Source of the DNA: a virus | Virus record (IMG/VR): IMGVR_UViG_3300044712_000455 | Span: 1 to 44,691 of that record | Length of the DNA: 44,691 nt | Direction: 5' to 3' (one strand) | Part shown: positions 1-44,691 of the stretch, one piece after another | Position numbering within the stretch: position 1 is the stretch's first letter | Layout of the letters: each line of letters starts with the position of its first letter | Position numbers and translations under genes: made by a program | The notes under the pieces: generated by a model | The model's input: only the letters and a program-made list of their open reading frames with translations | Database searches by the model: none | Told to the model about the DNA's origin: nothing

Positions 1-127
1 TATCAATGGTTGTAGATAGCACCAGTCCGCCATAATTTAAAAAATACTCCCTAAAATCAGTATTTCCTCCTAAAAAGGATAGTCTAAGTGGTGTTTGAGA
101 GATAATCATAGTCGTTTTCTTAAATTT
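1..127. repeat. Left copy of 127-bp terminal direct repeat (circular junction)
   Basis: Bases 1-127 are identical to bases 44565-44691. The repeat sits inside coding sequence: it holds the 3' end of the nucleotidyltransferase gene (stop at 106) and the first 36 codons of the kinase gene (start codon at 107-109, minus strand), duplicated from the right end. A 127-base exact overlap is what a de Bruijn assembler run at k=127 leaves on a circular contig. I therefore read it as an assembly overlap and not as a biological terminal repeat. The unique circle is about 44,564 bp. Confidence 0.93.
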
Positions 128-492
128 GTAGATGAATAGTCATGTCTGCGATGCAAATACATTATAGTAACCGCATCTTTAGCGGTAATATTGTCTTTAC
201 CAATATATTCTTCTCCTAAAAAACGAAGATCAATATCAAAATTTTCTAAAATTACCCTTAGATCCTCTTCTGTCTCATATGGGATTATCTGATTTACATA
301 CTGGCACGCCTGAAGCCTTGTATATCTTTCAAAGACTGTCTCTATTGGCCTGTTTTTACCCTTTCTTTCTTTACTAGGATCTACATGTAGGCCAACTATT
401 AAATAGTCGCAATTATTACTGGCTTCTTTTAACATCAATATATGACCCGGATGGAGGAGATCAAAAGCAGAAGCTACAAATCCTTTTATCAT
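106..492 (-). CDS. HIGH-type nucleotidyltransferase (cytidylyltransferase-like) for sugar activation
   Basis: A 128-residue protein. The nucleotide-binding HxGH motif is HPGH at residues 14-17 and follows the usual FDLLH strand. The C-terminus SSTNLRKRL matches the terminal helix of the TagD/GCT and HldE C-terminal families, which join an NTP to a phosphorylated polyol or heptose-1-phosphate. Its start overlaps the stop of the glycosyltransferase upstream (ATGA), and the kinase gene follows with another ATGA across the junction. With the kinase and isomerase this would complete an NDP-heptose-type pathway. The nucleotide used (ADP, CDP or GDP) and the sugar cannot be read from the sequence. 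Confidence 0.85.
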
Positions 493-1307
493 TTGTCTAG
501 TTGTCTATATAACTCGGCTATCTTTGATATGTGATATCGTTCAGATTTCTCGATACACGTCTTTGATATTTGACTATATAGATCCTGATCGCTTCTTAAC
601 TTGTCTAAGGCATCAAAAAACTCGTTAACTGTGTTTACTGGCATATAACAGCCATCCATCTCCTTAAATGCTGGCTCATCTTTAGCTATAGTTGGAATAC
701 CAAAAGAGGAAGCGTTAACAATCTTAAATGGATTTGTAAGTGGAGCAATAAACGGCCTCCATACAAGCATTGCGTCCATCTTTAAGTAAAAGTCCACAAC
801 AGCCATCCTTGGATAAAACATGGAGTATTCAATCAACTCTAAACCTCTATTTTTAATTCCTGTCCTAATTTCGTCTGGAATATGCTGAAATGCGTCCATC
901 GAGCCAATTACGCCAATTTTTTTAAACCCTGTTCTGTTTCTTCTTCTTCTTTCAAAGTTACAGTGATGGTGAGGAATGTTTACAATCTCGTTTTCAACAT
1001 AATTGCGCACGTTTATCTCGTCCAAATCAGAAAATACAATGCCGGGAATTTCTGGATGTTTTCTAAGCAGGTGAATTAATTCAAACCCGTCTACGATATC
1101 TAGGTAAGACTTTCTGCCCTCAAACTTAAAATCCCAATCTATCTTCACATTAGGCTTTATATAAATGCACACATCGTTTTCATAGCCACTTTCCGGATTA
1201 AGTCTTGCATCGTGCATATAAGCTGCTAATTGCTCCCCACGAATGGTAGTAGACAACCTCTGCAGGTGTCTCATCATGTATGGCGGTTTACCAAAAAGAG
1301 ATATCAT
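489..1307 (-). CDS. GT-B-type glycosyltransferase
   Basis: A 272-residue protein. The C-terminal half carries NPFKIVNASSFGIPTIA (about residues 193-209), the pattern of a GT4-like donor-binding site in which a small-residue helix is followed by G.P.IA. The N-terminal half is shorter than in most GT-B enzymes, so the acceptor domain is reduced or divergent. It overlaps both neighbours by four bases (ATGA) inside the glycan operon. Role inferred from fold and context: transfer of a sugar onto a phage glycan. Donor and acceptor are unknown. Confidence 0.65.
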   Translation of the reverse strand: MISLFGKPPYMMRHLQRLSTTIRGEQLAAYMHDARLNPESGYENDVCIYIKPNVKIDWDFKFEGRKSYLDIVDGFELIHLLRKHPEIPGIVFSDLDEINVRNYVENEIVNIPHHHCNFERRRRNRTGFKKIGVIGSMDAFQHIPDEIRTGIKNRGLELIEYSMFYPRMAVVDFYLKMDAMLVWRPFIAPLTNPFKIVNASSFGIPTIAKDEPAFKEMDGCYMPVNTVNEFFDALDKLRSDQDLYSQISKTCIEKSERYHISKIAELYRQLDK

Positions 1308-1846
1308 ATTTTTCCTTGTTTAATTTCTTCAACTATATCTACAATCCTCATATTCCTTCCGGTTATATTCATTTCACAATTCCTATCTGTTGGAATTAAA
1401 CTTGTCCAGTACAAAAACTCATCTCTTTCAAGTAAGTGTCTTTGCTGATCATAAATTGGAAAATCCTCACCCTTTGACAATCTTTCTCTAATAAAAGGTA
1501 CTAATTGATTAGGGTTTTGACCCCAAGATATATTTCCAATCCTAACTATTGTCCAACCAAAGAAATTATTCCTTACAAGATCCTCCATTTCCATCTTGTG
1601 TTTAGAATACCTTGTATCAGGCTCAAAAAAGGTACAAAGCGAACTAAAATAAACTATGTGGCGGTCTATTGGCTGAGACAAAAGCAAAGCTCGTTCTCTA
1701 TCGTACTCTGATTCTCTAATTTCCCTTGAATTGGCTACACCACTAGCAAAATATAGAAGGTCTGTTGGAGGGAGGTCATGTAGCGCCTCTGCAATTGCTC
1801 CATGACCTATTATTTCATTTTCAAATATTTGTACTTTTTCTTTCAT
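1304..1846 (-). CDS. Short NAD-dependent epimerase/SDR-like protein
   Basis: A 180-residue protein. I chose ATG at 1846 because it overlaps the upstream stop as ATGA; a TTG at 1864 is also in frame. The N-terminus has a degenerate Rossmann glycine pattern (GHGAIAEAL), and YSKHK in the middle fits the SDR YxxxK catalytic pair after a Ser-Ser strand end (YFSS). The protein is far shorter than the usual 300 residues of extended SDRs and lacks most of the substrate domain. It may be a minimal sugar epimerase/reductase or a reductase-like protein without full activity. It lies between methyltransferase and glycosyltransferase genes. Confidence 0.6.
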   Translation of the reverse strand: MKEKVQIFENEIIGHGAIAEALHDLPPTDLLYFASGVANSREIRESEYDRERALLLSQPIDRHIVYFSSLCTFFEPDTRYSKHKMEMEDLVRNNFFGWTIVRIGNISWGQNPNQLVPFIRERLSKGEDFPIYDQQRHLLERDEFLYWTSLIPTDRNCEMNITGRNMRIVDIVEEIKQGKI

Positions 1847-2472
1847 GGCTTTACAAACATCCAACCGGGATTATCCCTACCAAAAGTAGGATCAGGAATG
1901 TCGTTTGTTAAAACAAAAAACGGATTGATATTAAATGCCTCCACATATGCGTCTACCACTGGCTTTACATGAACGGCATGACGTTTGCCCTGTGGATAGG
2001 CTCTGTGTTTGTAATCATGTCCAAACACTATTCCTCCGGGTTTAACCTTTTTTGTCCACTCATATACATCCTGTGCCACGTTTTTAAAGTCATGTGCTGC
2101 GTCTATGTAAACAAAGTCTATTGAATTATCTTCTAAGTGCTTAACTACGTTCATGCTGTAGTCTTTATAGATATTTTTTGGCCTACTTTGTAGTCTAACT
2201 GTAGCTTGCTGATATACGCTATCTAAGTCTGCGTATTCTTGATATCCATCGTAATGCGTCCAAGCATCTACTAAGTAAAGAAATAGGTCTGGTACGTTGT
2301 TGAACAAGACCTCTGCGTGAAGTCCTTCTGCTACTCCAACCTCTACTCCTTTTTTAAAACCAAGCTCTCCAAGCGTTTGTGCCATGATTGTCCTGTTAAT
2401 TCCAGTTAAAAAGATGGAAGAATCATTAATTACCGGATTAAACTTATTTAAAATGTGTTGTATTGTGTCCAT
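1843..2472 (-). CDS. Class I SAM-dependent methyltransferase (paralogue 1)
   Basis: A 209-residue protein with the Methyltransf_24-type layout: motif I region KGVEVGVAEG (about 42-51), an acidic strand end YLVDAW, and DFVYIDAAHDF (about 119-129), where the YIDaxHxy signature is typical of O-methyltransferases of this group. It is a tandem paralogue of the next gene upstream (2472-3119), with similar N-termini, the same VYIDA.HDF signature, PGGIV.GHDY and a C-terminal W.W/W.FVK. Probable role: O-methylation of sugar residues in the phage glycan. Substrate is unknown. Confidence 0.8.
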   Translation of the reverse strand: MDTIQHILNKFNPVINDSSIFLTGINRTIMAQTLGELGFKKGVEVGVAEGLHAEVLFNNVPDLFLYLVDAWTHYDGYQEYADLDSVYQQATVRLQSRPKNIYKDYSMNVVKHLEDNSIDFVYIDAAHDFKNVAQDVYEWTKKVKPGGIVFGHDYKHRAYPQGKRHAVHVKPVVDAYVEAFNINPFFVLTNDIPDPTFGRDNPGWMFVKP

Positions 2473-3119
2473 TAGTTTTTAACCCACATCCAGCTTCGAT
2501 ATCTGTCTCTAGTTTCTCCTTTTATCTGCTCAAACCTACCAATTATGAATAGTGGAATCATGCGATAACACCTAGCGTATGCATCCAAGGCTCTTTTAAC
2601 ATGATTGTGCTTTTTATATGAAAACAGGGCGTAATCATGCCCTGCAACAATCCCGCCCGGTCTTACTTTCTTGCTCCATTGGTGAAGATCGTTTATAAAG
2701 TTAGGAAAGTCGTGATTTGCGTCAATGTATACAAAATCTAAGGAATTATCTTCAAAATCTACTAGTGCATTTAAAGAAGGCTTTCTAATAATCGTTGCAT
2801 TATATGGCGCAAGCCTTTTGACTGTCTCTTCATATCTTTTGTCATACTTTTGCTGTTCTAAATCAATTCCATCAATCCCCGGCTCATATGCAAACGTACT
2901 CCAAGGATCAACACAATATAATTTAAGCTCTGGATTTGCTTTACAAAGCACTTCTGAGTAAATGCCAAGCTCAACTCCTATTTCAGCTCCCTTAGTAAAC
3001 CCTAGTTCTTTAAACAAAGTAGCCAAGTCGTTTCTACCCATATTTGGAATATCAACAATATATTGTCTATCAATATTAATTTTGTACTTGTTTAATATGT
3101 ATTCTAAGGCGTTTACCAT
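2472..3119 (-). CDS. Class I SAM-dependent methyltransferase (paralogue 2)
   Basis: A 215-residue protein. Motif I is KGAEIGVELG, the acidic strand end is YCVDPW, and DFVYIDANHDF is followed by PGGIVAGHDY. These are the same landmarks as in the gene at 1843-2472, so the pair arose by duplication. The stop shares one base with the next gene's start. Within the glycan operon the likely substrate is a saccharide hydroxyl; two copies suggest two positions or two sugars. Methylation of small molecules unrelated to glycans cannot be excluded. Confidence 0.8.
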   Translation of the reverse strand: MVNALEYILNKYKINIDRQYIVDIPNMGRNDLATLFKELGFTKGAEIGVELGIYSEVLCKANPELKLYCVDPWSTFAYEPGIDGIDLEQQKYDKRYEETVKRLAPYNATIIRKPSLNALVDFEDNSLDFVYIDANHDFPNFINDLHQWSKKVRPGGIVAGHDYALFSYKKHNHVKRALDAYARCYRMIPLFIIGRFEQIKGETRDRYRSWMWVKN

Positions 3120-3637
3120 AGGTTACTTAAATCTATAAAGTTAGAGAGTACTGTTGCGTGCCTTCTGTCTTTATCCCATACCTTTTTGTACTTAAAATGA
3201 GGAAATAGTTGGTCATAATGATATCCCCTAAACTGTGCGCCTCCATTTTCGTTTGAATCATGGATAATGACGTATTTAGCTAGATCTTTTACTCGGATAG
3301 CCTCTTCTTTTCGTCTTTCGTCTGGTGTGTGGTCTACAAGCACTACATCCCAAGGCTTTTCTATCGGCGCTTTAGACCAATCCTCCACATAGATAAATTC
3401 ATGCATGGGGCTTCTATAGAAATGATTATAGAAGTCTGAGTCTGCAAAGCGTCTAATCCATCCACGATCATTGTCAATTGAGACTAATTTACGATTATCC
3501 AATTGGCACTTATAGTGAAGGTATGGGGTACTAAAGTATCCAGTACCAAGTTCCAGTACATCACCAGTAGTTAACTCCACACACCTAATTAAAGGGGCTA
3601 GATGTGTACCATAATTGCCGGATATATTTTTACTCAT
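3113..3637 (-). CDS. Rossmann-fold methyltransferase-like protein
   Basis: A 174-residue protein. It has a glycine-rich motif I-like strand-turn (GDVLELGTGYFST, about 25-37), an acidic residue at the next strand end (LVSIDND, about 51-57) and DVVLVDHTPDERR (about 97-109). These are the landmarks of a class I SAM methyltransferase. It is not closely similar to the two tandem paralogues downstream. It overlaps both neighbours by 7-8 bases. Probably the third methyltransferase of the glycan operon; specificity unknown. Confidence 0.65.
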   Translation of the reverse strand: MSKNISGNYGTHLAPLIRCVELTTGDVLELGTGYFSTPYLHYKCQLDNRKLVSIDNDRGWIRRFADSDFYNHFYRSPMHEFIYVEDWSKAPIEKPWDVVLVDHTPDERRKEEAIRVKDLAKYVIIHDSNENGGAQFRGYHYDQLFPHFKYKKVWDKDRRHATVLSNFIDLSNLW

Positions 3638-4514
3638 TGTTATAATTATGAACCAATTCTCTCCAATTTTCAGGCCATGTTGGCATAGGCATAAATTTCT
3701 CTACAAATTGCTCAAAGCTCATTACCTTTTTAGGCCATGTATCATCCCACTTATTGCCTACAAAAAAGTCTGCTGCAATTTTATATGACCTGTCCTCCTG
3801 TACTTTATCCATGTGATATCCACGTTTATTCCCCTGTTGATGTAAGTGCGCATACCAAGTGTTTTTATTTACCATCACTTTTCCTCCTGCCATCCAATTT
3901 TTCATAGCTAGCCATATCGGCTCTTGTGCATGGCCGTAAGGATCAATATTTGGAAATCCCCCTAATTCAAAATAGCGGTCTTTGGTCATAAACCATCCCG
4001 ATCCATGAATTTGAGGCGTTTCGTCTATCTGTAAGGGCAAGTTAGCTTGTGTCTTTTCCTTCCAGTGTCCGCCTGCTTTAAATCTAAATCCTTTTGGATC
4101 AGTAAACGGGCAACATAAATAGAAGTAGTCGTAAAACTCCTCCTGTCCATCTCTTTCTTGTATACTCCAATCGTCTTTAATAATCTTGAATCTTGGCATT
4201 ACTATCCAATCATCTTGCATCTCGTCTTTAAGTATTTCGTCAAAGCCTACGCCGAATCTACAATGAGCATCAGATTTATAAATATATTTTCCAGTAGCCA
4301 TTGCAGCCATAGCGTTTATGTTGGTTTTAATTCCTACAACAGAAGGAAAATGTATTGTCTTAACTAATTCACCAAAATCATAATAAGAAGGACCATCAAA
4401 TCCAATTATTACTTCAAACTCACCCTTGGCACTATCCCAAATACTATTAATAGTTCTAGTTAGGTTTTCTTCTGTTTCGCCTCTAGCTGGAATCAATATG
4501 CTTACTTTGTCCAT
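3630..4514 (-). CDS. GT-A glycosyltransferase with mucin-type GalNAc-transferase-like motifs
   Basis: A 294-residue protein. I place the start at ATG 4514, preceded by an AGGAGA ribosome site, although the frame is open further upstream to 4589. The N-terminus VSILIPARGET is a GT2/GT27-type donor strand. DAHC at residues 82-85 is the metal-binding DxH. A second conserved block reads AQEPIWLAMKNWMAGG and is followed by NKNTWYAHLH. In polypeptide GalNAc-transferases (GT27) the corresponding blocks are DxHC and WGGENxExSxRxWxCGG followed by a VGH. It overlaps the paralogous gene upstream by 13 bases. Acceptors are inferred to be the phage Ser-rich proteins; this is not proven. Confidence 0.85.
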   Translation of the reverse strand: MDKVSILIPARGETEENLTRTINSIWDSAKGEFEVIIGFDGPSYYDFGELVKTIHFPSVVGIKTNINAMAAMATGKYIYKSDAHCRFGVGFDEILKDEMQDDWIVMPRFKIIKDDWSIQERDGQEEFYDYFYLCCPFTDPKGFRFKAGGHWKEKTQANLPLQIDETPQIHGSGWFMTKDRYFELGGFPNIDPYGHAQEPIWLAMKNWMAGGKVMVNKNTWYAHLHQQGNKRGYHMDKVQEDRSYKIAADFFVGNKWDDTWPKKVMSFEQFVEKFMPMPTWPENWRELVHNYNNE

Positions 4515-5380
4515 CCCATCTCCTTTATTTGTTTTTCCCAATCTTTCGGCCAACTTGGCATATCTGGAAACTTCTCGTTTATAAACCATGCAAATTTATA
4601 AGTCATATTAGGCTCTCTATCATTCAGCCAATGTTCAGCAGACCAATTAGACGCTTCTACAGTACCACTTGGAAACTTATACATGCGTCCGTAAGTCTTC
4701 CCCTTGTGGAGATGTGCATACCATGTATTTTTGTTTACCTTTAAAGCTCCACCGGATAACCAAGTCTTAAACCCTATTTCCTGTGATTCTTGTGCAAATT
4801 GTCCATATCCTTCTTCTTTTAATCCTCCCAGTATATTTAAAAAGTAGTCACGGGTCATGAAGTAGCAAGATCCTTGCATGGATGGTGTGTCATCAATCAT
4901 GATATCCACCCTTTCTGGACGTTTCCAAGGCACTCCATGCATTCCATCATCGTGATCTTTGCCCTTTCTAGGGAAATCAATATACATGTAATCAATTGGA
5001 TACTTTGGATCTCCCTCGTTGCCTATTTTCCAATTCTCCGCATCAAGTGCGTATCTTCTGGGAATTTGTACCCAATTATCCTGATGAGCAGAAATTAATG
5101 CCCTGTCAAAGCCTTGCGCCACCATACAGTGATCATCAATCTTCATAATGTATTTGCCTTTAGCCATGTTTACACAAGTATTAATACCTTGTCTTAATCC
5201 TATTGGCTGTGGAGGATGGATGTAGTGAACTCTAGGATCTGTGGACAGTGGAGTTGGCCAATTTTCATCAACATTAACGATAATCTCTATCTCACTTTCT
5301 GCGTGCTTTAATATATCTTCTATCGTCTTTGCAGCAAAAGGGGAATTTCTGTTAGGAATAACAACACTTAATTCAACCAT
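4502..5380 (-). CDS. GT-A glycosyltransferase with mucin-type GalNAc-transferase-like motifs
   Basis: A 292-residue paralogue of the next gene. It opens with LSVVIPNRN. The metal motif DDHC is at residues 82-85, exactly where DAHC lies in the two relatives. The second block is QESQEIGFKTWLSGG, followed by NKNTWYAHLH. It starts next to the stop of the Tad2-like gene and overlaps the following transferase. Inferred role: attachment or extension of sugars on the Ser-rich virion proteins encoded nearby. The sugar donor could be the product of the kinase/isomerase/nucleotidyltransferase genes of the same operon. Confidence 0.85.
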   Translation of the reverse strand: MVELSVVIPNRNSPFAAKTIEDILKHAESEIEIIVNVDENWPTPLSTDPRVHYIHPPQPIGLRQGINTCVNMAKGKYIMKIDDHCMVAQGFDRALISAHQDNWVQIPRRYALDAENWKIGNEGDPKYPIDYMYIDFPRKGKDHDDGMHGVPWKRPERVDIMIDDTPSMQGSCYFMTRDYFLNILGGLKEEGYGQFAQESQEIGFKTWLSGGALKVNKNTWYAHLHKGKTYGRMYKFPSGTVEASNWSAEHWLNDREPNMTYKFAWFINEKFPDMPSWPKDWEKQIKEMGWTK

Positions 5381-5623
5381 TTAGTTTAATTCGGTTACTA
5401 CTATCCAATCTTGGCCTTCCATATCTCCATCGTTAATCGCCCAAGTATGCATTTCACCCTTGATAAAGATAGACAAAAATCCATCTTTAAGTACGCAATA
5501 ATCATTATTACCCCATGAAATCCTAGCGACTCTTTTTCCAGCCTGTATTGCTTTCAAAGCGTCAAAAAAACTCATTGTCATAGCTACTTCTGGATTTTCC
5601 GGAACTGGTGTTAGTGTGTCCAT
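5381..5623 (-). CDS. DUF2829/Tad2-like protein (putative anti-Thoeris)
   Basis: An 80-residue protein. After a 16-residue leader it follows the DUF2829 pattern closely: SFFDALKAIQAGKRVARISW, then YCVLKDGFLSIF, a W in the centre, and a closing DMEGQDWIVV. DUF2829 includes Tad2, a phage protein that sequesters the cyclic ADP-ribose-type signal of Thoeris defence; some relatives also bind CBASS signals. The start is supported by a strong AGGAGG site nine bases upstream and a TAATG junction with the ribbon-helix-helix gene. Family assignment is fairly secure. Activity against a particular defence is inference, since many DUF2829 members are untested. Confidence 0.75.
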   Translation of the reverse strand: MDTLTPVPENPEVAMTMSFFDALKAIQAGKRVARISWGNNDYCVLKDGFLSIFIKGEMHTWAINDGDMEGQDWIVVTELN

Positions 5624-5784
5624 TACTTAGCCCTCCTTTCCGATTTAGAAGCACTTACTTTGTTTATAGTTAGCTTCTCTATGTACTCATCAATGGCTCT
5701 ACGCATGTTTTCACTAAAAGTACCGGGAAGAGATTTTAGGAATTTGATTTGGAGCTTGGTTAAGTATACGTTTACTCGTTGCAT
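5623..5784 (-). CDS. Small ribbon-helix-helix (CopG/Arc-like) DNA-binding protein
   Basis: A 53-residue protein. The N-terminus MQRVNVYLTKLQIKFL gives the expected beta strand (RVNVYL) and first helix. A second helix follows (SENMRRAIDEYIEKL), and the tail is basic. It sits directly behind a TATAAT promoter, with ATG six bases after the -10 box, and its stop overlaps the start of the Tad2-like gene by one base. A regulator in this position probably controls its own operon, as with small Arc/CopG repressors. DNA target is unknown. Confidence 0.7.
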   Translation of the reverse strand: MQRVNVYLTKLQIKFLKSLPGTFSENMRRAIDEYIEKLTINKVSASKSERRAK

Positions 5785-5790
5785 ACTTAC

Positions 5791-5818
5791 ATTATACAGA
5801 CGTTGTAGGGGAAATCAA
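5791..5818 (-). promoter_or_regulatory. Sigma-70-type promoter for the RHH/Tad2/glycan operon
   Basis: On the minus strand a -35 box TTGATT (5818-5813), a 16-base spacer and a perfect -10 TATAAT (5796-5791) are followed six bases later by ATG (5784). No ribosome site fits between, so the transcript would be leaderless or nearly so. This promoter could drive the RHH, Tad2-like, glycosyltransferase and methyltransferase genes downstream. Confidence 0.7.
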
Positions 5819-6141
5819 GAAGCGTTGGCGTAAATGACTGTTAAGTCAGCAGCAGTGCCAGCAGACAAGACAATATAAATGCCGTTATAAATAGGCAAGC
5901 CATATTCTATTCTGCCTGTTGTGTTTACAGTATCCAGCACTCCAATCTTATTCTCTACTCTTGCTCCAATTGTGGCATTGCTATCATAGATAGTGGCTAG
6001 ATTAGAAGAAGCTCCCTTGGTGTTTACCACAATTGCGACTAATACCAAATTTCTTCTTGGATTAGAAGGAAGTGGAATAATCGTTGTACCAAGAGTATTT
6101 ACGTTGTAGTACCTGTTGGCGGTAGCTTCTTTTGGATTCAT
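5815..6141 (-). CDS. Small beta-rich virion protein, hypothetical
   Basis: A 108-residue protein that I do not recognise as a named family. It alternates hydrophobic and polar residues with many Thr, Asn, Gly and Ala, as expected for an all-beta structural protein (for example TTIIPLPSNPRRNLVLVAIVV). It has no cysteine, signal peptide or membrane segment. It lies two bases after the Ser/Pro-rich head-type gene at 6144-7055 and downstream of the coat gene, so a head decoration or accessory role is the best contextual guess. The promoter of the next unit overlaps its stop codon. Confidence 0.6.
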   Translation of the reverse strand: MNPKEATANRYYNVNTLGTTIIPLPSNPRRNLVLVAIVVNTKGASSNLATIYDSNATIGARVENKIGVLDTVNTTGRIEYGLPIYNGIYIVLSAGTAADLTVIYANAS

Positions 6142-6143
6142 AG

Positions 6144-7055
6144 TTATGGGAATGAGATACTAGCGCTAGGTGACAATGATGCTGATGGGCTAGCTGATGC
6201 ACTAGGAGACATTGATGGACTAGATGATCTGGACATTGAGCTAGAAGGACTAGTTGATCCAGAAGGAGACTGTGAACGAGATGCTGATCTTGATGCAGAA
6301 CTAGATGGCGATCTGGATGCTGATGGCGATGTAGATGCGCTAGATGATCCAGATGGTGATAGAGATGCGCTGGCTGATGCTGATGCTGAGCTAGATGGCG
6401 ACAATGATCCAGACGGAGAAGCTGATCCAGATGGTGACAACGACCTAGATGCTGAACTAGATTGACTCAATGACCTAGATGCCGATGCAGAGCTAGAAGA
6501 AGATGGCGATAAAGAGGCTGATGGCGACAATGACCTTGATGCTGATGCAGAGGTAGAAGGCGAGCTACTGGCAGAACCAGATGCACTTCCAGATTGTGAT
6601 CTCGATGCAGAGGCCGATGGACTTCTGGACGCAGATGAGCTAGCAGAAACAGAGGCCGAGCTGGAAGGAGATAGCGATGGCGAGCTAGATGCAATTTCTG
6701 GATCTGGTAATTGCCATACTGCTGAGCTAGATGTTCCCACGTTTACATATGCGTTTCTGCCTAATTTGTTTAACAAAAAGAAAACAGCGCCCTGTTTAAA
6801 TCCTTCATAGCCTGTAGGTAAAGTATTGCCTTCTGCTTCTAGGATGTTGGCGGTAGTTTCTCTATTCCTTGGAGATTGAGCTGTTGAGATTCTGTCAGTA
6901 TCCCATCTTAAAATTCTATTTGTCCTATAAGGGGTTAGGGCTGTTAAAAAGTTAGTTTCTCCGGTAGTTCTTAGACCACTAGATTTAGCCTCGATTCGTG
7001 CGAGTTTATCTTGCGTCTCCCTTGGTAAATCATATTTAGTTTGAAATGTTGCCAT
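6144..7055 (-). CDS. Virion protein with C-terminal mucin-like Ser/Pro repeat tract
   Basis: A 303-residue protein. Residues 1-120 form an ordinary folded or helical domain starting MATFQTKYDLPRE and ending near VWQLPDPE. Residues 122-300 are a low-complexity tract in which nearly every second residue is serine, alternating with Pro, Ala, Leu, Arg, Gln or Gly. The gene lies directly after the coat gene, so this is probably a head fibre or decoration protein whose tail projects outward. The tract resembles mucin-type acceptors and lies beside the phage's own glycosyltransferases. Function is inferred from composition and position. Confidence 0.75.
   Translation of the reverse strand: MATFQTKYDLPRETQDKLARIEAKSSGLRTTGETNFLTALTPYRTNRILRWDTDRISTAQSPRNRETTANILEAEGNTLPTGYEGFKQGAVFFLLNKLGRNAYVNVGTSSSAVWQLPDPEIASSSPSLSPSSSASVSASSSASRSPSASASRSQSGSASGSASSSPSTSASASRSLSPSASLSPSSSSSASASRSLSQSSSASRSLSPSGSASPSGSLSPSSSASASASASLSPSGSSSASTSPSASRSPSSSASRSASRSQSPSGSTSPSSSMSRSSSPSMSPSASASPSASLSPSASISFP
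6147..6690 (-). repeat. Ser-X dipeptide repeat tract (head-type protein)
   Basis: A hexanucleotide-period stretch encoding alternating serine. It includes Arg, Gln and Gly at the variable positions more often than the large tract at 9.6-12.4 kb. Both TCN and AGY serine codons occur. Confidence 0.85.
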
Positions 7056-7066
7056 TGTCTTATATC

Positions 7067-7131
7067 AAAAAAGCCTACTTCTTAAAACCTATTGCTTTTT
7101 CTTTAGCTGTAGGCTTTAAGCTGTAGGCTTT
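7067..7131 (-). terminator. Terminator-like hairpin after coat gene, with duplicated 5' arm
   Basis: Reading the minus strand after the coat stop, AAAGCCTAC occurs twice (7131-7123 and 7117-7109). It is followed by the complementary GTAGGCTTT (7078-7070), which runs into three more Ts. Either copy can pair as a nine-base stem, with a loop of about 30 or 44 bases. This looks like an intrinsic terminator that could reduce transcription beyond the abundant coat mRNA. The long loop and double arm make its strength uncertain. Confidence 0.5.
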
Positions 7132-7153
7132 AATAGCTTATTAGTTATCTAGC

Positions 7154-8260
7154 TTAGAATGTTGCAAACCATTCTGCTGCTTGATGTCTGTTAATGTCTT
7201 TGACCTTGCCTCCGTATACAAATAGATCTTTGTAAGCTGTACCGAAGTCTCCGATCAAATCCTCTTCCATTCTTGCGTCTAATACTTTTTCTGCAAAGGT
7301 TAGCCAGTTAGTGTGACCTGCGATGATGTGGTATCCATCTGTATTGTCACCGGTTAGTCTATTGCTTCTGAATAGTTTGAATCCTTGTAGCATTCCGATC
7401 ATGCCTTTTTGAATAAGGTCTGAGTATACTTCAGGTACATGTAATTGTACTCCGGTTGCTTGGACTACTACTGTCTCAAACTCTGGAGGGACAATCATAA
7501 ATCTGTCTGTGTCTGGTACTGCTGAGTATCCATTCTTTTCTGCCAAGTCTAGTCGTTGTTTAACTGCTGCTACCTGAGCTAGCAAGTTACCAGCGGTTAC
7601 GGCTGATGGAGTAGCTGCTTCGATTACATAGGTTGCTCCTGCTCCGATTGCTCCGCCAGTGTAAGCTGAGTCTACATCGTCAAGATCATCTTCGATTACA
7701 ATTGAGGTTGCTGAGCTGTAAGTCTTTACTCTGTACCAGCTTGTGTGTCCATCTGCTTTGAATCCTCGACCTACCATTGAGGAGGTGAAGGTTGTTCCGT
7801 TTCCTGTTACTACTCCAGTTGTTACATCTACTGTAACTGTTCCGGTTGTGTAGTCTGTTCCTACTCTGTTTCCAGCTCCAACATCTCCATAGAATCCTAG
7901 TACAAATGTTTCCATATTCTTTGCCCTTTCGTTTGCGACCTGAGTCACAATATAAGGATGTGGGTTCTTAATGTAGGAGAGCCATTTTGCCAATGTTTTC
8001 TCTTTCCAGTAGAAAGATTTGTATTGGTTAATGACTAATTGTCCATTGTTCTCGCTTAATGTATCAGCGGTTAATGTAGTATCTGCGTATGTTTTTTCTG
8101 AGAGTTTACCGAAGTCTAAAATGTTTAGCTTAGATCCAACACCATTGATCTCGCCTTCGAAGTTTCGATTGACGATTGAGTCGGTTAGATCTCGGTCATA
8201 CACAAACTGCATGACTTTGCTTGAAAAACCTTCTGCTAATTTTGTTCCGTATGCTGACAT
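7154..8260 (-). CDS. Major capsid (coat) protein, HK97-fold type
   Basis: A 368-residue protein in the coat position after scaffold. The N-terminus (SAYGTKLAEGFSSKVMQFVY), a long central helix region with LAQVAAVKQRLDLAEKNGY, and the segment DTDRFMIVPPEFETVVV are typical of P22/N4-like HK97-fold coat proteins. Residues about 130-205 (rich in Thr, Val and Gly) look like a beta-barrel insertion domain. It has its own promoter about 70 bases upstream and a terminator-like hairpin downstream, as expected for the most abundant virion protein. Fold assignment is by pattern and gene order. Confidence 0.88.
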   Translation of the reverse strand: MSAYGTKLAEGFSSKVMQFVYDRDLTDSIVNRNFEGEINGVGSKLNILDFGKLSEKTYADTTLTADTLSENNGQLVINQYKSFYWKEKTLAKWLSYIKNPHPYIVTQVANERAKNMETFVLGFYGDVGAGNRVGTDYTTGTVTVDVTTGVVTGNGTTFTSSMVGRGFKADGHTSWYRVKTYSSATSIVIEDDLDDVDSAYTGGAIGAGATYVIEAATPSAVTAGNLLAQVAAVKQRLDLAEKNGYSAVPDTDRFMIVPPEFETVVVQATGVQLHVPEVYSDLIQKGMIGMLQGFKLFRSNRLTGDNTDGYHIIAGHTNWLTFAEKVLDARMEEDLIGDFGTAYKDLFVYGGKVKDINRHQAAEWFATF

Positions 8261-8322
8261 TTTGATAAAAGTTGTAGATTTCTTTTACCGTCCTCTGAGG
8301 GGTTAGGAAGTTATCTGTCTAT

Positions 8323-8352
8323 ATATTAGGAAAGCGGGTTAGGTCTTGTCAA
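8323..8352 (-). promoter_or_regulatory. Promoter for the coat gene
   Basis: Minus strand: TTGACA (8352-8347), an 18-base spacer and TAATAT (8328-8323). The spacer contains CCTAA at the same offset from the -35 box as in the promoters at 16.4, 33.2 and 37.1 kb. Unlike those, it leaves a leader of about 55 bases before the coat ATG. Confidence 0.7.
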
Positions 8353-8377
8353 TAGGGCAGTTTTGACCAATTTATGC

Positions 8378-9184
8378 CTAAAGATCAATTTCGATCTTAC
8401 CAGCTGCCAAATATTCCTTGTATTTTGGGTAATTTGTAACCCTTAATTTCCTTGCTTCATCTAGCGATAACTTGTCGGATTTTGGTTGTGGTTTAGAATT
8501 TGGTCCACCAGAAGCGTGTTCAAACATCTTGCCTGTATGCTGTACTTTTCCAGTAGATTGCTCATGTAAAAATGCTGCAACTAATATCTTAAATGGTACG
8601 CTGTTATTCTCTTCTTTACTTGCAAATTCCCTAAAAGAATCTGTTTTGCCTTCTAGTTCCGGATTATTCATTAAAGTCTGCGGATCTTCAACAAACTCAT
8701 CTATGCTGTCATTCCACTTTTCAATCTTTTGTGCCTGATCACTTGCTTCTCTAATCTTTGCTCTCCACCTTTTGCTTATCTCAATCTCTTTTGCTTGCTC
8801 ACGTTCTCTTTCGCTCATTAATTCCCAATCATCTTTAAACTTGGCAGTCATTTCCTCATCTGTTGGCTCTGGAATCTCTTCTGCTTCCTGAAGGGCTTTG
8901 TTTATTACTCTATTTTTGGCGTATATCTTTTGATTTTCTCTAGCCGAAGCGGATAGCTTTTCTTTTAAGACCTGCTCTTCTTCTTTACTTGGTTCTGCTT
9001 GCTCTTGTGGTTCTTCTGGAGCTACTTCTATAATTTCCTCTTGTGGTTCAACTGCCTCATCTAATTCTACAACTGGCTCAACTTCCTCTTCGACTGGCTG
9101 ATCCTTTAGGGCTTCTGCTGCTTCTATTGCCTCTTCTGTCTGCTGTATTAGTTCTTCTTTACTTGGTTTTTTGTGGTTTGGCAT
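8378..9184 (-). CDS. Putative scaffolding protein
   Basis: A 268-residue, strongly acidic and helical protein. Residues 10-85 are rich in Glu, Pro and Val (for example EEVEPVVELDEAVEPQEE). The middle is charged coiled-coil-like sequence (EEMTAKFKDDWELMSERERE), and the C-terminus is basic and short (NYPKYKEYLAAGKIEIDL). Composition and position immediately before the coat gene are those of a podovirus scaffold. It has a promoter (TTGACC-17-TATTAT) overlapping the end of the preceding gene, with ATG 13 bases after the -10 box. Confidence 0.8.
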   Translation of the reverse strand: MPNHKKPSKEELIQQTEEAIEAAEALKDQPVEEEVEPVVELDEAVEPQEEIIEVAPEEPQEQAEPSKEEEQVLKEKLSASARENQKIYAKNRVINKALQEAEEIPEPTDEEMTAKFKDDWELMSEREREQAKEIEISKRWRAKIREASDQAQKIEKWNDSIDEFVEDPQTLMNNPELEGKTDSFREFASKEENNSVPFKILVAAFLHEQSTGKVQHTGKMFEHASGGPNSKPQPKSDKLSLDEARKLRVTNYPKYKEYLAAGKIEIDL

Positions 9185-9197
9185 TTAGGGCTGATTA

Positions 9198-9226
9198 ATA
9201 ATATAACATACAGACATTATGGTCAA
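9198..9226 (-). promoter_or_regulatory. Promoter for the scaffold gene
   Basis: Minus strand: TTGACC (9226-9221), a 17-base spacer and TATTAT (9203-9198). The scaffold ATG is 13 bases further on, so the leader would be only about six bases. Confidence 0.65.
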
Positions 9227-9537
9227 GTTCTACGCACAAGACCACTAATTGCTGCTTCTATTTGTTTCCTTGCTTTTTCTGGCGTTGATAAAAATCCTTC
9301 CAATAACATATAGTTGCGAAGTCTGGCTTTTAAAAACAAATCCTGCTTTGATCCAAGATCGTGTATGGTTAATTCCTGCTCAACAGCCACCTTCATAGCA
9401 GAAACATATTCCCGTACTTTTTCGATGCTCATCTGATTGTGCTGAAGCGTTTCGTCCCATTTAAGCAGTGTCTCTTTCTCGTCCTTACTAAGATCTTCAA
9501 ATTTAAGGCCGGCTTTCTCTAGGAGTTGATCTAACAT
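9223..9537 (-). CDS. Small helical head-region protein, hypothetical
   Basis: A 104-residue, all-helical, charged protein beginning LDQLLEKAGLKFEDLSKDEK. It has no cysteine or membrane segment. I do not recognise a named family, but small helical proteins of this kind often lie between portal/fibre and scaffold genes in podovirus-like genomes. Its start codon lies seven bases after a TATACT -10 box, and its stop overlaps the promoter of the scaffold gene. Probably a head-assembly accessory; function unknown. Confidence 0.65.
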   Translation of the reverse strand: MLDQLLEKAGLKFEDLSKDEKETLLKWDETLQHNQMSIEKVREYVSAMKVAVEQELTIHDLGSKQDLFLKARLRNYMLLEGFLSTPEKARKQIEAAISGLVRRT

Positions 9538-9544
9538 CTGTATA

Positions 9545-9574
9545 AGTATACCACTTAAATGAAGATGTAGTAAA
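9545..9574 (-). promoter_or_regulatory. Promoter for the 9.5-kb small head gene
   Basis: Minus strand: TTTACT (9574-9569), an 18-base spacer and TATACT (9550-9545). The ATG at 9537 is seven bases after the -10 box. The promoter overlaps the last codons of the giant Ser/Pro protein. Confidence 0.55.
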
Positions 9575-12500
9575 TGCCATCAAGTTGAATTGCCAATCTA
9601 CCATCTACCAAAATTACAGGTTGTGCAGAAGCACCAAGAGACAGCGACGAACTAGGCGATATAGAAGCAGAAACAGAAGGTGATTCAGAAGCAGAGGTGG
9701 ACAAACTAGGAGACAAAGAAGCACTGGCGCTTGAGCTAGGAGACAGCGAAGAAGATGGACTTAGAGATGAAGAAGGCGATATAGAAGCAGAAACACTTTC
9801 ACTTGGCGATATAGATGCAGAAGGAGAAACGGAAGGAGATTCACTGGCACTTGGACTTATAGATGAACTAGGAGACAAAGAAGGGGAAGCAGAAGCAGAT
9901 GATGATTTACTTTCAGACGAGCTTGGACTTATAGACGCTGAAGGAGATGTACTGGCAGAGGGAGATAGTGATGGGCTAACACTTGGACTAACAGATGGGC
10001 TTTGGGATGGTGAGGCAGACTTAGATGCACTAGAACTTGGGCTTAGTGATGGCGACTGAGAAGGACTAGTAGAAGGCGATTGAGAAGGGCTTTCGCTAGC
10101 ACTAGTGGAACTAGACGGAGATAGGGATGGTGAATTACTTGGACTTTGGGATGGACTTTCACTAGCAGAACTACTTTTACTTGCAGACGATGAAGGACTT
10201 AGACTAGGCGATTGAGATGGCGATGTACTAGCAGATTGACTAGGAGATTGACTAGCGCTAGCAGAAGAAGAAGGAGACAAAGAAGGTGATTGAGATGGCG
10301 ACATACTGGGAGACTGAGAAGGCGAAGTAGAAGCAGAAGCAGAGCTAGAAGGACTTAATGATGCAGAAGGGCTAAGCGATGCACTTTGGCTTGGTGATTC
10401 ACTTGACGATTGGCTAGGACTGCTAGAACGGCTAGCTGATGAACTAGGAGACAAACTGGGACTTTGTGATGGGCTTTCACTGGGCGAAACTGATGGACTT
10501 ACAGAAGAAGATCCAGCAGAAACAGACGAACTAGGAGATAAAGAGGCTGATGGCGATAATGAGGCACTTGGAGACAAGCTAGCTGATGGTGATAATGATG
10601 GACTATTGGATGGTGAAGCAGACGATGATTGACTAGCACTCGCACTTCTGGAAGCAGAAGAGGAAGGACTAAGGGATGCGCTAGGAGATAGAGAGGGTGA
10701 TTCACTAGGACTTTGGGAAGGTGATTGACTAGGCGATTGGCTGGCACTGGCCGAGCTAGACGGAGACAGAGACGGGCTTTGAGAAGGCGATTGGCTAGCA
10801 GATTGGCTAGGAGATTGAGAAGCTGAAGCAGAACTACTTGGCGACAACGATGGACTATTGCTAGGGCTTTGACTAGGAGACTGTGATGGTGACGCTGATG
10901 CACTCGCACTAGAACTAGGCGACACGGAGGCAGACGGACTTAAAGAAGGACTACTACTTGGTGATTCAGATGCACTTGCACTAGGCGAGCTACTGGCGCT
11001 AGTAGACGATGATGGAGACAACGATGAACTAGCGCTAGGTGATTCACTAGGACTTTGGGAAGGACTAGCTGAGCTAGAAGCACTACTACTTGGACTCAAT
11101 GACTTGGACTCGCTCGGAGACTGGCTTGGTGATTGAGACGCACTACCGCTGGCACTGGCGCTTGAGCTAGGACTTAAACTTGCACTAGGGCTTAATGACG
11201 GGCTTTGGGATGGACTATTAGAACTTGAAGCTGATGGTGAACTTGATGGACTAGCAGATGAGGAAGGACTTAAAGACCTTGATGCGCTAGGACTCTCGCT
11301 TGCTGATTGTGAAGGGGACGAGCTAGCGCTAGCTGAGCTAGATGGGCTTAAAGATGAAGACGGGGACAGAGAGGCAGATGGACTTAAACTTGGTGATTGA
11401 CTAGGAGACTGAGACGGACTCTGGCTAGGAGATTGAGATTTGCTTTCAGATGCAGATGCAGATCTGGACGCACTAGATGAGGGGCTAAGGGATGCAGACG
11501 GGGACAAGGAAGCGCTAGGTGACAAAGAAGCGGAAGGAGATAATGATGGACTATTGCTAGGGCTTTGAGATGCAGAGGCGCTTGGAGAACTACTTGCACT
11601 TGCTGAGCTGCTAGGACTTAATGATGGACTAGGACTTAAAGAGGCTGAGGGAGATAAAGAAGGTGAATTACTTGGACTGGCTGATGGACTCTGGGATGGA
11701 CTAGCTGAACTACTAGCACTAGAGCTTGGTGACAAACTAGGTGATTGTGAGGGTGATTGTGATGCAGACTGTGAAGGACTTTGAGAACTACTAGTAGAAC
11801 TAGACGGAGACAGTGATGGACTTTGAGATGGGCTTTGGGAAGGAGATTGGCTAGGACTGCTAGACGCAGACATAGAGGAAGAAGGAGACAAACTGGCCGA
11901 TGGTGACAAACTAGGCGAATTAGAGGGAGACTGGCTAGGGCTTTGGGAAGGAGAAGCAGAACTAGAAGCAGAAGAAGAAGGGCTAAGGGAAGGCGATTGA
12001 GAAGGGCTAGTGGATGCAGAAGCACTAGGGGAACTACTGGCGCTAGCACTAGAGCTTGGACTAAGGGATGGCGAAGGACTTAAAGATGCGCTAGGCGACA
12101 AAGACGGAGATTGGCTTGGTGACATTGAAGGACTTTGACTAGGCGATTGAGATGGTGAAGTGGATGCAGAAGCAGATTTACTTTCACTAGATGACGGACT
12201 TAAAGAACTAGAAGGTGATAAGGAGGCACTAGGAGACAAAGAACTAGAGGGAGACAAGCTAGGTGAATTACTTGGCGAAGTTGATGCAGAAGCAGACGGA
12301 CTAGAACTAGCTGAGCTAGAGCTAGACGGAGACAAAGAGGCCGAAGGAGAGAGTGAACCAGAAGGAGATAGAGAGGGTGAAACACTAGAAGAACCTGGGG
12401 TAGAATTAACATTATCAATCCAAGGTGTTTTTGCCGAGCCACTTTCATTGTCTATTACAACTTTAAATTTACACGCATAAACACGATTCAAAGCATCACT

Positions 12501-13718
12501 TCTTGACCATAAATTACTCCAACTACCACCATCTGAGGATACATCCCAATAAATAGTTCCCGATAAATGTCTCAATCTCATCCAGCGATGGGTTGTGGCG
12601 TTATATGTGGTTGAACCTACAGAAGTTTCAGTGCCATTTTCTGTAGCAATACCCTCTAGGGTAGTATCGTGAATCCAGAAAAAACTCTCATATATAACTT
12701 GAGAATCTGTTGCTTTAAAAGTAGCAACATGAGCTGCATGTGTACCATCATGAAAGTATTCCCAAAAGATAGAACTATCCGTTAAATCATAATAATTATC
12801 ACTAGCTAGGAGGATTGAGGTTTGCCCTGAAGTAACTTCAATTCTATTATTTTGCTCTGTTAAATTGACAGTATCCCATAAAGCACCATCTATAGAATTG
12901 TCATTAAAATTGTCTATTAATGTTTCAATCTTAGAGTAAGTTCCGGGCGAAGGACTAGTACTAGGACTTGGTGATCTGGATGCACTAGCTGATCTTGACG
13001 GAGACAGTGATGGACTTTGGGAAGGCGAGATACTTGTAGAGGGAGATATGGATGGTGAAATACTTGAAGATCCAAAAATACTATAAAAAGTGGCCGATAA
13101 AGCAGTGACTGTTTGAGAGGCATACGTCCAAGTAATCGTCGTTGTACCGCCAGACTCAGTAGCAGTTGCACAGCTTGCGGTTTGATTTCCCATATCAATT
13201 TCTGATCCAGAAATTTCAGTTCCAGTAGTAACTGATAAAGAAGATGGCGTACCGCCAGTTGACGTGCCACCACCAACAGCCACAGAATTAGTCTTAGCGG
13301 GACTAACAACACTTGAAGCTGAACCAGATCCAGTACCAGTATCAAAGTTATCGTAAGTGATAGAAGTAGCCGATGCGTCTATTAACCCAATCGCCGTTGC
13401 CTGAACGTCAGTACACGAACCAGCCATTGTAACTGTAATGTTTTTTGGTCCTTGAATAGTTGGCAATACCTTGTACCAAATAGAAACAAAATCGTTTGCT
13501 ACACGATATCTTCCGCCAGCAATTTCAGTCAAAGCCTGATTTACACCCACAGAATCCCACACAACCGAAGAAACAACAGAATCGGTAGCAGAAGTATCCA
13601 TACCCGTTACAACCACAACAAGACACTTAGTATTTGCTGCTGTTGTGTGGGCAAAGCTAAAGCCAGAAGAATTAGCTTGATTGCCCGAATTAGTTGGTGT
13701 TCCTAGTGTTATTGCCAT
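9555..13718 (-). CDS. Giant mucin-like virion protein (1387 residues, about 900-residue Ser-X tract)
   Basis: The largest gene. Residues 1-217 are a Thr/Ser/Val-rich beta domain. Residues 218-262 are a short Ser/Pro linker. Residues about 263-443 are a second beta domain with FNDNSIDGALWD and WMRLRHLSGTIYWDVSSDG, resembling a concanavalin/laminin-G-like lectin fold. Residues about 444-1359 are an alternating Ser-X tract. The last about 28 residues form a hydrophobic cap (PVILVDGRLAIQLDGIYYIF). The tract has no long exact repeats and uses TCN and AGY serine codons interchangeably. It lies between portal-region and scaffold genes, so a head fibre or long appendage is likely. I infer that it is the main acceptor for phage-encoded glycosylation. 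Confidence 0.85.
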   Translation of the reverse strand: MAITLGTPTNSGNQANSSGFSFAHTTAANTKCLVVVVTGMDTSATDSVVSSVVWDSVGVNQALTEIAGGRYRVANDFVSIWYKVLPTIQGPKNITVTMAGSCTDVQATAIGLIDASATSITYDNFDTGTGSGSASSVVSPAKTNSVAVGGGTSTGGTPSSLSVTTGTEISGSEIDMGNQTASCATATESGGTTTITWTYASQTVTALSATFYSIFGSSSISPSISPSTSISPSQSPSLSPSRSASASRSPSPSTSPSPGTYSKIETLIDNFNDNSIDGALWDTVNLTEQNNRIEVTSGQTSILLASDNYYDLTDSSIFWEYFHDGTHAAHVATFKATDSQVIYESFFWIHDTTLEGIATENGTETSVGSTTYNATTHRWMRLRHLSGTIYWDVSSDGGSWSNLWSRSDALNRVYACKFKVVIDNESGSAKTPWIDNVNSTPGSSSVSPSLSPSGSLSPSASLSPSSSSSASSSPSASASTSPSNSPSLSPSSSLSPSASLSPSSSLSPSSSESKSASASTSPSQSPSQSPSMSPSQSPSLSPSASLSPSPSLSPSSSASASSSPSASASTSPSQSPSLSPSSSASSSASPSQSPSQSPSNSPSLSPSASLSPSSSMSASSSPSQSPSQSPSQSPSLSPSSSTSSSQSPSQSASQSPSQSPSLSPSSSASSSASPSQSPSASPSNSPSLSPSASLSPSPSLSPSSSASASSSPSASASQSPSNSPSLSPSASLSPSASLSPSASLSPSSSASRSASASESKSQSPSQSPSQSPSQSPSLSPSASLSPSSSLSPSSSASASSSPSQSASESPSASRSLSPSSSASPSSSPSASSSNSPSQSPSLSPSASLSPSSSASASGSASQSPSQSPSESKSLSPSSSASSSASPSQSPSESPSASSSLSPSSSTSASSSPSASASESPSSSPSLSPSASVSPSSSASASASPSQSPSQSPSNSPSLSPSSSASASQSPSQSASQSPSQSPSLSPSSSASASQSPSQSPSQSPSESPSLSPSASLSPSSSASRSASASQSSSASPSNSPSLSPSASLSPSASLSPSASLSPSSSVSAGSSSVSPSVSPSESPSQSPSLSPSSSASRSSSPSQSSSESPSQSASLSPSASLSPSSSASASTSPSQSPSMSPSQSPSLSPSSSASASQSPSQSASTSPSQSPSLSPSSSASKSSSASESPSQSPSNSPSLSPSSSTSASESPSQSPSTSPSQSPSLSPSSSASKSASPSQSPSVSPSVSPSLSPSASTSPSASISPSSSESKSSSASASPSLSPSSSISPSASESPSVSPSASISPSESVSASISPSSSLSPSSSLSPSSSASASLSPSLSTSASESPSVSASISPSSSLSLGASAQPVILVDGRLAIQLDGIYYIFI
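9640..12393 (-). repeat. Large Ser-X dipeptide repeat (mucin-like tract)
   Basis: About 915 codons in which serine occupies almost every second position. Pro, Ala, Leu, Gln, Asn, Glu, Lys, Arg, Thr, Met or Val occupy the others, in phrases such as SPSLSPSASLSPSSS. A smaller tract of the same type is at about 12945-13070 in the same gene. The degenerate DNA makes collapse or expansion during assembly possible. Confidence 0.9.
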
Positions 13719-13741
13719 GTTTAAAAATTAATAAGAAGCAT

Positions 13742-14563
13742 TTAAACAACCTTTGTCACACTAGTTAGATTATTGCTTCCATCGTAAGTTAAGGAAAGAG
13801 TAGCAACAACATCTCCACCAGCACCATTAATTCTATAAATGACACTGGTTAAGTTAGATCCTGTCCACCCTAAACTTACAAAGTCATGCTCTTCAGTTAC
13901 TATTCCATTTAGACTCCTAACTTGCTGTACTCCTGCATCGTCAACTAGCGCTTGTTTTACATTACCGTCTGATTTAGCAAAAGGAAATATTGCGCCTCCG
14001 CCCCCGCCTATTCCTCCGCCAGCTCTATAAAACTTCTCACCATCTGATAATCTAACTGCAATTGGCTCTTTGGCACTTCTAGGGATCTTTATATTAGCAA
14101 TAAAGGTTTTAATTTCGTTTAGTGCATCAACTAGTGGAGATAGAGATGGAAGCCAAGAAGGCTTTCTAACAGTAACCTCATCTGGCACTATGACAGTCGG
14201 ACTGCTAGCCTGTGGAACTCGAATAGGAGGAATAGTAACCTTAGTTGGCTCTACATTAACTTTAACTTCGGGAGGAGCAACACTAACTTGAGGAGCGGGA
14301 ACTACTAACTTAATATCCCTAATCGCTTGGATAATGTCTTGTGACTTTTCAGTCAATCCTGTCACTTCTGTTAGTTTGTCTATCTTATCAAGTAGTGCTT
14401 GATCTAGTGCTTTCTTTTCTTTTTGCTGTATAACCTGCAAGTCGTTGGATATCTCTTCTATTAATCTAATTACTTTGGCTGAAGGTTTTTTGCCACCGGC
14501 AGTAGCTTCCTCTAAGATCCTATCAATTTCTTGTAATAATAATTGTGCTTGTTGCTTGTTCAT
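13742..14563 (-). CDS. Portal-adjacent structural protein, coiled coil plus beta C-terminus
   Basis: A 273-residue protein. Residues 1-85 are helical and charged, likely a coiled coil. Residues about 88-130 are a Pro/Val-rich extended linker (VPAPQVSVAPPEVKVNVEP). A Gly-rich stretch lies at about 177-190 (AGGGIGGGGG). The C-terminus is a beta domain with VQQVRSLNGIVT and FVSLGWTGSNLTSVIYRI. Its start overlaps the portal stop (ATGA). Rod, linker and small beta head suggest a head fibre or whisker anchored near the portal. No enzymatic motif is seen. Confidence 0.65.
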   Translation of the reverse strand: MNKQQAQLLLQEIDRILEEATAGGKKPSAKVIRLIEEISNDLQVIQQKEKKALDQALLDKIDKLTEVTGLTEKSQDIIQAIRDIKLVVPAPQVSVAPPEVKVNVEPTKVTIPPIRVPQASSPTVIVPDEVTVRKPSWLPSLSPLVDALNEIKTFIANIKIPRSAKEPIAVRLSDGEKFYRAGGGIGGGGGAIFPFAKSDGNVKQALVDDAGVQQVRSLNGIVTEEHDFVSLGWTGSNLTSVIYRINGAGGDVVATLSLTYDGSNNLTSVTKVV

Positions 14564-16398
14564 GCATATGCCATCTTGCTAACTTGATTCCTAATATTTT
14601 TCAGCTTCTTAACAGCACCACTGCTTTTCTTCTTAGCTGGCTTTTTAGGAGCTGGAGCAGGAGTAGGAGGAGCAACTGGAGCTACTGGCATAGGCTGTGG
14701 CGTTGGCACATTACCCACTGGCGTATTCATATCAGGAAGCATTGGCATCATTTTCTTTTTCTCATAATCCATAATCTCAGTTACCTCTTCTGGTGTTAGA
14801 TCATTAAACTCGGCTAATTTCCTAACATACACTTCATTTACTTTAGGATTGTCTGGCATTGCCAACTTCATAGCTTGCAAGTTCTGGATTGACTCCATGT
14901 CTTTTGCTTTCTTGTCCTCTTGACTCCACACTCTTACTTGATAACCGGACTTAGTCATCCAGTCATTAGGCGAGATTTCTCTTGCAAAAATGTTATTGCT
15001 ATTCTTACCCTTCTTGTAGATCTTTACAGAATTGATCTTGTCGCTTGCTGCTTCTACTAGCTTTAGGTACTTGTGCGCTCTTTGCTTCCAAGCTGCCGTA
15101 TAAAACTTAGATATCCCTTGCGTTCTTGCCTTTGCCTCATTTTGTGCCATTTGCACTTCTCCAAGTGTCCTTTGATTTGCAGTCATAGCGCCTTGCTGTG
15201 TTGCTGTTGCTCCTGTTGCTTTCTCAAGCATTTGGGTTACATATGCCATCTCGTCTAGTGATTCTGATAGATCAGGAATATCTACCTTTTGCATGAAGTC
15301 AGCGGGTTTACCGGGTACACCATACCATCCCCAAGGAACGGGATTAAAAGAAGAAGGATCAAACCCAAGCTCGGCCATAGAAGTGTCATAATAATGCATA
15401 CCAAAATTTCTAAGCGTTCTATTTTCTACCATCTGTGAGTACCAAGCATTAAGTAGCTTATTAGGCTCACGCACAATGTCGGCAATACCATCTGTCCAGA
15501 AGTCTTGTTTATCCAGATCATCTCCCCAAGTATTGTAGTTGTAGTGGTTTCTCCAGAAGTGGTCTTTAGTTGAGCCAATTATCTCTTCTTGTGCTTTCTT
15601 CATTAAGATGCACATATTCTCGGCCTCTACATAGTGGAAGATTTGATCTGGCATAACTTTGCCGTTTACCTTCTCCCCGCTTCTAAAGACTCTGTGCATT
15701 GTTAGCTCAACATATGTTTCACCAAGTACAGGATCTTCAACATCACTCACACCCAAATTAGACATCTTCTCGTTTTTCTTCATTAGGGTATTTTCATTAT
15801 CTTCAGCTTTGATTATCCCTTGCTCTGTTTCAAAATAATCCTCTAGCCTTTTAACCTCTTCTTGATCATAGTCAGGATTTTGTTTAAGTGAGCTAAGAGG
15901 AACAAATATATGCGTGTGGATTAAGTATCTAGCAGAATCAATGTCGTATGGATTCATGAAGCGATCAACCAATATATCCTCCGGATCTACTATATCGAAC
16001 GTTATTTCTCCCTCTTCTACCTGCCACACATCAAACGTCCTACCAAAGAAGATATTTTGCTTTTTATCTACAATGTCCTGAATCTCGGCGTTATTTCGCT
16101 CAAGCGTCCACTTCCAGTGTTCATTTTGAAATACCTCTGCCTCTTTATCGTTGTCTAAATTTTCAAAGACAATAACTGGCATGTCATCAATGTCTTTAAG
16201 CACTGTCTTAACAGTGGTTTTCATTAAAGGCATATTCACACTTTGCCTTTGGGTTAAGCGGTTAATAGTTACATGATCCCTATACAATTCATAGTTTTCT
16301 CGCCAATTTTCTTCTCTTCTTTCTTTGTATTTAAATCCAGCCTCTTTGTTATTAAGAAGCATTTGAAGCTCTGAGTTTTTTAACTGTATTTCTGCCAT
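14560..16398 (-). CDS. Portal protein (podovirus type)
   Basis: A 612-residue protein directly downstream of the large terminase. The wing and stem regions are charged and helical. The block VTQMLEKATGATATQQGAMT, followed by TLGEVQMAQNEAKAR and KFYTAAWKQRAHKYLKLVE, matches the helical stem and crown region of podovirus-type portals. The C-terminus is a Pro-rich then Lys-rich tail (PAPAPKKPAKKKSSG), perhaps contacting packaged DNA. It has a promoter of the conserved structural class just upstream. Twelve copies would form the DNA channel, as in all tailed phages. Confidence 0.9.
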   Translation of the reverse strand: MAEIQLKNSELQMLLNNKEAGFKYKERREENWRENYELYRDHVTINRLTQRQSVNMPLMKTTVKTVLKDIDDMPVIVFENLDNDKEAEVFQNEHWKWTLERNNAEIQDIVDKKQNIFFGRTFDVWQVEEGEITFDIVDPEDILVDRFMNPYDIDSARYLIHTHIFVPLSSLKQNPDYDQEEVKRLEDYFETEQGIIKAEDNENTLMKKNEKMSNLGVSDVEDPVLGETYVELTMHRVFRSGEKVNGKVMPDQIFHYVEAENMCILMKKAQEEIIGSTKDHFWRNHYNYNTWGDDLDKQDFWTDGIADIVREPNKLLNAWYSQMVENRTLRNFGMHYYDTSMAELGFDPSSFNPVPWGWYGVPGKPADFMQKVDIPDLSESLDEMAYVTQMLEKATGATATQQGAMTANQRTLGEVQMAQNEAKARTQGISKFYTAAWKQRAHKYLKLVEAASDKINSVKIYKKGKNSNNIFAREISPNDWMTKSGYQVRVWSQEDKKAKDMESIQNLQAMKLAMPDNPKVNEVYVRKLAEFNDLTPEEVTEIMDYEKKKMMPMLPDMNTPVGNVPTPQPMPVAPVAPPTPAPAPKKPAKKKSSGAVKKLKNIRNQVSKMAYA

Positions 16399-16405
16399 TT
16401 GGTTA

Positions 16406-16435
16406 AGATTAGTTTATTAATTTAGGGGAAGGCAA
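16406..16435 (-). promoter_or_regulatory. Conserved structural-gene promoter (portal)
   Basis: Minus strand: TTGCCT (16435-16430), an 18-base spacer beginning TCCCCTAA and ending AAAC, then TAATCT (16411-16406). The portal ATG follows after seven bases. The same arrangement recurs at 33.2 and 37.1 kb, each time just after a TAG stop. Confidence 0.65.
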
Positions 16436-16439
16436 TACA

Positions 16440-17657
16440 CTAGCCGATTCCCGGTATATATTCTAACACTCCTCCAACATTTAAAGGCTGATTCATAGGC
16501 TTTAGTGGTCTAAAGCTATCCAAGCCATAGCGTACTGCGTCCATTGGATTACTCCATTCATGTATCGTGTCATCTGGATCATTAGTTGTTACTCCGTTTT
16601 TATCTACAGCAAACAAATAGTTACGATATCCTTTAATAGTCTTAACACTTCGCTTAGTAATGCCTATCTTTAAGCCTTGCACCCATTGTATACCTTGGTA
16701 AACACTTCCCGGTCCTTTCTTCGCTGCCACTATATTTATTCCATAGTTGTGTATCTCATCAATTGATTTAGGCTCTGCACTATCTGCAACTACCATTACT
16801 CGTTCTCTATTTCCTAATATGTCGGCAATTGCTTTATTGCTTAATTCTTTTAGATAACACACCTCGTCAATAATATACATGTCGTTCCAGTAGTAGATGG
16901 CTACAATTACAGTCGGATCATTAGAAAAACCAAAGTCTAGTCCATAGCGTCGCAAAATAGCTTCTTGTGGTATTTCGTCAAACATTAACCAATTCTTATA
17001 TATTCTTCCTTCCACCTCTCCCAATTGTCCTAAGCCATACACTTGCCACCAAGCTTTTTTATCCTTTTTGCTTTCTATAGATTGAACAATCCTTGTATCC
17101 AATACATTTAGACAATCTAAATAGGTAAGAGTTATGAAGTCGTGATCTACTTTGTCTTTAATTTCAGTGTAGTACCAAAATTCAGTCGTTGGATTCCAGT
17201 CTAGCCATACTACCTCTTTAGTTCTAACCTCAAGCTGATCATATATGTTGTAATTAATGTTATTAGCCTCGTTTATAAACAAAATATCTCTTCTCGGTCC
17301 ATGCGCTTTACCCAGCTTATCAATACTAATAAATTTAAGAGTGTTGCTACCAAAAGAATAAACGTGCTTTGTTTCGTTCCAGCACTTATCATCCCAATAG
17401 CCTCTATCCATCATAATAGCTTTAAAGTCTTTAATAGCTCCATCCTCTAAGTGAGGATAGCTTTCAGACATAATATCCACCTTTTTATTTTTGTTTTTGG
17501 GGCTTTGGCAATAATCAATTAACCAAATGAGGATCGAGATGGTCTTAGAAGCTGAAGTGCCTCCACACACTGCTCTAATACGCTTTTTTAATGCAAATAC
17601 CTTTTGAGTTGCAACTGTATCTTGAAAACTAAAATTACTCGGTTGATTTTCCTCCAT
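16440..17657 (-). CDS. terL: Terminase large subunit (packaging ATPase/nuclease)
   Basis: A 405-residue protein. The ATPase half has a Walker A-like CGGTSASKT (31-39) and Walker B ILFINE (125-130). The RNase H-like nuclease half has GLDFGFSNDPT with Asp241, VVADSAEP with Asp292 and NPMDAVRYGLDS with Asp373, the three acidic positions expected. It cuts and translocates concatemeric DNA into the prohead with the small subunit and portal. It overlaps the small terminase gene by 23 bases. It resembles PBSX/Terminase_3-type enzymes by pattern; packaging style (headful or cohesive-end) cannot be told. Confidence 0.95.
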   Translation of the reverse strand: MEENQPSNFSFQDTVATQKVFALKKRIRAVCGGTSASKTISILIWLIDYCQSPKNKNKKVDIMSESYPHLEDGAIKDFKAIMMDRGYWDDKCWNETKHVYSFGSNTLKFISIDKLGKAHGPRRDILFINEANNINYNIYDQLEVRTKEVVWLDWNPTTEFWYYTEIKDKVDHDFITLTYLDCLNVLDTRIVQSIESKKDKKAWWQVYGLGQLGEVEGRIYKNWLMFDEIPQEAILRRYGLDFGFSNDPTVIVAIYYWNDMYIIDEVCYLKELSNKAIADILGNRERVMVVADSAEPKSIDEIHNYGINIVAAKKGPGSVYQGIQWVQGLKIGITKRSVKTIKGYRNYLFAVDKNGVTTNDPDDTIHEWSNPMDAVRYGLDSFRPLKPMNQPLNVGGVLEYIPGIG

Positions 17658-18003
17658 AGATTGGCACGGGAAGCTCTTTGTCGTTTGTAGTTACATCAGT
17701 TCTATCTTTCATATTATGATTATTTTTAAGTAAAAATATAAACATTGCCGTATTGACCTCTTTTCCACCATAAGCTCCATTATTAATTAGTTGCACTTTT
17801 TGCGTCATCATCAGCTTTTTATAGAGTTCTCCAAATTCTTCATAAGTTTTAGACCACTCAACAATTGTGTCATCATTAACTTCTAAAAATAAAGCTAACC
17901 CCTCGACTGTTGGAAGCTCCATTTGCGCCATACTACAGCTAGAGATATATTCATTTGTTTTTATAATAATATCCTCAGAATATTTGTAGGGTGCTTTAGC
18001 CAT
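17635..18003 (-). CDS. terS: Terminase small subunit
   Basis: A 122-residue protein. The N-terminal helix-turn-helix region reads LPTVEGLALFLEVNDDTIVEW (a 21-residue span: its core is GLALFLEVNDDTIVEW), followed by a helical oligomerisation region and the family-typical NTAMFIFLLKNNHNMKDRTD. This matches phage small terminases that pick a host-type start site and recruit the large subunit. It overlaps the large subunit gene. Upstream it overlaps a small unknown gene by eight bases, so it belongs to the unit starting near 18.67 kb. Confidence 0.85.
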   Translation of the reverse strand: MAKAPYKYSEDIIIKTNEYISSCSMAQMELPTVEGLALFLEVNDDTIVEWSKTYEEFGELYKKLMMTQKVQLINNGAYGGKEVNTAMFIFLLKNNHNMKDRTDVTTNDKELPVPIYGGKSTE

Positions 18004-18217
18004 TTTTGATTAATAAACCATAACTATATTGTCCCGATTTTAATTTAACCGTCTTTATAATTTCACTCTTTTTATCAGTGGCGGATTTAACCTTTTCTCC
18101 AAAAATATCACGCATAAATACTTCAATGTTGTCTCTTAAACTATCGTTTAACGATCTTTCGGATGACCAAACGTAAAAGTCATTTATTTTATTTAATTTT
18201 GTAATTTTTGCGGTCAT
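17996..18217 (-). CDS. Small hypothetical protein upstream of terminase
   Basis: A 73-residue, basic and mixed-charge protein (for example WSSERSLNDSLRDNIEVFMR). I do not recognise it. Its start overlaps the stop of the winged-helix gene (ATGA), and its end overlaps the small terminase start, so it is translated with them. Without cysteine pairs, a signal or membrane segments it is likely cytoplasmic. A regulatory or packaging-accessory role is possible but unsupported. Confidence 0.6.
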   Translation of the reverse strand: MTAKITKLNKINDFYVWSSERSLNDSLRDNIEVFMRDIFGEKVKSATDKKSEIIKTVKLKSGQYSYGLLIKNG

Positions 18218-18465
18218 ATGCTTCTTAATTGTACATAATACGTTTTGTTTGACGTTCCTATAGCCCGACGTATATATCCTAATTTTAACAGACCCTCCAA
18301 GGCTTTCTCTACTGTCTTATATCCTACACCCTCATCTTCCATTAGTTTAACGATTACACTCCTTGGAACTGGAGTCTTTTCCGTTTTAACCCAGACTCCT
18401 ATATGGATAACAATTCTAGTCTGTAAATCAGTAATATCATTTAAGTTAGTATAGTGTGTACTCAC
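18214..18465 (-). CDS. Winged-helix DNA-binding protein
   Basis: An 83-residue protein starting at GTG, which forms a GTGA overlap with the preceding stop. Residues 12-80 follow a winged-helix pattern: first helix LQTRIVIHIGVWVKTEK, PRSVIVKLMEDEGVGYKTVE as helix-turn-helix, then LEGLLKLGYIRRA leading into the wing TSNKTYYVQL. This is like small MarR- or replication-initiator-type wHTH proteins of phages. It sits second in the transcription unit that leads to the terminase genes, so it may regulate structural transcription or act in DNA maturation. Confidence 0.65.
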   Translation of the reverse strand: MSTHYTNLNDITDLQTRIVIHIGVWVKTEKTPVPRSVIVKLMEDEGVGYKTVEKALEGLLKLGYIRRAIGTSNKTYYVQLRSI

Positions 18466-18674
18466 TTTGTTTCCGGCGGAACTACTGCTGATAATATAAT
18501 AATGTTGTTCTTCCTTGGAAACTTAGAAATGATTATTACTTCAGGAATAAATCCGAATTGCGTTTTTAAATTAAATGCTTTCCAATTTCTTTCGTTTTTA
18601 TCTTTTAACTTGAAGGGAACAGTAGAACGTAACTTAGATTTTTTTTCGAGATTACTAACCTCACTTAGAGACAT
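18462..18674 (-). CDS. Small hypothetical protein, first gene of the packaging unit
   Basis: A 70-residue, Lys/Asn-rich protein with a beta-rich second half (PEVIIISKFPRKNNIIILS). Its ATG lies six bases after a TACAAT -10 box, so its message would be leaderless. It overlaps the winged-helix gene downstream. No family recognised. Single-domain size and its promoter-proximal position suggest a regulator or modifier of host function. That is only contextual. Confidence 0.6.
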   Translation of the reverse strand: MSLSEVSNLEKKSKLRSTVPFKLKDKNERNWKAFNLKTQFGFIPEVIIISKFPRKNNIIILSAVVPPETK

Positions 18675-18680
18675 ACAGAC

Positions 18681-18710
18681 ATTGTATCACTAACTAGTGT
18701 TTTTAAACAA
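18681..18710 (-). promoter_or_regulatory. Promoter leading into the packaging/structural unit
   Basis: Minus strand: TTGTTT (18710-18705), an 18-base spacer and TACAAT (18686-18681) with TG one base upstream (extended -10). ATG follows after six bases. This appears to be the first promoter of the long minus-strand chain. Confidence 0.6.
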
Positions 18711-18717
18711 ATATATT

Positions 18718-18828
18718 ATGTCTTTAATGGTATACAAAAACGCCCCCTCCATCCGATTTGTGGTGTTTAGCCCCGTTACGGAATATGAATCTGAAACTGC
18801 ATTTAGCGAAGAAACGTCAAAACTTTAA
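18718..18828 (+). CDS. Possible 36-residue peptide
   Basis: ATG at 18718 opens a frame of 36 codons ending in TAA at 18826-18828, six bases before the perfect hairpin. The predicted peptide (core PSIRFVVFSPVTEYESE) has a plausible strand-like composition. There is no ribosome site and no well-formed promoter; only an AT-rich TATATT directly precedes the ATG. It could be chance. Confidence 0.22.
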   Translation: MSLMVYKNAPSIRFVVFSPVTEYESETAFSEETSKL

Positions 18829-18938
18829 TACCCTCCTGAAGCCTTTACTTCAGGGATAATTCACTTCACATTTTCAGAACATGAAAAAAGCACCATTATT
18901 CAATATCTGTTTCAATATTCAAGTTGCCTGCTGTCGGC

Positions 18939-19190
18939 CTAAAACAAACTTTGTTTTTGTTTCCACTCTTCAGCTTGTTTCCATTTGTCCTTTGTATATA
19001 TGGCAACTTCCCACTGTTGATTATTACTATTAAATTGACGAACAAGAATAAATCCGTTCACTTCTTTGTGGCTGTACTCGTGGGGAAGATCAAAAAAAGT
19101 CAGAAGAAATGCGTGTCTATTTTTATTAACAAGCTGTTTATTACCTAGGGGCTTGCTTATTGTCGTTGGAGTTTGGTAAAATGTAGTCAT
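18939..19190 (-). CDS. Small hypothetical protein at the divergent control region
   Basis: An 83-residue protein with aromatic and charged residues that looks globular (AFLLTFFDLPHEYSHKEVNG, then WEVAIYTKDKWKQAEEWKQ). No known motif. It is transcribed away from the plus-strand early block, and its ATG faces that block's promoter about 70 bases away. A plus-strand frame overlaps it almost entirely, but that has a hydrophobic shadow-like composition and I prefer this one. Position suggests an early or regulatory product; function unknown. Confidence 0.5.
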   Translation of the reverse strand: MTTFYQTPTTISKPLGNKQLVNKNRHAFLLTFFDLPHEYSHKEVNGFILVRQFNSNNQQWEVAIYTKDKWKQAEEWKQKQSLF

Positions 19191-19224
19191 AGTTTAAATC
19201 ACTCACAATGTAAACCATTGGAAG

Positions 19225-19252
19225 AAGCTCGTCAAGTACGAGCTTTCTTTTT
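19225..19252 (+). terminator. Rho-independent terminator-like hairpin
   Basis: Stem AAGCTCGT (19225-19232), loop CAAGT, stem ACGAGCTT (19238-19245), then a T-rich tail to 19252 with one C. It would stop plus-strand transcription entering the early promoter region from the left. On the minus strand the tail is poorer in T. It may also act as an operator between the divergent units. Confidence 0.6.
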
Positions 19253-19261
19253 GCCTCAATA

Positions 19262-19290
19262 TTGACATTTTTATATACACCTGTTAAGAT
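19262..19290 (+). promoter_or_regulatory. Strong early promoter P1
   Basis: TTGACA (19262-19267), a 17-base spacer and TAAGAT (19285-19290). The ATG of the helix-turn-helix gene is nine bases after the -10 box, so the leader would be two or three bases at most. This is the best -35/-10 pair in the window and probably opens the early block. Confidence 0.8.
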
Positions 19291-19299
19291 AGTTACAAC

Positions 19300-19470
19300 A
19301 TGGAGAGCGTTCCTCAAGCCAAAACAGACAGAAACAATGAACTAGTTAAAGATTTTGATAGTGGAATGTTAATGGTAGATTTAGTTGCTAAATATAGAAT
19401 ATCTTCTGTCCGTATAATGCAAATAGTAAAACGGGCAAAAAAACTCCAAGCACAAATTGACACAGTTTGA
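19300..19470 (+). CDS. Small helix-turn-helix protein (56 residues)
   Basis: ATG at 19300 directly after promoter P1, stop TGA at 19468-19470. Residues 13-50 (NELVKDFDSGMLMVDLVAKY and RISSVRIMQIVKRAKKL) fit a resolvase/sigma-4-like helix-turn-helix: a first helix, then LVAKYRISSVRIMQIV as the recognition unit. There is no ribosome site because the message would be nearly leaderless. As the first product of the early block it is a good candidate for a transcription regulator, possibly of the second promoter just downstream. Confidence 0.65.
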   Translation: MESVPQAKTDRNNELVKDFDSGMLMVDLVAKYRISSVRIMQIVKRAKKLQAQIDTV

Positions 19471-19474
19471 CCTA

Positions 19475-19503
19475 TTGACAGACTCTTGCAATAGAGTTAA
19501 CAT
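19475..19503 (+). promoter_or_regulatory. Early promoter P2
   Basis: TTGACA (19475-19480), a 17-base spacer and TAACAT (19498-19503). The next ATG (19509) is five bases on, again placing the start codon at about +1. It lies four bases after the stop of the helix-turn-helix gene. Confidence 0.7.
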
Positions 19504-19508
19504 AGGTT

Positions 19509-19727
19509 ATGATAGATAGCAAACCACTAAGAATGAAGTACCAGAGCTTTATAGCCTTTTTTGCAGCAAATCCGGAATTATGCCATCACAAAGCACAAGG
19601 AGAATTTGAAGTAAAGAATGGCTTTTGTCCACTATGCCAAAGAAGGATTAAACAAGCAACAGAAATTCCCGGTCTATATGGACATGAAGAGCTATTAGCA
19701 TTAAAAGTAATAAATAAACAATTATGA
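19509..19727 (+). CDS. Small zinc-finger-like protein
   Basis: A 72-residue protein with a cysteine/histidine pair at residues 25-27 (CHH) and CPLC about 13 residues later, followed by basic QRRIKQ. This looks like a single treble-clef or zinc-ribbon metal site. It starts at P2 and overlaps the Rad52-like gene by four bases (ATGA), so the two are co-translated. It may help load or modulate the annealing protein, or act separately in early takeover. No named family recognised. Confidence 0.6.
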   Translation: MIDSKPLRMKYQSFIAFFAANPELCHHKAQGEFEVKNGFCPLCQRRIKQATEIPGLYGHEELLALKVINKQL

Positions 19728-20266
19728 GCATTACTACAGACAAATATTTAGAGCAACAGGAATTAGCAGAACCAAAACCAACTAGGGTTATACATCTTAA
19801 TCTATTAAAGAAAGAGATTCCCTATCAATGGAGAATACAGTCTTACTCTAAAAATAAACCACAAGCTGCTTGTGTCGCTTATATAGACGCAAGAGATGTA
19901 ATGAATTTACTGGATGAGGTAGTAGGAGCTGAGAATTGGCAAAGTGATTATAAAGAAGTATCTGGACACGTTGTAGCCGGAGTAGCAATAAAGATAAATG
20001 GTGAATGGGTGTGGAAATGGGATACTGGTACTGAATCGCAAACTGAAAAAGATAAGGGGTTGTTTTCTGATTCATTTAAACGTGCTGCTGTTAAATGGGG
20101 TATAGGACGATTCTTGTATGATCTTGACATCGTTTATATTCCAACAAATGATCCACTATCACCCACCAATCCATATCCATATGTAGTAAACGAAAATGAT
20201 GGTAAAAAAGTATATGACATCACTAAATATATAAATAATGTCCATGTAAAGATGAAATACCTATGA
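19724..20266 (+). CDS. Rad52/Rad22-family single-strand annealing protein
   Basis: A 180-residue protein. It has the Rad52_Rad22 domain pattern: YIDARDVMNLLDEVVGAENW (53-72), a central beta hairpin with INGEWVWKWDTGTES, and DSFKRAAVKWGIGRFLYDL (116-134), the most conserved helix of this family. It anneals complementary single strands, as do phage Sak proteins, and would support recombination-dependent replication and concatemer formation. It is the only recognisable DNA-replication or recombination protein in the genome. It overlaps both neighbours by four bases. Confidence 0.88.
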   Translation: MSITTDKYLEQQELAEPKPTRVIHLNLLKKEIPYQWRIQSYSKNKPQAACVAYIDARDVMNLLDEVVGAENWQSDYKEVSGHVVAGVAIKINGEWVWKWDTGTESQTEKDKGLFSDSFKRAAVKWGIGRFLYDLDIVYIPTNDPLSPTNPYPYVVNENDGKKVYDITKYINNVHVKMKYL

Positions 20267-20409
20267 AACAGGAATACATAGATTATCTAAAATTAGCCGT
20301 ATCAGAAGGATACTTAGACTTTGAGAGCGCAATGCTAATAATTCTTAAAAAGGATGCAAAGATCGTTAAAAAGATGATGGAAGAGGGAAATAATTATTTA
20401 AACAAATAA
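20263..20409 (+). CDS. Small helical protein (48 residues), hypothetical
   Basis: The ATG overlaps the stop of the Rad52-like gene (ATGA), and the frame ends at TAA 20407-20409. The peptide (core YIDYLKLAVSEGYLDFESAM) is helical and charged, with a Lys-rich end. Tight coupling to the Rad52-like gene supports translation. Function unknown. Confidence 0.5.
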   Translation: MKQEYIDYLKLAVSEGYLDFESAMLIILKKDAKIVKKMMEEGNNYLNK

Positions 20410-20410
20410 C

Positions 20411-20590
20411 ATGAATACAGATATTAAATTAATACTTGCTCGAACAACTAGATTGTTAAACGTATACAACTTATCAGATAAAATAGATAAAAAGTATAAG
20501 ACGCATAGATATGTTTTGAAGGATATAATCAAAGCACTAGACTACAATGCCCAAACAGACAGACAAACCAAAAAAAGATATCTTGATTGA
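20411..20590 (+). CDS. Small basic helical protein (59 residues), hypothetical
   Basis: ATG one base after the preceding stop, ending at TGA 20588-20590. Rich in Lys, Leu and Tyr, helical (NTDIKLILARTTRLLNVYN). It overlaps the next frame by 44 bases, so either this end or the next start may be wrong. No recognised motif. Confidence 0.45.
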   Translation: MNTDIKLILARTTRLLNVYNLSDKIDKKYKTHRYVLKDIIKALDYNAQTDRQTKKRYLD

Positions 20591-20729
20591 TATTAATAAA
20601 TACGTTACCAGTATGGATAAAATAGCCAAAGCTAAATTAAGATCATTTAAAACACAAAAGGAACTTGATGATTATATGCGTTTTCCAAAGACTGCCCCTA
20701 TCCAGTTGACAGATCAGCCGAGTCGTTGA
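20547..20729 (+). CDS. Small basic protein (60 residues), hypothetical
   Basis: Starts MPKQTDKPKK and continues with a charged helix. No recognised domain. The 44-base overlap with the preceding gene is large, but both frames have credible composition. It may be a small DNA-binding or modifier protein; confidence is limited. Confidence 0.4.
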   Translation: MPKQTDKPKKDILIDINKYVTSMDKIAKAKLRSFKTQKELDDYMRFPKTAPIQLTDQPSR

Positions 20730-20783
20730 TCATATAACAGTCTTTTATAGACGGCGACTGGACGGGGCGGTAAGACGAGAAAT

Positions 20784-21101
20784 ATGGCAAAAAGAAAACT
20801 ATACGATTTAATAAAAGAACTATTAACCGACTGTCCGGAACTGCGTGATAGTGATAAAAAGCTAATATGGAGGGTATGGTACGAAACAGGATATGCTAGC
20901 TTGGGAATAATTGAAGTAGGTCATTTTATGCACGCTTCTTCTACAGAATCTATCCGCCGTTGCAGACAAAAGACACAAGAATTAAATCCGGAATTAAGAG
21001 GCACTAAGTGGGTACAAAGAGCAAGAAATACAAAAGCACAAGAAAAAGGAACGTTTATTTTTAGAGAAAAACTAGAACCGAAACAGGGAAGTTTAATATG
21101 A
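20784..21101 (+). CDS. Conserved-looking early phage protein (105 residues)
   Basis: A helical protein with LIKELLTDCPELRDSDKKLI near the start and ASSTESIRRCRQKTQELNPE in the middle. This reads like a small helix-turn-helix-containing phage protein whose second helix carries S.ESIRR.R. Upstream is a 54-base GC-rich gap with a weak GACGAG ribosome-site-like sequence. I believe this is a widespread phage family of unknown function, but I cannot name it. A DNA-binding role is inferred from the basic second half. Confidence 0.6.
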   Translation: MAKRKLYDLIKELLTDCPELRDSDKKLIWRVWYETGYASLGIIEVGHFMHASSTESIRRCRQKTQELNPELRGTKWVQRARNTKAQEKGTFIFREKLEPKQGSLI

Positions 21102-21117
21102 ATGGGATGGTGAGAAT

Positions 21118-21261
21118 ATGGAAACAATAATACATTTAGCGCTATTTGGACTCGTGCTAATTTTTGCTTTATTTTTAGGCCAGATGTTACTCACCATTAT
21201 AATTATGGGGGTTGCTTTAATTTTTACCGTAATACAAAAGATCTGGGATGCAGTCAAATAA
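21118..21261 (+). CDS. Small single-pass or hairpin membrane protein (47 residues)
   Basis: ATG at 21118, preceded at good spacing by GGTGAG, and TAA at 21259-21261. Almost the whole peptide is hydrophobic (HLALFGLVLIFALFLGQMLL and IIIMGVALIFTVI), giving one long or two short membrane helices. It is followed immediately by another small membrane protein. Such early inner-membrane peptides often act in superinfection exclusion or host modification; here that is only inference. Confidence 0.6.
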   Translation: METIIHLALFGLVLIFALFLGQMLLTIIIMGVALIFTVIQKIWDAVK

Positions 21262-21262
21262 A

Positions 21263-21460
21263 ATGAAATACATAATCTATCCTTTAATACCGGCAACAGT
21301 ATGTCTTGCAATTGTTGTATTTGCCTTGTTTTTAGGAGCTTTTTTACCTTATACAGGCCATACACACTACAAAAGTCAAAATATAGTTTGCATGTCTGTT
21401 AAAGATTGGGGGTTTGTAGAAGCTAAAAAGGCTTGCTATAAAAGCATAGATTACAAGTAA
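21263..21460 (+). CDS. Small membrane-anchored protein with two cysteines
   Basis: I prefer ATG 21263, two bases after the preceding stop; an in-frame ATG at 21248 would overlap. A signal-anchor helix (residues about 4-30: IIYPLIPATVCLAIVVFALF then LGAFLPY) is followed by a short polar domain containing two cysteines (about residues 49 and 60), probably outside the membrane. It could mature as a small periplasmic or surface protein that blocks superinfection. No family recognised. Confidence 0.55.
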   Translation: MKYIIYPLIPATVCLAIVVFALFLGAFLPYTGHTHYKSQNIVCMSVKDWGFVEAKKACYKSIDYK

Positions 21461-21461
21461 A

Positions 21462-21719
21462 ATGACTAAAACAGATAAGTTAAAAGAAGAGTTTGTATTT
21501 TATGCAATGGAAACTGGTTATGATATAGATAAACTTTGGTCTTGGATAGAAAAAGCTATACAAGAGGCTGTGGAGGAAAGGGAGAAAAGTTTACTTAAAG
21601 CTGTTATTAGGGCTGATAAAAAATATCCATTGTTTGCCAATCCTGCTATTGGCTCGATTAGTTTTAGGGACTGGTTAAAAAAGAAATTACATTTAATCAA
21701 AGACAGGAAGGATATATAG
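21462..21719 (+). CDS. Small acidic helical protein, hypothetical
   Basis: An 85-residue protein starting one base after the preceding stop. It is helical and charged: YDIDKLWSWIEKAIQEAVEE, then SFRDWLKKKLHLIKDRKDI. No cysteine, membrane segment or known motif. It is the last gene before the 312-base gene-free segment. Function unknown. Confidence 0.55.
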   Translation: MTKTDKLKEEFVFYAMETGYDIDKLWSWIEKAIQEAVEEREKSLLKAVIRADKKYPLFANPAIGSISFRDWLKKKLHLIKDRKDI

Positions 21720-22031
21720 CACATTAAACATTGAGGGACTGGGGTTTCATTTGGGAGTAATTACCCATTTGCTGGAATTAACCGATTAAGTCAAACATCC
21801 GCATTTTTTTTGATTAGCTTGGGCTAGACGGGCGAAAAGACGTGAGTTACAGTTCATTACTGGAAAAACGTTCAAAAAGAAAAATTAAATAGTATGAGGG
21901 ATATAAAAGGAATCCCAAGGGTTTGGAAGCCCCGACCCCTTAGTGTTTAATAGCACATTAGACTCTTGAGTGGGTGAGTGAGAAGTCTAGTATTACTTTA
22001 ATTCTTTTCTTCAGCGTGAGATAATTTTAGT
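21720..22031 (+). ncRNA. Gene-free 312-base segment, possible structured RNA
   Basis: No credible coding frame. The 10-mer TAGCACATTA occurs at 21717-21726 and again at 21951-21960, each followed shortly by TTGAG, bounding about 230 bases. Possible stems: GTT.CAGT/ACTG..AAC around 21846-21865, AAGGG/CCCTT at 21917-21941, and AGACTCTT/AGAAGTCT (one mismatch) at 21960-21987, followed by a T-rich run. A patch GACGGGCGAAAAGACG (about 21827-21842) resembles GACGGGGCGGTAAGACG before the gene at 20784. It could be a small RNA or a replication or packaging site. Evidence is weak. Confidence 0.25.
21997..22025 (+). promoter_or_regulatory. Promoter for the 22.0-kb gene
   Basis: TTTAAT (21997-22002), a 17-base spacer and GATAAT (22020-22025) with TG one base upstream (extended -10). 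The GTG start codon at 22032 follows after six bases, so translation would be leaderless. Confidence 0.55.
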
Positions 22032-22457
22032 GTGGATAAAGATAGACATGAGTCTGGTAAACATAGGGATAAATTCTTCGAAGATTTACTTAATAAATGC
22101 ACAAAAGACGAGCGATTAAATGGCCGTACCTACCACAACGAAAAACTAGGCTTTGATAGAGCAGGGTTCCCCCTTAATTTTGCCTTCTATGAAGAAGGAG
22201 ATGAGTGGCAAACTAACGTGCGTGGTGAGGAAGCTTGGGTAATAGGGATTAGATATGCAGTGTGTGACGGAGATGTTGATGGTTATATAGTTGCGGTAGA
22301 AAACGATGTGTTCACTTATAGCAAAGAAAGATTATCAGAGTTGAATGGAAGCAAGCCACCCCGTGAGGGATACGTTAGAAGCGATTATACAGTCCCACAG
22401 ACCCTATCTAGGAACGAGCGACGTAGGAACAGAAGACACAGAAGTCATAGGGGTTAA
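22032..22457 (+). CDS. Hypothetical early protein with basic tail
   Basis: A 141-residue protein starting at GTG, set by its position six bases after the -10 box. The N-terminus is charged (MDKDRHESGKHRDKFFEDLL). The middle is beta-rich with tryptophans (EGDEWQTNVRGEEAWVIGIR), and the C-terminus is an Arg-rich tail (RNERRRNRRHRSHRG) able to bind nucleic acid. No known family. It is the last plus-strand gene; its end overlaps the convergent gene by four bases. Confidence 0.6.
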   Translation: MDKDRHESGKHRDKFFEDLLNKCTKDERLNGRTYHNEKLGFDRAGFPLNFAFYEEGDEWQTNVRGEEAWVIGIRYAVCDGDVDGYIVAVENDVFTYSKERLSELNGSKPPREGYVRSDYTVPQTLSRNERRRNRRHRSHRG

Positions 22458-22681
22458 ATTTCTTCTACTAAAACATTTGAAGCGTATAAATCCCGCACAA
22501 ACATTGAAAAGCCTTCTCTTGTCATGGGGTATAAACCATCCTCTATTAAATTAGCTACCTCTAACAAAAACTCTGCTAATTGTGTTTCTTTTTCTGGGTA
22601 AAGCTCTGCCAGTGATTTATGGGTGTTGTTTAGCCAAGATGCAAACTCCTCATCTGTAAGTTTACATAACTCCGCTGTCAT
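22454..22681 (-). CDS. Small acidic hypothetical protein
   Basis: A 75-residue, helical and acidic protein (LTDEEFASWLNNTHKSLAEL). The start overlaps the stop of the phosphoesterase gene (ATGA). It is the last gene of the minus-strand chain and its stop meets the plus-strand gene tail to tail. No motif recognised. Confidence 0.6.
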   Translation of the reverse strand: MTAELCKLTDEEFASWLNNTHKSLAELYPEKETQLAEFLLEVANLIEDGLYPMTREGFSMFVRDLYASNVLVEEI

Positions 22682-23625
22682 TTGAGCTTGTTTATTAACT
22701 CACTGTATGGGTCTTGCCAGTCTTTGTCTGTCCAACTAGTTACAATCCTTCCCATTATGTAATTACTTGCTTCTTCTGGACTTCTGTAGAGTCCGACTTT
22801 CTTTTCGTTAGGGTCTAGGGTTACTGTAAAACCTCCAAGCATAGGTTCACTTCCCCATTGTCTACCAAAGCTATCTCCCACCTTGTAAGTACCAGCTACT
22901 ATGGCCACCTTTTCTTCTCCCCCTTGCACAAACATTTCGCCTGATGCGTGGTGTGAGTGGCCTGTAACTGCAATATCAATATTGGGGTGTCCAAACTGCA
23001 TTAAGCGTTTAGGAGCGTTGGTCATGTTTAGTTTTGAAGTACCCCACCACACATGGTGAAGTGCCATGCGGTAGTTAATTCCACCCACCACAGTATTTAA
23101 TACTCCTCCACCTTTGTCAGCCATAATGGGGCAACTAACATCTTTGAAAAATGACGAGAATGGGTCTAGTCCTGCAACTCTGCTAAAGGCTTCATGGTTT
23201 CCCCACACAATAGCTCCTAGTTTGGAATGTGTGTCTAAAAACGTAAGCATCTCAGCCCACGCTTGCATTTGTTTTTGGGGGCTTACCGCATCTGACAACA
23301 TTCCGTCTGGATGCTTGGCGGGATTAAAGTTATCAATCATATCTCCAACCATCACACAAAACATATTAGGGGTGGTAGCTATGGTGTGCAAATGGTCGCT
23401 TAACTTTTGGTAATCAACATCAATGCTTCCAAAATGGATATCAGACAGGAAGGTTACTGATACTGGTAGGTCTGGGTATTCTCCGTAGGGAAGCCAAGTG
23501 GCCTCGTTTTGTGAAGCGGTAAATTCTTTAGATAATTTTTGGGTTGCGAGAATGTGGTCTACGACTTTATCGTAATTCCCCGAAACACTTTTTTTATCTG
23601 GAAAAGGTTTTGGTCTTTCGCTCAC
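22678..23625 (-). CDS. Calcineurin-like metallophosphoesterase
   Basis: A 315-residue protein with the full metal-ligand set: SDIHFG (61-66), GDMIDN (94-99), GNHE (142-145) and GHSHH (222-226). I use GTG at 23625, directly after the upstream stop. The family hydrolyses phosphomonoesters, phosphodiesters or nucleotides using two metals. In phages such enzymes may act in DNA or nucleotide metabolism, end processing or signal-nucleotide breakdown. Which applies here cannot be told. It lies in the accessory tail of the lysis segment. Confidence 0.88.
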   Translation of the reverse strand: MSERPKPFPDKKSVSGNYDKVVDHILATQKLSKEFTASQNEATWLPYGEYPDLPVSVTFLSDIHFGSIDVDYQKLSDHLHTIATTPNMFCVMVGDMIDNFNPAKHPDGMLSDAVSPQKQMQAWAEMLTFLDTHSKLGAIVWGNHEAFSRVAGLDPFSSFFKDVSCPIMADKGGGVLNTVVGGINYRMALHHVWWGTSKLNMTNAPKRLMQFGHPNIDIAVTGHSHHASGEMFVQGGEEKVAIVAGTYKVGDSFGRQWGSEPMLGGFTVTLDPNEKKVGLYRSPEEASNYIMGRIVTSWTDKDWQDPYSELINKLK

Positions 23626-23853
23626 TTAATTGTTATAAAGCATCACACTCTTTTGATACGCTAAAATATCCTCGACTACAATATCTCGTTCTACTCCATC
23701 TTCTTCTATTGTGATGGCTATTGTGCCACCACTTTCTTTGGCCTCTATAACGGCCTGTGCAATAACTTCTAGCTGTTCATCGCTAAAATATAACCTCGCA
23801 AATGTCTTGTGAGGTGTCATTACAATCAGGTCGTTAAGATGCTCCCTACTCAT
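23626..23853 (-). CDS. Small hypothetical protein
   Basis: A 75-residue protein with an ATGA overlap to the holin-like gene upstream and adjacent to the phosphoesterase downstream. It has an amphipathic helix (FSDEQLEVIAQAVIEAKES) and a beta hairpin (TIAITIEEDGVERDIVV). Soluble, no recognised motif. Possibly a lysis or phosphoesterase accessory; no direct evidence. Confidence 0.6.
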   Translation of the reverse strand: MSREHLNDLIVMTPHKTFARLYFSDEQLEVIAQAVIEAKESGGTIAITIEEDGVERDIVVEDILAYQKSVMLYNN

Positions 23854-24035
23854 TTAGCTTTCCTGTTGGGAATTAAATAAACAAAAAATCCAGTTAGTAA
23901 CAAAATAACTGCGTTTTGAATGTCTGCGGTTATCTCTATACCCAAAAAGGCAAACACCCTAAACAATAAAGCTGTAACCACGGGGGCTACTATTGCTGTT
24001 ATTGCTTTTGAATAAACTAATACGTTATCTACCAT
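23850..24035 (-). CDS. Holin-like small membrane protein
   Basis: A 61-residue protein. I place the start at ATG 24035, which has GAGGGGTG about seven bases upstream; a GTG at 24044 is also in frame. Two hydrophobic helices (AITAIVAPVVTALLFRVFAF and NAVILLLTGFFVYLIP) are separated by a short polar turn, and the tail is basic (NRKAK). This is the layout of class II-type holins. It lies two genes downstream of the endolysin, so it is the best candidate for the pore that releases or times lysis. Confidence 0.65.
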   Translation of the reverse strand: MVDNVLVYSKAITAIVAPVVTALLFRVFAFLGIEITADIQNAVILLLTGFFVYLIPNRKAK

Positions 24036-24050
24036 GTTTATCACCCCTCT

Positions 24051-24269
24051 TTACGAAAAATTTCTTGATATTAAAGCGAAGAATGCGAGTCCCCAAGATC
24101 CCCAAAAGAAACTCATGAAAAAGTTGTTTATCAGCCACTCTTTTCTTTGCTGTTTGTACTTTGGCACGCTTGTCATTCTTTTTAGACACAACCGCAGTTC
24201 TCTTAGCAGTTTTTCTGCTTCTTTTTCTATTGGATATTCTTTGTCTTGCCATTTAAGGGTTTTTTGCAT
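24051..24269 (-). CDS. Small membrane protein, lysis region
   Basis: A 72-residue protein. The charged N-terminal half (EYPIEKEAEKLLRELRLCLK) is followed by a C-terminal membrane helix (FFMSFFWGSWGLAFFALI). It ends 15 bases before the holin-like gene and overlaps the endolysin stop by 17 bases. Another frame on the same strand (24025-24252, Lys/Arg-rich) overlaps it. I prefer this one because of its membrane helix and tidy end. It could be a second holin, antiholin or spanin-like part. Confidence 0.5.
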   Translation of the reverse strand: MQKTLKWQDKEYPIEKEAEKLLRELRLCLKRMTSVPKYKQQRKEWLINNFFMSFFWGSWGLAFFALISRNFS

Positions 24270-25044
24270 CGGTTCGCCCGATTAAACGCTTCAACCATGC
24301 ACCTATCCAGGCGAATAGGTCTGACACTAAATTTTCTGGAATGGGAGGAAGGGTATTATCTATCGTGTCGCTGTGCGTAGTCGTTTCTGATGGGTCTGCA
24401 ATAGGTGTAGCCTCCTGATACACTGCTTCTGGTTTTTCTGCTTGTTGTAGCGCAAGCTCTAAATTTCTGTTATCTTCTTGTAACCTTGAAATCTCCTTGT
24501 CTTTATCGGTAAGTGTGGATATAATCGCCTGTCTTTCAAAAATCCCATATGCTCCAAGATCAACTTTTGGCAAGTTTCCTGTTACTACCGCTGGTAATTC
24601 TGTGGTACTGGTCACGTTCTTAGCTCTCAGCCAACCCAAGACTTTAGGTTTTGCGTAATTATGGCTTACTTCTACAACCCTAGACTGTCCATTCCAATTT
24701 TGATCCAACGACACAAAGCTAGCGGTATTTCCAGTTCCCGTTGCAACTGCTATATGTCCTGCAATGTTTGAGGATGTTTTATCAAAGACTACTAGGTCGC
24801 CAGCGTGGGGTACTGCGTCTGGAGTGTTGGGGATTAGGTCAAAGTACTGTTTAGTTATAGCTTTAGGCTTGGTATAAACCTCGTAGGCATAGAGGTTTTG
24901 AATAGTAGCTTTGGGAATGTTTAAGAAAAAGACCCAAGAATAGGCCAAATCTAGACACTGGTACACGTTAGATTTGTCGGATATTTCTACCCCTTGGTTT
25001 ATAACCCACTCTCTAAATAAGTTAAATTTATTTCCTGTTGTCAT
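24253..25044 (-). CDS. CHAP-domain endolysin
   Basis: A 263-residue protein. The CHAP cysteine is in VYQCLDLAYSW (Cys30), followed by HAGDLVVFD (80-88), GHIAVATG with His97, and DQNWNG (114-119). These are the Cys/His/Asn-type residues of NlpC/P60-CHAP amidases or endopeptidases. Residues about 168-205 are a coiled-coil-like helix (TDKDKEISRLQEDNRNLELA), and the end may be an amphipathic or membrane helix (SDLFAWIGAWLKRLIG). The role is peptidoglycan cleavage at lysis. The C-terminal anchor could hold it until release. Confidence 0.88.
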   Translation of the reverse strand: MTTGNKFNLFREWVINQGVEISDKSNVYQCLDLAYSWVFFLNIPKATIQNLYAYEVYTKPKAITKQYFDLIPNTPDAVPHAGDLVVFDKTSSNIAGHIAVATGTGNTASFVSLDQNWNGQSRVVEVSHNYAKPKVLGWLRAKNVTSTTELPAVVTGNLPKVDLGAYGIFERQAIISTLTDKDKEISRLQEDNRNLELALQQAEKPEAVYQEATPIADPSETTTHSDTIDNTLPPIPENLVSDLFAWIGAWLKRLIGRTDAKNP

Positions 25045-25045
25045 G

Positions 25046-25303
25046 TTATCTTACATTTAACGTATTTTTAATTTCGTCAAGAGATTTTTTAATATCAGAT
25101 AGGTTTTGAGTAACAAAAGTATAATTTGTTTCTAAAATTGTAATTCTATTTCCATCTTTCTGAAGTGCATCTACTCTAAGTTCAAGTTCCTTTATATCTT
25201 GTGAATTGACGGCAGTCTGTCCTTGGATGGTGAAGAAAGATCCAGTCGTGATTGCAGCAGCCACGAGTATCGACCAGCCATTTTGTCGGATAAAATCATT
25301 CAT
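25046..25303 (-). CDS. Membrane-anchored coiled-coil protein, lysis-associated
   Basis: An 85-residue protein from ATG 25303, which lies seven bases after a TATAAA box; GTG at 25339 is an in-frame alternative. A membrane helix (WSILVAAAITTGSFFTI) is followed by a coiled coil (DIKELELRVDALQKDGNRIT, then LSDIKKSLDEIKNTL). It is directly followed by the endolysin. Topology resembles XhlA-type or spanin/holin-accessory proteins. The role in lysis is inferred from position and topology. Confidence 0.6.
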   Translation of the reverse strand: MNDFIRQNGWSILVAAAITTGSFFTIQGQTAVNSQDIKELELRVDALQKDGNRITILETNYTFVTQNLSDIKKSLDEIKNTLNVR

Positions 25304-25310
25304 ACTCGTA

Positions 25311-25339
25311 TTTATAGATTTTTGTTTACTTTTTTGCAC
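25311..25339 (-). promoter_or_regulatory. Promoter for the lysis segment
   Basis: Minus strand: GTGCAA (25339-25334), a 17-base spacer and TATAAA (25316-25311). The ATG at 25303 is seven bases on. The -35 box is weak. It lies in the 108-base gap after the large ejection-type gene. Confidence 0.45.
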
Positions 25340-25411
25340 TTTTTTTTTGACATATTCATATGGTTAATCTTACAACTAAAGATATCTTATGATCTTAGGA
25401 GATTGCAACTG

Positions 25412-28400
25412 TTACTCTACAAAGTCCGCCGGAGCAGCATACCATCTTCCCCATCCACCCTCTTTATAAATGATTTTTGCCATTGCAACATTTTTATCTA
25501 ATTTTTCCATATCGTTCCATGCAGATTCAGCACTTGAGATATCTATTCCGGCAGCTTCCATCCTGTATTTCATTCTTTTAAATTCAGAGTCAGTAAAGTT
25601 GCGAGAATTAATTCTAAACAATCCCCTGTCTTGCGAGTGATACATTCCATCCTTGCCTTTAACATCACCCGGAGCAGTCTTTGATCCAAGTGGTGTATCC
25701 CAACCCTCATTAGATGCGTCAATATTTTTTATTTTAAAATCGGCGTTTTCTCCATTACCTTCTCTTTTGACCTGTTTCCCATATGGATGATGAAGTACTT
25801 GTATTGCCTTTATAGCTAGATCTTCTCCAAAAATATCGTAAAGAGTGTTTGATATATCGTCCGGTACTTGTGTGACAGTTGGTCTATCTTGTGTTCCTCC
25901 TTTTACAGTCATAGACTTGGAATCACCACTGTTGTAGTAGGCATTGCCTTCTTTATTTAAAAGCTCTTTATTTTGAATTACAGTTTGTCCACTGCTTGCC
26001 TCTGGTTCAGATTCTTTTTTATCAAGCGCTTTTTTAACTTCGACTAACCAAGCGTTATAGTCGTTTTTAAATGCTTCTATCCTCTGCTTGGAGTTTTTAA
26101 AGCCAAACTTTTCTGAAAGTGTTAATTCAGGAAGATTATATTTTTGGCCTATGTTGTTAAACCTTTTGCCAATTTCAGCCCAAAGTCCCTCGTTTTTGTA
26201 TAATTCATCAATTGGTTTACTTTCTACATTAATTAATCCGCCCTCCTCGTAAACAAACTTTGCTATTCTATTTTCCTCATCAAAAAGCACTCTGGCTAGT
26301 TGTTTGTCTTTATTATCTGATGCTGTGGCTGTTGAAGAAAAAGCAGATAATACAGATCCAATTCCGTCTACCAACTTACCTAAAATATCACTTGGCTGTG
26401 TGGAAGATATTTCCTTTGGTAGTAATTCCTTTATCTGTTTCTTTTCTGTCTTTTCTTGTTCTGTGTCCTTCTCCTTTTTGTATTTAAAGTTATATTCTTC
26501 AAAGATCTTATCCCGAACAACTTCTTTAGCATCAGATTTTAGTGTGTCTTTACTATCTTCTGATAAGTTTTTATATTCCTCTGTTTGCGATACTGAATCT
26601 AGCCAATTGCTATAAGCTCGGTTAAAGTCATCGTTTGCCTTTTTAAATGTTTCTTCTCCTACTTTTTCTTTAAATTGTTTAAGCATTACACTGTCGCTAG
26701 TTTCCCAGTCTGTCTTTTGCTTATAAGTAGAGGTGGAAAGTCCCAAACCCTCCAATATCATAGATCCAAGGATTGATGAGGAATTAGGATCATTTTTAAG
26801 CTGATTAAAGTTTTGAATAGAAAGAGGGATTGTTACATTAGGAAGCAAATTCTCTAAATATAGCTTGCCGTCTTTTAAAGTCGGATCACCCTGAAAGTTT
26901 TCCCCTTTTAAAATATCCCTAACTATTCCAGCAAAAGGAGATAGTTTACCAGCCCAAAAATCATTAATTACATCCAGTGCGTTTTTCTGTCCAAATTCAC
27001 CAGATCGTAAATCTGTCCAGTTGCCAGTGCTTGATTTGCTTTTACCTGTTGCTACCCTTGCTGCTAGTGTGATTAAAGAAGCCATACCTCCGGAAATATC
27101 CACCCAGTGTCCAAGTACCTTGATCTTCCCAAAGTTTGTACTCCTTGGATCTTCATCTACCGATTCCGGATCAAGTAACTTTGCCATTACTAAAACACTA
27201 GTCAAAGTAGCTAAAATATACATAGAGTTTTTTGCAGCCTCTTTTTCCGCAAAAGCTGCACCCTTGCTTGCAGGAGTCTTTAATCCCGCCTTTGTAGCTG
27301 CATATTTAGCAGGAGCAAGGAGTGTGTCAATGTTGCTTTTAAGAAACTTAACTGAGAAAAGTAGTGCATTTGCTTCTTTTGACAAAGCCTCTGCTTTACC
27401 AAGTCCTCCACGCCCTGTAATAGACCTAACTAGTTGTCCGAGTGGTTGTGCATCAGCCCTACTTAATGTATTTATCCCATTTTTATCTGCAATGCGGATG
27501 ATTCTATCTGCCAGATCAGCCCTAAGTCGTAAGGCTGCGCCATTATATGCTTGCTCTGATGCTTTAAAAAGCCTTCCCAGTAGAGGGATTTTCTCCGGAA
27601 AAGAAGATGGGAAGGCTTCCTCTGTAAGCACCGATAGACCATAATTACCAGCATCATATTTACCATTTAGTGCGTTTGGTCTGGAATAAATATCTGCCCT
27701 AATTGATTCCACTGCATCTCCACCCTTTAGCGCAATACCAATATCCTTCCATGACTTAAGAAAACCTTTAATCCATATCTTTGAGGTTCTTGGATCTGCG
27801 AGCGTTTTCATGCCCTGTCTACCCCAGAAGCTATTATCTAAAGAGGCCACAATAGACTTCATTGTACCCGGAGTAGCAGCTATAGCTTGGACAACCTTTT
27901 TTAATGGCTGTTCTCTGAAGGATAGCTGTCTTGATTTTATCTTTAACTCATTTACATAAGCCTCAAGATTTACTTTTGCTATCCCGTAAGCAAAGCGATC
28001 TTCTGGTGTTTGAAAAGTACCATCCTCTTTTGCCTTTGACTTTGTACTAACCACTTCTTTGCTTAAATCGCTAATATTTTTAGCTTCCTGTTCTGTTATA
28101 TCAATGTTTAATCTTTTTGAAGCTAATTCTTGTAAAAACTGCTCGCCCTCCTGTGGAGATAATATCCTGTCCATTTTCTCAATTCTGGACAACATATCTC
28201 TTTTGACAGTTGGCGTAATTCCGGACACTTCTTTAACCCACTTTTTATATCCTTCAATCTGATTTTTTAATAGCAATTTACTTTCAAATAATGCATTAAT
28301 TTGTTTTGCGTTGTCCTCACTTACTACTTTTGCAAATAAGTCTGTCCTCTGCTCGCTAGTCATGTCTACTAGCTTAAATGGATCAATTTGCCCATTCAAA

Positions 28401-28456
28401 AGAGCCTTTTTAAATTTATCTGTTTCGCTTTTAATTAAGCACCAAGTTGCTGCCAT
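25412..28456 (-). CDS. Giant internal virion/ejection protein with lysozyme-like C-terminus
   Basis: A 1014-residue protein. Most is helical and charged, with a hydrophobic middle (for example SMYILATLTSVLVMAKLLDP and GGMASLITLAARVATG) as seen in podovirus inner-core proteins. The last about 75 residues (SQDRGLFRINSRNF, W.DMEKLDKNVAMAKIIYKE, GGWGRWYA) match the end of a lytic-transglycosylase/lysozyme-like domain, including the typical Q/R.GLF.IN, N..MA and GW..W positions. It probably travels in the virion and opens peptidoglycan for DNA entry. The central part also resembles large polyvalent-protein domains; that is less certain. Confidence 0.75.
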   Translation of the reverse strand: MAATWCLIKSETDKFKKALLNGQIDPFKLVDMTSEQRTDLFAKVVSEDNAKQINALFESKLLLKNQIEGYKKWVKEVSGITPTVKRDMLSRIEKMDRILSPQEGEQFLQELASKRLNIDITEQEAKNISDLSKEVVSTKSKAKEDGTFQTPEDRFAYGIAKVNLEAYVNELKIKSRQLSFREQPLKKVVQAIAATPGTMKSIVASLDNSFWGRQGMKTLADPRTSKIWIKGFLKSWKDIGIALKGGDAVESIRADIYSRPNALNGKYDAGNYGLSVLTEEAFPSSFPEKIPLLGRLFKASEQAYNGAALRLRADLADRIIRIADKNGINTLSRADAQPLGQLVRSITGRGGLGKAEALSKEANALLFSVKFLKSNIDTLLAPAKYAATKAGLKTPASKGAAFAEKEAAKNSMYILATLTSVLVMAKLLDPESVDEDPRSTNFGKIKVLGHWVDISGGMASLITLAARVATGKSKSSTGNWTDLRSGEFGQKNALDVINDFWAGKLSPFAGIVRDILKGENFQGDPTLKDGKLYLENLLPNVTIPLSIQNFNQLKNDPNSSSILGSMILEGLGLSTSTYKQKTDWETSDSVMLKQFKEKVGEETFKKANDDFNRAYSNWLDSVSQTEEYKNLSEDSKDTLKSDAKEVVRDKIFEEYNFKYKKEKDTEQEKTEKKQIKELLPKEISSTQPSDILGKLVDGIGSVLSAFSSTATASDNKDKQLARVLFDEENRIAKFVYEEGGLINVESKPIDELYKNEGLWAEIGKRFNNIGQKYNLPELTLSEKFGFKNSKQRIEAFKNDYNAWLVEVKKALDKKESEPEASSGQTVIQNKELLNKEGNAYYNSGDSKSMTVKGGTQDRPTVTQVPDDISNTLYDIFGEDLAIKAIQVLHHPYGKQVKREGNGENADFKIKNIDASNEGWDTPLGSKTAPGDVKGKDGMYHSQDRGLFRINSRNFTDSEFKRMKYRMEAAGIDISSAESAWNDMEKLDKNVAMAKIIYKEGGWGRWYAAPADFVE

Positions 28457-28460
28457 ATAT

Positions 28461-30749
28461 TTAACATTCTATCTCTTTTAGGAAATTCGCCCATGCTTTT
28501 TTGTTTGGAACTTCAACATTGTTTTTAATATCAGAAACAATTTTATCTTTTGCTTCTTTGGCTGATTTGCCACCAAATTTCTTCTTAAATGCTTCTTCCC
28601 TTATTTTAATTATATCTCGCATTATTCTAACAGGCGAATCAGGATTGGCTTCACTAAGTATGGAAATTTCCTGCCCAAGCCTCGTTGAAGCAAGAGATGC
28701 TATTCTTCTGGCAAGCTCAACATCTTCTCCGGCTGCATTTTCTAGTGCTATGTATATTGAATTGCGTAAAATCCCATCTGGAGGAGATATTTCACCAGTT
28801 AAAACCTTTATTGCCTCCTCTTGGTTGTTTGAAACATAATCTACGGCTCTAGAAATGTTTTCTTTTTTATTCATTTGATTGTATGTAGCAACTCCAATTT
28901 GGTCTATTGTCTCTTGATCCAACTTGTCTAGTTGCTCGGTTATTCTCGCTTCCAATCGTGAGGCTTTAATCTTTCCTTCACCTACTGGCAACTGTCCAGC
29001 AGCTACTCCAATTATCTTTTCCAACTGCTCCTGCTTTGCCATAGCGATCCTCCACTCTTTATCTAATTCGGCATCGTCTTTTAATTCCAAGCTCTTCTGC
29101 TTTTCTTTTAGATCTACTAAATATTTGCTAAGTACCTTTTCTTTTTGCTGCAAATCTTTAATGTATTGGTTTTTAACAACCTTAGTTTCTGCCTTTGTAG
29201 GAAGCTCAAGGGCAAAGTCAAAAGCCTCTTGCTCGCTCATGTCAGGGTTCATTTCTTGTACGTTTTCTATTACAGTATTGACCAGTTTCCTTGATGGGCT
29301 ATTCCTGATGGTTTCTATATCCCCTTCTTGGAATTTGGAGCTTTTTGCATATATTCTTTTTAGTTGTGCTATGTTTTTGGTATTTAGTCCTTCCCTTTTG
29401 CCTTCAGCGATAATAGCCTTAGCTTCTGCTTCAGTGATCAAGCTCTGGTATTCTTCTCTAACCTTAGACAAAGTTTTTCTTACATCTTTGGTAGTTTTTA
29501 CCTCCCCAATGTTTTTCTCTGTTATTGGCGGTTGTTCTACCATATTCTCTCCTTCTGCTACCTTTTGTGGTTTTGGCTCTTCTACAACTAATTTCTTGCC
29601 CTCAACTGGAATCTCGGCTACTTTAACAACACTTGGATTTACTGGCTGTATAGGCTCAATTATTTGTGTTGGCTGTACCTGCTCAGCTGGAGCTTCTACT
29701 GGCTCTATCTTTTCCTGTGGCATATTAGGAGACTCTAAAATATCTCGATTAATGGCGTTGTTTATCGTCCCCATTATAGTTGTAGCTCCGCCTCCTCCAA
29801 ATACTCCAGCAAGAGCAGACATGGCAAACCTCGTTGCAATCTCATCCAATCCTAGGTCTTTTCTAAAAGTAGCCTCTGCTGCTACCTGTAGCCCTTCCTG
29901 TGTTACTTCTGTTCCACCTTCTTTAAGCGAATTTAAAACTACTCTTTTAATAAACTCTTTAGCAAAGCTCGCTTTTTGAGAACTACTAAAAATCTCGTCT
30001 GGCACTATGCGATCTAAAGCGCCAATTGCAATTCCAGATACTAGAGCTAGTTTTTCAGCTTTGTTATCCTCTACGCCATATTTAATAGCTTCTCTTTCAA
30101 TCTCATTTGCTGTTGACGACACTGCTACTCCAAGTCCAACTGCCGGATGAACTGCATACAGTGCGAATGATGGAATAATATTTGGTCCTAGAATAGCCAG
30201 TGTTTCTCCTAATTTTGTAGTTAGTTTGTCTTTAAGTGGAGCGCTAGACCATTCCTTAGAAGGTTTTATGTATTCAGTTTCCTGTATTTTGTCTATTTCT
30301 TTCCTAAGTTGAGTCTGTGGTAGTCTGCCAGTGGATTGAGCCACTTTGTATATATCCCTCCACTTATTTTGTACTTCTTCTGATTTCTTCTTTAACTCCG
30401 GCTTAACTATTTCAGCAAGCTCAATTGCTACACCAGCAGCCAAGTTGTTCTGTTTTAAAATCTGTTTGCCCACAAAGATAGGATTTCTGGCAATAAAGTT
30501 AGTAGCAAATTCAAGACCTTCGCTAACCATATCTGCAAAGCTAACTGCTGTCCTAGCTCCAAACTTCTTTACTCCTTCACCAAAATTTTGATTTTGCTGT
30601 GTAGGTTGTGGAGCTTGAGGCGCTACTTGTGTCTTTTTCCTTTCAAGAACTGGAGCTGTAGTTGGAATTAATGGAGCAATACCCTTACCGACCGTATTGT
30701 TTACAGTTTTTTTATTATCAGTGCCACCAAAAATAGGTTGTATGACCAT
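28461..30749 (-). CDS. Large internal virion/ejection-type protein
   Basis: A 762-residue protein. The N-terminus is Pro/Gln-rich (PQAPQPTQQNQNF). Residues about 60-330 contain hydrophobic, glycine-rich helices (PSFALYAVHPAVGLGVAVSS, FAMSALAGVFGGGGATTIMG) able to enter membranes. A Pro/Val/Glu-rich linker (about 345-410) leads to a long charged coiled coil (KDLQQKEKVLSKYLVDLKEK). This is the pattern of ejection proteins that form a channel across the envelope. It is four bases upstream of the 1014-residue partner. No enzymatic motif found. Confidence 0.65.
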   Translation of the reverse strand: MVIQPIFGGTDNKKTVNNTVGKGIAPLIPTTAPVLERKKTQVAPQAPQPTQQNQNFGEGVKKFGARTAVSFADMVSEGLEFATNFIARNPIFVGKQILKQNNLAAGVAIELAEIVKPELKKKSEEVQNKWRDIYKVAQSTGRLPQTQLRKEIDKIQETEYIKPSKEWSSAPLKDKLTTKLGETLAILGPNIIPSFALYAVHPAVGLGVAVSSTANEIEREAIKYGVEDNKAEKLALVSGIAIGALDRIVPDEIFSSSQKASFAKEFIKRVVLNSLKEGGTEVTQEGLQVAAEATFRKDLGLDEIATRFAMSALAGVFGGGGATTIMGTINNAINRDILESPNMPQEKIEPVEAPAEQVQPTQIIEPIQPVNPSVVKVAEIPVEGKKLVVEEPKPQKVAEGENMVEQPPITEKNIGEVKTTKDVRKTLSKVREEYQSLITEAEAKAIIAEGKREGLNTKNIAQLKRIYAKSSKFQEGDIETIRNSPSRKLVNTVIENVQEMNPDMSEQEAFDFALELPTKAETKVVKNQYIKDLQQKEKVLSKYLVDLKEKQKSLELKDDAELDKEWRIAMAKQEQLEKIIGVAAGQLPVGEGKIKASRLEARITEQLDKLDQETIDQIGVATYNQMNKKENISRAVDYVSNNQEEAIKVLTGEISPPDGILRNSIYIALENAAGEDVELARRIASLASTRLGQEISILSEANPDSPVRIMRDIIKIREEAFKKKFGGKSAKEAKDKIVSDIKNNVEVPNKKAWANFLKEIEC

Positions 30750-31967
30750 TTATGCATTAAATTTACCAAGTTTGACATCTTCAATATCTTCTCCTGCTAC
30801 CCCATATGGAGAGTAGGTATTATAAAGTCTATAAATCTCCTCTACAGTCAGTCCACCGGCATTGCCATAGTGTCCAACAACGTCTCTAAGTGTCGCACCC
30901 CTTTGAACATCATTTATAAGGTTTTGAGTAGTTGCTTGCTGATCTGCTTCTTTTCTTTCGCTTACTGTTCCACCACCGCTTGAGCTTGGTTTACTTGCTG
31001 CTATATTTTGAGTCTTTAATATTTCTCCGGTAGTAGGATCAATTAGGGTAAAGCCTTGGTTTGTACCATCGTCAAATTGTATTAATTGCGTCTGTTGATT
31101 TTTCTTCTTGTTAGCAGCAATAGCAGAATTGATCATATCGCTTGAAATACCAGTTGCCCTAGTAAGACCTGCAATCGTTTCACCATTGGCGCTATCCAAA
31201 GCTCCAGCAGCTAATAAAGTCTGGAATTGATTAAATGCTTGCTGTGCTTGCTGTGAATTAATATCAAATTGCTTAGTCTGCAAGTTTAGTTGTGTTTCAA
31301 TGTCTGCTTTTTTCATGGCAATTTGGTTTTGAATGGCCTGAGCATCAGCGCTAAATTTATCGTCTAGCTTCCTTAGCCTTCCGGTCATTGTGGCCTCTGA
31401 TAGATAAGGGTTGTCTTTAATCTTTGACACTGCTTGATTGTAAGCCTTGGTCTTTTCTGCTAAACCATCTTCAACTGCTGTAATTCCAGAAGAATCAAAA
31501 AGATTTTTATACAATACCGGTAAATCTATTGTAGGCTGGTTAAACATTGCTCCAGTGGCCATTCCTCCTCCGCCTGCTCCTAAGTATTCCCTAGCCAAAT
31601 CATCATATCCACGACCTGCAATAGCAGCCTTGGCTGTTTCTGGTGTGTGTCCTTTGGCTGTCATGGCAGCGATCAAAGCAGCTTCTCCTCCTTGCTGTTG
31701 CATTGGTTGAGCCTGCATTTGTGCTTGTGGCTGTCCAGTAGGAACAGCTTGCCCTTGGGGTTGCGCTTGTGGTTGAGCCTGTGGCTGTTGAGTGGTTGCT
31801 CCTCCATTCTTGAGCATATTCAAAAGTGTCGTGTTTTGTTCTGCACTACCTGTATAGTTTTGTATTCCTTTTGAAGCAGCTAATTTAGCACGAGAACCAT
31901 AACTGGAGTCCTGTCCAGTAGACCTTAGATAATCAACTATTGAGTTTCCTGTATAAATTTTAACCAA
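30750..31967 (-). CDS. Internal virion protein with cell-wall-binding-like N-terminus
   Basis: A 405-residue protein. There is no ATG near the N-terminus; TTG at 31967 follows GGGGAGGA closely, and ATT at 31958 would be better spaced. Residues 4-50 (IYTGNSIVDYLRSTGQDSSY, then QNYTGSAEQNTTLLNML) look like a short cell-wall-binding repeat found in some phage lysins. A Gln/Pro/Ala-rich linker (about 54-95) follows, then coiled coils. It is the first of three large ejection-region genes. Probably a third internal or tail-tip protein; identity not established. Confidence 0.6.
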   Translation of the reverse strand: MVKIYTGNSIVDYLRSTGQDSSYGSRAKLAASKGIQNYTGSAEQNTTLLNMLKNGGATTQQPQAQPQAQPQGQAVPTGQPQAQMQAQPMQQQGGEAALIAAMTAKGHTPETAKAAIAGRGYDDLAREYLGAGGGGMATGAMFNQPTIDLPVLYKNLFDSSGITAVEDGLAEKTKAYNQAVSKIKDNPYLSEATMTGRLRKLDDKFSADAQAIQNQIAMKKADIETQLNLQTKQFDINSQQAQQAFNQFQTLLAAGALDSANGETIAGLTRATGISSDMINSAIAANKKKNQQTQLIQFDDGTNQGFTLIDPTTGEILKTQNIAASKPSSSGGGTVSERKEADQQATTQNLINDVQRGATLRDVVGHYGNAGGLTVEEIYRLYNTYSPYGVAGEDIEDVKLGKFNA

Positions 31968-32520
31968 TCCTCCCCTCTAGTTGTTTATTGTTTATTCCCC
32001 ACGTCTTTGTATTTTCGGGCATAGGTTTTCCAAAAGTAATTTCGTAGTGACACTTCATACAAAGAGTTCTGCAATTATTTATGTCAAATCTTAACTCCAC
32101 ATACTCTGCCCAAGGTTGAATATGGTCTACTTGGAGGATGCCTCCTCTAACCTGACACAATTGGCAAGTATAGTTATCACGCTCTAACACTGTTTTTTGA
32201 ATTTCCATCTTAAATTTATTTCTATCCATTCTATTTTGTGTCGTTATTCCGCCTTTCCAATTTGGATTTGTTTTTCCGCTAGGAACTTGACCTTTCTTAA
32301 ATGATCCCGAATTTGCTCTCATCAAACCTTTTATACCCTTATTCCAAGCCTGAGGCATAACACCTGTTTTGCCTTTATTCCAAGGCGTTACTCCCTTTTT
32401 AAAACCTCCACGCTTACCACTGAAAACTTTAAGCCTTCTTCCTTCAGCGTAGGCTTTTTTTAAGCCTTCACTTATAATTCTACTTCTTTCTGTTGGGTTG
32501 CTGTATATTCCTTTTGGCAT
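31960..32520 (-). CDS. HNH homing-type endonuclease with NUMOD3-like repeats
   Basis: A 186-residue protein. I choose ATG 32520 (MPKGIY..., a typical start of this family) over TTG 32532. Residues 36-90 hold several basic F/P..KG repeats (FKKGVTPWNKGK, AWNKGIKG, SFKKGQVPSGK) of NUMOD3 type. The HNH core has C119/C122, VDHIQPW with Asp132-His133, Asn148-Asn149, and C154/C157-His158. It is wedged between the adaptor and ejection genes and overlaps the latter by eight bases. It is likely a selfish mobile endonuclease, though some HNH proteins assist packaging. Confidence 0.88.
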   Translation of the reverse strand: MPKGIYSNPTERSRIISEGLKKAYAEGRRLKVFSGKRGGFKKGVTPWNKGKTGVMPQAWNKGIKGLMRANSGSFKKGQVPSGKTNPNWKGGITTQNRMDRNKFKMEIQKTVLERDNYTCQLCQVRGGILQVDHIQPWAEYVELRFDINNCRTLCMKCHYEITFGKPMPENTKTWGINNKQLEGRIG

Positions 32521-32521
32521 A

Positions 32522-33229
32522 TTAGATGTCAAACCTTCCTCTCATATCTCGACTATTTCTTGCTCCAAAAAAGTCCGGAACGTCAAAAAATGGCATATTC
32601 TTTTCATACTTAGCCATTTCCTGTCTAATTTTACCCCAAGAAGTAGCCAAAATCTGTTTTGCTTCCATACTTTTAAATTCAGCGCCTTTATCGTTGTCTG
32701 CCTTGGCTCTAAGTATTGCCATTGCTTCCAGTACAACTGCTTCATTTACTTCTGGTGTTGAGTAAGAAAAGACAGTGGTATCAGAATCACTTGTCATTGT
32801 AGTTACTACCTTTTTACCCCAGACACATATTTCTAAATCAGCAGTCGTTGGAACTGGAAAGATAAAATACTGCCTATTAAAGTTTGCCCATTTTTTACTT
32901 GTGTCATCGGAATTGTCTGTTTTCCAATTCAAATAATCGTCAAAAGTTAGTGGTGATCCATCTGGATCCTCACCCCATCTATCGCCATTTACTGTTAATT
33001 TCCAGATAGAATTTGATCTCCAAGTATCCGGATAATCATAATATTCTTGACTTGCGACTGTTACAGTTTTCTTTGCATCTTGAAGCTCTGGCCAAGGAAA
33101 AAGACCTGCTGCTTTTCTGTAGGCTCTATTGACGGCCAAATCTATTGCTGTTGGCGAGTATAGGGTAGATTCGCTTCCAACTGTTAAGTCTGATTGTATC
33201 GCTGTACGCAGATCACTTAGTGTTTCCAT
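32522..33229 (-). CDS. Head-tail adaptor/connector protein
   Basis: A 235-residue protein. Its N-terminal helix SPTAIDLAVNRAYRKAAGLF followed by PWPELQ is the signature of podovirus head-tail adaptors (SU10 adaptor/gp4-gp11-like). A beta sandwich then has TVASQEYYDYPDTWRSNSIW. The C-terminal helices (ILRAKADNDKGAEFKSMEAK) carry the Asp/Lys-rich 'KAD..KGAEF' commonly seen in this family. It would dock under the portal. It has its own promoter of the conserved structural class, with ATG seven bases after the -10 box. Confidence 0.8.
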   Translation of the reverse strand: METLSDLRTAIQSDLTVGSESTLYSPTAIDLAVNRAYRKAAGLFPWPELQDAKKTVTVASQEYYDYPDTWRSNSIWKLTVNGDRWGEDPDGSPLTFDDYLNWKTDNSDDTSKKWANFNRQYFIFPVPTTADLEICVWGKKVVTTMTSDSDTTVFSYSTPEVNEAVVLEAMAILRAKADNDKGAEFKSMEAKQILATSWGKIRQEMAKYEKNMPFFDVPDFFGARNSRDMRGRFDI

Positions 33230-33236
33230 ACTTCAA

Positions 33237-33266
33237 ATAATAGTTTGCCCTTTTAGGGGAAGGCAA
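33237..33266 (-). promoter_or_regulatory. Conserved structural-gene promoter (adaptor)
   Basis: Minus strand: TTGCCT (33266-33261), an 18-base spacer starting TCCCCTAA and ending AAAC, and TATTAT (33242-33237). ATG follows after seven bases. It shares hexamers and spacer ends with the promoters at 16.4 and 37.1 kb. Confidence 0.75.
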
Positions 33267-33268
33267 CA

Positions 33269-34216
33269 CTACTCAACTTGATTCAAAAAAATAGTGTACT
33301 TAAAATTAGCTAAAGTGCTTGACCGCATTATTTCAAGTGTCGACTGTGAGTCTGTAAATTCTCCATATTCATTTCCTGCTGCTGTTCCATTGTCGTCCAT
33401 GATAAAACCAATTCTATTTCCGCTTGACCATCCAGCCCTACCAATAATTTCCTCAACAATTGTTTTTACATTTACACCAAGACCATTTCCTTGACTTAAA
33501 GTGCTGTTGGAAGAAACAGAGGCCGTAGTTTTTGCCCTAGCAGTAGCAGGAGTACCACCATTAAAACTACTTGTATTGTCCTCATCTATTCCATAGACAA
33601 TCATTTTGACTTGTCCTGATCCTAATCTATCTCCAATATATAAATTTAGAGTTGCGCTATAAACTGTTTCACTTTGGTCAAGAGTTACACCGCCTTGAGT
33701 TCTAACCGCCCCTTTTTCTACATTAAATATTGGGTCATTGTTACCAACATACCAATCTCCAGCCGTATATCCCAGATCAGATTCCATTCCCATTTGATCA
33801 GTTTGACTAGACACTCCTCCTTGCTGAATTGGATAAAAATACTTCCCTACATTACTTCTAGCTCTAACATATAAATTAGTATTATCCGCCCATGCAATAA
33901 TGTCATGTGTATTTTCTGCCTCGTATACATCTATTTCAGATCCTATCCTAAATGGACTAATAAAATAGTCTGTATTATCACCCACCACCGAATTTGTAGC
34001 CACTGCTGAGTCTAGCTGTGTGTGGACAAGAAAAAAAGGCACATAGCCTAAATTGTGTGGAATTGTTACAGTTCTAGCACTGTCTGTTAAAGTATCGTTT
34101 CCTTGTGCATGTATTCTAAACGTCTGATATTGAGAACTAAAAGCAAGTTGCTGTGGAGTAGCCGTGTTAACATCAAATCCGGGTCTTGAAATTTTTATTC
34201 CGTATCCTGCTGTCAT
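33269..34216 (-). CDS. Tail/fibre protein with GIK-PGxDVNTA repeat domain
   Basis: A 315-residue protein. The N-terminal module (YGIKISRPGFDVNTATPQQL, then VTIPHNLGYVPFFLVHTQ) is shared with the next gene upstream, which has two copies. The rest is a beta-rich domain with ETVYSATLNLYIGDRLGSGQ and VEEIIGRAGWSSGNRIGFIM, resembling a carbohydrate-binding-like jelly roll. It overlaps the upstream gene by ATGA. A tail fibre or receptor-binding role is inferred. Function of the repeated module is unknown. Confidence 0.65.
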   Translation of the reverse strand: MTAGYGIKISRPGFDVNTATPQQLAFSSQYQTFRIHAQGNDTLTDSARTVTIPHNLGYVPFFLVHTQLDSAVATNSVVGDNTDYFISPFRIGSEIDVYEAENTHDIIAWADNTNLYVRARSNVGKYFYPIQQGGVSSQTDQMGMESDLGYTAGDWYVGNNDPIFNVEKGAVRTQGGVTLDQSETVYSATLNLYIGDRLGSGQVKMIVYGIDEDNTSSFNGGTPATARAKTTASVSSNSTLSQGNGLGVNVKTIVEEIIGRAGWSSGNRIGFIMDDNGTAAGNEYGEFTDSQSTLEIMRSSTLANFKYTIFLNQVE

Positions 34217-34950
34217 GTTATTGGATCTATTAAAATATAATACTTAATTTTAACGGTTTGGCTTGAAGTTGTGGTTATTTGCACGTTTAGATTAGTATCA
34301 TCTGTCCAAGCCTTTACAATAGCTCCATGCACGTCATCTTCTGTAAAATTAGGATACCATCTACCACTATTTTCTACCTCATATAATACAAAATATGCCG
34401 GTATTACGGACAATCCATGAGCCACTGTTACAGTTCTTGATCCATTGGCAGTAGAACTTGTATCTCCTTCTAAAGCTATCTTTAGAGAATTTTTTTCACT
34501 ATTAAATGTTTGCTGTAGGATATTTGCAGTGTGTACGCTATATCCATCCTTGCTTACCTTCATTCCATAATCATTTGTAGATACTATCGATGGAGCAGTA
34601 CCTGTGTCTGCTGGCTCATAAAAGATATAGTAATATGCTTCTGTCTGGTTTGCGTTTTGCTGCTTAATATAAACCTTGGATGTATCGGCTCTTGCAACTG
34701 CTGTGCCAAGATCGGCAGTTCCTAAATAAAAAGCATCTGGGTTTGGCGTTGTGTCTTTGACATATACCAAAAACTGAGGCACATAGCCTAGATTGTGTGT
34801 TATTTCTGTCCAAGTACCAGAAAGTGAAGTTGTACCAGAAGAAAATACCTTTAAAAGTGTCATTCCGGTTTTTAAAGACAAATTTTTATCTCCCGCCGTA
34901 TTTACGTCATATCCCGGCTCGGATACTTTAATTCCGTATGTGAAGGCCAT
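34213..34950 (-). CDS. Tail/fibre protein with two copies of the GIK-PGxDVNTA module
   Basis: A 245-residue protein preceded by a GGGGAG ribosome site. It has an internal duplication: YGIKVSEPGYDVNTA with ITHNLGYVPQFLVYV in the first half, and YGMKVSKDGYSVHTA with VTVAHGLSVIPAYFVLYE in the second. The same module begins the next gene. It is beta-rich with no membrane segment. It is probably a trimeric tail appendage component; the role is inferred from position among tail genes. Confidence 0.65.
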   Translation of the reverse strand: MAFTYGIKVSEPGYDVNTAGDKNLSLKTGMTLLKVFSSGTTSLSGTWTEITHNLGYVPQFLVYVKDTTPNPDAFYLGTADLGTAVARADTSKVYIKQQNANQTEAYYYIFYEPADTGTAPSIVSTNDYGMKVSKDGYSVHTANILQQTFNSEKNSLKIALEGDTSSTANGSRTVTVAHGLSVIPAYFVLYEVENSGRWYPNFTEDDVHGAIVKAWTDDTNLNVQITTTSSQTVKIKYYILIDPIT

Positions 34951-34952
34951 AA

Positions 34953-35468
34953 TTAAAACTCCCCGTATCCTATTAAGACTCTATCGTGTGTGCCATCGTT
35001 TACTATAATTGTCGGCTCACCATTTTCATCTACATCTATTACTACTCGATTGTTTCCTACAATTACTTGACCTGTGATAAAACTCCCTGATCTAATTTCC
35101 CCCTTAACAACTAAGTTTCCGTTCGTGTCCAGTGAAAAGGCTACAATTCCTGCCGTATCTCTACCAACAATTCCATTTGGTGTGATTCTTACGTCTCCAG
35201 TTTCACCGCTTTCAAAGTTGCCTATCTGAAATCCACCCGACTGATCTAGGGTAAAAGACTGCAACACTCTTCTGCTGCTAGTGTTTAGTGCTGTACTAAG
35301 CAATTCAACTGCTGTTCTTTTTTTAGGCATTGGTTTATCTTTGGCTGTAGTGGTCGAATAAAGTTGGTTTGTATCTTTGTCTCCGGAAGAAGATGGCATT
35401 GGAATTAGTTCTCCGGGAAATGGAGAATCTTCTTGCACTGTTGGTGTGTAGATCTTTTCCTCGGCCAT
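34953..35468 (-). CDS. Tail protein, beta-rich C-terminus
   Basis: A 171-residue protein. An extended Pro/Ser-rich N-terminus (about 1-50) is followed by beta-hairpin repeats with many Gly, Asn and Asp (FTLDQSGGFQIGNFESGE, GRDTAGIVAFSLDTNGNLVV, VDENGEPTIIVNDGTHD). This is typical of fibre or tip proteins of phages. It is two bases downstream of the nozzle-like gene. No named family identified. Confidence 0.6.
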   Translation of the reverse strand: MAEEKIYTPTVQEDSPFPGELIPMPSSSGDKDTNQLYSTTTAKDKPMPKKRTAVELLSTALNTSSRRVLQSFTLDQSGGFQIGNFESGETGDVRITPNGIVGRDTAGIVAFSLDTNGNLVVKGEIRSGSFITGQVIVGNNRVVIDVDENGEPTIIVNDGTHDRVLIGYGEF

Positions 35469-35469
35469 T

Positions 35470-37083
35470 TTAATTAAAATAAACTCGGCTTCTAATAATG
35501 TTTGGTGTTGTGTTTGAGGCTGGATTTAATACAATTTTTTGCTCAACTACATCTGCTTCAAATCCTAGTCTGAAAGTAGCCTTTTTGCCTCCTGTTGTCG
35601 AAAATGCGCTACCGCCTTCTGCTGTATATGCCCTATTCCAGTCTGAGCCATGATTAACTTTAAAATACATTTCGACACTGCATCCTGCTGGAAGTGCTTC
35701 CATAAATAGCTCCGCATACTTGTAGTTTGTAATTTGCTCTGCGTTTTTAATAGGAGATCTAAACTCAAGTGATTCATAAGTACCAGTAGCCTTATTGTCT
35801 GGATCTACCGCTCTTACTCCATAACTGCTTCCGTCTCGATAAGAAGCAATTGTAACTCCGTCAATGTTTGCAACTGCGCCAATCTCATCTACATCCATCT
35901 CATACTCTAGCGTCATTGTAAAAGGCTGCTCTTTGTTTCTCCTGCCGTAATAATAAAGGCCGTTGTAACCTGAATCTGCCCCAAAGACTCCCCAGATGGA
36001 CATATTGGATAAAGTTTGCCTGTCTGTCCAAGAGAGCGCTGTTTGCTCCCAGTCAAAGACTTGAATCTGCTCTGATTCACTAGTTGCGCCTCCGGGGTTT
36101 ACTCTTCCACCACCGGGAAATCGTTTTGTAGGAAGTACGTCAACAAAGTTAGAAAATACCAATTCTCCATCATCTCCTATTTGAGCTAAAGGTACTTCAC
36201 AATCTATCATGCCATTTATTCCCTTGTCTGGATATCCTGCTTTGTAGCTTCCAACCACTGCTCTTCCATTTCTTTCCATAATTGATTTAATGTAGTTTCC
36301 GGGTATTACATCAAGTGCTTCGTTTGTAAAAGAATCGTCATATCCAACCATTGCTAGTTTTGATCCATTAGCAATGATATTTGATCCACCTATTTGCTTC
36401 ATTGTGTGCCAATCAGCGCCAGTTAGATTCTCGGCAACTGTTTCCACGTCTGTCCAGTTAGAATTACCCGGTATTTGTTTTTGTTTTACCTTAGTATCTG
36501 TCGCCCACTGTAAATAAGTATTTCCTGTCGTTGATGGTTTTTCTTCTGCTCCTTTAATAGCTCCATCTGGATCACGATATACATTTTTCCAATAACCAGT
36601 TGAGTATCTTCTGTAGATATATCCTCTATCCCCAAAGCCATATGTATTTCCATCTGAGCATTTAATTAAAAACAATATTAAATCTTGGAATATGTTTCCC
36701 AAGCCTGCGCTAGGAGATAAAGAAGGCGAAATGGAACTTGAACTAGAAGCACTAGAAGATGCAGACAAAGAGGCCGAGCTTGATGGCGAAGATGAGGCGG
36801 AAGGAGATAAGGAGGCCGATTTTGACAAAGAAGAAGTAGGACTAGGAGAAACAGACCTAGAAGCTGAACTGGACGGCGATTGAGAGGCAGAAGGAGACAA
36901 AGACATAGAGGAAGAGTGGCTTAAACCAAGTAACCCCTCTTCTTTCATGGCTTGACCACAAGAGAGAGTATTATTAGCTTTCCTGATATCTAAATTCTTT
37001 AGGAACTTAGCAGATCCTTTTGGTCCTCTATCGTTATAGCTACTAATTCCTCCAATCCAATCTTCAGTTTGAAATATAGGCAT
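35470..37083 (-). CDS. Tail nozzle/tube-like protein with Ser-X insert
   Basis: A 537-residue protein. The N-terminus FQTEDWIGGISSYNDRGPKG and LKNLDIRKANNTLSCGQAM match a family of beta-propeller-like podovirus tail proteins. An alternating-serine insert occupies residues about 56-126, then a long beta-rich domain follows (for example DLILFLIKCSDGNTYGFGDR). The insert separates the N-terminal strand pair from the rest, so it would loop out of a folded protein. It has a conserved-class promoter, with ATG six bases after the -10 box. Confidence 0.7.
   Translation of the reverse strand: MPIFQTEDWIGGISSYNDRGPKGSAKFLKNLDIRKANNTLSCGQAMKEEGLLGLSHSSSMSLSPSASQSPSSSASRSVSPSPTSSLSKSASLSPSASSSPSSSASLSASSSASSSSSISPSLSPSAGLGNIFQDLILFLIKCSDGNTYGFGDRGYIYRRYSTGYWKNVYRDPDGAIKGAEEKPSTTGNTYLQWATDTKVKQKQIPGNSNWTDVETVAENLTGADWHTMKQIGGSNIIANGSKLAMVGYDDSFTNEALDVIPGNYIKSIMERNGRAVVGSYKAGYPDKGINGMIDCEVPLAQIGDDGELVFSNFVDVLPTKRFPGGGRVNPGGATSESEQIQVFDWEQTALSWTDRQTLSNMSIWGVFGADSGYNGLYYYGRRNKEQPFTMTLEYEMDVDEIGAVANIDGVTIASYRDGSSYGVRAVDPDNKATGTYESLEFRSPIKNAEQITNYKYAELFMEALPAGCSVEMYFKVNHGSDWNRAYTAEGGSAFSTTGGKKATFRLGFEADVVEQKIVLNPASNTTPNIIRSRVYFN
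36705..36918 (-). repeat. Ser-X dipeptide insert in nozzle-like protein
   Basis: About 70 codons of alternating serine with Pro, Ala, Leu, Lys, Arg or Val, inserted near the N-terminus of an otherwise folded tail protein. Confidence 0.8.
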
Positions 37084-37089
37084 ATATCA

Positions 37090-37119
37090 ATAATAGTTTG
37101 GGTACTTAGGTCAAGGCAA
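37090..37119 (-). promoter_or_regulatory. Conserved structural-gene promoter (nozzle-like gene)
   Basis: Minus strand: TTGCCT (37119-37114), an 18-base spacer starting TGACCTAA and ending AAAC, and TATTAT (37095-37090). ATG follows after six bases, right behind the TAG stop of the fibre gene. Confidence 0.75.
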
Positions 37120-37120
37120 C

Positions 37121-39214
37121 CTAATAGTTTTCTGGAGGATATATTCTTGTATACTCGTTGTTTTGGCTGGAATAGTTATTGGAATAACTTGTGTTTTTGT
37201 CAGAATAGTTATTGGAATATTCAATCGGAAATATTAAATCAAAGTAATCAGTGGATAAAGAATAAGTAGTATCTGAAGCTGCTAATTGATAAACCCTACA
37301 AGCAACAATCCCTCCACCATCTTTATAATTAGTTAGGTTTGCCAGTCTTACTTCCATCTCAAAGTCTGCGTTTGCCGGAGAAGAAGAATTAGTTAGTATT
37401 GTTTCCCATCCGTTTGTCGTGTGATAGATTTGTAGATAAACAGGAGTACCAGAAGGAGCGAGTGTTGATCTACCTTCAAATTCCACCTTACAAGTTGTTT
37501 GACTTCCGGCAAAGTTTTTAAATTCATGGATTAAATATTTACCCTGTCCAGAAATTGCTACTCTGGTGTTATCTCTTACAGAAGCATTTGCTTCTTCTTG
37601 CTCTGAATATAAAGTTTCTAAATCACTATCATTGTTTGGTAAATTGTCTGCTGCTTGACGGCTATATGATGCATACCCCATTGATGGAGAAGGAGAAAAT
37701 GAGGCACTAGCAGATCTTGATGGAGATATTGACGGACTTTCAGATGCAGAAGCAGATGGACTCTCTGATGCAGAAGGAGATTGAGAAGCTGATGCGCTCA
37801 AAGATGGAGACATAGATGGTGATTCAGAAGCAGACTGAGATCTTGATGCGCTTGCCGAAGCCGACCTTGAAGCGCTTCTTGATGCAGATGCGCTAGGTGA
37901 CAAAGAAGCGGACGCACTAACAGAGGCGCTTGAAGAAGGAGATAAAGACCTAGATACTGAACTACTAGGACTTGTGGAGGCGGACGGAGACAAGGAGGCT
38001 GAGGCAGATGCAGATGCAGAGCTAGAGGCTGATGCTGAAGGAGACAAAGAGGCGCTTTGCCCGGCAAAATCTGTGTCTGTTGTGTCTGTAAAAGTTGGAG
38101 TGGTAGTACCAGTAACCGTATCATTATGATGTACCGCAATACGTCCAGCTCCACCATCTCCTCCTGATCTAAAGCCAACACCACCTGTACCACCAGACGC
38201 TAATAACTTAGTTGTTCCCAAAGTTGCAGTATCACATCCAATAAGAATAGATCCACCTGCCCCAGCTCCACCTCCTGTGTTGTCTGCGCTTGAGCTTCCA
38301 GTTGTTCCTCCATTTCCTCCTCCTACGTTTATTGTTCCAGATACAGAAATAGTTGCACCAAAAATAACCAAGATTCCTCCACCATTTCCACCTGATCCCG
38401 AATCAGCGTCTCCATTGCTTGCTCCACCGCCTCCAGCTCCTCCAAAAGTCATTGTGGTCAAGTCTGCTGCTCCAGATGTGCTTCCACCAGTTCCCTTTAC
38501 TGTTGCGCTTGCTTGATCTGTACCATTTGAACCAGCTACACCATTTCCTCCTCCGCCTCCACCAGCAATTCCATCTCCAGAATAAGCGCCTCCGCCTCCA
38601 TTTCCATTTGCAGAAGTTGAGGCACTACCAGCAGCAGCCGAACCCTCACCTTGAACTGCCTGAGTAGATGGTGAAGCCTTTGAAATTCCTCCTACAAATC
38701 CACCACCATTTGAAGGAGAGGTGTTTGCTCCATTTACGCCAGCAGTTCCAGTTCCGGTAATATCTCCTGTTACTGTTACAGTTCCGGTTGCGCCAAAGAC
38801 CAATATTCCACCGGTATTTCCATCCCAAGCCGGAATTGTCCACGTTCCAGATTGTACTGTTACATCTGTGTATTGTGGTATTTTTATAGCCTGTGCTTGT
38901 GATGAGCCAGAATCGGTATAGGTATATTGAAGTGCTGTCTGTAGGGTCAATGAAGTTGTACCACCACCAGAAGAGACTTTGTTTATTTCCCACTGCCCTA
39001 CACCAGTCCCTCTAGTTTGATGAATCAACAATAGGTCTCCATTTGCAAAAGTTGAACCAGAAGTAGTTAGTGTTGTAGAAGAAGAAGTACCGCTACAAGA
39101 ATCCTTGGTAAGAGTAGGAACTGTTGCAGAAGAATATGCACCATCGCCACCACTTCCAAAAGGCTGTCCAGTTTGAACCCTAGTGATTTTTTGCCAAGAA
39201 TTTAAAGTCGCCAT
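37121..39214 (-). CDS. Glycine-rich adhesin/tail fibre with Ser-X tract
   Basis: A 697-residue protein. Residues 1-115 are a Thr/Ser-rich beta domain. Residues about 120-385 are Gly-rich, with runs such as GGGGGNGVAGSNG and GGAGGGGASNGDADSG that suggest polyglycine-II or pectate-lyase-like packing. Residues about 390-511 are an alternating-serine tract. Residues about 515-697 are a beta-sandwich-like tip (CKVEFEGRSTLAPSGTPVYL, YLQIYHTTNGWETI). The gene directly follows the bifunctional glycosyltransferase. Glycine-rich tips bind receptors in other phages, and the serine tract is a likely glycan carrier. Confidence 0.75.
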   Translation of the reverse strand: MATLNSWQKITRVQTGQPFGSGGDGAYSSATVPTLTKDSCSGTSSSTTLTTSGSTFANGDLLLIHQTRGTGVGQWEINKVSSGGGTTSLTLQTALQYTYTDSGSSQAQAIKIPQYTDVTVQSGTWTIPAWDGNTGGILVFGATGTVTVTGDITGTGTAGVNGANTSPSNGGGFVGGISKASPSTQAVQGEGSAAAGSASTSANGNGGGGAYSGDGIAGGGGGGNGVAGSNGTDQASATVKGTGGSTSGAADLTTMTFGGAGGGGASNGDADSGSGGNGGGILVIFGATISVSGTINVGGGNGGTTGSSSADNTGGGAGAGGSILIGCDTATLGTTKLLASGGTGGVGFRSGGDGGAGRIAVHHNDTVTGTTTPTFTDTTDTDFAGQSASLSPSASASSSASASASASLSPSASTSPSSSVSRSLSPSSSASVSASASLSPSASASRSASRSASASASRSQSASESPSMSPSLSASASQSPSASESPSASASESPSISPSRSASASFSPSPSMGYASYSRQAADNLPNNDSDLETLYSEQEEANASVRDNTRVAISGQGKYLIHEFKNFAGSQTTCKVEFEGRSTLAPSGTPVYLQIYHTTNGWETILTNSSSPANADFEMEVRLANLTNYKDGGGIVACRVYQLAASDTTYSLSTDYFDLIFPIEYSNNYSDKNTSYSNNYSSQNNEYTRIYPPENY
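37682..38052 (-). repeat. Ser-X dipeptide tract in Gly-rich fibre
   Basis: About 120 codons of alternating serine with Ala, Pro, Leu, Arg, Glu, Gln or Val, lying between the glycine-rich region and the C-terminal domain. Confidence 0.8.
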
Positions 39215-39237
39215 TTACCAAAGTTTAGAAGAACCGA

Positions 39238-40896
39238 TTAGGTAAAGGGAAGTAAGTCGGCTTTATCCCAGCCGGGAACTTGATAATCTTCTGCTTCCTG
39301 CCAGTTAATAAGTAGCTGCTGATTTTTATACTGGTCTTTTCTCCATCTTTGACCTGTAGCATTTGCTCCATGCTTTATATCCACATTAGGAGTCTCAGAC
39401 TTCCATGTTTCGTACTTAAACTGATTAACCCAAGGGAATCTGCCATGCGTAAACGGCTCAAATCCCATATTACGCACCCAATTGTTAAATTCCCTATCAT
39501 CCATTGTTTTAGCTGCCTCTTCTGTGACCTTGTAGCGCTCTCTAAAGTGTGTCAATGCTGCATCACGATAAACACACAACCCCGACAATTGATTAACGTC
39601 ATAGTGCAATACATGGCCATCAGTAGAGCGGAGTAACCACACGTTTTGATTGTAGTAAAAGACATCTTCTTTTGGAGGACTAAAGTCAAAGTGAGTACCG
39701 CTATAAAGCACATCATGCTCACAAAAGAAAATAATATCCGATTTAGAATTTTCTAGCGCTGCCATAATCTGCTTAAACATAGTCAAATACCCTCTCTTGC
39801 CATGAGGAAAAAAGATATTCTTGCTACCAAAGTTTAATTTTTTGATTGACGAGCTAACAATTGGTATTCTTTTTTCTTCGCTGATTTGAAGGAGTTTGTC
39901 TCTAACAGGCTTTGCGATCTTTTCATCTAATTGACTATCTGTGTAATAAATTATGCCTTTTGTAATTCCCCATTCAGGAGGATTAAATTTATCCAGCAAC
40001 CAAGACATCTTGCGTGTAGCTAGTGGCCATTTATCCTTTTGAAACAATTCTCTGGACTTTTCACGATTTTCCATAACTTTATCTTGTGGATTAGAGTATG
40101 GGAAGCCAAAATCTCCGCCTCTAGTTCTAAACATATGTGCATACCAAGTGTTTAAATTGGCAATGACCCTTCCACCGGATAACCAAGTCTTACAAGCTAC
40201 TTCTACTCCTTGCTGTCCCCAACTGTGAAACTCTTCGCTACAAATATCCAATTCAAAATACTTCTGCTTTGTTAGCATGAAGCAAGATCCTTGAATAGAC
40301 ATTGTTTCTCGGTAATTGGTATCAAACGTGCCATCTAGTTTTTGTGCGCCTTTAATATTGTCTGCCCTTTTAGCCAGCTCCGAGAAATACTGGAAGTGCA
40401 TGGTCTTATCAAACCTAAAAGTAAATGTTTGCGGACTCTTCTTTGGAATCCAGACAACTTTTTTCTCTGTTGGAAGGCCACAAACTTCACAAGGACCAGA
40501 TGGAGATTGATATCTTTCGTGTCCATTCGCACAAACGAGGTTAAATACATGCAAGTTACGCATTAGCGGAATCATCGTTACGTCATCTCCTAGTTCAGCA
40601 AAAGCAGTAAGCATTTTTCTATCAAAGCCTTTATCAAAGGCACAATGAGCATCCACCTTCATAATATATTTGCCCTTGGCAATTTTGGCTGCCTGATTTG
40701 CTCCTGCTCTTTGTCCTACTGCTACCGGATTGTAGATAACAGTTACCCTTGGATCTGCTTTAAGTGGAGGGTTAGGCAAGTATCCATCTAGGATAACAAT
40801 AATTTCAGTATTTGCCTCTATGTTTGAGAGAATATCATCAACTGTGTGTCCAAGCCATTCCTCATTTCTCGCCGGGATTATGATTGAGAGATCCAT
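39238..40896 (-). CDS. Two-domain glycosyltransferase (GalNAc-transferase-like domain plus second GT-like domain)
   Basis: A 552-residue protein; ATG 40896 starts MDLSIIIPARNE, and upstream in-frame codons belong to the overlapping gene. Domain 1 (about 1-305) has DAHC at 82-85 and WGQQGVEVACKTWLSGG at 226-242, followed by NLNTWYAH. These are the same landmarks as in the two smaller transferases. A C-x3-H...C-x2-C insert (C122, H126, C136, C139) looks like a zinc ribbon. Domain 2 (about 310-552) has IIFFCEHDVLY and DIKHGANATGQRW, a second GT-A-like unit. It could add two successive sugars. Acceptor is inferred to be phage Ser-rich proteins. Confidence 0.85.
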   Translation of the reverse strand: MDLSIIIPARNEEWLGHTVDDILSNIEANTEIIVILDGYLPNPPLKADPRVTVIYNPVAVGQRAGANQAAKIAKGKYIMKVDAHCAFDKGFDRKMLTAFAELGDDVTMIPLMRNLHVFNLVCANGHERYQSPSGPCEVCGLPTEKKVVWIPKKSPQTFTFRFDKTMHFQYFSELAKRADNIKGAQKLDGTFDTNYRETMSIQGSCFMLTKQKYFELDICSEEFHSWGQQGVEVACKTWLSGGRVIANLNTWYAHMFRTRGGDFGFPYSNPQDKVMENREKSRELFQKDKWPLATRKMSWLLDKFNPPEWGITKGIIYYTDSQLDEKIAKPVRDKLLQISEEKRIPIVSSSIKKLNFGSKNIFFPHGKRGYLTMFKQIMAALENSKSDIIFFCEHDVLYSGTHFDFSPPKEDVFYYNQNVWLLRSTDGHVLHYDVNQLSGLCVYRDAALTHFRERYKVTEEAAKTMDDREFNNWVRNMGFEPFTHGRFPWVNQFKYETWKSETPNVDIKHGANATGQRWRKDQYKNQQLLINWQEAEDYQVPGWDKADLLPFT

Positions 40897-41654
40897 TGTT
40901 TGTTTCTGTCTAAAATAGATCTGGTTATCTCGGTATTGCATCCCATTGATTCTGCCCATGCACACCATGCATATACATCTTTTGGAATACATTTGCTATT
41001 CATTCCTCTTTTGTCTGGATAGATAAACGTCCACCATAGGTTAAACCTTGGGTCGTCCCCATACACTGCGTCTCGTATCGTGTAATAATCTACGCCGGCC
41101 TTTTCACAGACATCGTATAACTCCTGACACTGCGCAACTTTATAGGAAATAGCTCTGTTTTCGCTCAACTTAATAATTTCTGCCTCTAAATTGGTAACTT
41201 GAGTAATTTTCATGTTCGCATTGTAGACAGTGGTGTATAAATCAATTAGTTTTCTGCGATTTTCTACATCTCCGCCAATAATCATAAATGGCCTATCTTT
41301 CATTTCAAGCATAGGATGTGCTGGAGTCTCACCTAAGTATTCTGGTTGCATTACAATGTTTTTCTTGTATTTCTTTGACAGATAATCACAAGTTCCGGGA
41401 TTAACAGTTGACCTAATTACCAAAAGTGGAGCGTCACACCAAGCAACAACTTCTTCTACAATTGAAGTATCAAGCTCATTTTCTCCTTTAACTGGAGTTG
41501 GCACTCCGATAAAGACCACATCGCACTTATTTATATCCTCTTTTTCTACTAACCACCCCTCCATTAACACCGGATCATACACTAGGGCATCAGGAAACAG
41601 CTTAAACATTGCTTTTCCTACCCACCCGTATCCTACAATCCCCACTTTTGTCAT
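40878..41654 (-). CDS. Short UDP-glucose/GDP-mannose dehydrogenase-family protein
   Basis: A 258-residue protein. The NAD Rossmann motif is GIVGYGWVG (5-13). QPEYLGE (103-109) supplies the conserved Glu, and EIIKLSENRAISYK (159-172) supplies the Lys and Asn. SKCIPKDVYAW places the catalytic Cys at 222. The family normally has about 390-450 residues with a C-terminal UDP-binding Rossmann domain. Here the protein ends right after the catalytic Cys region, so that domain is missing. It may oxidise a sugar nucleotide using a dimeric partner or may bind a different substrate. ATGA overlap with the HAD gene. Confidence 0.78.
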   Translation of the reverse strand: MTKVGIVGYGWVGKAMFKLFPDALVYDPVLMEGWLVEKEDINKCDVVFIGVPTPVKGENELDTSIVEEVVAWCDAPLLVIRSTVNPGTCDYLSKKYKKNIVMQPEYLGETPAHPMLEMKDRPFMIIGGDVENRRKLIDLYTTVYNANMKITQVTNLEAEIIKLSENRAISYKVAQCQELYDVCEKAGVDYYTIRDAVYGDDPRFNLWWTFIYPDKRGMNSKCIPKDVYAWCAWAESMGCNTEITRSILDRNKQWISQS

Positions 41655-41941
41655 ATTTTTGGAAATTCTGCTGTATCGTCAATTAAGAGGTCTAGTGGAC
41701 ATTTTTTGTTCATAACTGCGTGGTATCTAACATTGTTTTTATCTAGCCATTCAAAAGTAGCAGTCATTAACCAGTTTTGCCTAGCGGTATAGATAATCAC
41801 AAAATCGTTTGGATAATAGGTTTCATTTATGTACTTAATCATATCTAGCCTTGGTTTTGCGTGTAAACAATCTTCCGCTGATATCCAATGCTCACCATCG
41901 CAAAGTGTGTTGTCTAAATCTACTCCTATTTTTCTTCTCAT
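41651..41941 (-). CDS. Small HAD-family phosphatase
   Basis: A 96-residue protein. The HAD nucleophile motif is GVDLDNTLC (Asp8 and Asp10), the motif II threonine is in VIIYTAR (Thr52), a lysine is near 80, and LLIDDTAEF supplies the motif IV acids (Asp88 and Asp89). It has no cap domain. In NDP-heptose synthesis a HAD enzyme (GmhB) removes the C7 phosphate; this protein is about half that length but could fill the step. It overlaps both neighbours by ATGA. Similar small HADs occur in capsule loci. Confidence 0.75.
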   Translation of the reverse strand: MRRKIGVDLDNTLCDGEHWISAEDCLHAKPRLDMIKYINETYYPNDFVIIYTARQNWLMTATFEWLDKNNVRYHAVMNKKCPLDLLIDDTAEFPKI

Positions 41942-42852
41942 TGTCTTATTTCAGTTATTGTTTCTTCTAAACCATCTTTTAGTTTAGTTTTGGCCTTCCA
42001 TCCACACATTAAATAAGCCTTTGAAGTGTTTCCCATCGTTTGCTGAGGCTCATAAACCGGATCAATGTAGTTAGGTATGTCATTTTTACCCATGATCATG
42101 CTTATCATATCATAAATTTCGTTTATTGTCGTGCTTTCCTCTGATCCGGCATTAAAAACTTCATTAACCGTATCTGTTACACATCCTAGTATCCAAAATA
42201 ACTCGGCGACATCTTTTACATAAATAAAATCCCTTGCTTGTGTGCCATCTCCAGTAATCTCTGATTTTTTTCCTTTGATCATGTTGTCTATAAACTTAGA
42301 TACGGCAGCAGCATATCCTCCTTTGGGGTTTTGTCTTGAGCCATAGACATTAAATGGCCTTACGATGTTGTATTCCAATCCATGTAGCTTGTAAAACAAT
42401 TCACAATACATTTCACCAGTTAGTTTTGTTACCGCATAGGGAGACATAGGATTGGGAATAGCCGTTTCAGGAGTAGGGAGATTGTGCTGTATTCCATATA
42501 GTGCAGTACTAGAAGCAAATATAAATCTTTTCACTTTGTTTTTCACGCACCAATTTAAGACGTTTAGCGTTCCAATTACATTTACTTCTTCAAACAAAAT
42601 AGGGTCTAGTATGGATTCTTGTGGTCTTGTTACAGCAGCTAAATGAAAAACAATATCAATATCTTTAAAGTGTTCCTCTTGATCAAAGAGTATTGATCCT
42701 TCTATTACTGTTAAATCTTTATGCTTAGGTAAATTAGTTCTTTTGCCTACCGAGAAGTTATCAATTACAACAACCTTGTTTCCATAAAACAAAAGGGTAT
42801 CCACTAAATGGCTTCCGATAAAACCTCCGCCACCAGTACAAAGTATTTTCAT
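41938..42852 (-). CDS. NAD-dependent nucleotide-sugar epimerase/dehydratase (extended SDR)
   Basis: A 304-residue, full-length protein. The NAD motif is TGGGGFIGSH (6-15), the catalytic Ser/Thr are in FASSTALYG (about 112-120), and the YxxxK pair is Tyr139 and Lys143 in YAVTK. The RPFNVYG and ARDFIYVKDVA blocks are typical of GalE- or WbpP-like enzymes. It would convert an NDP-sugar (4-epimerisation or similar). With the UDP-sugar-dehydrogenase-like enzyme it suggests that a UDP-sugar branch exists beside the heptose-type branch. ATGA overlap with the HNH gene upstream and the HAD gene downstream. Confidence 0.88.
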   Translation of the reverse strand: MKILCTGGGGFIGSHLVDTLLFYGNKVVVIDNFSVGKRTNLPKHKDLTVIEGSILFDQEEHFKDIDIVFHLAAVTRPQESILDPILFEEVNVIGTLNVLNWCVKNKVKRFIFASSTALYGIQHNLPTPETAIPNPMSPYAVTKLTGEMYCELFYKLHGLEYNIVRPFNVYGSRQNPKGGYAAAVSKFIDNMIKGKKSEITGDGTQARDFIYVKDVAELFWILGCVTDTVNEVFNAGSEESTTINEIYDMISMIMGKNDIPNYIDPVYEPQQTMGNTSKAYLMCGWKAKTKLKDGLEETITEIRQ

Positions 42853-43247
42853 CTGTAAAATTTCTTTCTAGCGCCAAACATTTCAAAGTCATATCTAGAA
42901 TGACACTTATTACACAGTCTTTGCCAATCGGTTAATTTTTTTAAATAACGACCACTTTTGTTGGACCATTGCATATTTTTAGTATTTGCACATTTTTCAC
43001 AAACCCCATATTTTGCCTTTCCCAAATTTCTTTCAACCCAATCATGTAGTCCATCCTTAGTTTTACCTCTAAAGCCACTTCTTCTACCTTTATTCCAGGG
43101 GATTGCTCCTTTAACAAAACTAGTAGGATTGTGCTTTAATAATTTATATTTTAAACCTTTTGGTCTAATTCTATGTTTATACCCACACTTCTTACAATAA
43201 TTGCCTTTATATGACTTAGGTTTTTCACAATCTAAACATAATTTCAT
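42849..43247 (-). CDS. HNH endonuclease with N-terminal zinc ribbon
   Basis: A 132-residue protein. An N-terminal four-cysteine ribbon is at C4, C7, C18 and C21. A basic linker with F.KG..PWNKG is followed by the HNH core C83/C86, QWSNKSG, and C112/C115-His116 (RLCNKCHSRYD). Unlike its neighbours it has its own promoter (TTTACA-17-TAGAAT), with ATG six bases after the -10 box, and it splits the sugar genes. This fits a mobile homing-type endonuclease inserted between the isomerase and epimerase genes. Confidence 0.85.
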   Translation of the reverse strand: MKLCLDCEKPKSYKGNYCKKCGYKHRIRPKGLKYKLLKHNPTSFVKGAIPWNKGRRSGFRGKTKDGLHDWVERNLGKAKYGVCEKCANTKNMQWSNKSGRYLKKLTDWQRLCNKCHSRYDFEMFGARKKFYR

Positions 43248-43253
43248 TTTTTA

Positions 43254-43282
43254 ATTCTACCAATAAAACCAGCCATTGTAAA
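43254..43282 (-). promoter_or_regulatory. Promoter for the HNH gene in the sugar operon
   Basis: Minus strand: TTTACA (43282-43277), a 17-base spacer and TAGAAT (43259-43254). ATG at 43247 follows after six bases. It fills the 36-base gap between the isomerase and HNH genes and may also refresh transcription of the downstream sugar genes. Confidence 0.65.
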
Positions 43283-43283
43283 C

Positions 43284-43712
43284 TCATAGTGCATTTTTAA
43301 TCTCGTGTACCATCTCCAAGTGTCTGTTCTCTAAAGCTCCATAATCCCGATCAGTAGAAAAGACTTCAAACTCAAAAATCGGCATACCCACCCTTTTAGC
43401 AGCAGTTATGGCGTTTACAATATTAGGAGATGTACCACTACAAGAGATCGTTATTAGTAGACACTGGCTTGGATCACACTTACTTGCATATAAATCAATC
43501 TGCCTGCTGTATGCATACTCGTATCCAAAATCATTTCCAATCATAGTAACAATAGAAACATTGCTGTTTAAACAGATTGCCATTACACCTTTGGAGAATA
43601 AATCATTACTTAGATGCTCTGCTGTTGCAGCACTTCCGCCATTTCCACATACAAACACAAACTTGGAGGCTTGAATCTTTTGTTTTAACTCTTTTAATAC
43701 AACTTTATTCAT
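43284..43712 (-). CDS. SIS-domain sugar-phosphate isomerase (GmhA-like)
   Basis: A 142-residue protein. The SIS signature CGNGGSAATAEHLSNDL is at 22-38, and the second phosphate-binding loop is SCSGTSPNIV. GmhA converts sedoheptulose-7-phosphate to D-glycero-D-manno-heptose-7-phosphate, the first step of NDP-heptose synthesis. The protein is about 50 residues shorter than bacterial GmhA (about 190), lacking the first helices, so it may be a minimal version. It overlaps the kinase gene by eight bases. DiaA-like SIS proteins are an alternative, but the kinase/nucleotidyltransferase context favours GmhA. Confidence 0.82.
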   Translation of the reverse strand: MNKVVLKELKQKIQASKFVFVCGNGGSAATAEHLSNDLFSKGVMAICLNSNVSIVTMIGNDFGYEYAYSRQIDLYASKCDPSQCLLITISCSGTSPNIVNAITAAKRVGMPIFEFEVFSTDRDYGALENRHLEMVHEIKNAL

Positions 43713-44673
43713 TGTGAAAAATTATCCTGCTACCATGATCTACAAATCTAAAAGGCAGTTCTTTATAGTCTATTAGTGCTTCTCTAATTTTAGACCTTTT
43801 ATTCGCCGGAAACATCACCAATAAAAATCCACCGCCTCCAGCTCCTACTACTTTTCCACCTATTGCTCCAGCTTCAAGTGCTGTTTGATACATCTCGTCT
43901 ATTCTTGCATTTGTTACTCTTTCGCTTAACTGTCTTTTTGCCATCCAATAAAAATCAAGCAACTTACCAAACCTCTTTAAATCGCCTACAAGCAGGCTTA
44001 CCGCTCCATCATGTGCTAATTGCTTGTTTTGATCCAGAAGTGCCTTGTTGTTTGCTACATTAAACGAGGAGAGTACCTTGTTTGTGTCTCTAGTCATACC
44101 AGTGTAAAAAAGCATTAAACTGTTGTTAAAGTCCTCTTTTACCGAGTCTGCCATTCCAATTTTGTTTCCAAACACGTCTCCGCCTTGCGTAAGCTCTATT
44201 AATCTAAGTCCACCTAGTGCAATAGCGTGTTGATCTTGTATTCCAATCGGTTTTTTAAGTATATCCAGCTCAATTTTTACAGCCTCTTCTGCTAACTGTT
44301 TAGAATTAACAGTTTCCCCTAAATAGGTATGTAGTGCGTTTAAAAGACCTATTGTTACAGCACTACTTGATCCAAGTCCGCTTCCTTGGCTTGGGATATC
44401 AGACAAAAATGAAATTTCTATACCCTTTTCAATTCCCAGCATCTTTAGAGCCGATTTAACTAGTTCATGCTTTAATTGATACGGCTTTTTAACAGTTTCT
44501 TTGATCGTGTAGTTAACTATGATCAAATCGTCAAATCTTTTCTTAACAATGCAGTAAATGTACTTATCAATGGTTGTAGATAGCACCAGTCCGCCATAAT
44601 TTAAAAAATACTCCCTAAAATCAGTATTTCCTCCTAAAAAGGATAGTCTAAGTGGTGTTTGAGAGATAATCAT
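43705..44673 (-). CDS. GHMP-family sugar kinase (heptose-7-phosphate kinase, HddA-like)
   Basis: A 322-residue protein. Motif 1 is [18 protein letters not shown] (6-23), motif 2 is the ATP loop GSGLGSSSA (97-105), and motif 3 is KVVGAGGGGFLLVMF near the C-terminus. The N-terminal GGNTDF and overall length match HddA/fucose-kinase-like GHMP enzymes, which phosphorylate a sugar at C1. With the GmhA-like isomerase, the HAD phosphatase and the nucleotidyltransferase it would build an NDP-heptose. Its first 36 codons are also present at 1-109 because of the terminal overlap. It starts with an ATGA overlap across the circle junction. Confidence 0.88.
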   Translation of the reverse strand: MIISQTPLRLSFLGGNTDFREYFLNYGGLVLSTTIDKYIYCIVKKRFDDLIIVNYTIKETVKKPYQLKHELVKSALKMLGIEKGIEISFLSDIPSQGSGLGSSSAVTIGLLNALHTYLGETVNSKQLAEEAVKIELDILKKPIGIQDQHAIALGGLRLIELTQGGDVFGNKIGMADSVKEDFNNSLMLFYTGMTRDTNKVLSSFNVANNKALLDQNKQLAHDGAVSLLVGDLKRFGKLLDFYWMAKRQLSERVTNARIDEMYQTALEAGAIGGKVVGAGGGGFLLVMFPANKRSKIREALIDYKELPFRFVDHGSRIIFHNE

Positions 44674-44691
44674 AGTCGTTTTCTTAAATTT
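44565..44691. repeat. Right copy of 127-bp terminal direct repeat
   Basis: Exact copy of bases 1-127. When the circle is closed, the kinase start codon (44673) overlaps the stop codon of the nucleotidyltransferase (position 106, equivalent to 44670) as ATGA. The sugar operon therefore runs through the junction without interruption. Confidence 0.93.

Follow-up and report, generated by a model that had tools for sequence, protein, structure and literature searches.

Alternating-serine proteins and GT27-like glycosyltransferases suggest a phage-encoded mucin-type O-glycosylation system

The window analyzed here is the complete virus record IMGVR_UViG_3300044712_000455 (44,691 nt). A 127-bp direct repeat is present at both termini, and when the ends were joined, the genes for a nucleotidyltransferase (106-492) and a GHMP kinase (43705-44673) overlapped by 4 nt; TagD-like and GHMP genes also adjoin or overlap in three relatives (L007, L019, and L023). 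The circle junction is therefore real. Megablast of the region against GenBank phages returned no match. The features on which the analysis draws are the following, where Ser-X denotes alternating serines, GT a glycosyltransferase, and SDR one of two enzyme types named below.

106-492, minus strand: cytidylyltransferase-like nucleotidyltransferase (TagD / HldE C-domain type)
489-1307, minus strand: weak GT4-like protein, possible fourth glycosyltransferase (Glyco_trans_1_4, E 0.02; 8 loci)
1304-1864, minus strand: weak RmlD-like SDR, 186 aa
1843-2472, minus strand: Methyltransf_24 methyltransferase
2472-3119, minus strand: Methyltransf_24 methyltransferase
3113-3637, minus strand: methyltransferase-like gene, no Pfam hit, kept in the block (13 loci)
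3630-4589, minus strand: second short GT2 glycosyltransferase, with a DAHC (DxH) motif
4502-5380, minus strand: short GT2 glycosyltransferase, GT27-like (Pfam GT2; AlphaFold2 model)
5381-5623: Tad2-like gene, between the sugar-gene block and the head Ser-X gene
6144-7055, minus strand: head-module Ser-X protein, a conserved 120-aa N-domain and a 185-aa alternating-serine tract, directly downstream of the capsid gene
7154-8260, minus strand: major head protein, anchor for the synteny comparison
9555-13718, minus strand: 1387-aa Ser-X protein, 981 aa of tract around non-repetitive domains
35470-37083, minus strand: tail-module Ser-X protein, 79-aa tract, orthologues in 8 loci
37121-39214, minus strand: Ser-X protein directly downstream of the long glycosyltransferase, 133-aa tract
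39238-40992, minus strand: long GT2 glycosyltransferase, GT27-like, with a C-terminal extension (Pfam GT2)
40878-41654, minus strand: nucleotide-sugar dehydrogenase without C-terminal domain, paired with the long glycosyltransferase in relatives
41651-41941, minus strand: HAD-like phosphatase, short (96 aa), weak assignment
41938-42852, minus strand: NAD-dependent epimerase/dehydratase (SDR), strong assignment
42849-43247: HNH-type gene, assigned by its pattern of Cys and His residues, without Pfam hit above cut-off
43284-43712, minus strand: SIS isomerase, GmhA-like, shortened
43705-44673, minus strand: GHMP sugar kinase, top match HddA (heptose-7-phosphate kinase), below the curated cut-off

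The original prediction, made from the DNA letters, had described an uninterrupted minus-strand block of sugar genes running across the circle junction and flanked by two Ser-X genes. The junction stood, but strictly speaking the block is interrupted: the HNH-type gene is inserted between the SIS and SDR genes, which adjoin in relatives. The flanking genes are positioned as described, except that the Tad2-like gene separates the block from the head Ser-X gene. Matches were obtained for the predicted dehydrogenase, isomerase (SIS/GmhA-like), kinase (GHMP/HddA-like), and nucleotidyltransferase (cytidylyltransferase). Of four predicted glycosyltransferases, three are GT2 proteins (39238-40992, 3630-4589, and 4502-5380; Pfam E 3e-17 to 8e-11) and the fourth is only weakly GT4-like; relatives of the long GT mostly begin at MDLS, i.e. 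near 40890 in the present genome. Two of the three methyltransferases belong to Methyltransf_24, the third being a conserved gene without Pfam hit. Both SDR enzymes were recovered, strongly at 41938 and weakly at 1304, and the 96-aa HAD protein remains a weak phosphatase assignment.

Long alternating-serine tracts in four proteins had also been claimed, and here the observation was confirmed: the tracts, all encoded on the minus strand, contain 751 serines in about 1,380 residues. They comprise (i) 6147-6701 in the head-module protein (185 aa, 102 serines); (ii) 9621-12410 plus 12936-13088 in the 1387-aa protein (together 981 aa, 540 serines); (iii) 36697-36933 in the tail-module protein (79 aa, 43 serines); and (iv) 37670-38068 in the protein next to the long GT (133 aa, 66 serines). 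For comparison, the serine content of ten other genes was 5.6%. Chance was rejected as the origin of the pattern, with 562 matches to a DNA pattern for alternating serines versus 0 in 100 dinucleotide shuffles. A DNA-repeat artefact was rejected as well, given that serine is encoded by both TCN and AGY codons within the tracts (the longest switches between them at 154 of 330 steps) and that serine phase is conserved. The mixture of codons indicates that the pattern is held by selection on the protein. Among 33 distinct orthologues of the head Ser-X gene, with tracts of 91-321 aa (some ended by contig ends), serine occupied 95% of the on-phase positions, and the alternate position varied freely (Ala 27%, Pro 22%, then Leu, Val, Gly, Lys, and others).

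Judged by their position and relatives, the four Ser-X products are likely virion-type proteins. The 120-aa N-domain of the head-module protein gave no significant fold match among PDB structures and viral models. The 1387-aa protein, for which no Pfam hit was obtained, is a probable appendage or fibre. In other contigs, Ser-X proteins carry laminin-G/concanavalin-like or CBM96 domains, whose presence would fit a role of such proteins as appendage stalks.

Family GT27 consists of the polypeptide GalNAc-transferases, which transfer GalNAc from UDP-GalNAc to Ser/Thr on peptides and carry out mucin O-glycosylation in animals. In a PDB profile search, the best match of both GT types, short and long, was to these enzymes. 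The short-GT profile matched GT27 with E 1e-10 over positions 5-267, i.e. over its full length; most other GT2 structures matched it over the N-terminal hundred or so residues only. An AlphaFold2 model of the short GT (4502-5380; pLDDT 88.5) was compared with the PDB using Foldseek, and the best 50 matches were all GT27 (E 1.5e-15 to 1.6e-13). The DxH motif (D82/H84) and the distal metal-binding histidine (H223) were invariant in 18 sequences and align with DAHC and GHVFR of 1xhb; D114/H116 were invariant in the eight long GTs. By profile and predicted fold, then, the phage GT2 enzymes are nearest to GT27. The likeness comprises the closest PDB fold, the DxH metal motif, the distal His, and a W/YG..E motif, and the Ser-dense, Pro/Ala-rich tracts resemble the acceptors of animal mucin glycosylation. 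The phage enzymes differ in being about 290 aa long (530-584 aa in the form with a different C-terminal part), and no ricin-type lectin domain was found in them, the short form stopping after the catalytic domain. Because this domain is absent, we call them GT27-like and do not place them in GT27. Unlike in animal mucins, the candidate acceptors strictly alternate Ser-X, and the genes for enzyme and acceptor lie side by side. A tblastn search of 50,697 GenBank phage records with both GTs found no relative.

Co-occurrence of tracts and transferases, proposed earlier as a computational check, was assessed starting from the capsid, from the GT, and from the tract, and was recovered each time. The capsid-relative set combined capsid homologues in IMG/VR with those among terminase-relative loci. 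Of the 41 capsid-relative loci in which at least 700 nt follow the capsid gene, 38 have a Ser-X gene immediately after it; the three exceptions without a tract are distant capsid relatives (L083, L084, and L088), and a GT profile search of two of them (L084 and L088) detected no such GT. A homologous GT was present in all 17 loci with at least 2.6 kb beyond the Ser-X gene. Contigs of one lineage are not independent, so that p-values for linkage overstate the evidence and are indicative only.

A search with the GT alignment returned 80 loci. Ser-X tracts were present in 27 of the 31 GT contigs of at least 20 kb; none was found in the other four, of 22-32 kb (L284, L285, L308, and L315), which may be incomplete or may hold a GT with another, additional target. 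These four contigs would also suit the view that the tracts stay unmodified, serving as flexible or elastic spacers, and that the sugar block alters the host surface (serotype conversion, superinfection exclusion, or receptor release). Phage GTs are known to change host serotype (PMC12619734), and a groundwater study interprets the nucleotide-sugar genes carried by Patescibacteria phages as auxiliary genes for the host (PMC12911398). Such a function does not, however, predict the likeness to peptide-glycosylating GT27 enzymes, nor GT and Ser-X genes that adjoin or overlap across lineages. Outside the capsid clade, the closest pair of GT and Ser-X genes was located in 17 loci: in 10 the two genes overlapped or lay at most 50 nt apart, and in 16 they were no more than 750 nt apart. 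Nor does it predict that sampling by tract would recover the GT, as described below, and we regard it as unlikely, if the most serious of the alternatives.

For tract-first sampling, a Ser-Pro pattern was usable, and a TC-only pattern yielded mostly poly-Ser or dinucleotide noise. The GT was found in all four contigs of at least 40 kb with a mixed Ser-X tract of at least 150 aa, a class that was set after the list had been seen and was limited to this length because short contigs are uninformative. One of the four (L124) has a homologous capsid and the other three do not. Other kinds of tract (poly-Ser, SSSSE, SSP-rich) were without GT, including a 28-kb contig with an SSP-rich tract (L389). 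The GT was absent from 20 random contigs and, by profile search, from 28 terminase-relative records; four of four versus 0 of these 48 controls corresponds to a Fisher p of 4e-6, which ignores kinship and is indicative only. Some other GT2 was present in 7 of 31 terminase relatives. These relatives, mostly without homologous capsid, were essentially tract-free (0 of 30 long contigs in the stretches read), except L049, a capsid-clade member. An unrelated GT2 used as control query retrieved two loci only and was uninformative. GT and Ser-X are still paired in twelve contigs that lack both a homologous capsid and a homologous terminase. Absence of terminase similarity is a weak criterion, since a clear clade member (L043) also failed it, and the cross-lineage argument is therefore carried by the capsid result.

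Linkage and the resemblance to GT27 together uphold the earlier claim of dedicated phage transferases associated with Ser-X proteins. As Ser-X proteins and GT27-like enzymes travel together through unrelated phages, a sugar coating of the phage's own particle is probable. We thus think it likely, with reasonable confidence, that this phage encodes its own mucin-type O-glycosylation system acting on alternating serines in four proteins that are probably structural. The observation underlying the original prediction is confirmed and its interpretation partly supported.

The part that did not generalize is the self-made activated sugar. The SIS and GHMP proteins best match GmhA and HddA, and the nucleotidyltransferase matches heptose as well as glycerol-phosphate types; an activated heptose is thereby indicated, each match being far below its curated cut-off. 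Compared with synthesis of NDP-D-glycero-manno-heptose (GmhA, HddA, GmhB, and a nucleotidyltransferase), the set resembles the pathway in the best matches of its isomerase and kinase and departs from it in the low scores, in a phosphatase of 96 aa, and in a kinase that is missing from most tract-bearing relatives. Since the GHMP kinase occurred in only 7 of 31 contigs, donor synthesis is accessory, a trait of the present phage and some relatives. The core unit is GT plus Ser-X, usually with methyltransferases, and the donor pathway is sporadic.

Serine-rich repeat (SRR) glycoproteins possess an O-glycosylated acceptor domain of alternating serines with variable residues between them, and linked GT genes (PMC6973325). 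The phage likewise has an alternating-serine candidate acceptor domain and linked GT genes, but these lie beside capsid and tail genes, and the enzymes are GT27-like, not GtfA/GtfB. No GtfA/GtfB-type match was obtained among the genes scanned, which included only one weak GT4-like gene, and no accessory Sec genes were seen among the part of the open reading frames that was scanned. In known systems priming and extension are split, e.g. GtfA/GtfB followed by further GTs on SRR adhesins (PMC6973325), and the phage has several GTs; host enzymes might accordingly add the first sugar to the tracts and the phage GTs only extend the glycan. We consider this improbable, as the phage GTs themselves resemble the priming GT27 enzymes and the linkage is explained without any host gene.

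Mycobacteriophages of the Che8 type provide a second comparison. According to the papers citing this work, phage-encoded GTs modify capsid and tail proteins of their virions (Freeman et al. 2023, as cited in PMC11256854 and PMC12619734), with glycans placed in these accounts at the C-termini of capsid and tail-tube subunits. The present phage shares with phage-encoded virion glycosylation the linkage of GT genes to probable structural acceptor genes; it differs from the Che8 type in having separate proteins with long Ser-X tracts, offering tens to hundreds of potential sites. DNA decoration by phage GTs is well documented, as far as the citing source describes it (PMC12619734), and the sugar genes could in principle glycosylate or hypermodify phage DNA, the tracts being unrelated. 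This we judge very unlikely: no nucleotide-hypermodification genes were recognized among the genes scanned, and fold and linkage indicate peptide acceptors. Open-licence papers contained nothing matching a phage GT27/mucin or serine-rich virion system, and an earlier description elsewhere is possible.

In the favored mechanism of phage-encoded mucin-type glycosylation, the GT27-like enzymes (4502-5380, 3630-4589, and 39238-40992) would transfer sugar to the alternating serines, the acceptors being the head-module protein beside the capsid gene and the tail/appendage proteins. The other block genes would produce or trim the sugar in this phage, by a heptose-like nucleotide-sugar route of SIS, GHMP kinase, possibly the HAD phosphatase, and the nucleotidyltransferase, followed by SDR and dehydrogenase, with O-methylation as a probable further step. 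The particle would thereby gain a stiff, hydrated brush or stalk of glycan, which may aid reach, stability, and the binding or avoidance of cell-surface glycans. The tracts, the enzymes, their resemblance to GT27, and the tight linkage across lineages are what the analysis establishes; the serines as acceptors, the virion location, the identity of the sugar, its methylation, and the benefit are what we infer. Shielding against antibodies, put forward originally, has a weak rationale because metagenomes and CPR bins are the source of the relatives, and is an unlikely purpose.

One capsid relative occurs in a Candidatus Woesebacteria bin. The GT was found in 8 of 110 sampled genomes of the class of that bin, the sole class sampled, and a second genome of the class carries the full syntenic block (L467). 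Relatives thus occur in Microgenomates (CPR) bins; as a host assignment this is a lead only, because binning can misplace phage contigs and a single class was sampled. We lean slightly towards a transferable, compact 'mucin cassette', composed of a lectin-less GT27-like enzyme and an alternating-serine acceptor with exchangeable donor and methyltransferase genes, that has spread through unrelated phages, at least some probably infecting Microgenomates, and gives head and tail appendages a dense coat of O-glycans. If true, the GT27 type of mucin glycosylation would extend to a prokaryotic virus.

A few phage isolates are known to glycosylate their virions with enzymes of their own. Here, the two partners, enzyme and acceptor, make up a recognizable unit. 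It recurs in different phage lineages, and sequence alone suffices to find it starting from either partner, so that mucin-type glycosylation in phages becomes predictable and testable. Glycobiology would also gain small GT27-like enzymes together with the substrates on which they likely act. Nucleotide-sugar genes of Patescibacteria phages have been read as auxiliary metabolic genes for the host (PMC12911398), a label commonly given to nucleotide-sugar and lectin-domain genes in uncultured phages. Such genes may instead serve to construct the virus particle.

The alternating-serine (Ser-X) tract was absent from four contigs (L284, L285, L308, and L315), though each has several GT27-like glycosyltransferases (GTs), which are GT2 enzymes resembling polypeptide GalNAc-transferases. 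In the 22-kb contig L184, SSSSE-type repeats fill a reading frame of 2,097 residues (L184:3-6293); no such GT was found on this contig. Among GT-bearing loci, L304 (L304:7219-7395) carries an alternating threonine (T-X) tract plus a short Ser-X stretch. A Ser-X tract of 993 residues adjoins GT and methyltransferase genes in L469 (L469:8977-11955), which comes from a further bin within Microgenomates, the CPR class of the other binned relatives.

Within the sugar-gene block of the window, the nucleotide-sugar dehydrogenase (40878-41654) has the CxPKD motif and lacks the C-terminal domain; in relatives, this gene is paired with the long GT (39238-40992 in the window). The GmhA-like SIS gene (43284-43712) and the SDR gene (41938-42852), which adjoin in relatives, are split by a putative HNH-type gene (42849-43247), recognized from its Cys/His pattern. 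Elsewhere in the window, 31960-32532 holds another HNH gene, this one a clear assignment. Finally, a Tad2-like gene (Thoeris anti-defence; 5381-5623) matched Pfam PF11195 above the cut-off, and its position between the head Ser-X gene (6144-7055) and the first GT (4502-5380) is kept in many relatives.
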